A program made the translations under genes and the position numbers. A stretch of DNA of 48,674 nt from Telmatospirillum sp. (GTDB lineage: Bacteria > Pseudomonadota > Alphaproteobacteria > Rhodospirillales > Magnetospirillaceae): the NCBI GenBank assembly GCA_009712185.1, contig WASQ01000107.1:3308-51981 (forward strand), given 5' to 3'. Every line of letters starts with the position of its first letter. The stretch's first letter is position 1. Of the stretch, positions 1-48,674 are shown piece by piece. The notes under the pieces were generated by a model. That model had not been told where the DNA came from. It ran no database searches and saw only the letters and a program-made list of their open reading frames with translations.

Positions 1-185
1 CGGCGGCCCGGCCGGTCGGCCGCCCTCCTCTCGGATCCGGCGGCCCCCCCTCCCGCGGGCGCCCGGGGGTATGGGTGGCGCGCCTCAAGATGGTTTTTTG
101 CACGGCCTGGGCGGTTGAGCGGGGCCCCGGGGCAGGCTAGTGTTGGGGCCGTCACGGACCCCCGGGCGGAGCAAGAGGAAAAAAG

Positions 186-980
186 GTGAGGCAATATCTC
201 GATCTCATGCGCCATGTGCGCGAGAAGGGCGTGTTCAAACAGGACCGGACCGGCACGGGGACCTACAGTACCTTCGGCTGGCAGATGCGTTTCGATCTGG
301 CGGAGGGCTTCCCCGTCCTGACCACCAAGAAGCTGCATCTGCGGTCGATCATCCATGAACTGTTGTGGTTCCTGAAGGGCGACACCAACATCGCCTATCT
401 GCATGCCAACAAGGTGTTCATCTGGGATGAGTGGGCGGATGCGGACGGCAATCTGGGGCCGGTCTACGGCCATCAGTGGCGGTCCTGGCCGCCGCCGGAC
501 GGCGGCGCGCTCGACCAGATTTCCGATCTTCTGACGATGATCCGGACCACCCCGGACTCCCGGCGCCTGATCGTGTCCGCCTGGAATCCGGCGGACATCG
601 GGCGGATGGCCCTGCCGCCCTGCCATTGCCTGTTCCAGTTCTATGTCGCCGAGGGAACGCTGTCCTGCCAGCTTTACCAGCGGTCGGCCGACATCTTCCT
701 GGGGGTCCCCTTCAATATCGCCTCCTACGCCCTTCTGACCCTGATGATCGCGCAGGTGAGCGGCCTCAAGCCGGGCGAGTTCATCCATACCCTGGGCGAT
801 GCCCATCTTTACGCCAACCATATCGAACAGGCCGACCTTCAACTCGCGCGGACGCCCAAAGCGCTGCCGGTGATGCGGCTCAATCCCGAGGTCCGGGATC
901 TGTTCCAGTTCCGTTACGAGGATTTCGATCTGGCGGGCTACGATCCCGACGCCCACATTCCGGCCCCGGTGGCGGTCTGA
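186..980 (+). CDS. thyA: Thymidylate synthase
   Basis: Makes dTMP from dUMP using methylene-tetrahydrofolate as carbon donor and reductant; cytoplasmic. The 264-residue product has the same length as E. coli ThyA. It opens [11 protein letters not shown], carries the folate/dUMP-binding stretch around residues 21-50, and has the nucleophile Cys146 in ALPPCHC, followed by the [16 protein letters not shown] dUMP loop. The start is GTG, chosen because the N-terminus matches the family and GAGG lies 8 nt upstream (175-178). The stop overlaps the folA start by one base, so the two are probably co-translated; DHFR regenerates the folate that ThyA oxidises. The opposing and out-of-phase reading frames here are shadows. 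Confidence 0.97.
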
Positions 981-1471
981 TGCTGTCGCTGATCGTGGCC
1001 GTCGCGGCCAACGGCGTCATCGGCCGCGACAACCGTCTGCCCTGGCATATCCCGGAAGACCTTCGCTATTTCAAGCGGACCACTCTCGGCAAGCCCGTGG
1101 TGATGGGGCGCAAGACCTTCCTGTCGATCGGCAAGCCATTGCCGGGGCGGACCAATATCGTTCTGTCCACCGATCCCGGCTGGACGGCCGCCGGGGTGTC
1201 GGTGGCCCGCGACATCGAGACCGCCCTCACCCTCGCCGGCGAAGCAGAAGGCGGGGCGGAGGTGATGGTGATCGGCGGCGCGACCCTGTTTGCGGCACTG
1301 CTGCCCCGGGCCGACCGGCTTTACCTGACGGAGATCCATCGGGACTATGAGGGTGACGTGACCTTCCCCCGTCCCGATGCCGCCCGGTGGATCGAGCGCG
1401 CCCGCGAGGACCATCCGGGCGCTCCGGCTTACAGTTTCGTCAGGCTGGACAGGATTCCCGCCCCGGCGTGA
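980..1471 (+). CDS. folA: Dihydrofolate reductase
   Basis: Reduces dihydrofolate to tetrahydrofolate with NADPH; trimethoprim-target family. The product is 163 residues, typical for bacterial DHFR (E. coli 159). Recognisable parts are the N-terminal strand and M20-type loop (AVAANGVIGRDNRLPWHIPED), the NADPH-binding VVMGRKTF and GRTNIVLS segments, and VMVIGGATLF. The ATG shares its A with the thyA stop (TGATG), so thyA-folA is a coupled pair. A long open frame starting at 431 runs through thyA in another phase before reaching folA, but only the part from 980 is conserved. Confidence 0.96.
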   Translation: MLSLIVAVAANGVIGRDNRLPWHIPEDLRYFKRTTLGKPVVMGRKTFLSIGKPLPGRTNIVLSTDPGWTAAGVSVARDIETALTLAGEAEGGAEVMVIGGATLFAALLPRADRLYLTEIHRDYEGDVTFPRPDAARWIERAREDHPGAPAYSFVRLDRIPAPA

Positions 1472-1495
1472 GTCCGGGGCGGAGAGGTTTGACGA

Positions 1496-1530
1496 CCGGC
1501 CGGCAAGGCGGAAACCGCCCCGCCGGCCGC
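1496..1530. terminator. Cruciform between convergent folA and mrp
   Basis: An 8-bp inverted repeat (CGGCCGGC at 1497-1504, GCCGGCCG at 1522-1529) encloses a second hairpin, GGCGG-AAA-CCGCC (1507-1519). It lies between the folA stop and the mrp stop, where a bidirectional terminator would be expected. There is no clear T-run on either side. Confidence 0.45.
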
Positions 1531-1537
1531 TGGCCGA

Positions 1538-2701
1538 TCACTCCATGACGATCTTCGGGCCTTTGCGGCTCTGCTGCAGAAGCTGCACCTTGTCCCACAC
1601 CTTGGCGGCGATGTCCTTGTAGGCCTTGGCATGCGGGCTTTCGGGCTTGCTGACGACGATCGGCTGGCCCTCGTCCGAGGTGGTGCGGATATCGATGTCG
1701 AGAGGAACCTCGCCCAGGAAATCGGTGGACAGCTTCACCGCTTCGAACTTGGCGCCGCCATGACCGAAAATGTGGGCCTCGTGACCGCAGTTCGGGCAGG
1801 TGTAATAGCTCATGTTCTCGATGATGCCCATCACCGGCACATTGACCTGGCGGAACATGTTCAATCCCTTGCGGGCGTCCAGAAGGGCGATGTCCTGCGG
1901 CGTGGACACGATCACCGCGCCGGTCAGCGGGACCCGCTGGGTCATGGTGAGCTGCGTGTCGCCGGTGCCGGGCGGCATATCCACCACCAGGACGTCAAGC
2001 GCGCCCCAGCGCACCTGCCGCATCATCTGTTCCAGCGCGCCCATCACCATGGGGCCGCGCCAGATCACCGGCGAGTCCTCGGGCACCAGGAATCCGATCG
2101 ACATCACCTTCATGCCATAGGCCTCGATCGGATTGATGCTGTCGCCGTCGGGGGAGGTCGGCTGGGCCCCGGAGACACCCAGCATCCGGGGCTGCGACGG
2201 CCCGAAGATGTCGGCGTCGAACATGCCGACCGAAAGACCCATCGCTTTCAGGGCCAGCGCCAGATTGACGGCGGTGGTCGACTTGCCGACACCGCCCTTG
2301 CCGGAGGCCACGGCGATGATCGCCTTCACGTCGGGAAGCAGGGGCGCTTCGGCGGCCGGGCCATGTCCGTGGGAATGTCCGTGGTCATGTCCATGCCCAT
2401 GCCCGTGCCCGTGGTCATGTCCATGATCATGGCCGTGGTCGCCGCCGGCGGCCCGTTCGGCCGTCAGGACCGCCGAGACGGTCAATACCCCGGGCAGGGC
2501 ATGAACGGCGGCCTCCGCGGCCTTGCGCAGGGGTTCCAGATGGGGGCCGCGCTCGGGATCGACGTCGATGGCGAACACGACATGCCCGCCCTTGATCGCA
2601 AGGCCGGAGACCATGCCAAGGCTGACGATGTCCCCGCCGCGATCCGGGTCGATGATGGTTCCCAGCGCCGCAAGGACGTCTTTTTCGCTTACCTCGGCCA
2701 T
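1538..2701 (-). CDS. mrp: Mrp/ApbC-type iron-sulfur carrier ATPase with His-rich linker
   Basis: P-loop ATPase of the Mrp/NBP35 family, thought to carry and transfer Fe-S clusters. From the chosen start (387 residues) the order is: an N-terminal DUF59/MIP18 domain (1-85), a linker with 13 His in 27 residues (about 88-114, HGHDHGH-type), the deviant Walker A GKGGVGKS (134-141), VDMPPGTGD, and the cluster-binding CPNC pair (Cys302, Cys305). The start at 2701 gives the family's usual N-terminus (MAEVSEKDVLAAL). Upstream in-frame ATGs at 2734 (with AAGGG close by) and 2779 would add 11 or 26 residues. The His run is not part of the usual family core and suggests Zn, Ni or Fe binding. Convergent with folA and divergent from hflK. 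Confidence 0.93.
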   Translation of the reverse strand: MAEVSEKDVLAALGTIIDPDRGGDIVSLGMVSGLAIKGGHVVFAIDVDPERGPHLEPLRKAAEAAVHALPGVLTVSAVLTAERAAGGDHGHDHGHDHGHGHGHGHDHGHSHGHGPAAEAPLLPDVKAIIAVASGKGGVGKSTTAVNLALALKAMGLSVGMFDADIFGPSQPRMLGVSGAQPTSPDGDSINPIEAYGMKVMSIGFLVPEDSPVIWRGPMVMGALEQMMRQVRWGALDVLVVDMPPGTGDTQLTMTQRVPLTGAVIVSTPQDIALLDARKGLNMFRQVNVPVMGIIENMSYYTCPNCGHEAHIFGHGGAKFEAVKLSTDFLGEVPLDIDIRTTSDEGQPIVVSKPESPHAKAYKDIAAKVWDKVQLLQQSRKGPKIVME

Positions 2702-2881
2702 TCTTTTCACACTCCGCAGATCGTTTGTCGTCATCAGCCCTTTCGGCGGCCCGCATTGCGCGTCCGGGCAGACTGTCATATAAGGCGCTAGGACTCCGTT
2801 GCAAAGCTGAAATCCGCGGCGGAGCCGGGTCCGGCCGGAAGTGATCCGGCGGGGCCGTCATGGAAAAAGGGAAATCTGACC

Positions 2882-4024
2882 ATGCCATGGAATACGCAGG
2901 GCGGTGGCGGCGGCGGACCCTGGGGCGGACAAGGCCCCTGGGGACGTGGCCCGTCCGGCAACGGCGGCGGCACCCCCCCCGATCTGGAAGAGATACTGCG
3001 CAAAAGTCAGGAGCGGTTCCGGCAGGTCATGCCAGGGGGCTTCGGCGGCGGGCGCGGCGTTGCGCTCGTCGCCATGGTGGGTCTGGTTCTCTGGGGGCTG
3101 ACCGGATTTTACAAGGTCAATCCCGACGAGGTTGGCGTGGTCCTGCGGTTCGGCCGGTTCGTCGGGCTGACGCAGCCCGGCCTCAACTACCATCTTCCCG
3201 CGCCGATCGAGACGGTGGTGACGCCGTCGGTGACGCGGATCAACCGTGTCGAGCTTGGCTACCGGTCCGGTGTCGAAGGACGCCGTTCACTTCCCGGCCG
3301 CGAAACGGCCGAGGAAAGCCTGATGCTGACCGGTGACGAGAACATCGTCGACATCAACTTCTCGGTGTTCTGGAAGATCGGCGACAAGCCGAACGATCCG
3401 GAGAAATACCTGTTCAACATCCGCGACCCGGAAGGGACCGTGAAGGTCATCGCCGAGTCGGCGCTGCGCGAAATCATCGGCCAGTTGCCGATCCGCGCCC
3501 CGTTGTTCGAAAACCGGCAGGCGATCGGCGACCGCACGCGCGAAAGGATGCAGGAACTGCTGGACGCCTATGGCGCCGGTATCAAAATCACCCAGGTCCA
3601 GCTTCTGAAGGCCGATCCGCCGAGCGAGGTGATCGACGCCTTCAACGACGTCCAGCGCGCCAAGGCCGACCAGGAACGGCTGCGCAACGAGGCCGAGGCC
3701 TATCGCAACGACATCATTCCGAAGGCGCGCGGCGATTCGGAACGCATCATCCAGGAGGCGCAGGCCTACCGCGAACAGGTGGTGGATCTGGCCCAGGGTG
3801 AGGCGCAGCGCTTCACCAAGGTTTACCAGACCTACAAGGCGGCCCCCGACGTCACCGCCCGGCGTCTTTACATCGACACGCTGGAGGACGTCCTGAAAGG
3901 CGCGACCAAAGTGCTCATCGATCCCCAGGCCAAGGGGGTGGTGCCCTATCTGCCCCTGCCGGAACTTGGCAAGACGAAGACGGCCCCGGCTCCGGCCGCT
4001 CCGGCCCAGGGAGGTGCGCGATGA
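2882..4024 (+). CDS. hflK: HflK, membrane regulator of FtsH
   Basis: With HflC it forms the inner-membrane SPFH complex that holds and modulates the FtsH protease; the bulk of the protein faces the periplasm. 380 residues. It has a Gly/Trp/Pro-rich cytoplasmic head (about 1-35), one membrane anchor (GVALVAMVGLVLWGL, about 58-75), an SPFH/band-7 domain starting NPDEVGVVLRFGRFV, a charged helical stretch rich in A, E and R (about 255-310), and a Pro/Ala tail. The start at 2882 follows an AAAAGGG stretch. The end overlaps the hflC start by ATGA (4021-4024), so the pair is translationally coupled. Confidence 0.96.
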   Translation: MPWNTQGGGGGGPWGGQGPWGRGPSGNGGGTPPDLEEILRKSQERFRQVMPGGFGGGRGVALVAMVGLVLWGLTGFYKVNPDEVGVVLRFGRFVGLTQPGLNYHLPAPIETVVTPSVTRINRVELGYRSGVEGRRSLPGRETAEESLMLTGDENIVDINFSVFWKIGDKPNDPEKYLFNIRDPEGTVKVIAESALREIIGQLPIRAPLFENRQAIGDRTRERMQELLDAYGAGIKITQVQLLKADPPSEVIDAFNDVQRAKADQERLRNEAEAYRNDIIPKARGDSERIIQEAQAYREQVVDLAQGEAQRFTKVYQTYKAAPDVTARRLYIDTLEDVLKGATKVLIDPQAKGVVPYLPLPELGKTKTAPAPAAPAQGGAR

Positions 4025-4902
4025 ACCGGACAGCTCTTGGCGCCTTCGGCATCGCCGCCGTTGTGCTGCTCTTCATTGCCTCGTCGTCGCTTTTCATCGT
4101 TCATCAGGGAGAGCAGGCGCTGGTGCTGCGGTTCGGCGCCGTCGCCGATCCCGAGAATCCGGTCAAGGGGCCGGGCCTGCACATCAAAAAGCCCTTCATC
4201 GAGGACGTCGTGCGGTACGACGCCCGGCTGCTCGATGTCGACCCGCCGGCCGAGCAGGTGATCCTTGCCGACCAGAAGCGGATCGAAGTCGACACCTACA
4301 CCCGCTTCCGTATCCAGGATCCACTGCTGTTCTATCAGGCCGTGCGGACCGAGGAGGGGGCGCGGGCCCGCCTTCGCGAAATCGTCAACAACTCCCTGCG
4401 CCGGGTTCTCGGCAATGTGATGCTGCCCAGCGTTCTCTCGTCGGAACGCGAGCAGATCATGCATGAGATCCAGCAGCAGGTCAGCGAGACGGCGAAATCG
4501 CTCGGCGTGTCGGTCGCCGATGTGCGGATCCGCCGTGCCGATCTGCCGGCGGAGACCAGTCAGGCGATTTTCCGCCGCATGGAATCGGAACGTCAGCGCG
4601 AGGCTGCGGAGGCACGGGCCCAGGGTTACGAACGGGCCCAGCAGATCCGGGCGTCCGCCGACCGCGAACGCACCATCATCCTGGCCGAGGCGCAGAAACA
4701 GGCTCAGATCCTGCGAGGTCAGGGCGATGGCGACGCGAACAGGATCTATGCCGAGGCGTTCTCGGCCGATCCGAACTTCTTCGCGTTCTACCGGTCGCTG
4801 TCGGCCTACCGGCAGGCGTTGGGTGACACCAACACAACCTATGTGCTGGCGCCCGATTCGGACTTCTTCAAGTTCTTCCACAACGCACCGGATCGCCGAT
4901 AG
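4021..4902 (+). CDS. hflC: HflC, membrane regulator of FtsH
   Basis: Partner of HflK in the FtsH-modulating SPFH assembly. 293 residues, with an N-terminal anchor (GAFGIAAVVLLFIASSSLFIV), then a band-7 domain beginning HQGEQALVLRFGAV, and a long helix (ESERQREAAEARAQGYERAQQIRASADRE). It ends with the family tail motif SDFFKFFHNAP. The start codon lies in the ATGA overlap with hflK. It is followed after 61 bp by a small DUF2065 gene, an order common in proteobacteria. Confidence 0.96.
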   Translation: MNRTALGAFGIAAVVLLFIASSSLFIVHQGEQALVLRFGAVADPENPVKGPGLHIKKPFIEDVVRYDARLLDVDPPAEQVILADQKRIEVDTYTRFRIQDPLLFYQAVRTEEGARARLREIVNNSLRRVLGNVMLPSVLSSEREQIMHEIQQQVSETAKSLGVSVADVRIRRADLPAETSQAIFRRMESERQREAAEARAQGYERAQQIRASADRERTIILAEAQKQAQILRGQGDGDANRIYAEAFSADPNFFAFYRSLSAYRQALGDTNTTYVLAPDSDFFKFFHNAPDRR

Positions 4903-4928
4903 AGGCGCCGGTACCCCCAGGAGGAGAG

Positions 4929-4954
4929 AGACCCGGCCGGCCTTTGCCGGGTCT
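4929..4954 (+). terminator. Hairpin between hflC and the DUF2065 gene
   Basis: A perfect 9-bp stem (AGACCCGGC at 4929-4937 with GCCGGGTCT at 4946-4954) around an 8-nt loop. It has no T-run, so it may attenuate or protect the hflKC message rather than stop it fully. Confidence 0.45.
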
Positions 4955-4963
4955 CCGAGCCCA

Positions 4964-5161
4964 ATGAGAGATTTCCTTACCGCCCTGGCCTTGGCCCTGA
5001 CGTTCGAAGGCATTCTCTACGCCTTGTTCCCGGCCGGCATGAAGCGGCTGCTGGCAACGCTTCTGGTTCACCCGGATCAGTCATTGCGCTGGGCGGGGCT
5101 GGTGGCGGCGATTGCCGGGGTGGCTCTGGTCGCGCTGGTTCGCCGGGTCGGCATCGTTTGA
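4964..5161 (+). CDS. Small DUF2065 inner-membrane protein
   Basis: 65 residues, almost wholly hydrophobic, with two predicted membrane helices (DFLTALALALTFEGILYALFP and WAGLVAAIAGVALVALVRRVG). The FEGILYALFP and GMKR segments are typical of the DUF2065 (YjeT-like) family that often sits just after hflC. Its function is unknown; position suggests a link to the HflKC-FtsH membrane quality-control group. The ATG at 4964 opens the conserved N-terminus. Confidence 0.85.
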   Translation: MRDFLTALALALTFEGILYALFPAGMKRLLATLLVHPDQSLRWAGLVAAIAGVALVALVRRVGIV

Positions 5162-5317
5162 CCATAAGCCTGCACACCGGTTTAATCAGATGCGATATCC
5201 CGGCCGCGCGTCGGGATGTTCCGGTCATATCCTCACATCTATTGCTTGAATGCCGACCGGCCCGCATTAAATCACAGAGGCCGCAATGTTATCCCATTCC
5301 CTCAAGGAGTTAACTCG

Positions 5318-6850
5318 GTGATCTCCAGAAGTCCCGTCCGCGCAAGGGCGCGAATCGCCGGCCGTTCCCCGTTGCCGCCGCTGCAATGGCTGCTCGCCGG
5401 TCTGATGATGCTGGCGGTGATGGCCGTGGCCCCGGCATCGCGGGCGGCGCAGCCGCCGGACAGCTTCGCCGATCTGGCGGAGCGCCTGCTTCCGTCGGTC
5501 GTCAATATTTCGACCACGCAGACCCTGAAGAATGCCGACCGCGGCCTCGATATGCCGCAGTTCCCTCCGGGATCGCCGTTCGAAGACTTTTTCAAGAATT
5601 TCATGGACAAGCATGGCGGCGGCAATCAGGACGCGCAGCCGCGTCGCGCCACCGCCCTGGGGTCGGGTTTCATCATTGATTCCAACGGTCTTGTGGTGAC
5701 CAACAACCATGTGATCGCCGACGCCGACGAGATCACGGTGATCCTTCAGGACGGGCAGGCCTTCAAGGCCGACATCGTCGGCCGCGATACCAAAGCGGAT
5801 CTCGCGCTGCTGAAGATCAAGGCGCCGAACAAGCTGCCCGCGATCAACTTCGGCAATTCCGACGAGGTGCGCGTGGGCGACTGGGTGATCGCCATCGGCA
5901 ATCCCTTCGGCATGGCCGGCACCGTGACCGCCGGCATCATCTCGGCGCGCGGCCGCGACATCAATGCCGGTCCCTATGACGATTTTCTCCAGACCGACGC
6001 CGCGATCAACAAGGGCAACTCCGGCGGCCCGCTGATCAATATGAAAGGCGAGGTGGTCGGCATCAACACCGCCATCCTCGGGCCCACCGGCGGATCGGTC
6101 GGCATCGGCTTCTCCATCCCGGCCAACCTTGCAAAGCCGGTGATCGCCGATTTGCAGAAATATGGCAAGCCGCGCCGCGGCTGGCTGGGCGTCAAGATCC
6201 AGACCGTCACCGACGAGATCGCTGAAAGCCTGGGCCTCAAGGACCAGCGCGGCGCCCTGGTGGCCGAGGTGACGGCGGCCGGCCCGGCGGCCAAGGCCGG
6301 CATCCGGAAAGGCGACGTGATCACCAAGTTCGACGGCAAGGACGTGACGGACATGCATCGCCTGCCCCGTATCGTCGCCGAGACGCCGATCAACCGGGAG
6401 GTCGATGTCAATCTGTGGCGTGACGGCAAGCAGTTGACCGTCCGTGCCGTGGTGGGAGAGTTGAACGACGTCGACGAGACGGAGACCGCCAAGGACGCTG
6501 AAAAGCCGTCGCCCAAGGGCGATTCCAGTCAGGTGACGGTGTCGTCGCTGGGGCTGTCGGTGTCCCAGTTGTCCCCGGCCCTGCGTGACCGCTTCGATAT
6601 CGCCCCCGACGTGAAGGGGGTCGTGGTGACCGACGTCAAGCAGAATGGCGCCGCCGCCGAGAAAGGCCTGCGTCCCGGCGACGTCATTGTCGAGGTATTG
6701 CAGGAGCCTGTGAAGAGCCCGTCCGAGTTCCAGGCCAAGGTCGAGGCCGCCCGCAAGGAAGGCCGCAAGGCGGTTCTGCTTCTGGTGCAAAGCGAGGCGG
6801 GGGTTCATTTCGTGCCCCTGAAGCTCGACACCCCGCCGGTCAAGAAGTAG
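5318..6850 (+). CDS. degP: DegP/HtrA-type periplasmic serine protease
   Basis: Periplasmic protease/chaperone that degrades misfolded envelope proteins. From the GTG at 5318 (AAGGAG at 5304-5309, 8 nt away) the product is 510 residues. It has an Arg-rich N-region and a hydrophobic signal segment ending ASRAAQ. The trypsin-like domain carries His131 (NNHVIAD), Asp161 (TKADLALL) and Ser235 (GNSGGPL). Two PDZ domains follow (about 265-370 and 400-505). In-frame sequence upstream to 5216 lacks a signal peptide and RBS. It follows hflKC, another envelope protein-quality system, and faces serB across a repeat element. Confidence 0.95.
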   Translation: MISRSPVRARARIAGRSPLPPLQWLLAGLMMLAVMAVAPASRAAQPPDSFADLAERLLPSVVNISTTQTLKNADRGLDMPQFPPGSPFEDFFKNFMDKHGGGNQDAQPRRATALGSGFIIDSNGLVVTNNHVIADADEITVILQDGQAFKADIVGRDTKADLALLKIKAPNKLPAINFGNSDEVRVGDWVIAIGNPFGMAGTVTAGIISARGRDINAGPYDDFLQTDAAINKGNSGGPLINMKGEVVGINTAILGPTGGSVGIGFSIPANLAKPVIADLQKYGKPRRGWLGVKIQTVTDEIAESLGLKDQRGALVAEVTAAGPAAKAGIRKGDVITKFDGKDVTDMHRLPRIVAETPINREVDVNLWRDGKQLTVRAVVGELNDVDETETAKDAEKPSPKGDSSQVTVSSLGLSVSQLSPALRDRFDIAPDVKGVVVTDVKQNGAAAEKGLRPGDVIVEVLQEPVKSPSEFQAKVEAARKEGRKAVLLLVQSEAGVHFVPLKLDTPPVKK

Positions 6851-6869
6851 GGCCCTCCCGGGCCCTTTG
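6849..6869 (+). terminator. Terminator-like hairpin after degP
   Basis: AGGGCCC (6849-6855), loop TCCC, GGGCCCT (6860-6866), then TT. The stem starts inside the degP stop codon. The short T-run makes it a modest terminator. Confidence 0.5.
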
Positions 6870-6887
6870 CAGCCGGGGGCCGAGATT

Positions 6888-6984
6888 CCGCCGCTATCGC
6901 GGCGGAGTCCGGCCATTGCACCGCTATCGCGGCGGAGTCCGGCCATTGCACCGCTATCGCGGCGGAGCCCGGCGGGGACGCCGG
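6888..6984. repeat. REP-like palindromic repeat with tandem 30-bp units
   Basis: Begins with hairpin CCGCCGC-TATC-GCGGCGG (6888-6905). Two identical 30-bp units follow in tandem (6891-6920, 6921-6950), and a third unit diverges after about 19 bases and ends in a second hairpin, CCGGCG-GGGA-CGCCGG (6969-6984). The last unit has the same two-hairpin design as 32818-32856. It sits between the convergent ends of degP and serB, a usual place for REP elements. Confidence 0.7.
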
Positions 6985-6990
6985 TTCCGC

Positions 6991-7896
6991 TCAGCGATTC
7001 CCGTCGGCGGCAACGAACTCGTCTTCGCGATATCCCTGGAAATAGAGCAACGCTGTCAGGTCGCCATGGTCGATCCGGCAGGGTGCGCGATCGGCCAGGA
7101 GGGGCTTGCCATGGAAGGCGACCCCCAGACCGGCGGCGGAGACCATGTCGAGATCGTTGGCACCGTCGCCGACCGCCAGCGTCGCCGACAGCGGCAGGCC
7201 GAGAGAGGCCGCGATATCCGAGAGCGCGCGGCCCTTGGCGTTCCGGTCGAGAACAGGCTCCTCCACCCGTCCGGTCAGCCGTCCGTCCCGGATCTCCACA
7301 TGGTTGCCGATGTCGTCATCGAACCCGGCCAGAGCGGCCGCGCGGCCGGTGAACTCCCTCAGTCCGCCGGAAACCAGGACCGTCCTGGCGCCGTTGGCCC
7401 GCATGGTGGCGACCAGGGGAATGGCGCCCGGGGTCAGGCGCAGATCGCGGGCCGTCTCGTCGATCGCATCCCTGGAAAGGCCGGCCAGTCGCGCGATCCT
7501 TTGCCGGAAGGCCTCGGCAAAATCCATCTCGCCCCGCATGGCCTTCGCGGTCACGGCGGCGATGTCCCCGGCAAGGCCGGCCCGTCCGGCCAGGTCGTCC
7601 AGCGTTTCGCCCTCCACCATGGTGCTGTCCATATCGGCCAGAAGCAGCCGTTTGCGGCGTCCGTCCACCGGTTGTGCCGCCATATCCACCGGCAGCCCGC
7701 CCAGCAGGGATCGCGCGGCCGCGGTGGCCTGATCGGGTGCCAGAAGAGCGAAGCGAAGATCGGCGGCCTGGTCCGGCGACAGCCATTGGACCGGCCATGT
7801 GTCGGCCCCGAGATCGGACAGCGCATCGCGCACCCGCTTCAGAAGGATGCCGTCGAGTTCGCCTTGGGCGGCGACCAGGGTCAGAACGTGATCCAT
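6991..7896 (-). CDS. serB: Phosphoserine phosphatase
   Basis: Last step of serine synthesis: hydrolyses O-phosphoserine. 301 residues. The first 80 residues form a divergent ACT-like regulatory region; the HAD domain carries the nucleophile motif DMDSTMVEGE (Asp88, Asp90), motif II VLVSGGL, and the metal motif VGDGANDLDMV. The C-terminus ends shortly after LTALLYFQGYREDEF, as in the family. Start at 7896 with no strong RBS visible. Divergent from the DUF1015 gene (107 bp between starts). Confidence 0.95.
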   Translation of the reverse strand: MDHVLTLVAAQGELDGILLKRVRDALSDLGADTWPVQWLSPDQAADLRFALLAPDQATAAARSLLGGLPVDMAAQPVDGRRKRLLLADMDSTMVEGETLDDLAGRAGLAGDIAAVTAKAMRGEMDFAEAFRQRIARLAGLSRDAIDETARDLRLTPGAIPLVATMRANGARTVLVSGGLREFTGRAAALAGFDDDIGNHVEIRDGRLTGRVEEPVLDRNAKGRALSDIAASLGLPLSATLAVGDGANDLDMVSAAGLGVAFHGKPLLADRAPCRIDHGDLTALLYFQGYREDEFVAADGNR

Positions 7897-8003
7897 GGAA
7901 AGCTTCTATCCGACCGGCGGAGGCGCCGCAAGAAGACCTTGGCGGGCGGCCGCGGTTGGACTAAGACCTTGGACTTCATCCCGTCCTTCGAAAGACTGCC
8001 GCC

Positions 8004-9245
8004 ATGACCCTGCCTCTGCTTCGTCCGTTTCCCGGCCTGCGTCCCGCCCCGGCCTTCGCTGCCGAAATGGCGGCTCCGCCCTATGACGTCCTGACCAGCG
8101 CCGAGGCATCGGTCCTGGCGGAAGGGCGGCCACGGAGTTTCCTGCATATTTCGAAGCCCGAGATCGATCTGCCGGACGGCACCGACGTTCACGCCCCGGA
8201 AGTCTACGCCAAGGCCCGCGAAAATCTGGACCGCATGATCGCCGACGCCGTCCTGGTGCGGGACGCGGGGCCTTGCTTCTATGTCTACCGCCTGGAGATG
8301 GGCGGGCATGTGCAGACCGGCATCGTGGGGGGTGGTTCGGTCGCGGCCTATGACGCCAATCGCATCCGCCGCCATGAATTCACCCGTCCGGACAAGGAGG
8401 ATGACCGGGTCCGCCAGATCGAGGCTTGCGCGGCGCAGACCGGGCCGGTGCTGCTGGCCCACCGGAACGATCCGCGTCTGGCCGGCGCCGTCGACGCGAC
8501 GGTGGCGGAACCGCCGGTCTACCGGGTCGAGGCCGTCGACGGCAACATCCATACCCTTTGGGTGATGACCGATGCCGGCCGGATCGCCGACGTCATGGCG
8601 GCCTTCGAGGAGATGCCGGCGGTCTACATCGCCGACGGGCATCACCGGTCGGCCGCCGCGTCGCGTGTCGCCCGGGCCCGGCGTCAGGCGGGCGAAGCCC
8701 CGGAAGGGCCGGGCCAGTCCTTCCTGGTGGTGAGCTTCCCCATCGAGGATATGAAAATCTTCGATTATAACCGCGTGGTGCGCGATCTGGGCTCCCACGA
8801 CCGCGCCGGTTTCCTGACGGCGCTGGAGGCGGAGTTCGATGTTCGCCCGGTCGGCGGGCAGGCGCGTCCCGACGCGCCCGGCGTGTTCGGGCTTTACCTT
8901 CCCGGACAGTGGTACCGGCTGACGTTGCGCCGCCCGGTCCCGGCCGATCCCGTCCAGCGGCTCGATGTCAGCCTGCTGACGGATCGTCTGCTGGCTCCGG
9001 TTCTCGGAATTTCGGACCTGCGCAAGGACAAGCGCATCGATTTCGTCGGCGGGAAGCGCGGGCTTGGCGAGTTGGAACGGCTGGTGTCGTCGGGGGCCAT
9101 GGCGGCCGCCTTCGCCCTTCATGCCACCAGCATGGAGGATCTGGTCCGCGTCGCCGAGGCGGGGCAGGTGATGCCCCCGAAGTCCACCTGGTTCGAACCG
9201 AAGCTGGCCGACGGGCTGGTGTCCTATCCGCTCGACTGGAGCTGA
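8004..9245 (+). CDS. DUF1015 family protein
   Basis: 413 residues, full length for DUF1015. Family landmarks are the N-terminal LLRPFPGLRPAP and MAAPPYDVLTSAEA, the central HEFTRPDKEDDRVRQIEA, and the signature YIADGHHRSAAASRVARA with conserved His residues. No signal peptide or membrane helix is seen, so it is cytoplasmic. Its biochemical role is not established; genomes often place it near serine-synthesis genes, and here it is divergent from serB, which hints at a link to serine or phosphorylated amino-acid metabolism (inference). Confidence 0.9.
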   Translation: MTLPLLRPFPGLRPAPAFAAEMAAPPYDVLTSAEASVLAEGRPRSFLHISKPEIDLPDGTDVHAPEVYAKARENLDRMIADAVLVRDAGPCFYVYRLEMGGHVQTGIVGGGSVAAYDANRIRRHEFTRPDKEDDRVRQIEACAAQTGPVLLAHRNDPRLAGAVDATVAEPPVYRVEAVDGNIHTLWVMTDAGRIADVMAAFEEMPAVYIADGHHRSAAASRVARARRQAGEAPEGPGQSFLVVSFPIEDMKIFDYNRVVRDLGSHDRAGFLTALEAEFDVRPVGGQARPDAPGVFGLYLPGQWYRLTLRRPVPADPVQRLDVSLLTDRLLAPVLGISDLRKDKRIDFVGGKRGLGELERLVSSGAMAAAFALHATSMEDLVRVAEAGQVMPPKSTWFEPKLADGLVSYPLDWS

Positions 9246-9328
9246 CCCGGGGCGGGTGTCCGGCCCCTCCCTCCGGCTTTTTCCGGATGTCCGGCCGGGG
9301 ACGGTTTTTTGTGTCAGGTGAACCGACG

Positions 9329-10282
9329 ATGCCCTCAGATCCATCGGGAAAAGCCGTCATCGTCGCCGGGCCCACCGCCTCCGGCAAATCGGCATTGGCC
9401 CTCGGCATCGCGCGGGAGGTTGGCGGCGTCGTCATCAACGCCGATTCCATGCAGGTCTATGACGGCCTCCGGGTGCTGACGGCGCGGCCGTCGCCGGATG
9501 ACGAGGCGCGGGTGCCGCACCGCCTCTACGGCGTCCTGTCACCCCGGGAAGCCTGTTCGGCCGGCCGTTGGCGCCAGATGGCGGTGGAGGCTCTGGGGGA
9601 CGCCTGGCGGGCCGGCCTGCTGCCGGTGGTGGTGGGCGGCACGGGGCTTTATCTCGGTGCCCTGATGACGGGCCTGTCTCCCATTCCCGAAATCCCCGCC
9701 GACATCCGGCGGGACACGCGGGAACGCTTCGCCCGCCTCGGCAATGAGGCGTTCCATGCCGCGCTGACGGAACTCGATCCGGTGATGGCGGCCCGGCTGC
9801 ATCCGGGCAACAGCCAGCGTCTGATGCGCGCCTATGAGGTGATGATCGCCACCGGACGGTCGCAGGCCGACTGGCAGGCCGATCCGCCGGCCGAGCCGGC
9901 CCCCGCCCGCTTTCTCACCATTCTCGCCGATCCGCCGAGAGATGAGCTTTACGCCCGTTGCGACGCGCGTTTTGCCGCCATGGTGGCGGGTGGCGCCCTT
10001 GACGAGGTCCGCGCCCTGACGTCGCTCGGACTGGACCCCGCGCTTCCGGCGATGCGGGCGCTGGGCGTCGCGGAACTGGCGGACTGTCTGGCCGGCCGCC
10101 TGACGCTGGAGGAGGCGGTGGTGTCGGGGTGCCAGGCGACGAGGCGCTATGCCAAACGCCAGACAACCTGGTTCCGGCACCAGATGTCGCCCGACTACCG
10201 CTGTGTAACGAAATTTTCAGAAAGTTTGGAACAGGGAATCATTGCGAATATTCGTCAGTTTCTGTTGACCACGACCGATTGA
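9329..10282 (+). CDS. miaA: tRNA dimethylallyltransferase
   Basis: Adds a dimethylallyl group to A37 of tRNAs that read UNN codons. 317 residues. The N-terminal P-loop is GPTASGKS, followed by the family motif INADSMQVYDGL, the VVVGGTGLYL segment, and the C-terminal GCQATRRYAKRQTTWFRHQ. The ATG at 9329 is chosen because it directly precedes the P-loop strand and AGG lies upstream (9316-9318). The open frame extends back into the DUF1015 gene, but that part is a shadow. A TTTTTT run at 9305-9310 just upstream may end the DUF1015 transcript. Confidence 0.95.
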   Translation: MPSDPSGKAVIVAGPTASGKSALALGIAREVGGVVINADSMQVYDGLRVLTARPSPDDEARVPHRLYGVLSPREACSAGRWRQMAVEALGDAWRAGLLPVVVGGTGLYLGALMTGLSPIPEIPADIRRDTRERFARLGNEAFHAALTELDPVMAARLHPGNSQRLMRAYEVMIATGRSQADWQADPPAEPAPARFLTILADPPRDELYARCDARFAAMVAGGALDEVRALTSLGLDPALPAMRALGVAELADCLAGRLTLEEAVVSGCQATRRYAKRQTTWFRHQMSPDYRCVTKFSESLEQGIIANIRQFLLTTTD

Positions 10283-10378
10283 GAGTCTAGCTTGCCCTCC
10301 TCGTCCGGCTTCCGCGCGCTGTGGAAGGGTTTTCGGGACGGGGTGCGATGACCGGGATAGCGGGGAAAGGACCGAATC

Positions 10379-12145
10379 ATGGGTCAGGAGACGATGACGG
10401 GAGCGGAACTTGTCCTGAAGGCTCTGGTGGACCAGGGCGTCGAGGTCATCTTCGGATATCCCGGGGGCGCCGTACTCCCGCTTTATGACGAACTGTTCAA
10501 GCAGAACAGCCTGCGCCACATTCTGGTCCGCCATGAACAGGCGGCGGTCCACGCGGCGGAGGGTTATGCCCGCTCCACCGGCAAGGTGGGCGTGGTGCTG
10601 GTGACGTCCGGGCCGGGCGCGACCAATGCCGTGACCGGGCTGCTCGACGCGCTTTGCGATTCGGTGCCGATCGTCTGTCTGTCGGGGCAGGTTCCCACAC
10701 ACCTGATCGGCAATGACGCCTTTCAGGAAGCGGATACCACGGGTATCACCCGTCCCTGCACCAAGCACAATTATCTGGTCAAGGACGTCAATCAGACGGC
10801 GCGCATCCTGCACGAGGCTTTTTATGTGGCGCGCACCGGCCGGCCGGGGCCGGTTGTGGTCGATCTGCCGAAGGACATTCTGGTCGGCCGGGGCGAGTAT
10901 GTCGGGCCCGGCAAGGTCAAGCACAAGAGCTACCGGCCGCAGGTGAAGGGCGATCTGAAGGCCATCGAGGCTGCCGTCGCGATGATGGCGGAGGCGAAGC
11001 GTCCGGTTTTCTATATCGGCGGCGGTGTCGTGAATTCCGGGCCGGCGGCCAGCCAGCTTCTGACCCAGTTCGTGCATATGACGGGCTTCCCCTGCACCCA
11101 GACCCTGATGGGACTGGGCGGTTTTCCGGGGTCCGATCCCCTGTCGCTTGGCATGCTGGGGATGCATGGCACCTACGAGGCCAATCTCGCCATGCACGGC
11201 TGCGATCTGATGGTCTGCGTCGGCGCCCGGTTCGATGATCGCGTCACCGGCCGGCTGAACGCCTTTTCGCCGCAGTCGCGCAAGATCCACATCGACATCG
11301 ATCCGTCCTCGATCAACAAGAACGTCGCCGTCGAACTGTCGATCGTGGGCGATGTCGGCCATGTCCTCGAAGACATGATCAAGGTGTGGAAGTCGCGCCA
11401 GATCCGGGCGAGCGAGGCCGATCTCAAGGAGTGGTGGGCCTCTATCAACCGCTGGCGGTCCAAGGACTGCCTGCGCTATCAGCAGAGCGGCAAGCTGATC
11501 AAGCCGCAGCACGCGATCGAACGGCTCTATCAGTTGACGCGGGACCGCGACACCTACATCACCACCGAGGTGGGCCAGCACCAGATGTGGGCGGCCCAGT
11601 TCTACAAATTTGAAACGCCCTGCCGCTGGATGCCCTCGGGCGGGCTGGGCACCATGGGCTACGGCCTGCCGGCCGCGCTGGGCGTCCAGGTCGCCCACCC
11701 CGCCAGCCTGGTGATCGACATCGCCGGCGAGGCCTCGATCCAGATGAACATCCAGGAGATGGCGACGCTGGCGCAATACCGCCTGCCGGTGAAGGTGTTC
11801 ATTCTCAACAACCAGTATATGGGGATGGTCCGCCAGTGGCAGGAACTGCTGCATGGCGCGCGCTATTCGGAAAGCCGGTCCACGGCCCTGCCCGATTTCG
11901 TCAAGCTGGCCGAGGCTTTCGGCGCCGTCGGCCTGAAGGCGGAGACGGTCGACGACCTCGACGATGTCATCCATAAAATGATCGACTGCGACCGCGCGGT
12001 CATCGTCGATTGCCATGTCGACCCGAAGGAGAACTGCTTCCCGATGATTCCGTCGGGGGCCGCCCATAACGAAATGCTGCTGGGGCCGAAGGATGAGGCG
12101 ACCGGCGGCGGTGCCATCTCCGAGGATGGCATGGTCCTGGTCTGA
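10379..12145 (+). CDS. ilvB: Acetolactate synthase, large (catalytic) subunit
   Basis: ThDP-dependent first common step of valine, leucine and isoleucine synthesis. 588 residues in three domains: Pyr domain with catalytic Glu53 in RHEQAAVHAAEGYARS, a central FAD-binding domain, and a PP domain containing GLGTMGYGLPAA. The ThDP/Mg motif reads DIAGEASIQMNIQE...NNQYMG, with GEA in place of the common GDG; this variant is usual in alphaproteobacterial enzymes. AAAGGA precedes the ATG. An internal ATG at 10394 is an alternative start. ilvH follows after 13 bp. Confidence 0.96.
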   Translation: MGQETMTGAELVLKALVDQGVEVIFGYPGGAVLPLYDELFKQNSLRHILVRHEQAAVHAAEGYARSTGKVGVVLVTSGPGATNAVTGLLDALCDSVPIVCLSGQVPTHLIGNDAFQEADTTGITRPCTKHNYLVKDVNQTARILHEAFYVARTGRPGPVVVDLPKDILVGRGEYVGPGKVKHKSYRPQVKGDLKAIEAAVAMMAEAKRPVFYIGGGVVNSGPAASQLLTQFVHMTGFPCTQTLMGLGGFPGSDPLSLGMLGMHGTYEANLAMHGCDLMVCVGARFDDRVTGRLNAFSPQSRKIHIDIDPSSINKNVAVELSIVGDVGHVLEDMIKVWKSRQIRASEADLKEWWASINRWRSKDCLRYQQSGKLIKPQHAIERLYQLTRDRDTYITTEVGQHQMWAAQFYKFETPCRWMPSGGLGTMGYGLPAALGVQVAHPASLVIDIAGEASIQMNIQEMATLAQYRLPVKVFILNNQYMGMVRQWQELLHGARYSESRSTALPDFVKLAEAFGAVGLKAETVDDLDDVIHKMIDCDRAVIVDCHVDPKENCFPMIPSGAAHNEMLLGPKDEATGGGAISEDGMVLV

Positions 12146-12158
12146 GGAGAGGCGGAGA

Positions 12159-12674
12159 ATGGTCCAGCAACCACAAGAAATACGCCGGCATACCATCGCC
12201 ATTCTGGTCGACAATGAAGTGGGTGTGCTTGCCCGGGTGATCGGCCTGTTCTCGGGGCGGGGCTACAACATCGAAAGCCTGACGGTGGCGGAGGTCGATC
12301 CGCGCGAGCAATTGTCGCGCATCACCATCGTGACGTCGGGCACGCTGATGGTGATCGAGCAGATCAAGGCGCAGCTCCGCCGTCTGGTTCCGGTCCACAA
12401 AGTGTCGGATCTGACGATCGAGGGGCCGTCGGTGTCGCGCGAGCTGGCCCTGGTCAAGGTGGCCGGATCGGGCGAGAAACGGGTCGAATCCCTGCGTATC
12501 GCCGATATCTTCCGCGCCAGGGCGGTCGATTCGACCAATGAATCCTTCGTGTTCGAGATCGTCGGATCGACCGACAAGCTCGACGCGTTCATCCATCTGA
12601 TGGAGCCCCTGGGACTGGTTGATGTGTCGCGCACGGGGGTGGCGGCCATCGCGCGGGGGCCGCAATCGATCTAG
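12159..12674 (+). CDS. ilvH: Acetolactate synthase, small (regulatory) subunit
   Basis: Binds the large subunit and confers valine feedback control. 171 residues: an N-terminal ACT domain (HTIAILVDNEVGVLARVIGLFSGRGYNIESLTV) and the C-terminal ALS_ss_C region. The start ATG follows GGAGA and GGCGGAG just after the ilvB stop, so the two subunits are made together. The TAG stop is itself the first base pair region of a long inverted repeat. Confidence 0.95.
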   Translation: MVQQPQEIRRHTIAILVDNEVGVLARVIGLFSGRGYNIESLTVAEVDPREQLSRITIVTSGTLMVIEQIKAQLRRLVPVHKVSDLTIEGPSVSRELALVKVAGSGEKRVESLRIADIFRARAVDSTNESFVFEIVGSTDKLDAFIHLMEPLGLVDVSRTGVAAIARGPQSI

Positions 12675-12724
12675 TGGTCCAACCCTGACGCCTGGCACCC
12701 AGGCGTCAGGGCAAGTTGGCCCAC
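12674..12724. repeat. Long inverted repeat directly after ilvH
   Basis: Perfect 13-bp stem CCCTGACGCCTGG (12683-12695) with its complement (12699-12711) around a CAC loop. An outer arm GTGGTCCAA (12674-12682) pairs with TTGGCCCAC (12716-12724) with one mismatch and a 4-nt bulge. No T-run follows, so this looks like an mRNA-stabilising or repeat-derived hairpin rather than a classical terminator. Confidence 0.7.
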
Positions 12725-12738
12725 CAACTCTTTGAATT

Positions 12739-12789
12739 GTGGTGGAAATCCGACAGATGCATGGGCGCCATCTGTCAGGTTTTCACCAC
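12739..12789. repeat. Second long hairpin in the ilvH-ilvC gap
   Basis: Two 21-nt arms (12739-12759 and 12769-12789) pair at 20 of 21 positions, counting two G-U pairs, around a 9-nt loop. Inner arm GACAGATG/CATCTGTC, outer arm GTGGTG/CACCAC. It follows the first hairpin by 14 bases and is followed by CCCCG-CCT-CGGGG and AGTTTTT (about 12799-12818), which could act as a terminator. Confidence 0.65.
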
Positions 12790-12835
12790 TGGAGGGATCC
12801 CCGCCTCGGGGGAGTTTTTGGGCGTTTGACGAAGG

Positions 12836-12905
12836 GCTTGTCGCGGAATCATCGTTCCATGCCCTTGAGTTTCATGTGGCGCTTCCGCTCCGCTGCCGCG
12901 GGGCT
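12836..12905. repeat. Dispersed repeat, copy 1
   Basis: About 70 bp beginning GGCTTGTCGCG and ending in TCCGCTCCGCT then GCGGGG. By hand alignment about 58 of 70 positions match the sequence at 48604-48674. Downstream the hairpin GCCTGTTG...CAACAGGC (about 12929-12958) may belong to the same element. Noncoding: short reading frames across it are not conserved between copies. Confidence 0.65.
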
Positions 12906-13042
12906 CGAACGCCGCTCGGGCCTGAGGGCCTGTTGGTCAGATCGTTTGTCAACAGGCTCTGAAGTGAGGTCCGGCCGGGCAGAATGGAAAAACAGAAGCG
13001 GCCGGGTCAGGATTTGAGGAGGATGTGTTCAGGGACTCCACG

Positions 13043-14163
<1,121 letters not shown>

Positions 14164-14204
14164 GCTTGAGACCACGCAGGTGGTGGTCGGAACCGATCAC
14201 CACT

Positions 14205-14233
14205 GGCCTCAGGCGGCCCTGAGCCAAGTTTTT
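14205..14233 (+). terminator. Rho-independent terminator after ilvC
   Basis: Stem GGCCTCAGG (14205-14213) with CCTGAGCC (14218-14225), one bulged base, followed by AAG and TTTTT (14229-14233). It lies 42 bp after the ilvC stop. Confidence 0.6.
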
Positions 14234-14382
14234 CCGGAACCCCTGGCTTCGCTTGCATCAGCTCGCGGGCCCTCACCGGGCCAGCCAACCGGCGATGAGT
14301 AACCCTCATCGCCGGCCGGTCTGATCCTATCTTTGCCCCGCCGTGAACGACAGGCCGTCGGGTCGGGTTTCGGGGCCTGTCC

Positions 14383-14607
14383 TCACGAACACCGGTCGAT
14401 GCCATTCTTCCCGTTGTATCTGGCCTCCTGCCGGTTGCGGAAGAACTCCTCCCGGTTCATGACCGGCGCATCAGGATTGCGGCTGCGGCATCGCGCACGA
14501 TAGTTCTCGTAATCCGGTAACCCGATCATCATGCCGGCGCCTTGTGCGATCAGATGCCGCAAGCGGTTGAGGGCGGCAAGGGATGATTCAAAGACGTGGT
14601 GCGTCAT
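14383..14607 (-). CDS. YbdD/YjiX-type small protein
   Basis: 74 residues from the ATG at 14607, chosen because GGAGG lies 6 nt upstream; an in-frame ATG at 14631 lacks this. It carries the family signature: an N-terminal amphipathic helix, then IGLPDYENYRARCRSRNPDAPVM, EEFFRNRQEARY and a terminal Cys. Members usually sit beside cstA-type peptide or pyruvate transporters; none is in this window, so it is orphaned. Function is unknown. It lies at the downstream end of the accessory block but has its own strong RBS and probably its own promoter. Confidence 0.8.
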   Translation of the reverse strand: MTHHVFESSLAALNRLRHLIAQGAGMMIGLPDYENYRARCRSRNPDAPVMNREEFFRNRQEARYNGKNGIDRCS

Positions 14608-14645
14608 GATACCCCTCCAATGGTGTGGCATACGGGTGACTGTTT

Positions 14646-14670
14646 CCTGACCCGGCGAAGCCGCGTCAGG
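14646..14670 (-). terminator. Hairpin after the GMC gene
   Basis: CCTGAC (14646-14651) pairs with GTCAGG (14665-14670), with an inner CGGC-GAA-GCCG stem. It lies immediately beyond the GMC oxidoreductase stop and probably closes the four-gene operon. There is no T-run. Confidence 0.45.
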
Positions 14671-14673
14671 CCT

Positions 14674-16437
14674 TCAGGTGAGCAATCCGGGATTTTTCAA
14701 ATAACGGTTTTTGATGGCGTCGGCCGCCCAGAAAGCGAGAGCGCCGACCGGTCCTGTCGGATTTTTTGAGGAGTTCTGTGGAAATGCCGATGCGCCGGCG
14801 ACAAAGACATTTGATACATCCCATGACTGGAGATAGCGGTTGACCGCGCTGGTGTTGGGGTCCGTTCCGAGTACGGCGCCGCCCGCGTTATGGGTCGTCT
14901 GATATGGCGTGATGCTGTATTTCTCCGGAGCTCCAACCCGGTCGACGCGCTCCGCGCCAATGGCGCGACCGATGCCGACGCAGACGTCGGCCAGGACATC
15001 GGCTTGTCTCTTTTCGTTCGGGTGGAAATCGAAGGTCATGCGCAACAGGGGGCGGCCGAAAGGGTCCCGATAATTGGGATCAAGATCGAGGTAGTTATGG
15101 CGGTAGGCCATGACGCTACCCTGATTATTGACGAACAATGTGCGGTGATAGTGGTCGACGACCTCCCGTTTCCATTTCGTTCCCCAGCGCGGCGTTCCAG
15201 CCGGGACGGGCCGGAATCCGAAAGGACGCCCGCCATAGCTGGGGCAGTAGATATTGCCGCCGCCGATGAATCCTTCTCTCAAATGGTCGAAATTATCGCC
15301 GTTGAAATCATCGATCACCATCTGCAGAGCGCCGGCCCCCATGAAGGGGTTGAGCCATGTGTCTTTCTTCAGGAACACGGTGGCTCCGCTGTTGATCTGG
15401 TATGTGTAATTGCGCCCGACGACGCCCTCGCCTGACTGCGGGTCGTAAGGGCGTCCAATTCCCGACAACAGCATGAGATGCGTATTGCCGAGGGTATAGG
15501 CCGCGAGGATGACCAGTTCCGCCGGCTGTTCGAAGGTGACGCCGCGTGCATTCGCATAGGTCACGCTTTTCGCGCGTTTCCCGGCTTCGTCCAGGTTGAC
15601 CTTCAGGACGCGCGCGCCGGTCCGGATTTCCACATTGGGCTTCGCGGCCAGCAAGGGGACCAGCGTGAAATGCGGACTGGCTTTGGCGTTTGACCAGCAG
15701 CCGAACCGTTCGCAAAACCCACAGTAGTTGCATTGGCCGAAAGCAACTTCATCGGGATTGGTATAGGGTTGTGACGCATTGGCAGAGGGACAGGGAAAGG
15801 CGTGGTAACCCAGTCCTTCCGTGGCCTTCTCGAACAACTCGCCCGCATAACTCTGCGTCAACGGCGGATTGGGATAATCGTTCTGGCGTGTTCCTTCGAA
15901 AATATTGCCGCCTTTGATCTTTACTCCGCGAAGGTTGCCGGCCTTACCGGAAATGCCGCAAAGGCGTTCAAATTTGTCGTAGAAGGGTTCCAGTTCGTCA
16001 TAAGAGATTCCCCAGTCCTGCAAATTCATTTCTGCGGGAATGGCTTTTTTGCCATAGCGAGCGAGGGTGCGCGTCAGGGGCTCATGATCCCAGGGAAGCC
16101 AGCGCCACGTCTGCCCGTTCCAGTGGACTCCGGCACCTCCGACGCCGTCACCAGGCAAGAACGAGCCGAGTTGCCGCATTGGCAGAGCCGTCTGACTGGC
16201 GTTGTTTCTGAAAGACAGAGTGTCTCGGGAGGCATCCTGCATCAGCTCGTGGCGTTGCGCGTAACGAATCTCGTCGTGAATGTTCGGTGCCAGGAAATCC
16301 GGGAAGGTGTCACGCGGATTGCCGCGTTCCAGGACGAGCACGGAGAGCCCGCTATCCGATAATTCCTTGGCGAAAATTCCCCCGGTCCAGCCAAGACCAA
16401 CAATAACGATATCGACGGGTTTAAGGCGCGTGGCCAT
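14674..16437 (-). CDS. GMC-family FAD oxidoreductase with Cys cluster (dehydrogenase large-subunit type)
   Basis: 587 residues. N-terminal FAD-binding VGLGWTGG (13-20; GxGxxG), then the ERG strand end at 37-39. Cys236, Cys239, Cys242 and Cys247 form CNYCGFCERFGC, resembling Fe-S-bearing members of the FAD-dependent glucose/gluconate dehydrogenase group. The C-terminal substrate domain ends with the GMC active-site pair His516 (THNAGG) and Asn559. No signal peptide: in related complexes the flavoprotein is exported with the Tat-bearing small subunit, which is encoded 17 bp upstream. A cytochrome c subunit, the usual third partner, is absent. Substrate cannot be told from sequence; sugar acids or other polyols are possible. 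GGAG lies 6 nt before the ATG. Confidence 0.88.
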   Translation of the reverse strand: MATRLKPVDIVIVGLGWTGGIFAKELSDSGLSVLVLERGNPRDTFPDFLAPNIHDEIRYAQRHELMQDASRDTLSFRNNASQTALPMRQLGSFLPGDGVGGAGVHWNGQTWRWLPWDHEPLTRTLARYGKKAIPAEMNLQDWGISYDELEPFYDKFERLCGISGKAGNLRGVKIKGGNIFEGTRQNDYPNPPLTQSYAGELFEKATEGLGYHAFPCPSANASQPYTNPDEVAFGQCNYCGFCERFGCWSNAKASPHFTLVPLLAAKPNVEIRTGARVLKVNLDEAGKRAKSVTYANARGVTFEQPAELVILAAYTLGNTHLMLLSGIGRPYDPQSGEGVVGRNYTYQINSGATVFLKKDTWLNPFMGAGALQMVIDDFNGDNFDHLREGFIGGGNIYCPSYGGRPFGFRPVPAGTPRWGTKWKREVVDHYHRTLFVNNQGSVMAYRHNYLDLDPNYRDPFGRPLLRMTFDFHPNEKRQADVLADVCVGIGRAIGAERVDRVGAPEKYSITPYQTTHNAGGAVLGTDPNTSAVNRYLQSWDVSNVFVAGASAFPQNSSKNPTGPVGALAFWAADAIKNRYLKNPGLLT

Positions 16438-16454
16438 ATTTTTCTCCGAACTAT

Positions 16455-17207
16455 CTAGGATAAGTCTTGGATGCTTTTTGGATTTGTGAAGTATTTTTTG
16501 TTGCGATATGTTTCTATAGTTTCAATGTAGCCGTCTCCGACACCCGGAAAACCAATCATTTCCCAAGTTGCCTTGTCGCGATTACCCCCGTGAATAGGAT
16601 CGCCGAAGTAGCCTTCCATCGTGTTTTGCAGCAGCAGTTGGAAAAAGACCCCTGCGGGGACCTGAGCAAACTCGACCTTTCCGCTTTCGATCTCTTCCAG
16701 GACCAGTCGTCTATTTGAGGGGGAGAGCTGGTGGAAATGGTTGCCGCCATAAGATTTGGCGCACCAGTTGTTGAGATCGGCGATGCCCAGCCGGTAAAGT
16801 TCGGCCGGTGTCAGTGATAGTTGATATCCCTGTTCGGGGGTGCCTTCCGCGAACGGTCCCTGGAGATACATCCGTGCGCCGCGGCCGAACGCCCCCGCCA
16901 TTGCGCGATCGATAAAGGTCGGTATGCCGACCTCGACGCCGCCCGGTCCGACATCGTCTTTCGGGATCAGGGTGTCTACCAGCGCCACGACGGCATCCGC
17001 CTCGACGCTGTTAAAAAAAAGCGGACTTTGAAACGGGGTGACACGCTGGGCGGCGCCGTGGCCTTGGCCGTCCGATTCCTGTTTTCCGTGGTCCCGCTTT
17101 ATCGCTTCATCGGCCTCAGCCCGGGGGGGCAGGGCTGCGGCCACTCCCGCGGCGGCTCCCATGGCTTTGAGAAAATCACGTCTGGGTAAACCGGCTTTCC
17201 TGGACAT
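16455..17207 (-). CDS. Tat-exported gluconate 2-dehydrogenase subunit 3-like protein
   Basis: 250 residues. A twin-arginine signal (RRDFLKAMG, Arg9-Arg10) and Ala-rich hydrophobic stretch lead to a region starting about residue 55 (TPFQSPLFFNSVEADAVVALVDTLIPKDDVGPGG) typical of gluconate_2-dh3 proteins, which act as small subunit and export chaperone of GMC dehydrogenases. The sequence between the signal and this domain (DEAIKRDHGKQESDGQGHG) is a polar spacer. The stop lies 17 bp before the GMC start, supporting a two-subunit periplasmic dehydrogenase. RBS AAGGGAAG precedes the ATG. Confidence 0.87.
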   Translation of the reverse strand: MSRKAGLPRRDFLKAMGAAAGVAAALPPRAEADEAIKRDHGKQESDGQGHGAAQRVTPFQSPLFFNSVEADAVVALVDTLIPKDDVGPGGVEVGIPTFIDRAMAGAFGRGARMYLQGPFAEGTPEQGYQLSLTPAELYRLGIADLNNWCAKSYGGNHFHQLSPSNRRLVLEEIESGKVEFAQVPAGVFFQLLLQNTMEGYFGDPIHGGNRDKATWEMIGFPGVGDGYIETIETYRNKKYFTNPKSIQDLS

Positions 17208-17240
17208 GCTGTCTTCCCTTCGCTCTGGCGGCTTCCTTGT

Positions 17241-18035
17241 TCAATGCAGCGGATGGGCGTCGTTGGCCGATAGGGACCGCAACATCCGGCGTGCGAAGTA
17301 GTGAAAAGTCGCCTGCGACCGTTTTTCTTGCAGAATCCAGTCGTGCGCGTCTCGGGCAAGAGGTTGCTCCAGGTCACGGATCACGCCGGCCGCTTCGGCC
17401 AGGAGCTGTAGTTCGGCCGCCCTTTCGCACTGCAAAGCGACCACACAGGCTTCCTCGACCGACCGGCAGGCCACCACCAAGCCATGATGGGCCAGCAAGG
17501 CTGCCCTTTTTGTTCCCAGTGTCGCGGAAATGAGTTTTCCCTCCTCATTTCCCACCGGAACGCCGGGCCATTTCTGAAGAAAGCCGATATCATCGTAGAG
17601 AACACAAGTATCCATATGGGAAATATTCAGGGGTTTCTCCAGCATTGATAGAGCGGAGACGTGTAATGGATGCGTGTGTATTATGCAGTTGACATCCGGA
17701 TGTTCTCTGTAGATCCATGTGTGGAAACGATTGGCAGGATTGGCCATGCCGTTTCCCTCGATAACATTCAAATGTTCGTCGACAATCAGAAGATTGGTTG
17801 CCGTGACCTCGTCGAATCCGAGTCCAAGTTGCTGCGTGTAGAAGCGTCCGTCCTTCTCCGCACGTCCCGTGATCTGTCCGGCCAACCCCGAATCATGCCC
17901 CTTCTGGAAGAGAATTCGGCAGGCGAGGGAAAGTTTTTCGCGCATCGACCACGCCGGCATTGAAAGATGTTCTTTCATCCGTTGTTTGGCGATTTCGACG
18001 AGTTGTGGCTTGTCCATTGACATTGTGTCGGTCAT
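17241..18035 (-). CDS. Class II aldolase/adducin-domain protein
   Basis: 264 residues, no signal peptide. Zn ligands of the fold are visible: His120 and His122 in IIHTHP, and His184 in LAHHG. The position of the catalytic Glu in fuculose-phosphate aldolase (SSE before the helix with the FH/LH motif) reads PANRFH here, with Asn102, so normal retro-aldol chemistry is doubtful. Related adducin-like enzymes perform decarboxylation, epimerisation or unknown steps. GAGGT lies 5 nt from the ATG. Second gene of the operon, 33 bp before the Tat protein. A cytoplasmic enzyme beside an exported dehydrogenase suggests that the pathway crosses the membrane. Confidence 0.85.
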   Translation of the reverse strand: MTDTMSMDKPQLVEIAKQRMKEHLSMPAWSMREKLSLACRILFQKGHDSGLAGQITGRAEKDGRFYTQQLGLGFDEVTATNLLIVDEHLNVIEGNGMANPANRFHTWIYREHPDVNCIIHTHPLHVSALSMLEKPLNISHMDTCVLYDDIGFLQKWPGVPVGNEEGKLISATLGTKRAALLAHHGLVVACRSVEEACVVALQCERAAELQLLAEAAGVIRDLEQPLARDAHDWILQEKRSQATFHYFARRMLRSLSANDAHPLH

Positions 18036-18101
18036 GTCTACCTCGTCTGGCGATAGGAATCCGTTTTGATAGCAATTTTTGCTGCCCTGAAAATCGTGGT
18101 G

Positions 18102-18168
18102 CCTCCAGGACCGGCCCGGCCGGCTCCCGGTGTCGGGCGGACCTGGAGGAACTCTGGCGCCGACACCG
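18102..18168 (-). promoter_or_regulatory. Overlapping alternative stems inside the accessory operon
   Basis: Arm pair A: CCTCCAGG (18102-18109) with CCTGGAGG (18142-18149). Arm pair B: CGGTGTCGG (18128-18136) with CCGACACCG (18160-18168). The left arm of B lies in the loop of A and its right arm outside, so the two either exclude each other or form a pseudoknot. The element lies in the 137-bp gap after the fusion gene and before the aldolase gene. Confidence 0.5.
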
Positions 18169-18172
18169 CGGA

Positions 18173-20896
18173 TTAAAGGGCTATGCCGGTCCTGTCGGGC
18201 GACCTGCCGACGGATGTCTCGGATTTTCGCGACGACGCTTCAATCGAGCTCAGGAATGCCCGGCGGGCCATGACGAGTTCTCTTCCTGCGACGACCATAT
18301 TTTCGATTTCGTCAGGTGTTTCCGTCGCAAGGGTGGCCATGATGTCACGTATCGTTTCTGCATGGCTGTCGTCGCAATCGATGTGAAGCGTGAAGAATTC
18401 CAGATGTTCTTCCGGAACGCCGCATTGAATAAAGCCGTCCATGATGTCCGAATAAAACCCGGGGACCAGAGCTTCAGCCCCGAGGCAAAGGGCGCCTAGT
18501 CCGAAAGACGGATTTGTGTTCCGGCAGTAACGGAACATTGCGTTCGTCAGGATGGACGTTCCCCTGAATGGGGTCTGATGTTCCAGTGTGAGGGAAAAAC
18601 GGTTCAACATCTCCCGATAGATGATGTGATGGGGACGGGAATTGTTTCCGTGCAGACCTAATTCCTCGAAAAGATTTTGTGCGAGGTCCAATATATGTTT
18701 GTTACTGCTCAAGTTTGACATTAACGCGCAGAGATAACGCGTGAAATATGCGCTGTAGAGTCCTTGCTGGACGAGGAACGCTTTCAATTCGTCAAGATGG
18801 ACTTGTCCTTCCCGGCAGCGTCGCAGGAAATTGTGCGACCGGAGCTCGTCAATGAGCGCGGTTTTTTCATGTTCCAGTCGTCGCACATGCAACTCCATTG
18901 CGGCCCGTCTGTCCTGAGGGAGGGCGGACACGGTCGCGTTGGAGGCGCCGGTCTCCGCACCGCTAAAAGGACTGCTGGCAGCGAACAACGTAAAGATCAT
19001 GGTTTCCGGGCTGGTGGTGACATAATTCAAACCGGCCGGCGCCGCATGAAGGGAGCACCATTTTACGGCCTCCCAGCTGTAGGAAAGCTCCCCGGCCAGC
19101 CCCCATAGATAGTCCCGGCCGTTCTCTCTGCCGATCTGCCGGCAGCGCTGCAATGCGTCGACGATGGCTTTGCCGACGATTGGGTGAACCTCCATGAAGG
19201 GGCTGGCGCTCAGGATTTTTTTTTCGACATAGCCGGGGATAATTGTTCTCGGGGAGTCGCCTCTGTTCATATTGAGGCAGGCAGACGTGAAGTCGTTGGT
19301 GCCGATCAGTCCACCGTTCAGATCAGCCTGTCGCCCCTTTTGGGAAAAAATCCGTTCGAGGTCGATATAGGCGCCGGCGGTTTCAAGCATGGACGACACG
19401 CCTTTCACCACGTCGGCAAGATCTTCACCGAGAATTTCGGGGGCTACCCGGTCGAAGATCTGGAAAAAACGCTCCACTTCTTCGGGCAGGGTCAATGTGG
19501 CGAGGAGTATTCTCAGTTTGAGGGGGACGCCCGCATCGATGGTTCTCCGGGCCGCTGTCAGCAAGGCTGTGATCCAGGATTCCGCCAGTTCCTCCCGGAG
19601 GCAGAACAGTCGTATGCCGCGGCACCCATGATAAACCTCCCGTTCCCCGCAGATGACCCGAAATGCGCGTTGAACGCGTTCCGTGTCAAAACCGTGGCGT
19701 TCCGAAAAGGCGTGGAAATCGAAGTCGTCGGGAAGAAATTTGCTGAAGGGCATGCACAGAATGCGCGCGACGCACACTTGTCCCGTTCCGGCCGAAAAGA
19801 TTTGATAAAGGGCTTCGGAATGGATGCGGACATAGTCCGCGCGAATCTGCTCGTACCGGTCTTTGTCGCAAATCCCCGGTCCCAGTAACAGTGCCCTCAG
19901 GAGGTCGATCGCGTCGCCGTCGATCCACATCCTTTCATCGCGCAACAGTCCAACCCCCAGGTGTCGTTCATCGGTATCGACGGTGAGCCCCCCATTTTCG
20001 ATTCGGAAGTCCGAAGCCACCAAACGCGCCCAGATGACGCATTCAGGGTCATGAACGTTCACGAATATCTTGAGAGGGGAGACCTTCCGGGCGAGTTCTT
20101 TGACTTTCTGAAATCCGACAAAAAGATCCGACTTTATAATTTTTTCGATTTCCTCCCGATGAGCCGCATAGAGTGGCGTCCGGGAGAGGCTTTTCCATGC
20201 GTCGCCTGCCCCGTACTGTTCCTTGGCGGCCAGATAGCATTGGATCAGCAAGTCATACAGATGCGGGATGACCGGCAGAACCCGTTCACGTTTTCCCTGA
20301 TGGAGCGTTCCGCCAGTGCCACTCATGGAAATGATGTCGCCCTCGGAAAGGATGGTCTTGCCTCCAGGGGACGTGATGCTGCGGTGATGATCCAGATGAA
20401 CCGATAGACGTTCGCCGTCGTCGTTTTCGAGATCGATAAGGCGCGGTTCGTCGGGGCCGTCCAAGAACTCGATCGGAAGCCCGATGATGGTCGGGACCCC
20501 TTCCTGTACGGCCTGGACAGGAGAAAAAGTGGTCTTTCCGTGATTGCACGTAATAAATCCATCGGCGTGTTTTATGTGTATGAAATCATCGATATTCCCT
20601 TCGGAGATGCAGTATATATATTTGATTTTATTTGAGCTTATTGCGTTAAATTTTATTATTTCTTCGGCTAGTTCGCGACTTAGTACGAGAACGCCAGTAA
20701 CATCTCCAGACAGAATTCCTTGTCCGGTACAAATAGTGTCGGTGCTCTGGGCGGCTTTTGTGAACGTTGGATGGAGGCATGCGGTGAGATTTTGCGGGGA
20801 AATTCGTGAGAGCGCTGCGCGGGCAGAAAATTCGCCCCGGCCGACGTGTGTCAGTAGGGAGGGTAGATCGTCATCCTGTCTGATGTTCAAAGTCAT
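18173..20896 (-). CDS. Fusion: degenerate PPDK-like PEP-utilising module plus haem-oxygenase-like diiron oxidase domain
   Basis: 907 residues. Residues about 55-205 match the swivelling phosphohistidine domain of pyruvate phosphate dikinase, ending EGDIISMSGTGG; the histidine loop reads HGKTTFSPVQAVQEG, with Phe124 at the phospho-His position. About 255-640 match the PEP/pyruvate TIM barrel: GLLRDERMW (Arg319), ARILCMPFSKFLP (Arg378), HGCRGIRL, IGTNDFTS (532-535). The catalytic Cys loop GICGEHG reads GLAGELS, with Ala601. The ATP-grasp domain is missing. About 675-885 is a haem-oxygenase-like metal-oxidase domain: NLFEELG (Glu744/745), His756/757, Glu808, and His838-x3-Asp842-x2-His845. So the PEP half probably binds but does not dikinate, while the C-terminal oxidase looks intact. 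First gene of the operon; AAGGAG lies 9 nt before the ATG. Confidence 0.82.
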   Translation of the reverse strand: MTLNIRQDDDLPSLLTHVGRGEFSARAALSRISPQNLTACLHPTFTKAAQSTDTICTGQGILSGDVTGVLVLSRELAEEIIKFNAISSNKIKYIYCISEGNIDDFIHIKHADGFITCNHGKTTFSPVQAVQEGVPTIIGLPIEFLDGPDEPRLIDLENDDGERLSVHLDHHRSITSPGGKTILSEGDIISMSGTGGTLHQGKRERVLPVIPHLYDLLIQCYLAAKEQYGAGDAWKSLSRTPLYAAHREEIEKIIKSDLFVGFQKVKELARKVSPLKIFVNVHDPECVIWARLVASDFRIENGGLTVDTDERHLGVGLLRDERMWIDGDAIDLLRALLLGPGICDKDRYEQIRADYVRIHSEALYQIFSAGTGQVCVARILCMPFSKFLPDDFDFHAFSERHGFDTERVQRAFRVICGEREVYHGCRGIRLFCLREELAESWITALLTAARRTIDAGVPLKLRILLATLTLPEEVERFFQIFDRVAPEILGEDLADVVKGVSSMLETAGAYIDLERIFSQKGRQADLNGGLIGTNDFTSACLNMNRGDSPRTIIPGYVEKKILSASPFMEVHPIVGKAIVDALQRCRQIGRENGRDYLWGLAGELSYSWEAVKWCSLHAAPAGLNYVTTSPETMIFTLFAASSPFSGAETGASNATVSALPQDRRAAMELHVRRLEHEKTALIDELRSHNFLRRCREGQVHLDELKAFLVQQGLYSAYFTRYLCALMSNLSSNKHILDLAQNLFEELGLHGNNSRPHHIIYREMLNRFSLTLEHQTPFRGTSILTNAMFRYCRNTNPSFGLGALCLGAEALVPGFYSDIMDGFIQCGVPEEHLEFFTLHIDCDDSHAETIRDIMATLATETPDEIENMVVAGRELVMARRAFLSSIEASSRKSETSVGRSPDRTGIAL

Positions 20897-20929
20897 TTCG
20901 GCAATCTCCTTTTTGGATGCAAAGCTGCA

Positions 20930-21140
20930 TTCTCATCAGAGGTAATATTATTTGTGCCAAAAACTCGTTGTTTTTATTATTAAAATCAACGGTATAAAAT
21001 ATATTATACAATATCTATATATTAACGTATCAAATTTTATCAATAAATAATTAGTTATATATCTATAAAAATACTATATTTTTTATTGAATTATATTTTA
21101 ATACATATCGCTATATACACGCTTTTATTCATATTTCTGA
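20930..21140. promoter_or_regulatory. AT-rich promoter region of the accessory operon
   Basis: About 200 bp composed almost wholly of A and T in a GC-rich chromosome, with runs such as TATATATTAA and TATATATCTATAAAAATA. An inverted repeat GTTGTTTTTA-TTAT-TAAAATCAAC (20967-20990, one mismatch) lies about 70 bp upstream of the fusion gene's start. It contains many -10-like hexamers, so no single promoter can be picked. Such DNA suits binding by H-NS/MucR-type silencers (inference). Confidence 0.6.
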
Positions 21141-21218
21141 AATGAATAGATTTTGTGACGCGTGTTCCCGCGGAACGGCCGCAACGATCCGTTTGGGGAC
21201 GACTGAGCTGCGCTCAGA

Positions 21219-22190
21219 TCACTGGCCGGATGACCGGCCGTTCGGCGGCGTCAGAATGTGCCGCGGTTTTTGGATGCGCTGCCGCGCCCCGAAGGCCACC
21301 AATCCGGTGATGACCGCGCCGAAAGCCAGGGTCTGCGCGTCGATATGTTCGCCGAGCAGGGCGGACGAGGCCAGAAGGGTCAGGAACAGTTGCAGAAACT
21401 GCGTCTGGCTGACACGGGCAATGCCGCCGAGCGCCAGGCCCCGGTACCATGCGAACATCCCGGCAAGTTGACTGACCAGCGTCACATAGGCGAACCCGGC
21501 CCAGGCCTGGAGCGGGATATGACCGGAGGCCGGCCAGGTGATGAAGACGGCGGCGGCGGCGAGCGGCGGCAGCGCCAGTACGAGGGCCCAGCAAATGACC
21601 TGCCATCCGCCAAGCCGTCCGGCGACGGCTCCCCCTTGCGCATAGCCCACGCTTCCGGCGACGACGGCCCCGATCAGCGAAAGATCGCCCCACATCAGCC
21701 GTCCTGCCCCGTGCATCAGCGCGAAACCGATGACCAATCCGGCGCCCAGGCTGCTGGTGCCCCAAAATGCCGGCGCGGGGCGCTCTCCGGCGAACACGCA
21801 TCCCGCGGCGGCCGTCGTCAGCGGCAGAAGACCGATCACGATGGCGCCATGGGATGCCGGCACGCTTACCATGGCGATCGAAATGAACAGCGGAAAGCCG
21901 ATTACCACCCCGGCCGACACGACGGCCAGCCGTTTCCAGTCGGCAAGGCAGGGACGGGGACTGCGGTTGACAAGCAACAGGAGGCCGGCCAGCATCGCGG
22001 CAATCAGCGCCCTTCCATAGGCGACGAACAGGGGATCGAGCGCCTCGACGGCAAGCCGGGTGGCGGGCAGCGTCAGGCTGAACGACGCCACCCCCAGAAA
22101 TCCCCACAGCAATCCGTGGATCTGGTCCCTGTGGAGGCCTGTTGCGTCCTGTCCGGTCTCATGCGCCGATCCCGCCATCATCGTCCTCAT
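21219..22190 (-). CDS. DMT-family (EamA) transporter
   Basis: 323 residues with about ten hydrophobic segments in two EamA repeats (about 28-155 and 170-305), the pattern of drug/metabolite exporters. Typical features are SFSLTLPATRLAVEALDPLFVAYGRALIAA in repeat 1 and SQLAGMFAWYRGLALG...QFLQLFLTLLASSALLGE in repeat 2. The start overlaps the stop of the PanE-like gene by four bases, so the two are co-translated. Substrate is unknown; coupling to a 2-oxoacid reductase suggests export of a related acid or amino acid (inference). Confidence 0.9.
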   Translation of the reverse strand: MRTMMAGSAHETGQDATGLHRDQIHGLLWGFLGVASFSLTLPATRLAVEALDPLFVAYGRALIAAMLAGLLLLVNRSPRPCLADWKRLAVVSAGVVIGFPLFISIAMVSVPASHGAIVIGLLPLTTAAAGCVFAGERPAPAFWGTSSLGAGLVIGFALMHGAGRLMWGDLSLIGAVVAGSVGYAQGGAVAGRLGGWQVICWALVLALPPLAAAAVFITWPASGHIPLQAWAGFAYVTLVSQLAGMFAWYRGLALGGIARVSQTQFLQLFLTLLASSALLGEHIDAQTLAFGAVITGLVAFGARQRIQKPRHILTPPNGRSSGQ

Positions 22191-23122
22191 CCGCCGCCGG
22201 CGTTGCCGGCTCTACGCAACTCGTAGGCCTGAAGGTGGGTGTAGGCGACCAGGAGCAGCGGCACGGCGATCCCGTGCCTCATGGCACGGGTGACCAGGTC
22301 GCCGAAGACATGCTCCGCCTCTGTGGGGCCGCCGCGCTCGATATCGCGCAGCATGGAGGCCGTTACGGATGAGCCGCGTTCGGTCAATGTGGCCCGGTAC
22401 CGCGTGAGAGCCTGTTCGTCCGGCGGGAAGCCCTCGGCGGTGGCGACGGCCGCGCATTCAGCCAGGAGGGTTTCTGTCAACCCGGCCCCATGGATCGTTC
22501 CGAGGATCGTGCCGACGCTGGCGCGCAAAAGGCACGTCATCCCGGCGAGCGTTGCCAGAAAGACGAACTTGTCCCACATATCCTGCATGATGACGCTGCT
22601 TCGCACGGCGTCCACCCGCGCGCCGGTAAACGCTTCGAGCAGCGCGCCGGTCCAGGGGTCCGCCCCGCCCCCGAGCGCGCCGAAGCGAATGGCGCAATGC
22701 GGCGCGAGGTGGCGGATCGCCCCGCCGGGTTCCAGTGTCACGGCCAGATGCGCGAGGCCGCCCAAAACGCAGGACGCACCGAACTGTTGTTTGAGAATCT
22801 CGATATGGGCGACCCCGTTCAGCAGCGGCAGAATGCCGGTCCTTCCTGTCGCTGCCGGCTTGATCGTGTCGATCACGCCGGCCAGATCGTAGGCCTTGCA
22901 GGACAGGAGGATGAGGTCGAAATCCCCCGTCAAGCGGTCGGCGGTGACAGTTTTGACCGGAACGGAAAGATCGCCGAGCGGGCTGCTGACGACGAGGCCG
23001 TGACGGGCCAATGCCTCCGCACGGGGCCGCCTGACGAGGAACGTCACGTCGGCGTCGGCTTCGATCAGGCGCCCGCCGAAGTAGCCTCCCACCCCACCGG
23101 CGCCGACCACCAGAATGCGCAT
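22187..23122 (-). CDS. 2-dehydropantoate 2-reductase family protein (PanE/ApbA)
   Basis: 311 residues. N-terminal NADP Rossmann motif VVGAGGVGGYFGGRL (5-19), LLSCKAYDL, LLNGVAHIE, and the C-terminal ketopantoate reductase domain (WDKFVFLATLAGMTCLLRASVGTI). Reduces ketopantoate to pantoate in the vitamin B5 pathway, or a related 2-oxoacid; genomes often carry several paralogues with other substrates. GGAGG lies 7 nt before the ATG. It leads a two-gene unit with the DMT transporter and lies 155 bp from an XRE-cupin regulator on the same strand. Confidence 0.88.
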   Translation of the reverse strand: MRILVVGAGGVGGYFGGRLIEADADVTFLVRRPRAEALARHGLVVSSPLGDLSVPVKTVTADRLTGDFDLILLSCKAYDLAGVIDTIKPAATGRTGILPLLNGVAHIEILKQQFGASCVLGGLAHLAVTLEPGGAIRHLAPHCAIRFGALGGGADPWTGALLEAFTGARVDAVRSSVIMQDMWDKFVFLATLAGMTCLLRASVGTILGTIHGAGLTETLLAECAAVATAEGFPPDEQALTRYRATLTERGSSVTASMLRDIERGGPTEAEHVFGDLVTRAMRHGIAVPLLLVAYTHLQAYELRRAGNAGGG

Positions 23123-23277
23123 GGGCGACCTCCCAATTTTCTCATGGAAGAATTATTCTCTTTGTAGAGAATTTGCGGCGCAACTGTCAATTCGGGTGCC
23201 GGTCAGGCGGGCTATGTCTTAAGGCAGGTGGGATCTGAAGGCCGGACAAGTGGAGGGGCAAATGATCCGCTTCGGGC

Positions 23278-23838
23278 TCAGCGCAGGCGTGTGCTGTCGA
23301 TGACGATCAGATACTCGCAAGGACCGTCGGTCAGATTCTCGAACGTATGGTCGAGATCGCCACGATAGAAAAGCAGATGCCCCTCTTCCAACTCATAAGA
23401 GGCTCCGGCCAATGTTACCTTGAGACGGCCCCGCAACATATAAAGATGCTCCTCGACACCTTCGCGATGCGCGGGGAACGGGCCGGTTTTCGCGAGCGGC
23501 GGAAGAGTGTTGACGACGAGATCGACGCCCCGCCCGTGGTAGAGCGGCGACAATGACCGGCGTTCGAAACCGGAGGACTCTTCGCGGAAAACCGGCTGCT
23601 GTTCGCGGCGCACATGCAGCACCGGTTGCTTTCCCGGTCCGCCGACCAGTTGCGAGATGCTGAGGTCAAGCGCCTCCGCCAGTTTGCCCAGCACCGCGGC
23701 GGTCGCGGTGACTTCCCCCCGCTCGATCTTGGAAATAGCGGCCCTGCTGACCCCGCTCGTCGCCGACAACTGCTCCAGGGTGAGGCCGCGGTCGAGCCGG
23801 CGGCTATGGACCATCTTACCGATTTCGTTTGGAGGCAT
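23278..23838 (-). CDS. XRE-family regulator with cupin sensor domain
   Basis: 186 residues: an N-terminal helix-turn-helix (about 7-62; LTLEQLSATSGVSRAAISKIERGEV) and a C-terminal cupin (about 105-184; AHREGVEEHLYMLRGRLKVTLAGASYELEEGHLLFYRGDLDHTFENL). This class usually senses a small metabolite through the cupin and controls adjacent genes. It lies upstream of panE-like and the DMT transporter on the same strand and likely regulates them. No strong RBS before 23838; an ATG at 23814 with GGTAAG is an alternative start. Confidence 0.9.
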   Translation of the reverse strand: MPPNEIGKMVHSRRLDRGLTLEQLSATSGVSRAAISKIERGEVTATAAVLGKLAEALDLSISQLVGGPGKQPVLHVRREQQPVFREESSGFERRSLSPLYHGRGVDLVVNTLPPLAKTGPFPAHREGVEEHLYMLRGRLKVTLAGASYELEEGHLLFYRGDLDHTFENLTDGPCEYLIVIDSTRLR

Positions 23839-26112
<2,274 letters not shown>

Positions 26113-26147
26113 CCGTGGCCCGGCCGGGGCGACGGGGGAGGTAAGGT

Positions 26148-27020
26148 GTGAAGCAGCATTCGGGAGCGCTGGGACGTCTGGCGACGCTGAAGCAGCTCGC
26201 TCAACGTTTTGCCTTCCTGTCGCTCGCCATGGCCGCTTTCGGCCTGATGTTGCTGGGCAAGGCCGACACGGTTCTGGTGGAACGCATGCGGGTCGCGGTT
26301 GCCGACGCGGTGGTTCCCATCCTGGACGTGCTGTCGCGTCCCGCCGGGGCCATCGCCGATGTGGTGGGCGCCGTGCGCGAACTGGCGACCCTGCGCGCCG
26401 AGAACGTCCGCCTGCGCGAGGAGAACGCCAATCTCCTTCACTGGCAGACGCTGGCACGCCAGCTCGACAACGAAAACCGGGCCTTGAAGGCCCAGCTCAA
26501 CTTCCTGCCCGATCCCGACCCCTCCTTCATCACCGCGCGGGTGGTCGGCGACACCGGCGGCGCCTTCGTTCATTCGATGCTGCTGAACGCCGGGGCGCAC
26601 GACGGGATCCGCAAGGGGCAGGCGGTGATCGCCGGGGAGTTCCTGGTGGGCCGGATCGCGGAGGTGGGGGGGCGGTCTGCCCGCGTGCTGCTGATCACCG
26701 ACATCAACAGCCATATCCCGGTGCTCCTGGAAAATTCCCGGGCCAAGGCCATCCTGACCGGCGACAACACCGACCGGCCCCGGCTCAGTTATCTGTCGAC
26801 GAGCAGCAATGCCCAGCCGGGGGACCGGGTGGTCAGTTCCGGGCATGGCGGGGCCTTTCCCCCGGGTCTGCCCCTCGGTGTGATCTCCTCTGTTCAGGAC
26901 GGCGTCGTGCGGGTTGAGCCCTTCGTCCACCGTTATCAGCTGGAATATGTCACGGTGGTCGACTACGGCCTTGCCGGCATCCTGCCCAGCGATCCGGTGT
27001 CCGAAGGACGTGACCGGTGA
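26148..27020 (+). CDS. mreC: Rod-shape protein MreC
   Basis: Bitopic scaffold of the elongasome, linking MreB to PBP2 in the periplasm. 290 residues: a membrane anchor (about 22-42), a coiled coil (about 75-118; LATLRAENVRLREENANLL), and a beta-rich periplasmic domain (from ARVVGDTGGAFVHSMLLNAGAHDGI). The start is GTG, preceded by GGGGGAGG. The stop overlaps the mreD GTG by four bases. Confidence 0.94.
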   Translation: MKQHSGALGRLATLKQLAQRFAFLSLAMAAFGLMLLGKADTVLVERMRVAVADAVVPILDVLSRPAGAIADVVGAVRELATLRAENVRLREENANLLHWQTLARQLDNENRALKAQLNFLPDPDPSFITARVVGDTGGAFVHSMLLNAGAHDGIRKGQAVIAGEFLVGRIAEVGGRSARVLLITDINSHIPVLLENSRAKAILTGDNTDRPRLSYLSTSSNAQPGDRVVSSGHGGAFPPGLPLGVISSVQDGVVRVEPFVHRYQLEYVTVVDYGLAGILPSDPVSEGRDR

Positions 27021-27532
27021 AAGGATCCCTGCTGCAACGGCTGGACCATGGGATTCGCCACCTGGTTCCGCCCGGCCTGACCCTGCTGCTGATCCTGCTG
27101 GACGCGGTTCCGCTGCATCTGCCGGAATTCGCCCTGGTGGTGCCGCTGCTGCCGCTGATCGGCGTTTATTACTGGTCGATCTACCGTCCCGACCTGATGT
27201 CGCCGGTCGTCGCCTTCGGTCTCGGGATCGTCAATGACGTGATCGCCGGAACGCCGCTCGGCGTATCCGCCCTGGTTTATCTGCTGGCCCAGGGAATGAC
27301 CGCGTCACAGCGCCGGTTCTTCCATGGCAAACCCTTCCGGATCGCCTGGTGGGGATTCGCCCTGGTGGGAAGCGGCGCCTTTCTTCTGCAATGGGCGCTG
27401 GTGTCGTTGCTGATCGGCCACAGGTTGGAACTGCACGCTGTCCTGTTTGAGTTCCTGATGACGATGTTCTCCTATCCCCTGCTGAGCTGGATCTTCGCCC
27501 GGGCACAGCTCGCCCTGCTTCGTAGTGCCTGA
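27017..27532 (+). CDS. mreD: Rod-shape protein MreD
   Basis: 171-residue integral membrane protein of the elongasome with about five hydrophobic helices and the family segment VVAFGLGIVNDVIAGTPLGVSALVYLL. GTG start within the overlap with mreC (GTGA). mrdA begins two bases after its stop, so all five genes here form one tight operon. Confidence 0.92.
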   Translation: MKGSLLQRLDHGIRHLVPPGLTLLLILLDAVPLHLPEFALVVPLLPLIGVYYWSIYRPDLMSPVVAFGLGIVNDVIAGTPLGVSALVYLLAQGMTASQRRFFHGKPFRIAWWGFALVGSGAFLLQWALVSLLIGHRLELHAVLFEFLMTMFSYPLLSWIFARAQLALLRSA

Positions 27533-27534
27533 TC

Positions 27535-29523
27535 ATGAGCCGCGATAACGACCGCGCCAAAATCATCGGCCGGCGCGCTCTTCTGCTCGGCGGCGGCAAG
27601 CTCGCCCTGCTGTCGGCGCTGGCGGGACGCATGTATTACCTCCAGGTCCTGGAGGCGGACAAATACGCCACCCTGGCCGACGAGAACCGGATCAATCTCC
27701 GGCTGCTGCCGCCGCCGCGCGGACGCATCCTCGACCGCAATGGCGTCCCGATGGCGGTCAACCGCCAGAATTACCGGGCCCTTCTGGTGTCCGAGCAGAT
27801 CGACGATCTCGACGACACTCTGGACTCCCTTTCCAACATCATCCCGATCGCCGATCACGACCGGGCCCGGATCGCCCGCGAGATCAAGCGGCACCGCAGT
27901 TTCGTGCCGGTCACGGTACGTGAAAACCTGTCCTGGGAGGATGTCGCGCGGATCGAAATCAATACGCCGGACCTGCCCGGCGTGATGATCGATGTCGGAC
28001 AGAGCCGCAGCTATCCGCTGGAAGGATTGGGCGCCCATCTTCTGGGCTATGTCTCGGCGGTGTCGGAGGCCGATCTTCAATCCTCGTCGGATCCGCTGCT
28101 GGAACTGCCGGGCTTCCGTATCGGCAAGGCGGGAATCGAAAAGGTCTATGATCTGGCCCTGAGAGGCAAGGGCGGCACCAGTCAGGTGGAGGTCAACGCG
28201 GTCGGCCGCACCATCCGCGAACTGAAGCGCGACGAGGGGGAGCCGGGGGTGGACCTCAGCCTCACCATCGATCTCGACCTGCAACAGTTCGCCGCCCAGC
28301 GTCTGGGCTCGGAAAGCGCCGCGGTGGTGGTGGTCGACATTCACACGGGCGATGTCCTGGTGATGGCCTCAACGCCTTCCTTCGACCCGAATGCCTTCAA
28401 CCGGGGACTGTCCTCGGACGAATGGCGGGACCTGATCACCAATCCCCGCTCGCCGCTGACCAACAAGGCGATCGCCGGCCAGTATCCGCCGGGGTCGACC
28501 TTCAAGCTGATGACCGCGCTGGCGGCCCTCGAAAGCGGCACGATCACGGCCGACCAGCGGGTGTTGTGCCCCGGACAGATGAGCCTCGGCAACATCACCT
28601 TCCACTGCTGGAAGAAGGGCGGGCATGGATCCCTCGATCTGATCGGCGGCATCAAGAATTCCTGCGACGTCTATTTCTACGAGATCGCGCGGCGGACCGG
28701 GTTCGAGCGGATCGCTGAAATGGCCCGGCGGTTCGGCCTGGGCGCTCCGATGGGCCTCGATCTGCCGGGCGAACGGGCCGGCGCGATCCCGAACCGGAGT
28801 TGGAAGCGTGCGACCCTGGGACAGCCCTGGCTGCCGGGCGAGACCCTGATCAATGCCATCGGGCAGGGCTATGTTCTGGCGACACCGCTGCAACTGGCCG
28901 TGATGTGCGCGCGCGTGGCGAACGGTGGTTTCGCCGTCCAGCCCCATCTGGCCCGCGATCAGATCGAAGGATCGCATGTGATGCCCCGCACGGCCGGCGA
29001 CTGGCCCGATCTCGGGGTGTCGCGGCAGTCGCTGGCGCTGGTCCGGCGTGGCATGTTCGCCGTGGTCAACGAGCCGGGCGGCACCGCCTTCGGGGCGCGG
29101 ATCAAGGACGATGCCATGACCATGTCGGGAAAATCGGGGTCCGCCCAGGTGCGCCGCATCAGCATGCGCGAACGCGACACCGGCGTGAAGAAGAACGAGG
29201 ATCTTCCCTGGAAGGAGCGTGACCACGCCCTGTTCGTCGCCTACGCCCCGGAAAGCGAGCCACGTTACGCCTGCTGCGTCACGGTGGAGCATGGCGGCGG
29301 CGGCTCGGGCGTCGCGGCGCCGATCTGCCGCGACATCCTGATGGAGGTGCAGAAGCGCTTCCTGCAACGCGGCGGCGGGGACGCGCCGCAGGTCCGGCCG
29401 GTGAGTACCCGGCCGGACGCGGCGTCCCGGCAACCCGCCGTCCATCACGATGATGACGGTCATGGCGACCATGTCCATCCGGACCCGATCCTCGACGATC
29501 CCGAGGACGGCGAGGACAGGTGA
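27535..29523 (+). CDS. mrdA: Penicillin-binding protein 2 (elongation transpeptidase)
   Basis: Class B PBP cross-linking peptidoglycan during elongation. 662 residues: a short cytoplasmic head and anchor (RRALLLGGGKLALLSALAGRMYYLQV), the pedestal domain (PPPRGRILDRNGVPMAVNR), and the transpeptidase with Ser321-x2-Lys324 (GSTFK), Ser376-Cys-Asp378, and Lys533-Ser-Gly535. The final 26 residues are rich in His, Asp and Glu (VHHDDDGHGDHVHPD), an unusual acidic/metal-binding-looking tail in the periplasm. rodA follows with overlap or 11-bp spacing depending on its start. Confidence 0.95.
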   Translation: MSRDNDRAKIIGRRALLLGGGKLALLSALAGRMYYLQVLEADKYATLADENRINLRLLPPPRGRILDRNGVPMAVNRQNYRALLVSEQIDDLDDTLDSLSNIIPIADHDRARIAREIKRHRSFVPVTVRENLSWEDVARIEINTPDLPGVMIDVGQSRSYPLEGLGAHLLGYVSAVSEADLQSSSDPLLELPGFRIGKAGIEKVYDLALRGKGGTSQVEVNAVGRTIRELKRDEGEPGVDLSLTIDLDLQQFAAQRLGSESAAVVVVDIHTGDVLVMASTPSFDPNAFNRGLSSDEWRDLITNPRSPLTNKAIAGQYPPGSTFKLMTALAALESGTITADQRVLCPGQMSLGNITFHCWKKGGHGSLDLIGGIKNSCDVYFYEIARRTGFERIAEMARRFGLGAPMGLDLPGERAGAIPNRSWKRATLGQPWLPGETLINAIGQGYVLATPLQLAVMCARVANGGFAVQPHLARDQIEGSHVMPRTAGDWPDLGVSRQSLALVRRGMFAVVNEPGGTAFGARIKDDAMTMSGKSGSAQVRRISMRERDTGVKKNEDLPWKERDHALFVAYAPESEPRYACCVTVEHGGGGSGVAAPICRDILMEVQKRFLQRGGGDAPQVRPVSTRPDAASRQPAVHHDDDGHGDHVHPDPILDDPEDGEDR

Positions 29524-29534
29524 GGGAGCGACAG

Positions 29535-30680
29535 ATGTATTTCCGCTTCAGCCGGTCCGAGATGACGTTGCGCGAAAAGCTCTGGCATGTGAGCTGGTCC
29601 TTCGTGCTGCTGATCACCGTCATCTGTTCCATCGGCTTTCTGACCCTCTATTCGGCCGCCAACGGCAGCATCGACCCCTGGGCGTCGCGCCAGATGGTCC
29701 GCTTTCTCGTCGGCATGGTGGTGATGCTGGCCGTCGCCATGGTCGACATCCGGGTCTGGATGAGATGGGCCTATATCCTCTACGGCGTGGCCCTGCTGCT
29801 GCTGATGGCGGTCGAGATCCGCGGATCGGTCGGCATGGGGGCGCAACGCTGGATCGATCTCGGATTCATCCAGCTTCAGCCGTCGGAAATCATGAAGATC
29901 ATCCTGGTTCTGGCCCTGGCCCGCTATTTCCATGGCGCCAGCTATCAGGACGTCGGGCGGCCTCTGTTCCTGGTTCCGCCGCTGATCATGGTGTTCCTGC
30001 CGGTCGGACTGGTGCTGAAGCAGCCCGATCTGGGGACCGCGATGATGTTGACGTTAGCCAGCGGCGCCATGTTTTTTCTGGCGGGCGTCCGGCTCTGGAA
30101 ATTCGGACTGATCATTGCCGCCGGTCTGGGCGCGATTCCCGTGGCCTGGCGGTTCATGCGCGAATATCAGCGTCAGCGCATCATCACCTTCCTCAATCCC
30201 GAGAACGATCCTCTGGGCGCCGGCTATCATATTTTGCAGTCAAAGATCGCGCTGGGGTCGGGCGGCATGTTCGGCAAGGGTTTCCTGCTGGGGACCCAGA
30301 GCCATCTGAACTTCCTGCCCGAAAAGCAGACGGACTTCATCTTCACCATGCTGGCGGAGGAGTGGGGCATGGTGGGCGGACTGGTCCTGGTCGCGCTCTA
30401 CACCCTGATCCTGGTCTATGGCTACGCCATGAGCCTTCGCGCCCGCAGCCAGTTCGCGCGCCTTGTCGGGCTGGGGCTGACCACCACCTTCTTCCTTTAT
30501 GTGTTCATCAACATCGCCATGGTGATGGGACTGGTGCCGGTGGTCGGGGTGCCGCTGCCGCTGATTTCCTACGGCGGCACCGCCATGCTCACCCTTCTGT
30601 TCGGTTTCGGCCTGATCATGAGCGTCCATATCCATCGTGACATTCACATCGGTCGGCGGGGCGCGTCCGACGAAATCTGA
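29535..30680 (+). CDS. rodA: RodA, SEDS peptidoglycan glycosyltransferase
   Basis: Polymerises glycan strands together with PBP2. 381 residues from the ATG at 29535 (GAGGGAG 6 nt upstream); a GTG at 29520 overlapping the mrdA stop would add five. About ten membrane helices, and family motifs GAQRWIDLGFIQLQPSEIMKI, KQPDLGTA, LNPENDPLGAGYHILQSKIALGSGG, and PEKQTDFIFTMLAEEWG. The C-terminus PLPLISYGGTAMLTLLFGFGLIMS is characteristic. Last gene of the operon. Confidence 0.95.
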   Translation: MYFRFSRSEMTLREKLWHVSWSFVLLITVICSIGFLTLYSAANGSIDPWASRQMVRFLVGMVVMLAVAMVDIRVWMRWAYILYGVALLLLMAVEIRGSVGMGAQRWIDLGFIQLQPSEIMKIILVLALARYFHGASYQDVGRPLFLVPPLIMVFLPVGLVLKQPDLGTAMMLTLASGAMFFLAGVRLWKFGLIIAAGLGAIPVAWRFMREYQRQRIITFLNPENDPLGAGYHILQSKIALGSGGMFGKGFLLGTQSHLNFLPEKQTDFIFTMLAEEWGMVGGLVLVALYTLILVYGYAMSLRARSQFARLVGLGLTTTFFLYVFINIAMVMGLVPVVGVPLPLISYGGTAMLTLLFGFGLIMSVHIHRDIHIGRRGASDEI

Positions 30681-30710
30681 GGAAAAATTCCGGGCGTCGC
30701 AAAAAAGTCA

Positions 30711-30739
30711 TCGACAACGGTCCTCACCTTTGGTAATAA
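30711..30739 (+). promoter_or_regulatory. Likely promoter of tRNA-Lys
   Basis: TCGACA (30711-30716), a 17-bp spacer, then TAATAA (30734-30739). The expected start near 30746 lies just before the mature tRNA at 30755. Confidence 0.5.
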
Positions 30740-30754
30740 CCGGCCTCCCGTTGA

Positions 30755-30830
<76 letters not shown>

Positions 30831-30860
30831 ATTTGGAAGGCACCCTGGTGCCAGCGTTGA

Positions 30861-30884
30861 AAGCCCGGTCGCAAGACCGGGCTT
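30861..30884 (+). terminator. Terminator hairpin after tRNA-Lys
   Basis: Perfect 10-bp stem AAGCCCGGTC-GCAA-GACCGGGCTT followed by TCGCG. A smaller hairpin GGCAC-CCTG-GTGCC (30839-30852) precedes it. Confidence 0.65.
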
Positions 30885-30940
30885 TCGCGTATTCCGGCCT
30901 CATCTCGCGGGGCGGGAGGGCTTTTTCGGATCTCTAAGGC

Positions 30941-32272
30941 ATGACGGACGGGGGTGGCGTGGCGGCTGACGGCGAAAGATCCGGGCGGAACGACGGGAAC
31001 CTGATCGGCCGCGCCGCCGAGGCGGTTGCGGCGGGGCGCTATCTGGCGGCGATCCGTCTTCTGGAGGATGCGCCCCGGGATCTCCCCGGGCGCGACGCCG
31101 TTCTGGGGGCCGCCCATCTCGGCCGCAAAAAGCCGCAGCCGGCCCTTGATCATCTTCTGCGCGCCACCGCCTCGGGGGACGACGGGGCCGATCCCGCGAC
31201 CCTGCTGCTGCTGGGACGGGCCTATCTGCTGGCGGCAGACCCGGGGGCGGCGATCCGCCTCCTGGAGGCGCTGGCGGGGCGCTGGGGGGCGTCGGCTCCG
31301 CCGGAACTGGCCGATGTCCTGGCCGCCGCCTACCGCCGTGATGCCCGCTACGAGGATGTCCTGGCCCTTGTCGCGGCGTCGCCGGACCCCGGACTTCAGC
31401 GTCTTTACGAGAAGGCTCTGTGCCAGAACAGTCTGGGCGACGGGCCGGGTGCCCTCTCGACATGGGACGCGGTCCTGGCGATTGACCCGGACTTCGCGGC
31501 CGCCTGGTACGGCAGCCACGGTCCGGCGCTGGAGGTTTGCGGCTGGCCCGAGGCCGGGCGGCGCCTGGTCCGGGCGGCCTCCTGTTCCAAGGCCAACGGC
31601 AAATACAACGCTCTGGCCGCCGCCTATGATCTGCTGGCCGGCCGCGAGCCGCGCCCCTTCGATCCCCGCCACGCCCATTTTGTCGAGGGCGCGCGGGCGC
31701 TGGTCCCCGATCTTGCCCCCGGCATGCGCCTGTTCGGACTGTCCTCCTCCCTTTTGCGCTGGGCGCTGGGGCGGGCCGAGCGTCCCGGCATGGTTCTCGA
31801 GTTCGGCGTCCGCCGGGGCCATTCCCTGGCTGTCATTGCCGCTGCGGCGGGGCAGGAGGTGCACGGATTTGATTCCTTCGAGGGGTTGCCCGAATCCTGG
31901 GGAAGCGCCCCCAGGGGGGTTCTCAGCACCGGGGGGGAACGTCCCGTTGCCGGGCCGGACGTTCATCTCCATGCCGGCTGGTTCGAGGACACGCTGCCGG
32001 CCTTTCTTGCGACCCGGCCGGGTGAGCCGGTCCGCTTCGCCAATATCGACAGCGACATTTATTCCTCGGCGCGGACCGTGCTTCAGGCGCTGGGCCGGCG
32101 GATCGGCCCGGGAACGGTGCTGGTGTTCGACGAGTTCATCGGGAACCGGACCTGGCGGCAGGATGAATTCCGGGCCTTCCATGAGTTCGCGGCCGGTTTC
32201 GGCGTCCGCGGGCAGATCATCGCCGTCAATCCCGCCTGTAAGCAGGTCGCGATGATCATCGCCGCCGGCTGA
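30941..32272 (+). CDS. TPR-repeat protein fused to a TylF-like class I methyltransferase
   Basis: 443 residues. The first 235 residues are Ala/Leu-rich helical hairpins of TPR type (AAEAVAAGRYLAAIRLLEDAP, ATLLLLGRAYLLAADPGAAIRLLEAL, SLGDGPGALSTWDAVLAIDPDFAAAWY). From about 265 the sequence is a SAM-dependent methyltransferase resembling macrocin O-methyltransferase/TylF: EFGVRRGHS (287-295), HGFDSFEGLPESW (308-320), GWFEDTLPAFL, ANIDSDIYSS and LVFDEFIG. No signal peptide. Such enzymes often methylate sugars or act in glycan clusters; the substrate is not evident and no glycan genes adjoin. AAGG lies close to the ATG. Confidence 0.85.
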   Translation: MTDGGGVAADGERSGRNDGNLIGRAAEAVAAGRYLAAIRLLEDAPRDLPGRDAVLGAAHLGRKKPQPALDHLLRATASGDDGADPATLLLLGRAYLLAADPGAAIRLLEALAGRWGASAPPELADVLAAAYRRDARYEDVLALVAASPDPGLQRLYEKALCQNSLGDGPGALSTWDAVLAIDPDFAAAWYGSHGPALEVCGWPEAGRRLVRAASCSKANGKYNALAAAYDLLAGREPRPFDPRHAHFVEGARALVPDLAPGMRLFGLSSSLLRWALGRAERPGMVLEFGVRRGHSLAVIAAAAGQEVHGFDSFEGLPESWGSAPRGVLSTGGERPVAGPDVHLHAGWFEDTLPAFLATRPGEPVRFANIDSDIYSSARTVLQALGRRIGPGTVLVFDEFIGNRTWRQDEFRAFHEFAAGFGVRGQIIAVNPACKQVAMIIAAG

Positions 32273-32551
32273 TCCTCATCTCTGCCGATCCGAACCGGCG
32301 TGCGGCCCGTCCGTGGCGGCGGCGAGGGGCTTCCGCTCATCCCCGATTCGCGACCGGTCAGGGCCGATTTGATGCCGCTTGTAGAAAATCACCATTTGGG
32401 GACTGTACAGAGCCGGAAATCGGCTTATCTCTCACCTTGCGTCCGGACGGAAACCCCTTCGGGGAGGTCCGGTGAAGAATGGCGACGGAGCTGGTTCCTG
32501 CTGTTTTTCGATGGTCCGGGCGTTGTGCTTTTCGTGTGATCATCTTTTATG

Positions 32552-32580
32552 TTGCGGTGCAGCAAAAAGATGGGCATACT
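32552..32580 (+). promoter_or_regulatory. Promoter of sRNA copy 1
   Basis: TTGCGG (32552-32557), a 17-bp spacer, and CATACT (32575-32580), about 7 nt before the predicted RNA start. The block TTTATGTTGCG around the -35 is shared with copy 2. TTGC-N6-GCAA (32552-32565) forms a half-site pair over the -35 box. Confidence 0.55.
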
Positions 32581-32586
32581 TCGAGT

Positions 32587-32673
32587 GTGTGTCGCTGATC
32601 CCTTCAGTGGCACCTTTCTTGGACGTTTCCTCCCTAAACTTGGGCTCTGGGTCTTCCCAGAGCCCCTTTTCTT
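32587..32673 (+). ncRNA. mmgR/suhB-type (alpha-r8) small RNA, copy 1
   Basis: About 87 nt. 5' stem-loop GTGTCGCTGA (32589-32598) with TCAGTGGCAC (32604-32613), then a single-stranded stretch with TTTCCTCCCT (32626-32635), the ten-base motif I recall as ultraconserved in the alphaproteobacterial MmgR family. It ends in a perfect 10-bp terminator stem GGGCTCTGGG-TCTT-CCCAGAGCCC (32642-32665) and a T-rich tail. S. meliloti MmgR limits polyhydroxybutyrate accumulation; the target here is unknown. The family call is from memory of the motif, not a search. Confidence 0.75.
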
Positions 32674-32817
32674 ATGGAAATCAATAAATTGCGGCGCTGG
32701 CGCAGGGCAGCGGGCGAAACGGGCGTCTGTGACCCCGCCGGCGATTCCGCGATCTATGAATTTCCCAGATCTACGATCAGCGGCTTGATCTGCACCAGGA
32801 GCCGGAATTCAGCATAT

Positions 32818-32856
32818 CCGCCGCTTTCGCGGCGGACTCCGGCAGGGACGCCGGAG
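32818..32856. repeat. REP-like double hairpin, copy 2
   Basis: CCGCCGC-TTTC-GCGGCGG (32818-32835) followed directly by CTCCGGC-AGGGAC-GCCGGAG (32837-32856). This matches the design and much of the sequence of the element at 6951-6984. It lies in the 830-bp gap between the methyltransferase gene and the chemoreceptor gene. Confidence 0.65.
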
Positions 32857-32940
32857 CCACCGATGGATTTCTTTCACACGCTCTCCCGCCCGCCTCCGGC
32901 GCGGCAGCGGCGGAAACGCGGGCTTTGCCGGTTGGTATGA

Positions 32941-33105
32941 CCCCATGGGAATGGGGCGGGCATCCTGGCTCGTGAGAAAACAATGGCACAGGCCTCCGCT
33001 CCTGTGGTCCGGTGAAGCCGGAGCCACTCCCGATTGATCGGGGGAGACGGTCATCGGCCCCGGCGCCATTGCCCTCCGGGTATCGGATTCCGCTTCCCGC
33101 CCCAT
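32941..33105 (-). other. Stem-closed structured RNA immediately after a chemoreceptor gene
   Basis: ATGGGGCGGG (32951-32960) and CCCGCCCCAT (33096-33105) form a perfect 10-bp closing stem; the second arm starts at the last base of the receptor's stop codon. Inside, CAATGGC (32981-32987) pairs with GCCATTG (33065-33071). Between these lie three local hairpins, including TCCGG-TGAAG-CCGGA (33008-33022). On the minus strand the 3' part contains GAGCCAGGAT, which recalls the 3' box of cobalamin riboswitches, but the rest of that consensus is missing. No gene follows on this strand. Confidence 0.4.
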
Positions 33106-34799
33106 CATCCCGCCCGGACAGTCTCCAGGAACCGGGTCACCTCGCCACGCATGGTTTCGGAATTCCGGGCCAGATCGTTCGAGGCCTCGAGGACGCGGCG
33201 GGATCCGCCGACGGCGTCGTTGACCGATTGCGAGATGCCGACGATGTTTTGCGACACGTCCTGGGTGCCCTTCGCGGCCTCATGCACATTGCGGGCGATT
33301 TCCTGCGTCGCCGCGCCCTGCTGCTCGACGGCCGAGGCGATTCCCGCGGAAATCTGGCGAACCTGCTCGATGACGGATCCGATGGTGCGGATGGCATCGA
33401 CGGTCCTGCGGGTTTCGTCCTGAACGGCCGTGATCTGCCCGGAAATCTCCTCCGTCGCCCGTCCGGTCTGGTTGGCAAGGTTCTTCACTTCGCCCGCCAC
33501 TACGGCAAATCCTTTTCCGGCGTCGCCCGCCCGGGCCGCCTCGATGGTGGCGTTCAGGGCCAGAAGATTGGTCTGGCTGGCGATATCGTTGATGAGGCCG
33601 ACGATCTCGCCGATCTTGTCCGCGGCTCTGGCCAGGCTCTCGACCCTGGTGTTGGTCAATGCGGTCTCTTCCGAGGCCTGGGTCGACACCTTGGCCGCTT
33701 CCGCAACCTGACGGCTGATCTCGGAAATCGAGGAGGACAACTCCTCGGTGGCGGAGGCCACGGTCTGGACATTGGCGGTGGTCTGCTGTGCCGCGGCCGC
33801 CACGGTGGATGCCTGACCGGACGCCTGTTCGGCGCTTGACGCCAGGGTTTGCGCGGTGGCCCTCATCTCTGCGGCCTGACCGGACACTCCTTTGACCAGG
33901 CCCATGACCGCCGCCTCGAAGGAATCGGCCAGGGCCAGCATGCTCCGTTTCCGGTCTTCCTCGGCCTTGGCCTTGGCCTCCGCCTGCTCGCGCTCCATTT
34001 CCCGTACCCGCTGGGCGTTTTCCTTAAACACCTGGACCGCCAGAGCCATCGCGCCGACCTCGTCCTTGCGGCTCTGCCCGGTGACCTCCACCGACCAGTC
34101 GCCGCCGGCCAGCCGCGTCATGGTCGACCCCAGCCGGTTGAGGCCGGAGACAATGTTGTGACTGATGGCAACCGCCAGCCCACCGGCAAGGCCGAGCAAG
34201 GCCAGGCAGACGAGGCCCAGCCGGATCAGCGTCGTCCGGAATTCAGCATTGATGTCGTCGATGTAGGCGCCCGTCCCGACAAAGACCTGCCAGGGTTCGA
34301 ACAGCTTCACATAAACCAGCTTCGGCAGAGGCTCGGTTCCCCCCGGCTTCGGAAAATTATAGACGACAGTTCCTTCCTTGCGTTGCTGGGCAACCTTGAT
34401 CATCTCGACCACGAAGGTCACACCGTTCGAATCCTTGGCCTGCGACGCGTCCAGCCCCTCGCGGCTGGGGTCGGCGCCATTGACCAGAACGGTCCCGGTC
34501 ATGCTGTCGACGAAGAGGTATCCCTGCCCGTTGTCGTAGCGCATGCCATAGATGATCTCGCGAATCCGGGCGAGGGCGGCCTCGCGGGACTGTTTGCCGG
34601 CGGCGACCTCCTTTTCCTGTTTCTGAACGACGCCGTAGACAGTTTCGACGATATTGCGAAGTTTCGTTTCACGCTCTTCCAGCATTTTACTCCGTTGAAT
34701 CGATGCGGATGTTATGCCGACGAGAACCAGCGCCAAAAACATCAGGGCGATGATGATTTGAAATTTCGTTTTTATTTTAAATCGATCCAAGACGGACAT
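33105..34799 (-). CDS. Methyl-accepting chemotaxis protein with Cache sensor
   Basis: 564 residues from the ATG at 34799 (GAGGG upstream; an in-frame ATG at 34868 would add 23 residues with no family support). Layout: first membrane helix (13-33), a periplasmic single-Cache domain (about 35-190; [47 protein letters not shown]), a second helix (about 197-217), HAMP (to about 270), and a signalling domain with the hairpin tip [29 protein letters not shown]. No CheR-tether pentapeptide at the end (ETVRAG). Cache domains of this kind often bind small organic acids. Divergent from a second receptor whose cytoplasmic half is closely similar. Confidence 0.93.
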
Positions 34800-35498
34800 G
34801 TCCTTCCCTCCCCTCCCGCAAAGCCGGATCGTCCTGTGGCGGTGCCCCGGCGGCGCCACGGGCGACATGCGGCCGACAGATTATTGGCGATTATAGCGGA
34901 ATTTAAAAATCAACCAGGACGATCTGATGTCGTGGTGGAAAATGCATGGTGCAGCAGGCACGTCTTCCCCCTTTGGCCGTCGTCCGGGGCCGGTGCGGAT
35001 CGTCTTGTGGCAGACGGATGCCTGTCGCTTCGGACTCGCGTCCCGTCTGATCCATCCGAAGCCAAGCCACCATAAGACATATATCTAAAGTATTGTCTAA
35101 TGGCAACCAGAACGAGAAATTTGTCGTTCGATTATTCGGATTTGGGGATGGCGGCGGTCTGGTCGGGGTCCAGGATGCGAACATCCTCGACCGGCGGCGG
35201 ACCGCGCTTCCTCCGGCACCAGGGTCACCCCGTCAGTTGGCCCGCAATCGCCTTCCTTCGCGGGACGAGGGTGGCTAGTCGCCATCCGCCTCAGCCGACA
35301 GGGGGGCTCGAAGGGCTCGTTTAAAAATTTCTAAAAACAGAAATATTTTGAAAAATCTGTGTAAAAAATGTTCCGGCGATGTCGTGTTCATCTGGTTGTC
35401 CTATACAAACAGTCCTAAATTGGGGGCATTGCCGGACGGAAATTCATTCTATACCGACGTGTGATGTATCCATTTGCCTGGATTTCTGTGAGGGCGTC
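34800..35498. other. 700-bp divergent intergenic region between two receptors
   Basis: No supported gene; small frames at 35093-35278 and 34903-35184 lack domains or RBS. It must hold both receptor promoters. An AT-rich stretch at 35321-35370 (with ATTTCT...AGAAAT arms) precedes the right-hand receptor. Confidence 0.5.
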
Positions 35499-37196
35499 AT
35501 GCGTCTCGGCGATATTCCTTTCAATCTCAAAGTGATGATCGGCATCGCCGTCATCGCGGTCATTTCCGTTGCGGGCAGTGTTTTTGGCGGCAACCAGATC
35601 GATAAAGTCGACCAGAATTATCAGGATATTCTGGCCCATGAAGAGGTGGCCAAGCTGGTCAACGCGCGGGCGGGGCGGCAACTCTCCGTTTATATCCGCG
35701 ACATCTATTCCCTGACGACCGAGACCACGGACGAGGGGAACGCCCGCGGCAAAGCGCAGGTGGCGGCGACCGAAACGGATCTTCTCGGCAAGGAGGCGGA
35801 GGTCCTGGCCCTGCTGCCCGCAATGACGGAAAGGATCCGTCAGACCTATTCGGCCGTCACGGAAGGCGTTTCCCTGTGTCGTCCGGTGGTGAAGGACGCG
35901 GCCGAGGCAACCACCGCCGAGGATATTTTGAAAGTCGCCGCGCGCCTCAAGAAGGACTGCGAACCAAGGCTCGAGAATGCCAGGATATCGGTGACCGCCC
36001 TTACCGACGACATCGTCAAGGAGGGAAAACGGAGAGGCGCTCATGCCTCCGACGCGGCGCATGGCGCGGCGATTTCGGTGATCGCGGGAACCCTTGCGGG
36101 GCTTGCTGTGGGGGTCGTGGTCATGCTGCTGGTGGTCCGCAAGGGGATCACCGGTCCGCTGGCGGCCCTTCGGAAAGTGATGGGCGATCTGGCGGGTGGC
36201 AATCTCGCGGTCGCGGTGTCCGGGGTCGACCGGAAGGACGAGGTGGGTGAGATGGCGCGCACCGTCCAGGTCTTCAAGGACAACGCCCTGCGGGTCAGGG
36301 AGATGGAGCGGGAACAGGCGGAGGCCAAGGCGAAAGCGGAGGCGGATCGCAAGCGCGACATGCTGGCGATGGCGGACTCCTTCGAGGCGGCGGTGATGGG
36401 CCTCGTCAAGGGGGTTTCCGGGCAGGCCACCGAAATGCGGGCCACGGCGCAGTCCCTGGCGTCGGGGGCGGAACAGTCCTCCGGACAGGCGGCGACGGTG
36501 GCGGCGGCGGCGCAGCAGGCGACCGCCAATGTCCAGACGGTGGCCTCCGCCACAGAGGAATTGTCCTCCTCGATCTCCGAAATCAGCCGTCAGGTGGTGG
36601 AGGCCGCCAAGGTGTCCGCCCAGGCCTCCGAGGAAACGGCGATGACCAACGCCCGGGTCGAGGGGCTGGCGAGGGCCGCCGACAAGATCGGCGAGGTGGT
36701 CAAGCTGATCAACGATATCGCCAGCCAGACCAATCTTCTGGCCCTGAACGCCACCATCGAGGCGGCCCGCGCGGGGGATGCCGGCAAGGGCTTCGCGGTG
36801 GTGGCGGGAGAGGTCAAGCATCTCGCCAACCAGACCGGCAAGGCGACGGAGGAGATTTCCGGGCAGATCGCCGCGGTTCAGGAGGAGACCCGGCGCACGG
36901 TGGAGGCGATCCGCAGTATCGGCGCCATTATCGATCAGGTCCGTCAGATCTCCTCGGGGATCGCGTCGGCGGTGGAGGAGCAGGGGGCGGCGACCCAGGA
37001 GATCGCGCGCAATGTGCAGGAGGCTGCCATGGGCACCCAGGACGTGTCGCAGAACATCGACGGAATTTCAGCGTCGGTCAGCGTGACCCTCGACGGATCG
37101 CGCCAGGTGCTCGATGTCTCGAGCGATCTGGCGCGGAACTCTGAAACCATGCGCACCGAAGTCACCCGCTTCCTTGACCGGGTCAGGGCCGGCTGA
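35499..37196 (+). CDS. Methyl-accepting chemotaxis protein with helical periplasmic sensor
   Basis: 565 residues from the ATG at 35499 (GAGGG 4 nt upstream). First helix about 11-30, an all-helical periplasmic region (about 31-180, four-helix-bundle-like, with two Cys in [12 protein letters not shown]...LKKDCEPRL), second helix ([20 protein letters not shown]), HAMP, and a signalling domain with [29 protein letters not shown]. From HAMP onward it is nearly the same protein as the divergent receptor, while the sensors differ, as expected after duplication and sensor swapping. No CheR pentapeptide. Ligand unknown. Confidence 0.93.
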
Positions 37197-37225
37197 CCGG
37201 CGCCCGAACGTTCCCGTCAAACGAA

Positions 37226-37254
37226 CCGGCTGGCGCGGGTCTCGCGCCAGCCGG
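37226..37254. terminator. Bidirectional terminator between receptor and fliL
   Basis: Perfect 12-bp stem CCGGCTGGCGCG (37226-37237) with CGCGCCAGCCGG (37243-37254), loop GGTCT, between two convergent genes. Confidence 0.6.
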
Positions 37255-37261
37255 CCGCGCT

Positions 37262-37876
37262 TTAGGCAACCAGCAATTCTCTGAACAGCAGATCCTTGAC
37301 CGTCGTTGGCCGAAGATCGTCATTCACCTGCCGCAGCAGGTCGTCGCGGATGCGCAACAGGCTGTCCGATCCCTTCAGATCCTCCACCCGGAATTCCCGC
37401 AGATAGAGCTGAACATCGTCGACAATGCGGGGCATGAGGGCGGCGACGCGGCCGCTATCCCGCTGGTTGGCGAGCTGGAGGCTGATGTCGATCTTGAGAT
37501 AGTGCTGACGGCGCCCCTCCTGCTCGAGGTTGACCAGGATCTCCGGCAGATCGTAGAACGTCGGTTCGACCGGCCGTGCCGTCGCCTGCACCACTGCGGT
37601 CCTGCCGGTCACACGATCGAGAATGGGGTCGGCCAGACCGGAAAAATACGCCCCCGCCAGGAGGCCGGTGACCAGCAGCACCGGCAGGGCGATCAGCAAC
37701 GCCCGCCGGCGCCCCGGACGCCGTTTTTCCGGCGCGCCGGCACCGGGTCCGGACTCCTCCTCATCGCTCGCGACGCCGGGGACATCTTCCGTCCGGCCAT
37801 GACCTGCCGGCGCTGCCGGTGTCCGGTCCGCCCCGGTCCGCGGCGCCCTCGACATTTTTCGTCCTGGTCCTGTCAT
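37262..37876 (-). CDS. fliL: FliL-family flagellar basal-body-associated protein
   Basis: FliL surrounds the stator and supports torque generation. 204 residues from the ATG at 37876 (AGGAGG about 10 nt upstream). A Pro/Arg-rich cytoplasmic head, a membrane anchor (ALLIALPVLLVTGLLAGAYF), then the periplasmic FliL domain: FYDLPEILVNLEQEGRRQHYLKIDISLQL, IVDDVQLYLREFRVEDLKGSDSLLRIRDDLLRQVN and VKDLLFRELLVA. An ATG at 37855 is an alternative start. It stands apart from other flagellar genes, beside chemoreceptors. Confidence 0.88.
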   Translation of the reverse strand: MTGPGRKMSRAPRTGADRTPAAPAGHGRTEDVPGVASDEEESGPGAGAPEKRRPGRRRALLIALPVLLVTGLLAGAYFSGLADPILDRVTGRTAVVQATARPVEPTFYDLPEILVNLEQEGRRQHYLKIDISLQLANQRDSGRVAALMPRIVDDVQLYLREFRVEDLKGSDSLLRIRDDLLRQVNDDLRPTTVKDLLFRELLVA

Positions 37877-38289
37877 TGGGATCCGATCCTCCTGTCCAGC
37901 GTGCGATCGTCCCGCCGGAATGCCGCCGGTCGGGTTTGCGATCCGTCCGGAAAAATCGCCCGGTCGTTTTTTGTGGCCTGAAATTATAACGCCAGGAGTG
38001 AGACGAGATTGGGGCGGCATTGCAAAACCCCTCCCCTCCCGCCAGGAAACGTTCTGAATAAGTCTGCGCGCCAGGGCCGCCGGCCAGGATCCGCCAGGAT
38101 TCACCAACGGAAGGTTGGAAAATTTTGCAGTTGCGAGAAATCCGACATTTTCAGGCGGGTAATTGCCAATTTATGCTGGATACGCATCAAGTTAATCAAC
38201 TTTTAGGATTTTTACGTCATTGACGTATCTATATAACATATTGAAAAATATGAATATATTTGCGAGTTTTGATTTTTTCCCGATTTATG

Positions 38290-38318
38290 TTGCGACGCAA
38301 AAAGAATCGAGGCACAAT
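38290..38318 (+). promoter_or_regulatory. Promoter of sRNA copy 2
   Basis: TTGCGA (38290-38295), a 17-bp spacer, CACAAT (38313-38318). The -35 lies inside the perfect palindrome TTGCG-A-CGCAA (38290-38300), a likely operator. Same geometry as copy 1. Confidence 0.55.
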
Positions 38319-38324
38319 CATGAC

Positions 38325-38408
38325 GTGCTGCTGCTCCCTTCGGTGGCACGTTTCTTGGACGTTTCCTCCCTTGACTTGGGCCCTGGATGACCAGGGCCCT
38401 TTTTCTTT
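38325..38408 (+). ncRNA. mmgR/suhB-type (alpha-r8) small RNA, copy 2
   Basis: About 84 nt. 5' stem GTGCTGCTG (38325-38333) with CGGTGGCAC (38341-38349), then TTCTTGGACG and TTTCCTCCCT (38362-38371), both identical to copy 1. Terminator stem GGGCCCTGG-ATGA-CCAGGGCCC (38378-38399) followed by TTTTTCTTT. The terminator arms differ from copy 1 by compensating changes, which supports selection on RNA structure. Confidence 0.78.
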
Positions 38409-38582
38409 CTCCCCGGACAATCCTTGGGACGGGCCGGCGGTCTCACCCCCCAGAAGCGCCGGCCAAAGCACGGAACACTTTCCTGCCGGCGCTCTCCGAT
38501 CTAAGGTCTTCAACCGGTCGTGGCAACGGGCTGGATCCGTTCCGGCGTTCCGGCCGTCCGGACCAGGGGAAAAGAGAGCGAG

Positions 38583-41500
38583 ATGGAAGAGCAGACATCG
38601 ATCATCCGGAATTTGATCCGGTCATTGCGGGGCCTCCTTGCGCCTTTCGGCCGGGCGCGCCCCGCCGCCTGTTTTCTCCTGGTTCCGGTCCTGCTTCTGT
38701 CGGGAACGGTCGCGCGGGCGGGCGACGGCGACGGGGTGACGCTGCCCCGGTTCCCCACAGTATCGGGGGAGCGAATCGTGTTCGAGGCGCATGGCTCCCT
38801 CTGGTCCGTGTCGCGCGCCGGGGGCATGGCGTCGCGGCTGACGGCCGAACGCGGGTTCGAGGTGATGCCCCGGTTCTCTCCGGACGGGAAGTGGATCGCC
38901 TTCACCGGCCTTTACGAGGGAAACCGGGATGTTTACGTCATTCCGGCGGCCGGTGGCGAGGCCCGGCGGCTGACCTTCCGGTCGGATGTGGTCCCCGAGG
39001 CGCCACTGCGCTGGGGGCCGGACAATATGGTGGTGGGATGGACGCCCGATTCGCGCAACATCGTGTTCCTGTCGCGCCGGGCGGCGTGGAACGACTGGTA
39101 TGGGCGCCTGTTCACCGTTTCGCTGGACGGCGGACAGCCGGAGGCCCTGCCGCTCGACCGGGGAGGATTGCTGTCCTTCAGTCCCGATGGACAAAAAATC
39201 GCCTACAACCGGATCTTTACCAATTTCCGGACCTGGAAACGCTATGAGGGCGGTCTGGCGCAAAAGCTGTTCGTCTACGACCTGAAGACCAGAAAACTCG
39301 ATCAGATCACGGACTGGCCCGGCATGGAGACCGCCCCCATGTGGCGGGGCAACGTGATCTATTTCCTGTCGGACCACGACGCCCGGCATCGCGCCAACAT
39401 CTGGGCTTATGACACCGGGACCCGCGCCTTCCGCCAGATCACGACCTTTACCGATTACGATGTCGATTTCCCGTCGCTGGGTGACAATGGCATTGTTTTC
39501 CAGCAGGGCGGGGCGCTTTGGGTCCTCGATCTGCCGGGTGAATCGCTGCATCGCGTCGATGTCCGCGTGCCCGACGACGGAGTTCAGACCCGGCCCCGTT
39601 TCGTCGACGGCAAGGACTTCATCGCCGATATGGATCAGGCCTATCAGACGGATTTCGATCTGGCGCCGAACGGGAAGCGCGTCCTGCTGTCCGCCAGGGG
39701 CGATCTCTTCAGCCTGCCCGTCGAACATGGCGATACCCGCAACCTGACGGAAAGCTCGAACGCGGCCGAGGATCATCCGGCCTTTTCCCCCGACGGAACC
39801 CGCATCGCCTACACCACGGATGTGACCGGCGAACAGCAGATCGCCATCCGCCCCGCGGACGGTGGCGCCGAGACGATCGTCACGCGCTTTGCGCAAGGCA
39901 TCCTTTATCAACCGGTCTGGTCGCCGGGCGGCGACCGGCTGGCTTTTGCCGATGGCGCCCACCGCCTGTGGGTGGTCGATGAACGCGGTGGCGAGCTGCG
40001 TCAGATCGCCCAGGACCCGCAGGAGGAAATCCACGATTATTCCTGGTCTCCGGATGGACGGTGGATCGCCTACAGCACCCTCGATGCCAGCCATATCCGA
40101 TCCCTGTGGTTCTACAGTTTGGACAATGGCAAGGCGACCCGGGTCAGTTCCGGCCGCGATGACGACAGCCAGCCCCGGTTCGATCCGGAGGGGAAATACC
40201 TCTATTTCCTGTCGGCGCGCCATGAGACCGCGTTCACCTCCGATCGCGAATTTGCCGCCATTCCGGCAGCCAGTTCGGCGCTTTATGTCGCGCCCCTGGC
40301 CGCGACGGAACCTTCTCCGTTCGGTCCGCGTTCGGACGAGGCGGCCGTCGGGGCCGGCAGCGACGGACGGCGATCCGGCGACAGGACGGGCGCGGGGGAC
40401 GGGGAGAACAGGACGGGAAAAAGCGCCGCCGGCAAGGATGAGGCGGAGGGATGGAGCCCGCGCGCCATCGCCCCGATGCGCGTCGATCTGGCAGGATTGA
40501 TCCAGCGGGCGGTGCCTGTTCCGATCCCTGCCGGTGCCACCGACGGCGTTACGGTTGCTCGCAACAGGCTGTTCTATGTCTCCCAGCCCCCGGCGACCAT
40601 TGATGAGGACGGGGCCGGCGGGACGATGACGCTCCACCTCTTCGACATCAAGGACCGCAAGGACAGCGTTCTGGCCGAAGGTCTGCACGGCTACCGTCTC
40701 TCGGCGGACGGGTCCAGGATCCTCTATCACAAGGACAAGGACTGGGTCGTCATCGACGCCCGGCCGGCACCGAAGACACCCGCCCCCGACGCCAGAAAGA
40801 CGGGCGGCCTCAGCCATATGCGCATGAGGGTGGATCCCCGCCAGGAGTGGCGATCCATGTTCCTGTCCGCCTGGCGGTTACAGCGCGACATGTTCTTCAA
40901 CCCCGACATGAACGGCGTGGACTGGCCGGCGGTGCGGGCCGCCTATGAAAAACTGCTGCCACTGGCCGGCTCGCGGGAGGATCTCAACTATCTGGTCGGC
41001 GAGATGCTGGGGGAACTCGGCAATTCCCATCTTTATGTCGGCGGCGGGGATCAGAACGATCCGACCCCCAAAGTGGCCACCGCGATGCTGGGGGCCGATC
41101 TTTCGCTCAACCGGGCCTCCGGTCATTACCGGTTCGCCCGGATCTTCCGCGGAGACAATTCGCGACCCGAATACCGGGCTCCGCTGGCGGCGCCCGGACT
41201 GGACGTCAGGGAAGGAGATCTGCTGCTTGCCATCGACGGCCGCGAGCTTGCCGCCACCGTCGATCCGGACAGTCTTCTGGTCGGCAAGGCGGATCGCACG
41301 ATCCGGCTGACGGTCATGACGCCGCCTTTGGGAAAGCCGCGCCAGATCACGGTGCAGCCGGTTGCCCAGGAACTGTCGTTGCGTGAAATGGAGTGGATCG
41401 AAACCAACCGCACCACGGTCGACCGCCTGTCCGGCGGCCGGATCGCCTATGTCTATCTGTCGGACATGGGGGGGCTGGGGATGCGGCAGTTCATCCGCCA

Positions 41501-42059
41501 GTTCTACAGTCAGACGGACCGACAGGCCCTGATCGTCGATGTCCGGTTCAACGGCGGCGGTTTCATCGACGGCATGCTGCTGGAGCGGTTGCGCCGCGTG
41601 CTGGTGGGGATGCAAACGAACCGGTCCCGGATCGCCCAGTCGATTCCCCAAACCCTGATCAATGGCCCCAAGGTGGCCTTGATGAATCAGTATTCGGGAT
41701 CGGACGGTGACCTGTTCCCGTTTTATTTCCGCAAATATGGACTGGGGCCGCTGATCGGAATGAGAACCTGGGGCGGTGTGCGTGGAATTCGGGGGTTCTG
41801 GTCGCTGCTGGACGGCGGATATGTCACCGTCGCCGAACACAGCGTTTACGGTCTCGATTCCCAATGGGTTCTGGAAAACAAGGGCGTCGCGCCGGATATC
41901 GAGGTCGAGAACCTGCCCGCCGATCTTCTGGACGGGCATGACCGTCAATTGGAAACCGCAGTGACCCATCTTCTCGATCAACTGAAGAAGGCTCCGGCGG
42001 CCGGTTTGCCGGCGCCGCCGGCTTTGTCCCCGGCCTATCCGCCCGCCGGACACGAATGA
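38583..42059 (+). CDS. Periplasmic Tricorn-type protease (S41 family)
   Basis: 1158 residues; Tricorn-core homologue. N-terminal signal segment (ARPAACFLLVPVLLLSGTVARAG), two beta-propellers built of WD/Tol-like blades (to about residue 680; repeats such as PRFSPDGKWIAFTG, PAFSPDGTRIAYTT), a low-complexity acidic linker (about 580-640), a core helical domain, PDZ (about 850-945), and the catalytic domain. His816 (GNSHLY) and Ser1040-Asp1041 (NQYSGSDGD) fit the Tricorn active site, with RTWGGVRGI after it. Tricorn degrades peptides released by larger proteases; the signal peptide places this one outside the cytoplasm. The start lies after GAGAG at 38583. Confidence 0.9.
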   Translation: MEEQTSIIRNLIRSLRGLLAPFGRARPAACFLLVPVLLLSGTVARAGDGDGVTLPRFPTVSGERIVFEAHGSLWSVSRAGGMASRLTAERGFEVMPRFSPDGKWIAFTGLYEGNRDVYVIPAAGGEARRLTFRSDVVPEAPLRWGPDNMVVGWTPDSRNIVFLSRRAAWNDWYGRLFTVSLDGGQPEALPLDRGGLLSFSPDGQKIAYNRIFTNFRTWKRYEGGLAQKLFVYDLKTRKLDQITDWPGMETAPMWRGNVIYFLSDHDARHRANIWAYDTGTRAFRQITTFTDYDVDFPSLGDNGIVFQQGGALWVLDLPGESLHRVDVRVPDDGVQTRPRFVDGKDFIADMDQAYQTDFDLAPNGKRVLLSARGDLFSLPVEHGDTRNLTESSNAAEDHPAFSPDGTRIAYTTDVTGEQQIAIRPADGGAETIVTRFAQGILYQPVWSPGGDRLAFADGAHRLWVVDERGGELRQIAQDPQEEIHDYSWSPDGRWIAYSTLDASHIRSLWFYSLDNGKATRVSSGRDDDSQPRFDPEGKYLYFLSARHETAFTSDREFAAIPAASSALYVAPLAATEPSPFGPRSDEAAVGAGSDGRRSGDRTGAGDGENRTGKSAAGKDEAEGWSPRAIAPMRVDLAGLIQRAVPVPIPAGATDGVTVARNRLFYVSQPPATIDEDGAGGTMTLHLFDIKDRKDSVLAEGLHGYRLSADGSRILYHKDKDWVVIDARPAPKTPAPDARKTGGLSHMRMRVDPRQEWRSMFLSAWRLQRDMFFNPDMNGVDWPAVRAAYEKLLPLAGSREDLNYLVGEMLGELGNSHLYVGGGDQNDPTPKVATAMLGADLSLNRASGHYRFARIFRGDNSRPEYRAPLAAPGLDVREGDLLLAIDGRELAATVDPDSLLVGKADRTIRLTVMTPPLGKPRQITVQPVAQELSLREMEWIETNRTTVDRLSGGRIAYVYLSDMGGLGMRQFIRQFYSQTDRQALIVDVRFNGGGFIDGMLLERLRRVLVGMQTNRSRIAQSIPQTLINGPKVALMNQYSGSDGDLFPFYFRKYGLGPLIGMRTWGGVRGIRGFWSLLDGGYVTVAEHSVYGLDSQWVLENKGVAPDIEVENLPADLLDGHDRQLETAVTHLLDQLKKAPAAGLPAPPALSPAYPPAGHE

Positions 42060-42223
42060 CGGCCCCGGTGGCGGGCGTCCGGGGATACCGGGACTCCCGC
42101 CACCGGAACGGCGGGGATGGAAACCGCCGCGCCATCGATGGGCGGCGCCCGGACGCGCCTCTTCCCGCCGGACGGGCTGCGCCCCCGTCGCACCAATCCC
42201 GCCGCGACCGTATCGCGGCAAAC

Positions 42224-42240
42224 TTGCGAATCGTTCGCAT
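42224..42240 (+). promoter_or_regulatory. Fur-box-like palindrome before the sigma factor gene
   Basis: TTGCGAATCGTTCGCAT, with perfect arms TGCGAA/TTCGCA (42225-42239), 57 bp before the sigma gene start. Iron-dependent repression through Fur would fit the FecIR system that follows. Confidence 0.55.
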
Positions 42241-42296
42241 CTATTTTAGGCTCTGCCGCCCCGGTATGTCGCCGGAAAAAAAGGAGCCCCTCGCCG

Positions 42297-42824
42297 GTGG
42301 CGGCACAGCGTCTCGACATTGCCCGTCTGTTCAGTCTCCATCGCATGGAATTGCTGCGCTTTCTCCAGCGGTGCCTGGGCGGACGCGGGGGGCATGAAAC
42401 GGCGGCCGATCTCGTCCAGGACAGCTTCATCCGGTTGGCCGACTCGCAGGCGGCGGCGTCGGGGACCCTGAAAAACCCCCGGGCCATGCTGTTTCGGATC
42501 GCCCGCAATCTCGCCATTGACAGTCTGCGCCGTCAGCGCCTTGTCGCCCAGGTGTTCGTCGAAGGCGGTCCCGACGAGACAATGGCGGCGACCGACCCTT
42601 CTCCCGAGGTCCGCGCGCTCGACCGTGACCTGCTTGCCCGCCTTGAACGCGCGCTGGACGACCTGCCGCCGATGCAGCGACGGATTCTGACGATGAAGCG
42701 TTTGCAAGGACTCTCCCACGCCGAGATCGCCGCCGAAACCGGGCTTAACCCGGCGGCGATCGAAAAGAATCTGACCCGGGCATTGCGCCGGCTGCGGCAG
42801 GCGCTGGGGGACTCCTGGCCATGA
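42297..42824 (+). CDS. fecI: FecI-type ECF sigma factor
   Basis: 175 residues from the GTG at 42297 (AAGGAG at 42281-42286, 10 nt away). Sigma region 2 (LFSLHRMELLRFLQRCLGG...AADLVQDSFIRLAD, KNPRAMLFRIARNLAIDSLRRQ) and region 4 (LPPMQRRILTMKRLQGLSHAEIAAETGLNPAAIEKNLTRALRRLR). Drives transcription of a TonB receptor after a surface signal passes through FecR. The open frame extends upstream but that part is not sigma-like. fecR follows. Confidence 0.9.
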   Translation: MAAQRLDIARLFSLHRMELLRFLQRCLGGRGGHETAADLVQDSFIRLADSQAAASGTLKNPRAMLFRIARNLAIDSLRRQRLVAQVFVEGGPDETMAATDPSPEVRALDRDLLARLERALDDLPPMQRRILTMKRLQGLSHAEIAAETGLNPAAIEKNLTRALRRLRQALGDSWP

Positions 42825-42916
42825 CCTGACCTTAAGTCCTGGTCGGGGTTTTCCCGTCCTGTCCGTCATGGATGAATGTGATCCGAACTCCAGACGATGC
42901 GCGGCCCGCTTGTCCC

Positions 42917-43900
42917 ATGAGCATTGAACCTCTTTCCACTTCCGGCCGACCGATCTCGCCCGCCGATGCGGCGGTGGCCTGGCTGATCCGCCTGAGCGAC
43001 GGGGCCTCGCCCGCCCTGGAAGAAGCCTGTGCGGCCTGGCGGGCCGCCGATCCGTCGCATGAACGGGCCTGGCAGGAGGCTTTGCGCCTCTGGCAAAGCC
43101 CGGAACTGGCGGCGGCCTTGGCGCGCGCGTCGCTCCCGCCGCGGCGGTCTGCCGGTTTTGTCACCCGGCGGGCGCTGGCCGCCGCCGCGATCGCCGTTCT
43201 GATGATCGCCGGAATCGCCTGGGTGCGGGATACGCAAGGGGGCGCGATCCGCTGGGCCGTGGCCGATCTTCGCGCGCCGCTGCATGGCTTGCGCATGCTC
43301 GGCCTGCCGGATGGCTCGCGGATAACGCTCGACGCCGGCGCTTCCGCCGACATGGACTTCTCGGCCGATGGTCGGCGGATGCGCCTCAATGGAGGGCGGA
43401 TGGTGGTCGATGCCGCCCATGATCGCGCGCGACCTCTGGTGATCACGACCGATCTCGGGGCGGTGCGGGTGGTGGGAACGCGATTTCTCGTCGATCTCGA
43501 CGACGGGGGGCTGGCCGTCGCCGTCCAGGAGGGGCGCGTGAGTGTGGAAACCGCCGCCGGCACGACCCTCCTCGGGCCCGGTCAGCGGTTGCGCCTTTCC
43601 GGGACGACATCGCCGGCGGTCGTCGAGCCGGTGGCCCCGGAGGTGGTCGGCGATGTCGCCGAAGGGTGGCGAAATTTCAAGAATACGCCTTTGGTGGAGG
43701 TGCTGGCTGAGATCGGCCGCTATCGCTGGATGCCGATCCTGCTGGCCGATCGGGGCATGGGGCTGATGCCCGTGTCCGCGCGGCTGCAAGTGTCCTCCCC
43801 CGACAGGGCCCTGGCCGCCCTCGCCGAAACCATGCCGGTGTCGTTCGGGACCTGGCCGGGCGGTTTTGTTCTGGCGAGCCCGCGCCAACCGCAAAAATAA
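42917..43900 (+). CDS. fecR: FecR-family anti-sigma/transmembrane signal transducer
   Basis: 327 residues from the ATG at 42917, chosen by family length; an in-frame ATG at 42872 is possible and neither has a clear RBS. Cytoplasmic FecR N-terminal domain (AVAWLIRLSDGASPALEEACAAWRAADPSHERAWQEA), one membrane helix (RRALAAAAIAVLMIAGIAWV), and a periplasmic FecR domain (LPDGSRITLDAGASADMDFS, VVGTRFLVDLDDGGLAVAVQEGRVSV), then a secretin/STN-like C-terminal region. Holds FecI and senses the receptor's N-terminal domain. Confidence 0.9.
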   Translation: MSIEPLSTSGRPISPADAAVAWLIRLSDGASPALEEACAAWRAADPSHERAWQEALRLWQSPELAAALARASLPPRRSAGFVTRRALAAAAIAVLMIAGIAWVRDTQGGAIRWAVADLRAPLHGLRMLGLPDGSRITLDAGASADMDFSADGRRMRLNGGRMVVDAAHDRARPLVITTDLGAVRVVGTRFLVDLDDGGLAVAVQEGRVSVETAAGTTLLGPGQRLRLSGTTSPAVVEPVAPEVVGDVAEGWRNFKNTPLVEVLAEIGRYRWMPILLADRGMGLMPVSARLQVSSPDRALAALAETMPVSFGTWPGGFVLASPRQPQK

Positions 43901-43946
43901 TTTGCCATCGCCCTGTCCGGATCGTCAGGCATGTCTCGTCCTAATG

Positions 43947-43961
43947 TGCGAGCGATACGCA
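43947..43961 (+). promoter_or_regulatory. Fur-box-like site before the TonB receptor
   Basis: TGCGAGCGATACGCA, arms TGCG/CGCA, 20 bp before the receptor start and followed by TTTGCATTTT. A weaker match than the site before fecI. Confidence 0.35.
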
Positions 43962-43980
43962 TTTGCATTTTGGGGGTTTC

Positions 43981-46479
43981 ATGACGAAAAGGGGTCGCAT
44001 GTCCGGGAAATGGGTGGGACGGATGTTCGGTGTCGGGGTCTCCGGTCTGGCCGTCTCGATAGGGCTGTCAGTGCCGTCGCAGGCAGCCGACACGGCCCGT
44101 CCCGCTGCGGCGGTACAGCGCTTTTCCTTCGACCTGCCCGCGCAGCCGGTGTCCGACGCGCTCGACGCGTTCAGCCGGATCACCGGATTGCAGGTGGTCT
44201 CCACCGGGGTCGGCCTGGACGGGTGGCGCGCGGGACCGGTCCGGGGCGAGTTGAGCGCCGACGAGGCCCTCAGGTCCCTGCTGGCAGGCAGCGGGGTGGC
44301 TTATCGGATGGGACCCGGCGGGACGGTCAGTCTGTTTGCCAGTCCGCGAAGCGGGGGGGCGACCCTGTTGGCGCCGATCAGCATCGAGGGGCAGTCCGAT
44401 TTTCGCGACGGGGCCTGGGGGCCGGTCAGCGGCTTTGTCGCCACCCATGCGGCCAGCGGCACCAAGACCGATACGCCGCTGATGGAAACGCCGCAATCGG
44501 TATCCGTCGTGACCCGCGACGAGATGGATCTCCGCAAGGCCCACAGCCTGGCCGACGCGCTGGGCTATACCGCGGGTGTTCGGGCCGGCACCATGGGCGA
44601 AGCCAACGGTTACGGCGGGGACAGCACCTCCATCCGCGGCTTCGGCGGCGATGGGACCACCGGACCGTCCTATAACGAATATCTGGACGGCATGCGCCTC
44701 GGCGGCAGCGGCTACGTGGTATCGGGGCTCGACCCCGCCCTCTTCGAGCGGATCGAGGTGTTGAAAGGTCCCGCTTCGGTGCTCTACGGCCAGAGCACCC
44801 CGGGCGGTATCGTCAACATGGTGAGCAAGCGCCCCACCGATCAGCCCCACGGCGAAGTGGAGTTTCAGACCGGCAGTTATGGCCGCCTGCAAGGGAATTT
44901 CGACATCAGCGATCGGGCCGATGCCGACGGCACTCTGCTCTATCGTCTGTCAGGCACCGCCTGGGATACCGATTCACAGACCAGATTCTCCCATCGCATG
45001 CGCGCCGCGATCGCGCCGGCTGTCACGATCCGGCCCAATGCCGATACCTCCCTCACCATCCTGACCCGCTACCAGAAGGATGATTTCGGCGGCTCGCCCC
45101 TCAACTGGCTGCCGGCAGTCGGGACCGTGTTCGCCGGTCCCAACGGCCGGATTGCCCGCGACTTCTTCGCCGGCGATCCCAATTACAGCCGGTGGAGGCG
45201 GCAGAACGCCGCCGCCGGATACCTGTTCGAACATCATTTCGACGATGTCTGGACGGTCCGGCAAAACGTCCGCTACATGTACAATTCGCTCGATTTCGCC
45301 AACGTCTACATCAGCACCCTGTCCAGCCCGACCACGGCCCGGCGCCAGGCCTTCGGCATGGTGGAACATTCCAACGACTGGACCATCGACAACCAGGCAG
45401 AGGCGAATTTCCGGACCGGATTGGTGGGGCACAAGGTCCTGTTCGGGGTTGACGATCAGATCCTGCGCAACGACACGGACCGCGTCCTGCAGGCGTCGGC
45501 GCCCCCGATCGACCTTTACAATCCCGGCTATGACCGGAGTTTCAGCGTGAGGCCCTACCAGAAGAGTCGGACCGCCGCCAACCAGAATGGTCTCTATTTC
45601 CAGGATCAGATGGATCTGGGCCGGGTCAGCGGTGTGTTCGGACTGCGTCAGGACTGGGTGGACAGCCGCACCGATAATCTCCTGACCGGGATCCGGACCG
45701 AACAGGGCGCCCATGCCCTGACCAAGCGGGCCGCGCTGATGTATCACTTCGACAGCGGCGTGGCTCCCTATTTCAGCTATTCGGAGTCCTTCGACCCGAC
45801 CGTCGGCTCCTATCTCGCCGGCGGCGCGCCGGCCAAGCCCAGCGACGGAAAACAGTATGAGCTGGGGGCAAAATTCCAGCCTTCCGGCAGCAACAGCATG
45901 ATCACCGCCTCGCTTTTTGATCTGACCCGGACCAACGTCGCGACGAGTGATGTCAACAATCCCGGCTATGTGCTCCAGAGTGGCGAAGTCTCGTCGCGCG
46001 GTCTCGAACTGGAGGGCAAGGCCAGTCTGGCGGACGGCCTGAACGCCACCGCGGCCTATACCTTTCTCGACGCCAAAGTGACGTCGAGCAACGACACCGC
46101 GACCGGCATCGACGGTGTGAAAGTGTCCCAGAAGGGCAAAAGGCCCGTCCGCGTTCCCGAACATACGGCCTCCCTGTGGCTGGATTACACCGTTCAGAGC
46201 GGGGATCTGAAAGGCGCCGGTTTCGGTACCGGCGCCCGTTACGTGGGGCCGACCGAGGGCGACGCCGCCAACAGTTTTCGGGTGCCGGGCTTCTTGCTGT
46301 TCGATGCCATGGTGCAATACGACCTGTCCGGGCTGGGCACTCCCTTTCACGGCTGGTCGACCAGCGTGACGGCGACCAACCTGGGCGATACCCGCTATGT
46401 CTCGTCATGCTTTGCCGCCGTGCGCTGCTTCTACGGCAGCGGCAGGTCCGTCTATGCCTCGTTGAAATTCCGATGGTGA
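43981..46479 (+). CDS. Transducer-type TonB-dependent siderophore receptor
   Basis: 832 residues. Signal peptide ending VPSQAADT; an N-terminal STN signalling domain (about 45-115; FDLPAQPVSDALDAFSRITGLQVV, ELSADEALRSLLAGSGV) that talks to FecR; a TonB-box-like LLAPISIEGQ; a plug domain (TPQSVSVVTRDEMDLRKAHSLADAL, IEVLKGPASVLYGQSTPGGIVNMVSKRP); and a 22-strand-type barrel ending in SVYASLKFRW, with the terminal aromatic needed for outer-membrane insertion. Of the FhuA/FpvA class, so a ferric siderophore is the expected ligand. ATG at 43981; an in-frame TTG at 43963 is less likely. Its end overlaps the next gene. Confidence 0.93.
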   Translation: MTKRGRMSGKWVGRMFGVGVSGLAVSIGLSVPSQAADTARPAAAVQRFSFDLPAQPVSDALDAFSRITGLQVVSTGVGLDGWRAGPVRGELSADEALRSLLAGSGVAYRMGPGGTVSLFASPRSGGATLLAPISIEGQSDFRDGAWGPVSGFVATHAASGTKTDTPLMETPQSVSVVTRDEMDLRKAHSLADALGYTAGVRAGTMGEANGYGGDSTSIRGFGGDGTTGPSYNEYLDGMRLGGSGYVVSGLDPALFERIEVLKGPASVLYGQSTPGGIVNMVSKRPTDQPHGEVEFQTGSYGRLQGNFDISDRADADGTLLYRLSGTAWDTDSQTRFSHRMRAAIAPAVTIRPNADTSLTILTRYQKDDFGGSPLNWLPAVGTVFAGPNGRIARDFFAGDPNYSRWRRQNAAAGYLFEHHFDDVWTVRQNVRYMYNSLDFANVYISTLSSPTTARRQAFGMVEHSNDWTIDNQAEANFRTGLVGHKVLFGVDDQILRNDTDRVLQASAPPIDLYNPGYDRSFSVRPYQKSRTAANQNGLYFQDQMDLGRVSGVFGLRQDWVDSRTDNLLTGIRTEQGAHALTKRAALMYHFDSGVAPYFSYSESFDPTVGSYLAGGAPAKPSDGKQYELGAKFQPSGSNSMITASLFDLTRTNVATSDVNNPGYVLQSGEVSSRGLELEGKASLADGLNATAAYTFLDAKVTSSNDTATGIDGVKVSQKGKRPVRVPEHTASLWLDYTVQSGDLKGAGFGTGARYVGPTEGDAANSFRVPGFLLFDAMVQYDLSGLGTPFHGWSTSVTATNLGDTRYVSSCFAAVRCFYGSGRSVYASLKFRW

Positions 46480-46796
46480 GCGTTTTCGCGCATGCGCCGG
46501 GACCCTCCCGGCGTCCCCGGGAGGATCTCCGGCGGCGGCTTACCGCGGCAATTCTCGGCGGCTATCTGCTGGCGTCGGCATGGAGCGTGGGAATCGCGAT
46601 GGCTTGGAGTGCGGCCGCCCCGGGGGACTCGCTGAGGGCGGCGGACGGCGTCCTGATCGGCGCGATGAGCGCCCTCGTCGTTTGCGTTCTGGCGGTTCTC
46701 TGGAGTTTCGCCGCTCCCTCGGTCCGGCATGCCTGGGCCGGGTTGTTCGCGCCGGCGGTGATCCTCGCGCTGCTGTCGATCCTGGTGGCGCCATGA
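46473..46796 (+). CDS. DUF3649 iron-uptake-associated membrane protein
   Basis: 107 residues with three hydrophobic segments (AAILGGYLLASAWSVGIAMAW, LIGAMSALVVCVLAVLWSF, AGLFAPAVILALLSILV). The pattern RLTAAILGGY...VLWSFAAPSVRHAW matches DUF3649 proteins found between TonB siderophore receptors and PepSY proteins. Starts inside the receptor's last codons (ATG 46473, or GTG 46476) and ends overlapping the next gene's ATG, so translation is coupled. Confidence 0.82.
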   Translation: MVSVFAHAPGPSRRPREDLRRRLTAAILGGYLLASAWSVGIAMAWSAAAPGDSLRAADGVLIGAMSALVVCVLAVLWSFAAPSVRHAWAGLFAPAVILALLSILVAP

Positions 46797-48271
46797 GGCC
46801 CGGCCTCCGACAGGCCATGGCCGATCTTCATCGGTGGGCCGGGCTGGGGCCCGGCTGGCTCCTGTTCGCCGTCTTTCTGACCGGCAGTCTCAGCTATTTT
46901 CGGCCCGAGATCTCGATGTGGACGCGGCCCGAAATCTGCGCCGCCGAGGTTGTCGATCAGACGGCGGCTCTCAGGTCCGCCCAGGCCTTCCTCGAACGGA
47001 ACGCCGAAGGGGCGTCTCGCTGGCTGATCGAGCTTCCCACGCCACGCCTGCCTCTGACCCAGGTCATGGTGTGGCAGCCGGGAGGGCCGGGTCCGCATTA
47101 CCGCCACGAACTGCTGGATCCGCGCGCCGGTACCGTGGTGCAGGCGCGGCCGACCTTTGGCGGCGACTTCTTTTTCTATTTCCATTTCGATCTCCACATG
47201 CCCTGGCGGCTCGGCCGTTTCCTCGTCGGATTCGCCGCCATGGCCATGCTGGTCGCTCTTTTGACCGGCATCGTGGTGCATCGCCGCCTTTTCGCCGATT
47301 TCTTCACCTTCCGTCCGCACAAGGGGCCCAGATCCTGGCTCGACGCCCATAACGTCTTCGGTGTGCTGGCTCTGCCCTACCATCTGATGATCGCCTATTC
47401 GGGACTGGTCATCCTGATGATGCTGTATCTGCCATGGGGGGCCGATCGACTATTCGCCGCGCAGCCCGCCCTTTTCCTCGCCGAGGCGGGACAGTCCATC
47501 GTGCCGCCGCCGGACCCCGGCCCGGCGGCCGGGCAGTCCGATCTGGCGCCCCTCCTGACCGAGGCGGACCGCCGCTGGCCGGGAGAGGCGCCGGGACGAG
47601 TCGATGTCTACTGGCCGGGGCGGGCCGCGTCGCGGATCGTGGTGACCCTGGGCGACGATCAGCGGCTGACGCATGCCGGCGAACGCCTCGTGTTCGATGG
47701 TGCCGGGGCGCCTCTGCCGGCGGAGCCGGGACAGGTCCGGTCGGCGCCGGCCCGCCTCGAACGGGTGCTTTACGGCCTGCATCTGGGGCGTTTCGGCGGC
47801 TGGCCGGTTCGCGTCCTGTTCTTTTTCTCGGGCCTTGCGGGCGCGGCAATGGTGGGCACCGGCCTGATCCTGTGGACCGCCAAGGGACACGCCGGCCGAT
47901 TGGCCGAGACGCTCAATCTGGCCGTGATCGGCGGACTGCCGATCGCCGTCGCCACCTTCTTCTGGGCCAATCGTCTGCTGCCAACCGGGCTCGCCGGGCG
48001 GGCGATACTGGAAGGGGGATGCTTCTTCGCCGGCTGGAGTCTTGCCGCCGTTCATGCCGTCCTGCGGCGCGACGCCGTCGCCTGGCGGACGCAGTTTGCC
48101 GGTGTTGCCACGCTCTTCATCACGCTGGCTCTGCTGGATGGGGTGCTGACCGGACGCGGCCTGTCGTCCGGGGACCGGCTTTTCGCGGGTTTCGATCTGG
48201 CGTTCCTGGCGGCTGGTTGCGGTTTCGCGCTGCTGGCCCGGTCGTGCCGGGCGCGACGGGGGGGCGCCTGA
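46793..48271 (+). CDS. PepSY-associated membrane protein (PiuB-like ferric reductase type)
   Basis: 492 residues with the PepSY_TM layout: helix 1 (LHRWAGLGPGWLLFAVFLTGSLSYF), a periplasmic domain, a helix pair with conserved His (FDLHMPWRLGRFLVGFAAMAMLVALLTGIVVHRRLF, LDAHNVFGVLALPYHLMIAYSGLVIL), a second periplasmic domain, and further helices towards the C-terminus. Family members are proposed to bind haem and reduce ferric siderophores at the inner membrane. ATGA overlaps with the preceding gene and shares one base with the next. Confidence 0.88.
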   Translation: MRPGLRQAMADLHRWAGLGPGWLLFAVFLTGSLSYFRPEISMWTRPEICAAEVVDQTAALRSAQAFLERNAEGASRWLIELPTPRLPLTQVMVWQPGGPGPHYRHELLDPRAGTVVQARPTFGGDFFFYFHFDLHMPWRLGRFLVGFAAMAMLVALLTGIVVHRRLFADFFTFRPHKGPRSWLDAHNVFGVLALPYHLMIAYSGLVILMMLYLPWGADRLFAAQPALFLAEAGQSIVPPPDPGPAAGQSDLAPLLTEADRRWPGEAPGRVDVYWPGRAASRIVVTLGDDQRLTHAGERLVFDGAGAPLPAEPGQVRSAPARLERVLYGLHLGRFGGWPVRVLFFFSGLAGAAMVGTGLILWTAKGHAGRLAETLNLAVIGGLPIAVATFFWANRLLPTGLAGRAILEGGCFFAGWSLAAVHAVLRRDAVAWRTQFAGVATLFITLALLDGVLTGRGLSSGDRLFAGFDLAFLAAGCGFALLARSCRARRGGA

Positions 48272-48603
48272 TGCTGATGGCGTTCGCCCTGGTCTGTGCC
48301 GGCTGGTGGAGCGTGGCGGCCGCCATGCCTCGGCACGCCCGGCCGATGCTCGGCCGGAACCTTTCCCCGACATGGGCGGCTCCGGTCCTGCGGGGGCTCG
48401 GCGCGGGGCTGATTCTGTCGTCGCTGATCCGGGTGGCCGGACTTTACGGCTGGGCCATCGGCCCGGTGGCCTGGCTTGGTCTGTGCGGCGCGGGAGCCAT
48501 GATGCTTGTGCCGCTGCTGACCTGGCGACCCGCCTGGGCGGCGCTTCCTGTCGCCTCCCTGCTGATCCTGGGCTGCCATCTGAGCTGGATCGGGCCGCCT
48601 TAA
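48271..48603 (+). CDS. DUF3325 iron-uptake-associated membrane protein
   Basis: 110 residues with about four short hydrophobic helices; opens MLMAFALVCAGWWSVAAAMPRHARPMLG, the usual DUF3325 start, and contains GLGAGLILSSLIRVAGLYGWAIGPVAWLGLCGAGAMMLVPLLTW split across two helices. Its ATG shares a base with the PepSY stop. The order receptor-DUF3649-PepSY-DUF3325 is a known iron-uptake arrangement; the role of this member is unknown. Confidence 0.82.
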   Translation: MLMAFALVCAGWWSVAAAMPRHARPMLGRNLSPTWAAPVLRGLGAGLILSSLIRVAGLYGWAIGPVAWLGLCGAGAMMLVPLLTWRPAWAALPVASLLILGCHLSWIGPP

Positions 48604-48674
48604 CGGCTTGTCGCGACATTCATCGCTCCAAGCCCTTGGTCTTCCTGTGGCGCCTCCGCTCCGCTCCAGCGGGG
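48604..48674. repeat. Dispersed repeat, copy 2, cut by the window edge
   Basis: Matches 12836-12905 at about 58 of 70 positions, from GGCTTGTCGCG to GCGGGG. It begins right after the DUF3325 stop and runs off the window, so its full length cannot be seen. Confidence 0.65.

Follow-up and report, generated by a model that had tools for sequence, protein, structure and literature searches.

The phosphotransfer mechanism of pyruvate phosphate dikinase (PPDK) is well understood and depends on a phospho-His and a Cys residue. The heme-oxygenase-like diiron oxidases (HDOs) form another superfamily, including CADD, BesC, UndA, and SznF. Their 3H/3C motif is described in the main text of PMC13108848, according to which, out of more than 10,000 HDO sequences, roughly a dozen have been validated functionally and the known ones are mostly tied to fatty- and amino-acid substrates. 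Here, we describe a Telmatospirillum sp. gene in which parts of these two superfamilies are joined. It is contained in a 48,674-nucleotide stretch of DNA, which was analyzed as a whole and is called the window below (Table 1). The first-pass annotation of the window knew of no described enzyme with this architecture, and our literature search, judged mostly from search results, likewise brought up no published description of a PPDK-like half joined to an HDO. Fusions, aldolases, and phosphoenolpyruvate (PEP) are unmentioned in the main texts of PMC13108848 and PMC13185094.

Table 1. Features of the window at and around the fusion gene
Feature	Coordinates	Strand	Remarks
GMC oxidoreductase	14674..16437	-	
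Gluconate 2-dehydrogenase subunit 3 family protein	16455..17207	-	Tat-type signal
Class II aldolase	17241..18035	-	NCBIfam PRK07090; 62-65% identity to the aldolases that neighbor two stand-alone HDO relatives
Fusion gene P0001	18173..20896	-	907 aa; PPDK-type swivel, PEP-binding barrel, HDO domain
P0001, residues 667-890	18227..18898	-	HDO domain; Met667 aligns with Met1 of stand-alone relatives
P0001, residues 641-666	18899..18976	-	Linker, ~26 residues; end aligns with C-terminus of stand-alone Tistrella protein
P0001, residues 276-640	18977..20071	-	PEP-binding barrel (alignment with PPDKs)
P0001, residues 206-275	20072..20281	-	Helical stretch
P0001, residues 1-205	20282..20896	-	Helical linker and swivel domain; GKTTFSPVQ loop, Phe124 at phospho-His position
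Upstream region	20897..21218	-	AT-rich; putative promoter
EamA-family transporter	21219..22190	-	
Ketopantoate-reductase-like (PanE/ApbA) protein	22187..23122	-	
HTH-cupin regulator	23278..23838	-	

Domain organization of P0001

P0001 is encoded by a single frame of 907 codons with an ATG start and without internal stops. Similarity to PPDK starts at the helical linker, and the ATP-grasp domain is absent. The reading of the first half as a PPDK-type swivel domain and PEP barrel without ATP-grasp was borne out by Pfam, by the NCBIfam PPDK profile TIGR01828, and by alignment to PPDKs. With regard to the individual Pfam profiles expected by the first-pass annotation, PF02896 (residues 311-631, E 2e-11) and PF14518 (residues 706-870, E 6.9e-22, 78.5 bits versus a gathering score of 28.9) were found, whereas PF00391 appeared only below threshold (E 0.063). 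P0001 matched TIGR01828 with E 8.7e-35 and 120 bits (equivalog cutoff, 843); four PPDK frames from other genomes scored ~1300 bits, all above the cutoff. In sequence comparisons with solved structures, PPDKs were the best matches of the first half (5e-14). The second half matched CT610/CADD and 4-aminobenzoate synthase (1.3e-5), a PqqC-like protein (4e-5), and BesC (0.003). A search of PHROGs gave one weak match, to a kinase family (residues 17-140, E 4.7e-4). Thus, P0001 is a fusion built from two known superfamilies, and its architecture is real in the assembly analyzed.

Like PPDK (TIGR01828; structures 1vbh and 1kbl), P0001 has the order linker, swivel, and PEP barrel, with ~25% identity. 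Unlike PPDK, it carries insertions of 23, 48, and 17 residues in addition to lacking ATP-grasp. The first of these (residues 142-164) has no counterpart in the four PPDKs, and the 48-residue one (residues 209-256) is missing from them and found in the stand-alone relatives described below.

The structure of P0001 was predicted with AlphaFold2 using 12 aligned sequences (mean pLDDT 66.6, pTM 0.64). Residues 8-645 were mostly modeled with pLDDT values of 65-95. Values were below 50 in four loops (120-123, 419-426, 521-524, and 544-562), some of which belong to the active site, and the model therefore gives no geometry around Phe124, His423, and Cys425. When the model was used in Foldseek, the top match was 1vbh, maize PPDK with Mg-PEP (E 3.5e-26), followed by other PPDKs and PTS enzyme I, so that the structural comparison agrees with the assignment of the first half. 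Residues 742-907 and parts of 646-732 had pLDDT values below 50, and the best 50 Foldseek matches to this model, in which the HDO region is of low confidence, contained no HDO. When the HDO domain was folded by itself, with no relatives supplied, the result was again helical and of low confidence (mean pLDDT 43). Since these models are poor, the HDO assignment rests on profiles and ligand columns.

At the junction of the two halves, the C-terminus of a stand-alone Tistrella protein aligns up to residue 666 of P0001, and Met667 corresponds to the start of stand-alone oxidases. In the simplest history, a PPDK-like gene would have landed directly before an oxidase-aldolase pair, after which the frames merged. 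Internal initiation may occur at Met667; by eye, no strong Shine-Dalgarno sequence was seen at the usual distance from this codon. P0001 itself was the one fused copy found in searches of its own genome, plasmids, and genomes of the order, class, and phylum, as well as contigs.

A PPDK-like family without the phospho-His and Cys residues

To compare active-site residues, we aligned the first 660 residues of P0001 with the stand-alone relatives and the four PPDK frames of other genomes, omitting one Tistrella protein that is identical to the pTM3 protein (see below) in 652 of 652 residues. The phospho-His column contained His in all four PPDKs and Phe (Phe124 in P0001) in the five family sequences covering it. 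In the catalytic Cys column, Cys in all four PPDKs was replaced by Ala (Ala601 in P0001), again in 5/5 family sequences. These five represent three lineages (the window, Tistrella, and Nitratireductor), because three of them are from Tistrella. Both substitutions had been named in the first-pass annotation, as had the retention of Arg319, Arg378, and the GTND loop, which also held: GTND at residues 532-535 of P0001 aligns with GTND in all four PPDKs, and Arg319, Arg378, Arg426, Glu505, Asn534, Asp535, and Arg545 are kept in the barrel. We take Arg319, Arg378, Glu505, Asn534, and Asp535 to be the PPDK substrate (PEP) and Mg ligands. Given established knowledge of PPDK, the lack of the ATP-grasp domain, His, and Cys excludes the PPDK reaction for P0001. 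A split PPDK with the ATP-grasp part located elsewhere was considered and is not supported: within the E limit, the genome contained just one further match to the PPDK-like half, an 892-aa frame on contig C58, which is taken to be an ordinary PPDK.

In addition to losses, the family shows residues of its own. Lys121, His282, Cys381, Lys386, His423, and Cys425 are family-specific and invariant; Cys381 replaces an Asp of PPDK, and the PPDK counterpart of His282 varies with the alignment. Within residues 1-640, 74 columns were invariant in the family and identical to the PPDK residue, and 93 family-invariant columns differed from the PPDK-invariant residue, the latter being a raw count that may include plain divergence. 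We also compared P0001 with the Tistrella protein by barrel region. At the C-terminal ends of the modeled strands, 55 of 72 residues were identical, versus 133 of 293 in the rest of the barrel and 22 of 65 at the N-terminal strand ends; the positions were taken from the predicted model and neighboring residues are not independent, making the small P value a guide only. Conservation of the barrel mouth speaks for a site that still works, in binding or in catalysis.

A search of plasmids with the whole of P0001 gave 29 records. The protein of Tistrella mobilis plasmid pTM3 scored far above the other matches to the PPDK half (519 bits; next, 107). It is 45.7% identical over residues 10-632 of P0001 and ends without an oxidase part. 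Scanning genome contigs with two short peptide patterns retrieved pTM3 and a Nitratireductor metagenome-assembled genome (MAG). Among 385 genomes of the class, four matched at E 1e-40, namely the window's own genome and three of one genus. The proteins of these three are identical to the pTM3 protein in 652, 636, and 620 of 652 residues and were therefore taken as Tistrella. Among 398 genomes of the phylum, the window's own was the only match; when 46 genomes around a Tistrella genome were searched, two matched, both already counted. No family member was found in viral contigs. The genome searches used E limits of 1e-40 and 1e-15, at which weaker relatives would be missed. The possibility that P0001 is an ordinary gene of its taxon was rejected, the best match in 60 other genomes being 64.7 bits.

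Like P0001, the pTM3 and Nitratireductor proteins carry the same substitutions and have the same neighbor families. They differ in having no oxidase domain, and in the fetched flanks neither an oxidase nor an aldolase of the family seen in the window was found beside the PPDK-like gene. On the whole of pTM3, no oxidase relative was detected at E 1e-5; the Tistrella-type genomes contain weak, unlinked HDO-like matches of ~30 bits. The altered active site is thus not tied to the oxidase, because the PPDK-like half occurs alone in the Tistrella-type genomes and in the Nitratireductor MAG. In this respect the first-pass interpretation was refined. Its two halves, the loss of His and Cys, the kept oxo-acid site, and the full set of HDO ligands stood, but the altered site is not a feature of pairing with the oxidase.

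The stand-alone PPDK-like genes are under purifying selection. For three Tistrella sequences, pairwise dN/dS was 0.139, 0.082, and 0.085; comparison of Tistrella with the two Nitratireductor pieces gave 0.082 and 0.044, in this case with synonymous divergence above 1. All five comparisons thus fell between 0.04 and 0.14; they refer to the stand-alone genes, not to the fusion. The Nitratireductor gene is split over two overlapping frames in the MAG, and we treated the two pieces separately. We regard this PPDK-derived family without phospho-His and Cys, for which no description was found, as the most interesting part of the locus. That a conserved family under selection has lost both residues yet keeps the substrate site points to reuse of the scaffold for another purpose.

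The oxidase half and the possible function of the fusion

The 3H/3C ligand set is complete in P0001 (Glu745, His756, Glu808, His838, Asp842, and His845). The first-pass annotation had left the choice between Glu744 and Glu745 and between His756 and His757 open; its C-terminal ligand set was confirmed and resolves to Glu745 and His756 in an alignment of 12 HDO-like proteins. The ligand columns were invariant in all 12, the window included, and make up six of the seven invariant columns, the seventh being a Gln. A profile built from three close relatives matched the solved HDOs 1rcw (CT610/CADD; 6e-8) and 7twa (BesC; 1e-7). P0001 thus resembles the superfamily in its ligands and in its profile matches, and it differs in being fused to a PPDK-like half and in having close relatives that are paired with a class II aldolase.

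Such pairs also occur apart from the fusion gene. Elsewhere in the window's own genome, a stand-alone oxidase that shares 54% identity with residues 667-886 is directly followed by an aldolase, which is 62% identical to that after the fusion gene. Burkholderia stagnalis also has an oxidase-aldolase pair (oxidase 56%, aldolase 65% identical). Both pairs are clustered with genes for ketosynthase-like, AMP-ligase, GNAT, and hydrolase proteins. In Pantoea agglomerans, a 38-kb plasmid carries an aldolase of the same family (55%) and a protein annotated as ectB in which, as in P0001, an HDO domain (34%) is joined to a second enzyme. Here, unlike in P0001, the HDO domain occupies the N-terminus, and a class III aminotransferase takes the place of the PPDK-like half. 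A more distant oxidase (42%) had no aldolase of the PRK07090-type family within 19 kb. In sum, of the five oxidase proteins examined for neighbors, including that of the window, four had the aldolase next to them or elsewhere on their small plasmid. Among 72,556 plasmid records, 28 had a relative of the aldolase at E 1e-30 and three had a relative of the oxidase at E 1e-5. All three, two of which are Pantoea plasmids of equal length, were among the 28; in the other 25, no HDO relative was found at E 1e-5. Viral contigs yielded no oxidase relatives with three queries, and in a sample of 297 genomes of the order, its own among them, the oxidase half had a best match of only 31.6 bits outside its own genome. 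Judged by these relatives, the oxidase half belongs to an oxidase-aldolase module, which makes the adjacent aldolase, absent from the first-pass annotation of the gene, its likely partner. An amino-acid-derived substrate for this HDO subgroup would be in line with the aminotransferase partner in Pantoea.

Tentatively, and at somewhat less than an even chance, we favor a two-module enzyme encoded in a cluster that was partly or wholly acquired horizontally and serves to modify and export a small acid, with the barrel, oxidase, and aldolase acting in a coupled manner. The phosphotransfer-dead barrel would bind a 2-oxo acid or a PEP-like acid as a Mg complex and would either hold it or carry out enolate chemistry that involves no phosphate transfer. 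Using O2, the diiron domain could then oxidize the small acid or amino acid that results, and the neighboring class II aldolase could cleave or decarboxylate the oxidized product. The PanE-like reductase, the EamA transporter, and the GMC dehydrogenase might complete and export the product. This proposal is based on the conserved barrel mouth, the mostly fatty- or amino-acid substrates of HDOs, and the Pantoea fusion; substrate, reaction, and step order are suggestions built around an observed architecture. We consider rather unlikely a bolder version, in which the PPDK barrel was rebuilt as a phosphotransfer-free enolate enzyme that makes or breaks C-C bonds on a 2-oxo acid through the new conserved His and Cys, handing its product to the fused oxidase and then to the aldolase as a new bifunctional natural-product enzyme.

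The same residues bear on the question of whether the PPDK-like half is an enzyme at all. It could be a noncatalytic anchor or sensor, i.e., a module for dimerization or for allosteric sensing of PEP or an oxo acid, leaving the HDO half as the sole enzyme; the loss of phospho-His and Cys in 5/5 family members, with the PEP/oxo-acid residues kept, would be expected of such a module. This seems doubtful, as the PPDK-like half lacks an adjoining oxidase in pTM3 and the Nitratireductor MAG and has family-invariant polar residues (His282, Cys381, His423, and Cys425) that are missing in PPDK. The two halves may also perform separate reactions, two adjacent pathway genes having merged without functional coupling. 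The position of the join, at the end of the Tistrella protein and the start Met of the stand-alone oxidases with a linker of ~26 residues, suits such a neutral merger, and we found no counterevidence to it. It differs from the favored two-module reading in coupling alone, and we judge it unlikely. That only one fused copy emerged from all searches could finally point to an assembly or sequencing artifact or to a decaying gene, the fused frame then being limited to the assembly analyzed. This is very unlikely: no stop interrupts the 907 codons of the frame, the six metal ligands are all intact, third-position GC is alike in the two parts of the first half (0.56 and 0.69) and in the second half (0.59), and the aldolase is directly downstream, as in two stand-alone pairs.

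P0001 links a rewired derivative of an enzyme of central metabolism, one that has lost its phosphate-carrying chemistry, to an oxidase domain of the natural-product type; if it functions as its sequence suggests, it is an unstudied enzyme design. The fusion of the HDO and its pairing with an aldolase are concrete, testable hints on the substrate class. Because so few HDOs are validated, according to the main text of PMC13108848, a defined HDO module with partners is useful.

Gene neighborhood and origin of the cluster

A shared neighborhood was seen at the two loci with enough flanking sequence, pTM3 and the Nitratireductor MAG. In both, the PPDK-like gene is followed by genes for an HTH-cupin regulator (on the opposite strand), subunit 3, GMC, cytochrome c, PanE-like, and EamA proteins. 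The window has the same neighbor families except for the extra cytochrome c gene, on a single strand and with 36 to 49% identity to the pTM3 and Nitratireductor genes.

The GC content is 0.51-0.58 in the fusion gene (linker excepted), the aldolase, subunit 3, and GMC genes, and 0.63-0.67 in the EamA, PanE-like, ilvC, and mreB genes. Three of four congeners were compared, and in none of the three was a close aldolase found (best, 38 bits). From this, we conclude that at least the low-GC part of the cluster was probably acquired horizontally. A single recent event for the whole block is doubtful, since the EamA and PanE-like genes have host-like GC. A PanE-like gene is present elsewhere in these three congeners and is 50-51% identical to that of the window, versus 48% for the gene of the Nitratireductor cluster; in the two congeners with long flanks, no cluster genes were found beside it. 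The GMC gene was rejected as a cluster marker, because it is not specific: 120 plasmid records matched at E 1e-60, and relatives closer than those in the clusters were common. As equally close or closer relatives lie elsewhere, the cluster membership of the PanE-like and GMC genes is weaker than their position suggests.

Two minor observations were made. Between positions 14000 and 24300 of the window, eight promoter-like matches were counted, versus 4.5 in shuffled sequences (SD 2.2). The block in the Nitratireductor MAG is flanked by conjugation-type genes (relaxase-like and TraG-like, judged from reading frames alone).

Surroundings of the fusion gene

The cluster containing the fusion gene is flanked by ilvC and mreB. 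At L103, the locus of one congener, the ilvC-mreB interval holds a gene judged leuA-like by eye in place of the cluster. A small ORF encoding 82 aa was also seen in the window and is YbdD/YjiX-like by eye. The region upstream of the fusion gene is AT-rich, and the GC profile of window positions 13000-25500 reached its minimum (0.38) at 20500-21099.

Coordinates of the features described
Feature	Sequence	Position	Strand
ilvC-mreB setting of the cluster	window	14163-25069	
Small ORF	window	14383-14631	-
AT-rich upstream region	window	20897-21218	
Larger gene cluster	L009 (own genome, contig C25)	728-10191	
Stand-alone PPDK-like gene	L034 (Nitratireductor MAG)	9881-11883	
ectB-annotated fusion	L065 (Pantoea agglomerans plasmid)	34675-36675	

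A second oxidase-aldolase cluster in the same genome

The stand-alone oxidase-aldolase pair of the Telmatospirillum sp. genome sits within a larger gene cluster, together with two ketosynthase-like genes, a GNAT gene, an AMP-ligase gene and a gene for a 653-aa protein. This protein gave no match in a Pfam search with an E limit of 0.1; it shares 59% identity with its counterpart in a Burkholderia stagnalis cluster.

Related genes in other bacteria

In the Nitratireductor MAG, a frame change, which may be either genuine or due to misassembly, splits the stand-alone PPDK-like gene. On the Pantoea plasmid, a gene annotated as ectB fuses a haem-oxygenase-like diiron oxidase domain to a class III aminotransferase, and the same plasmid carries ATP-grasp, TauD, amidase and aldolase genes.
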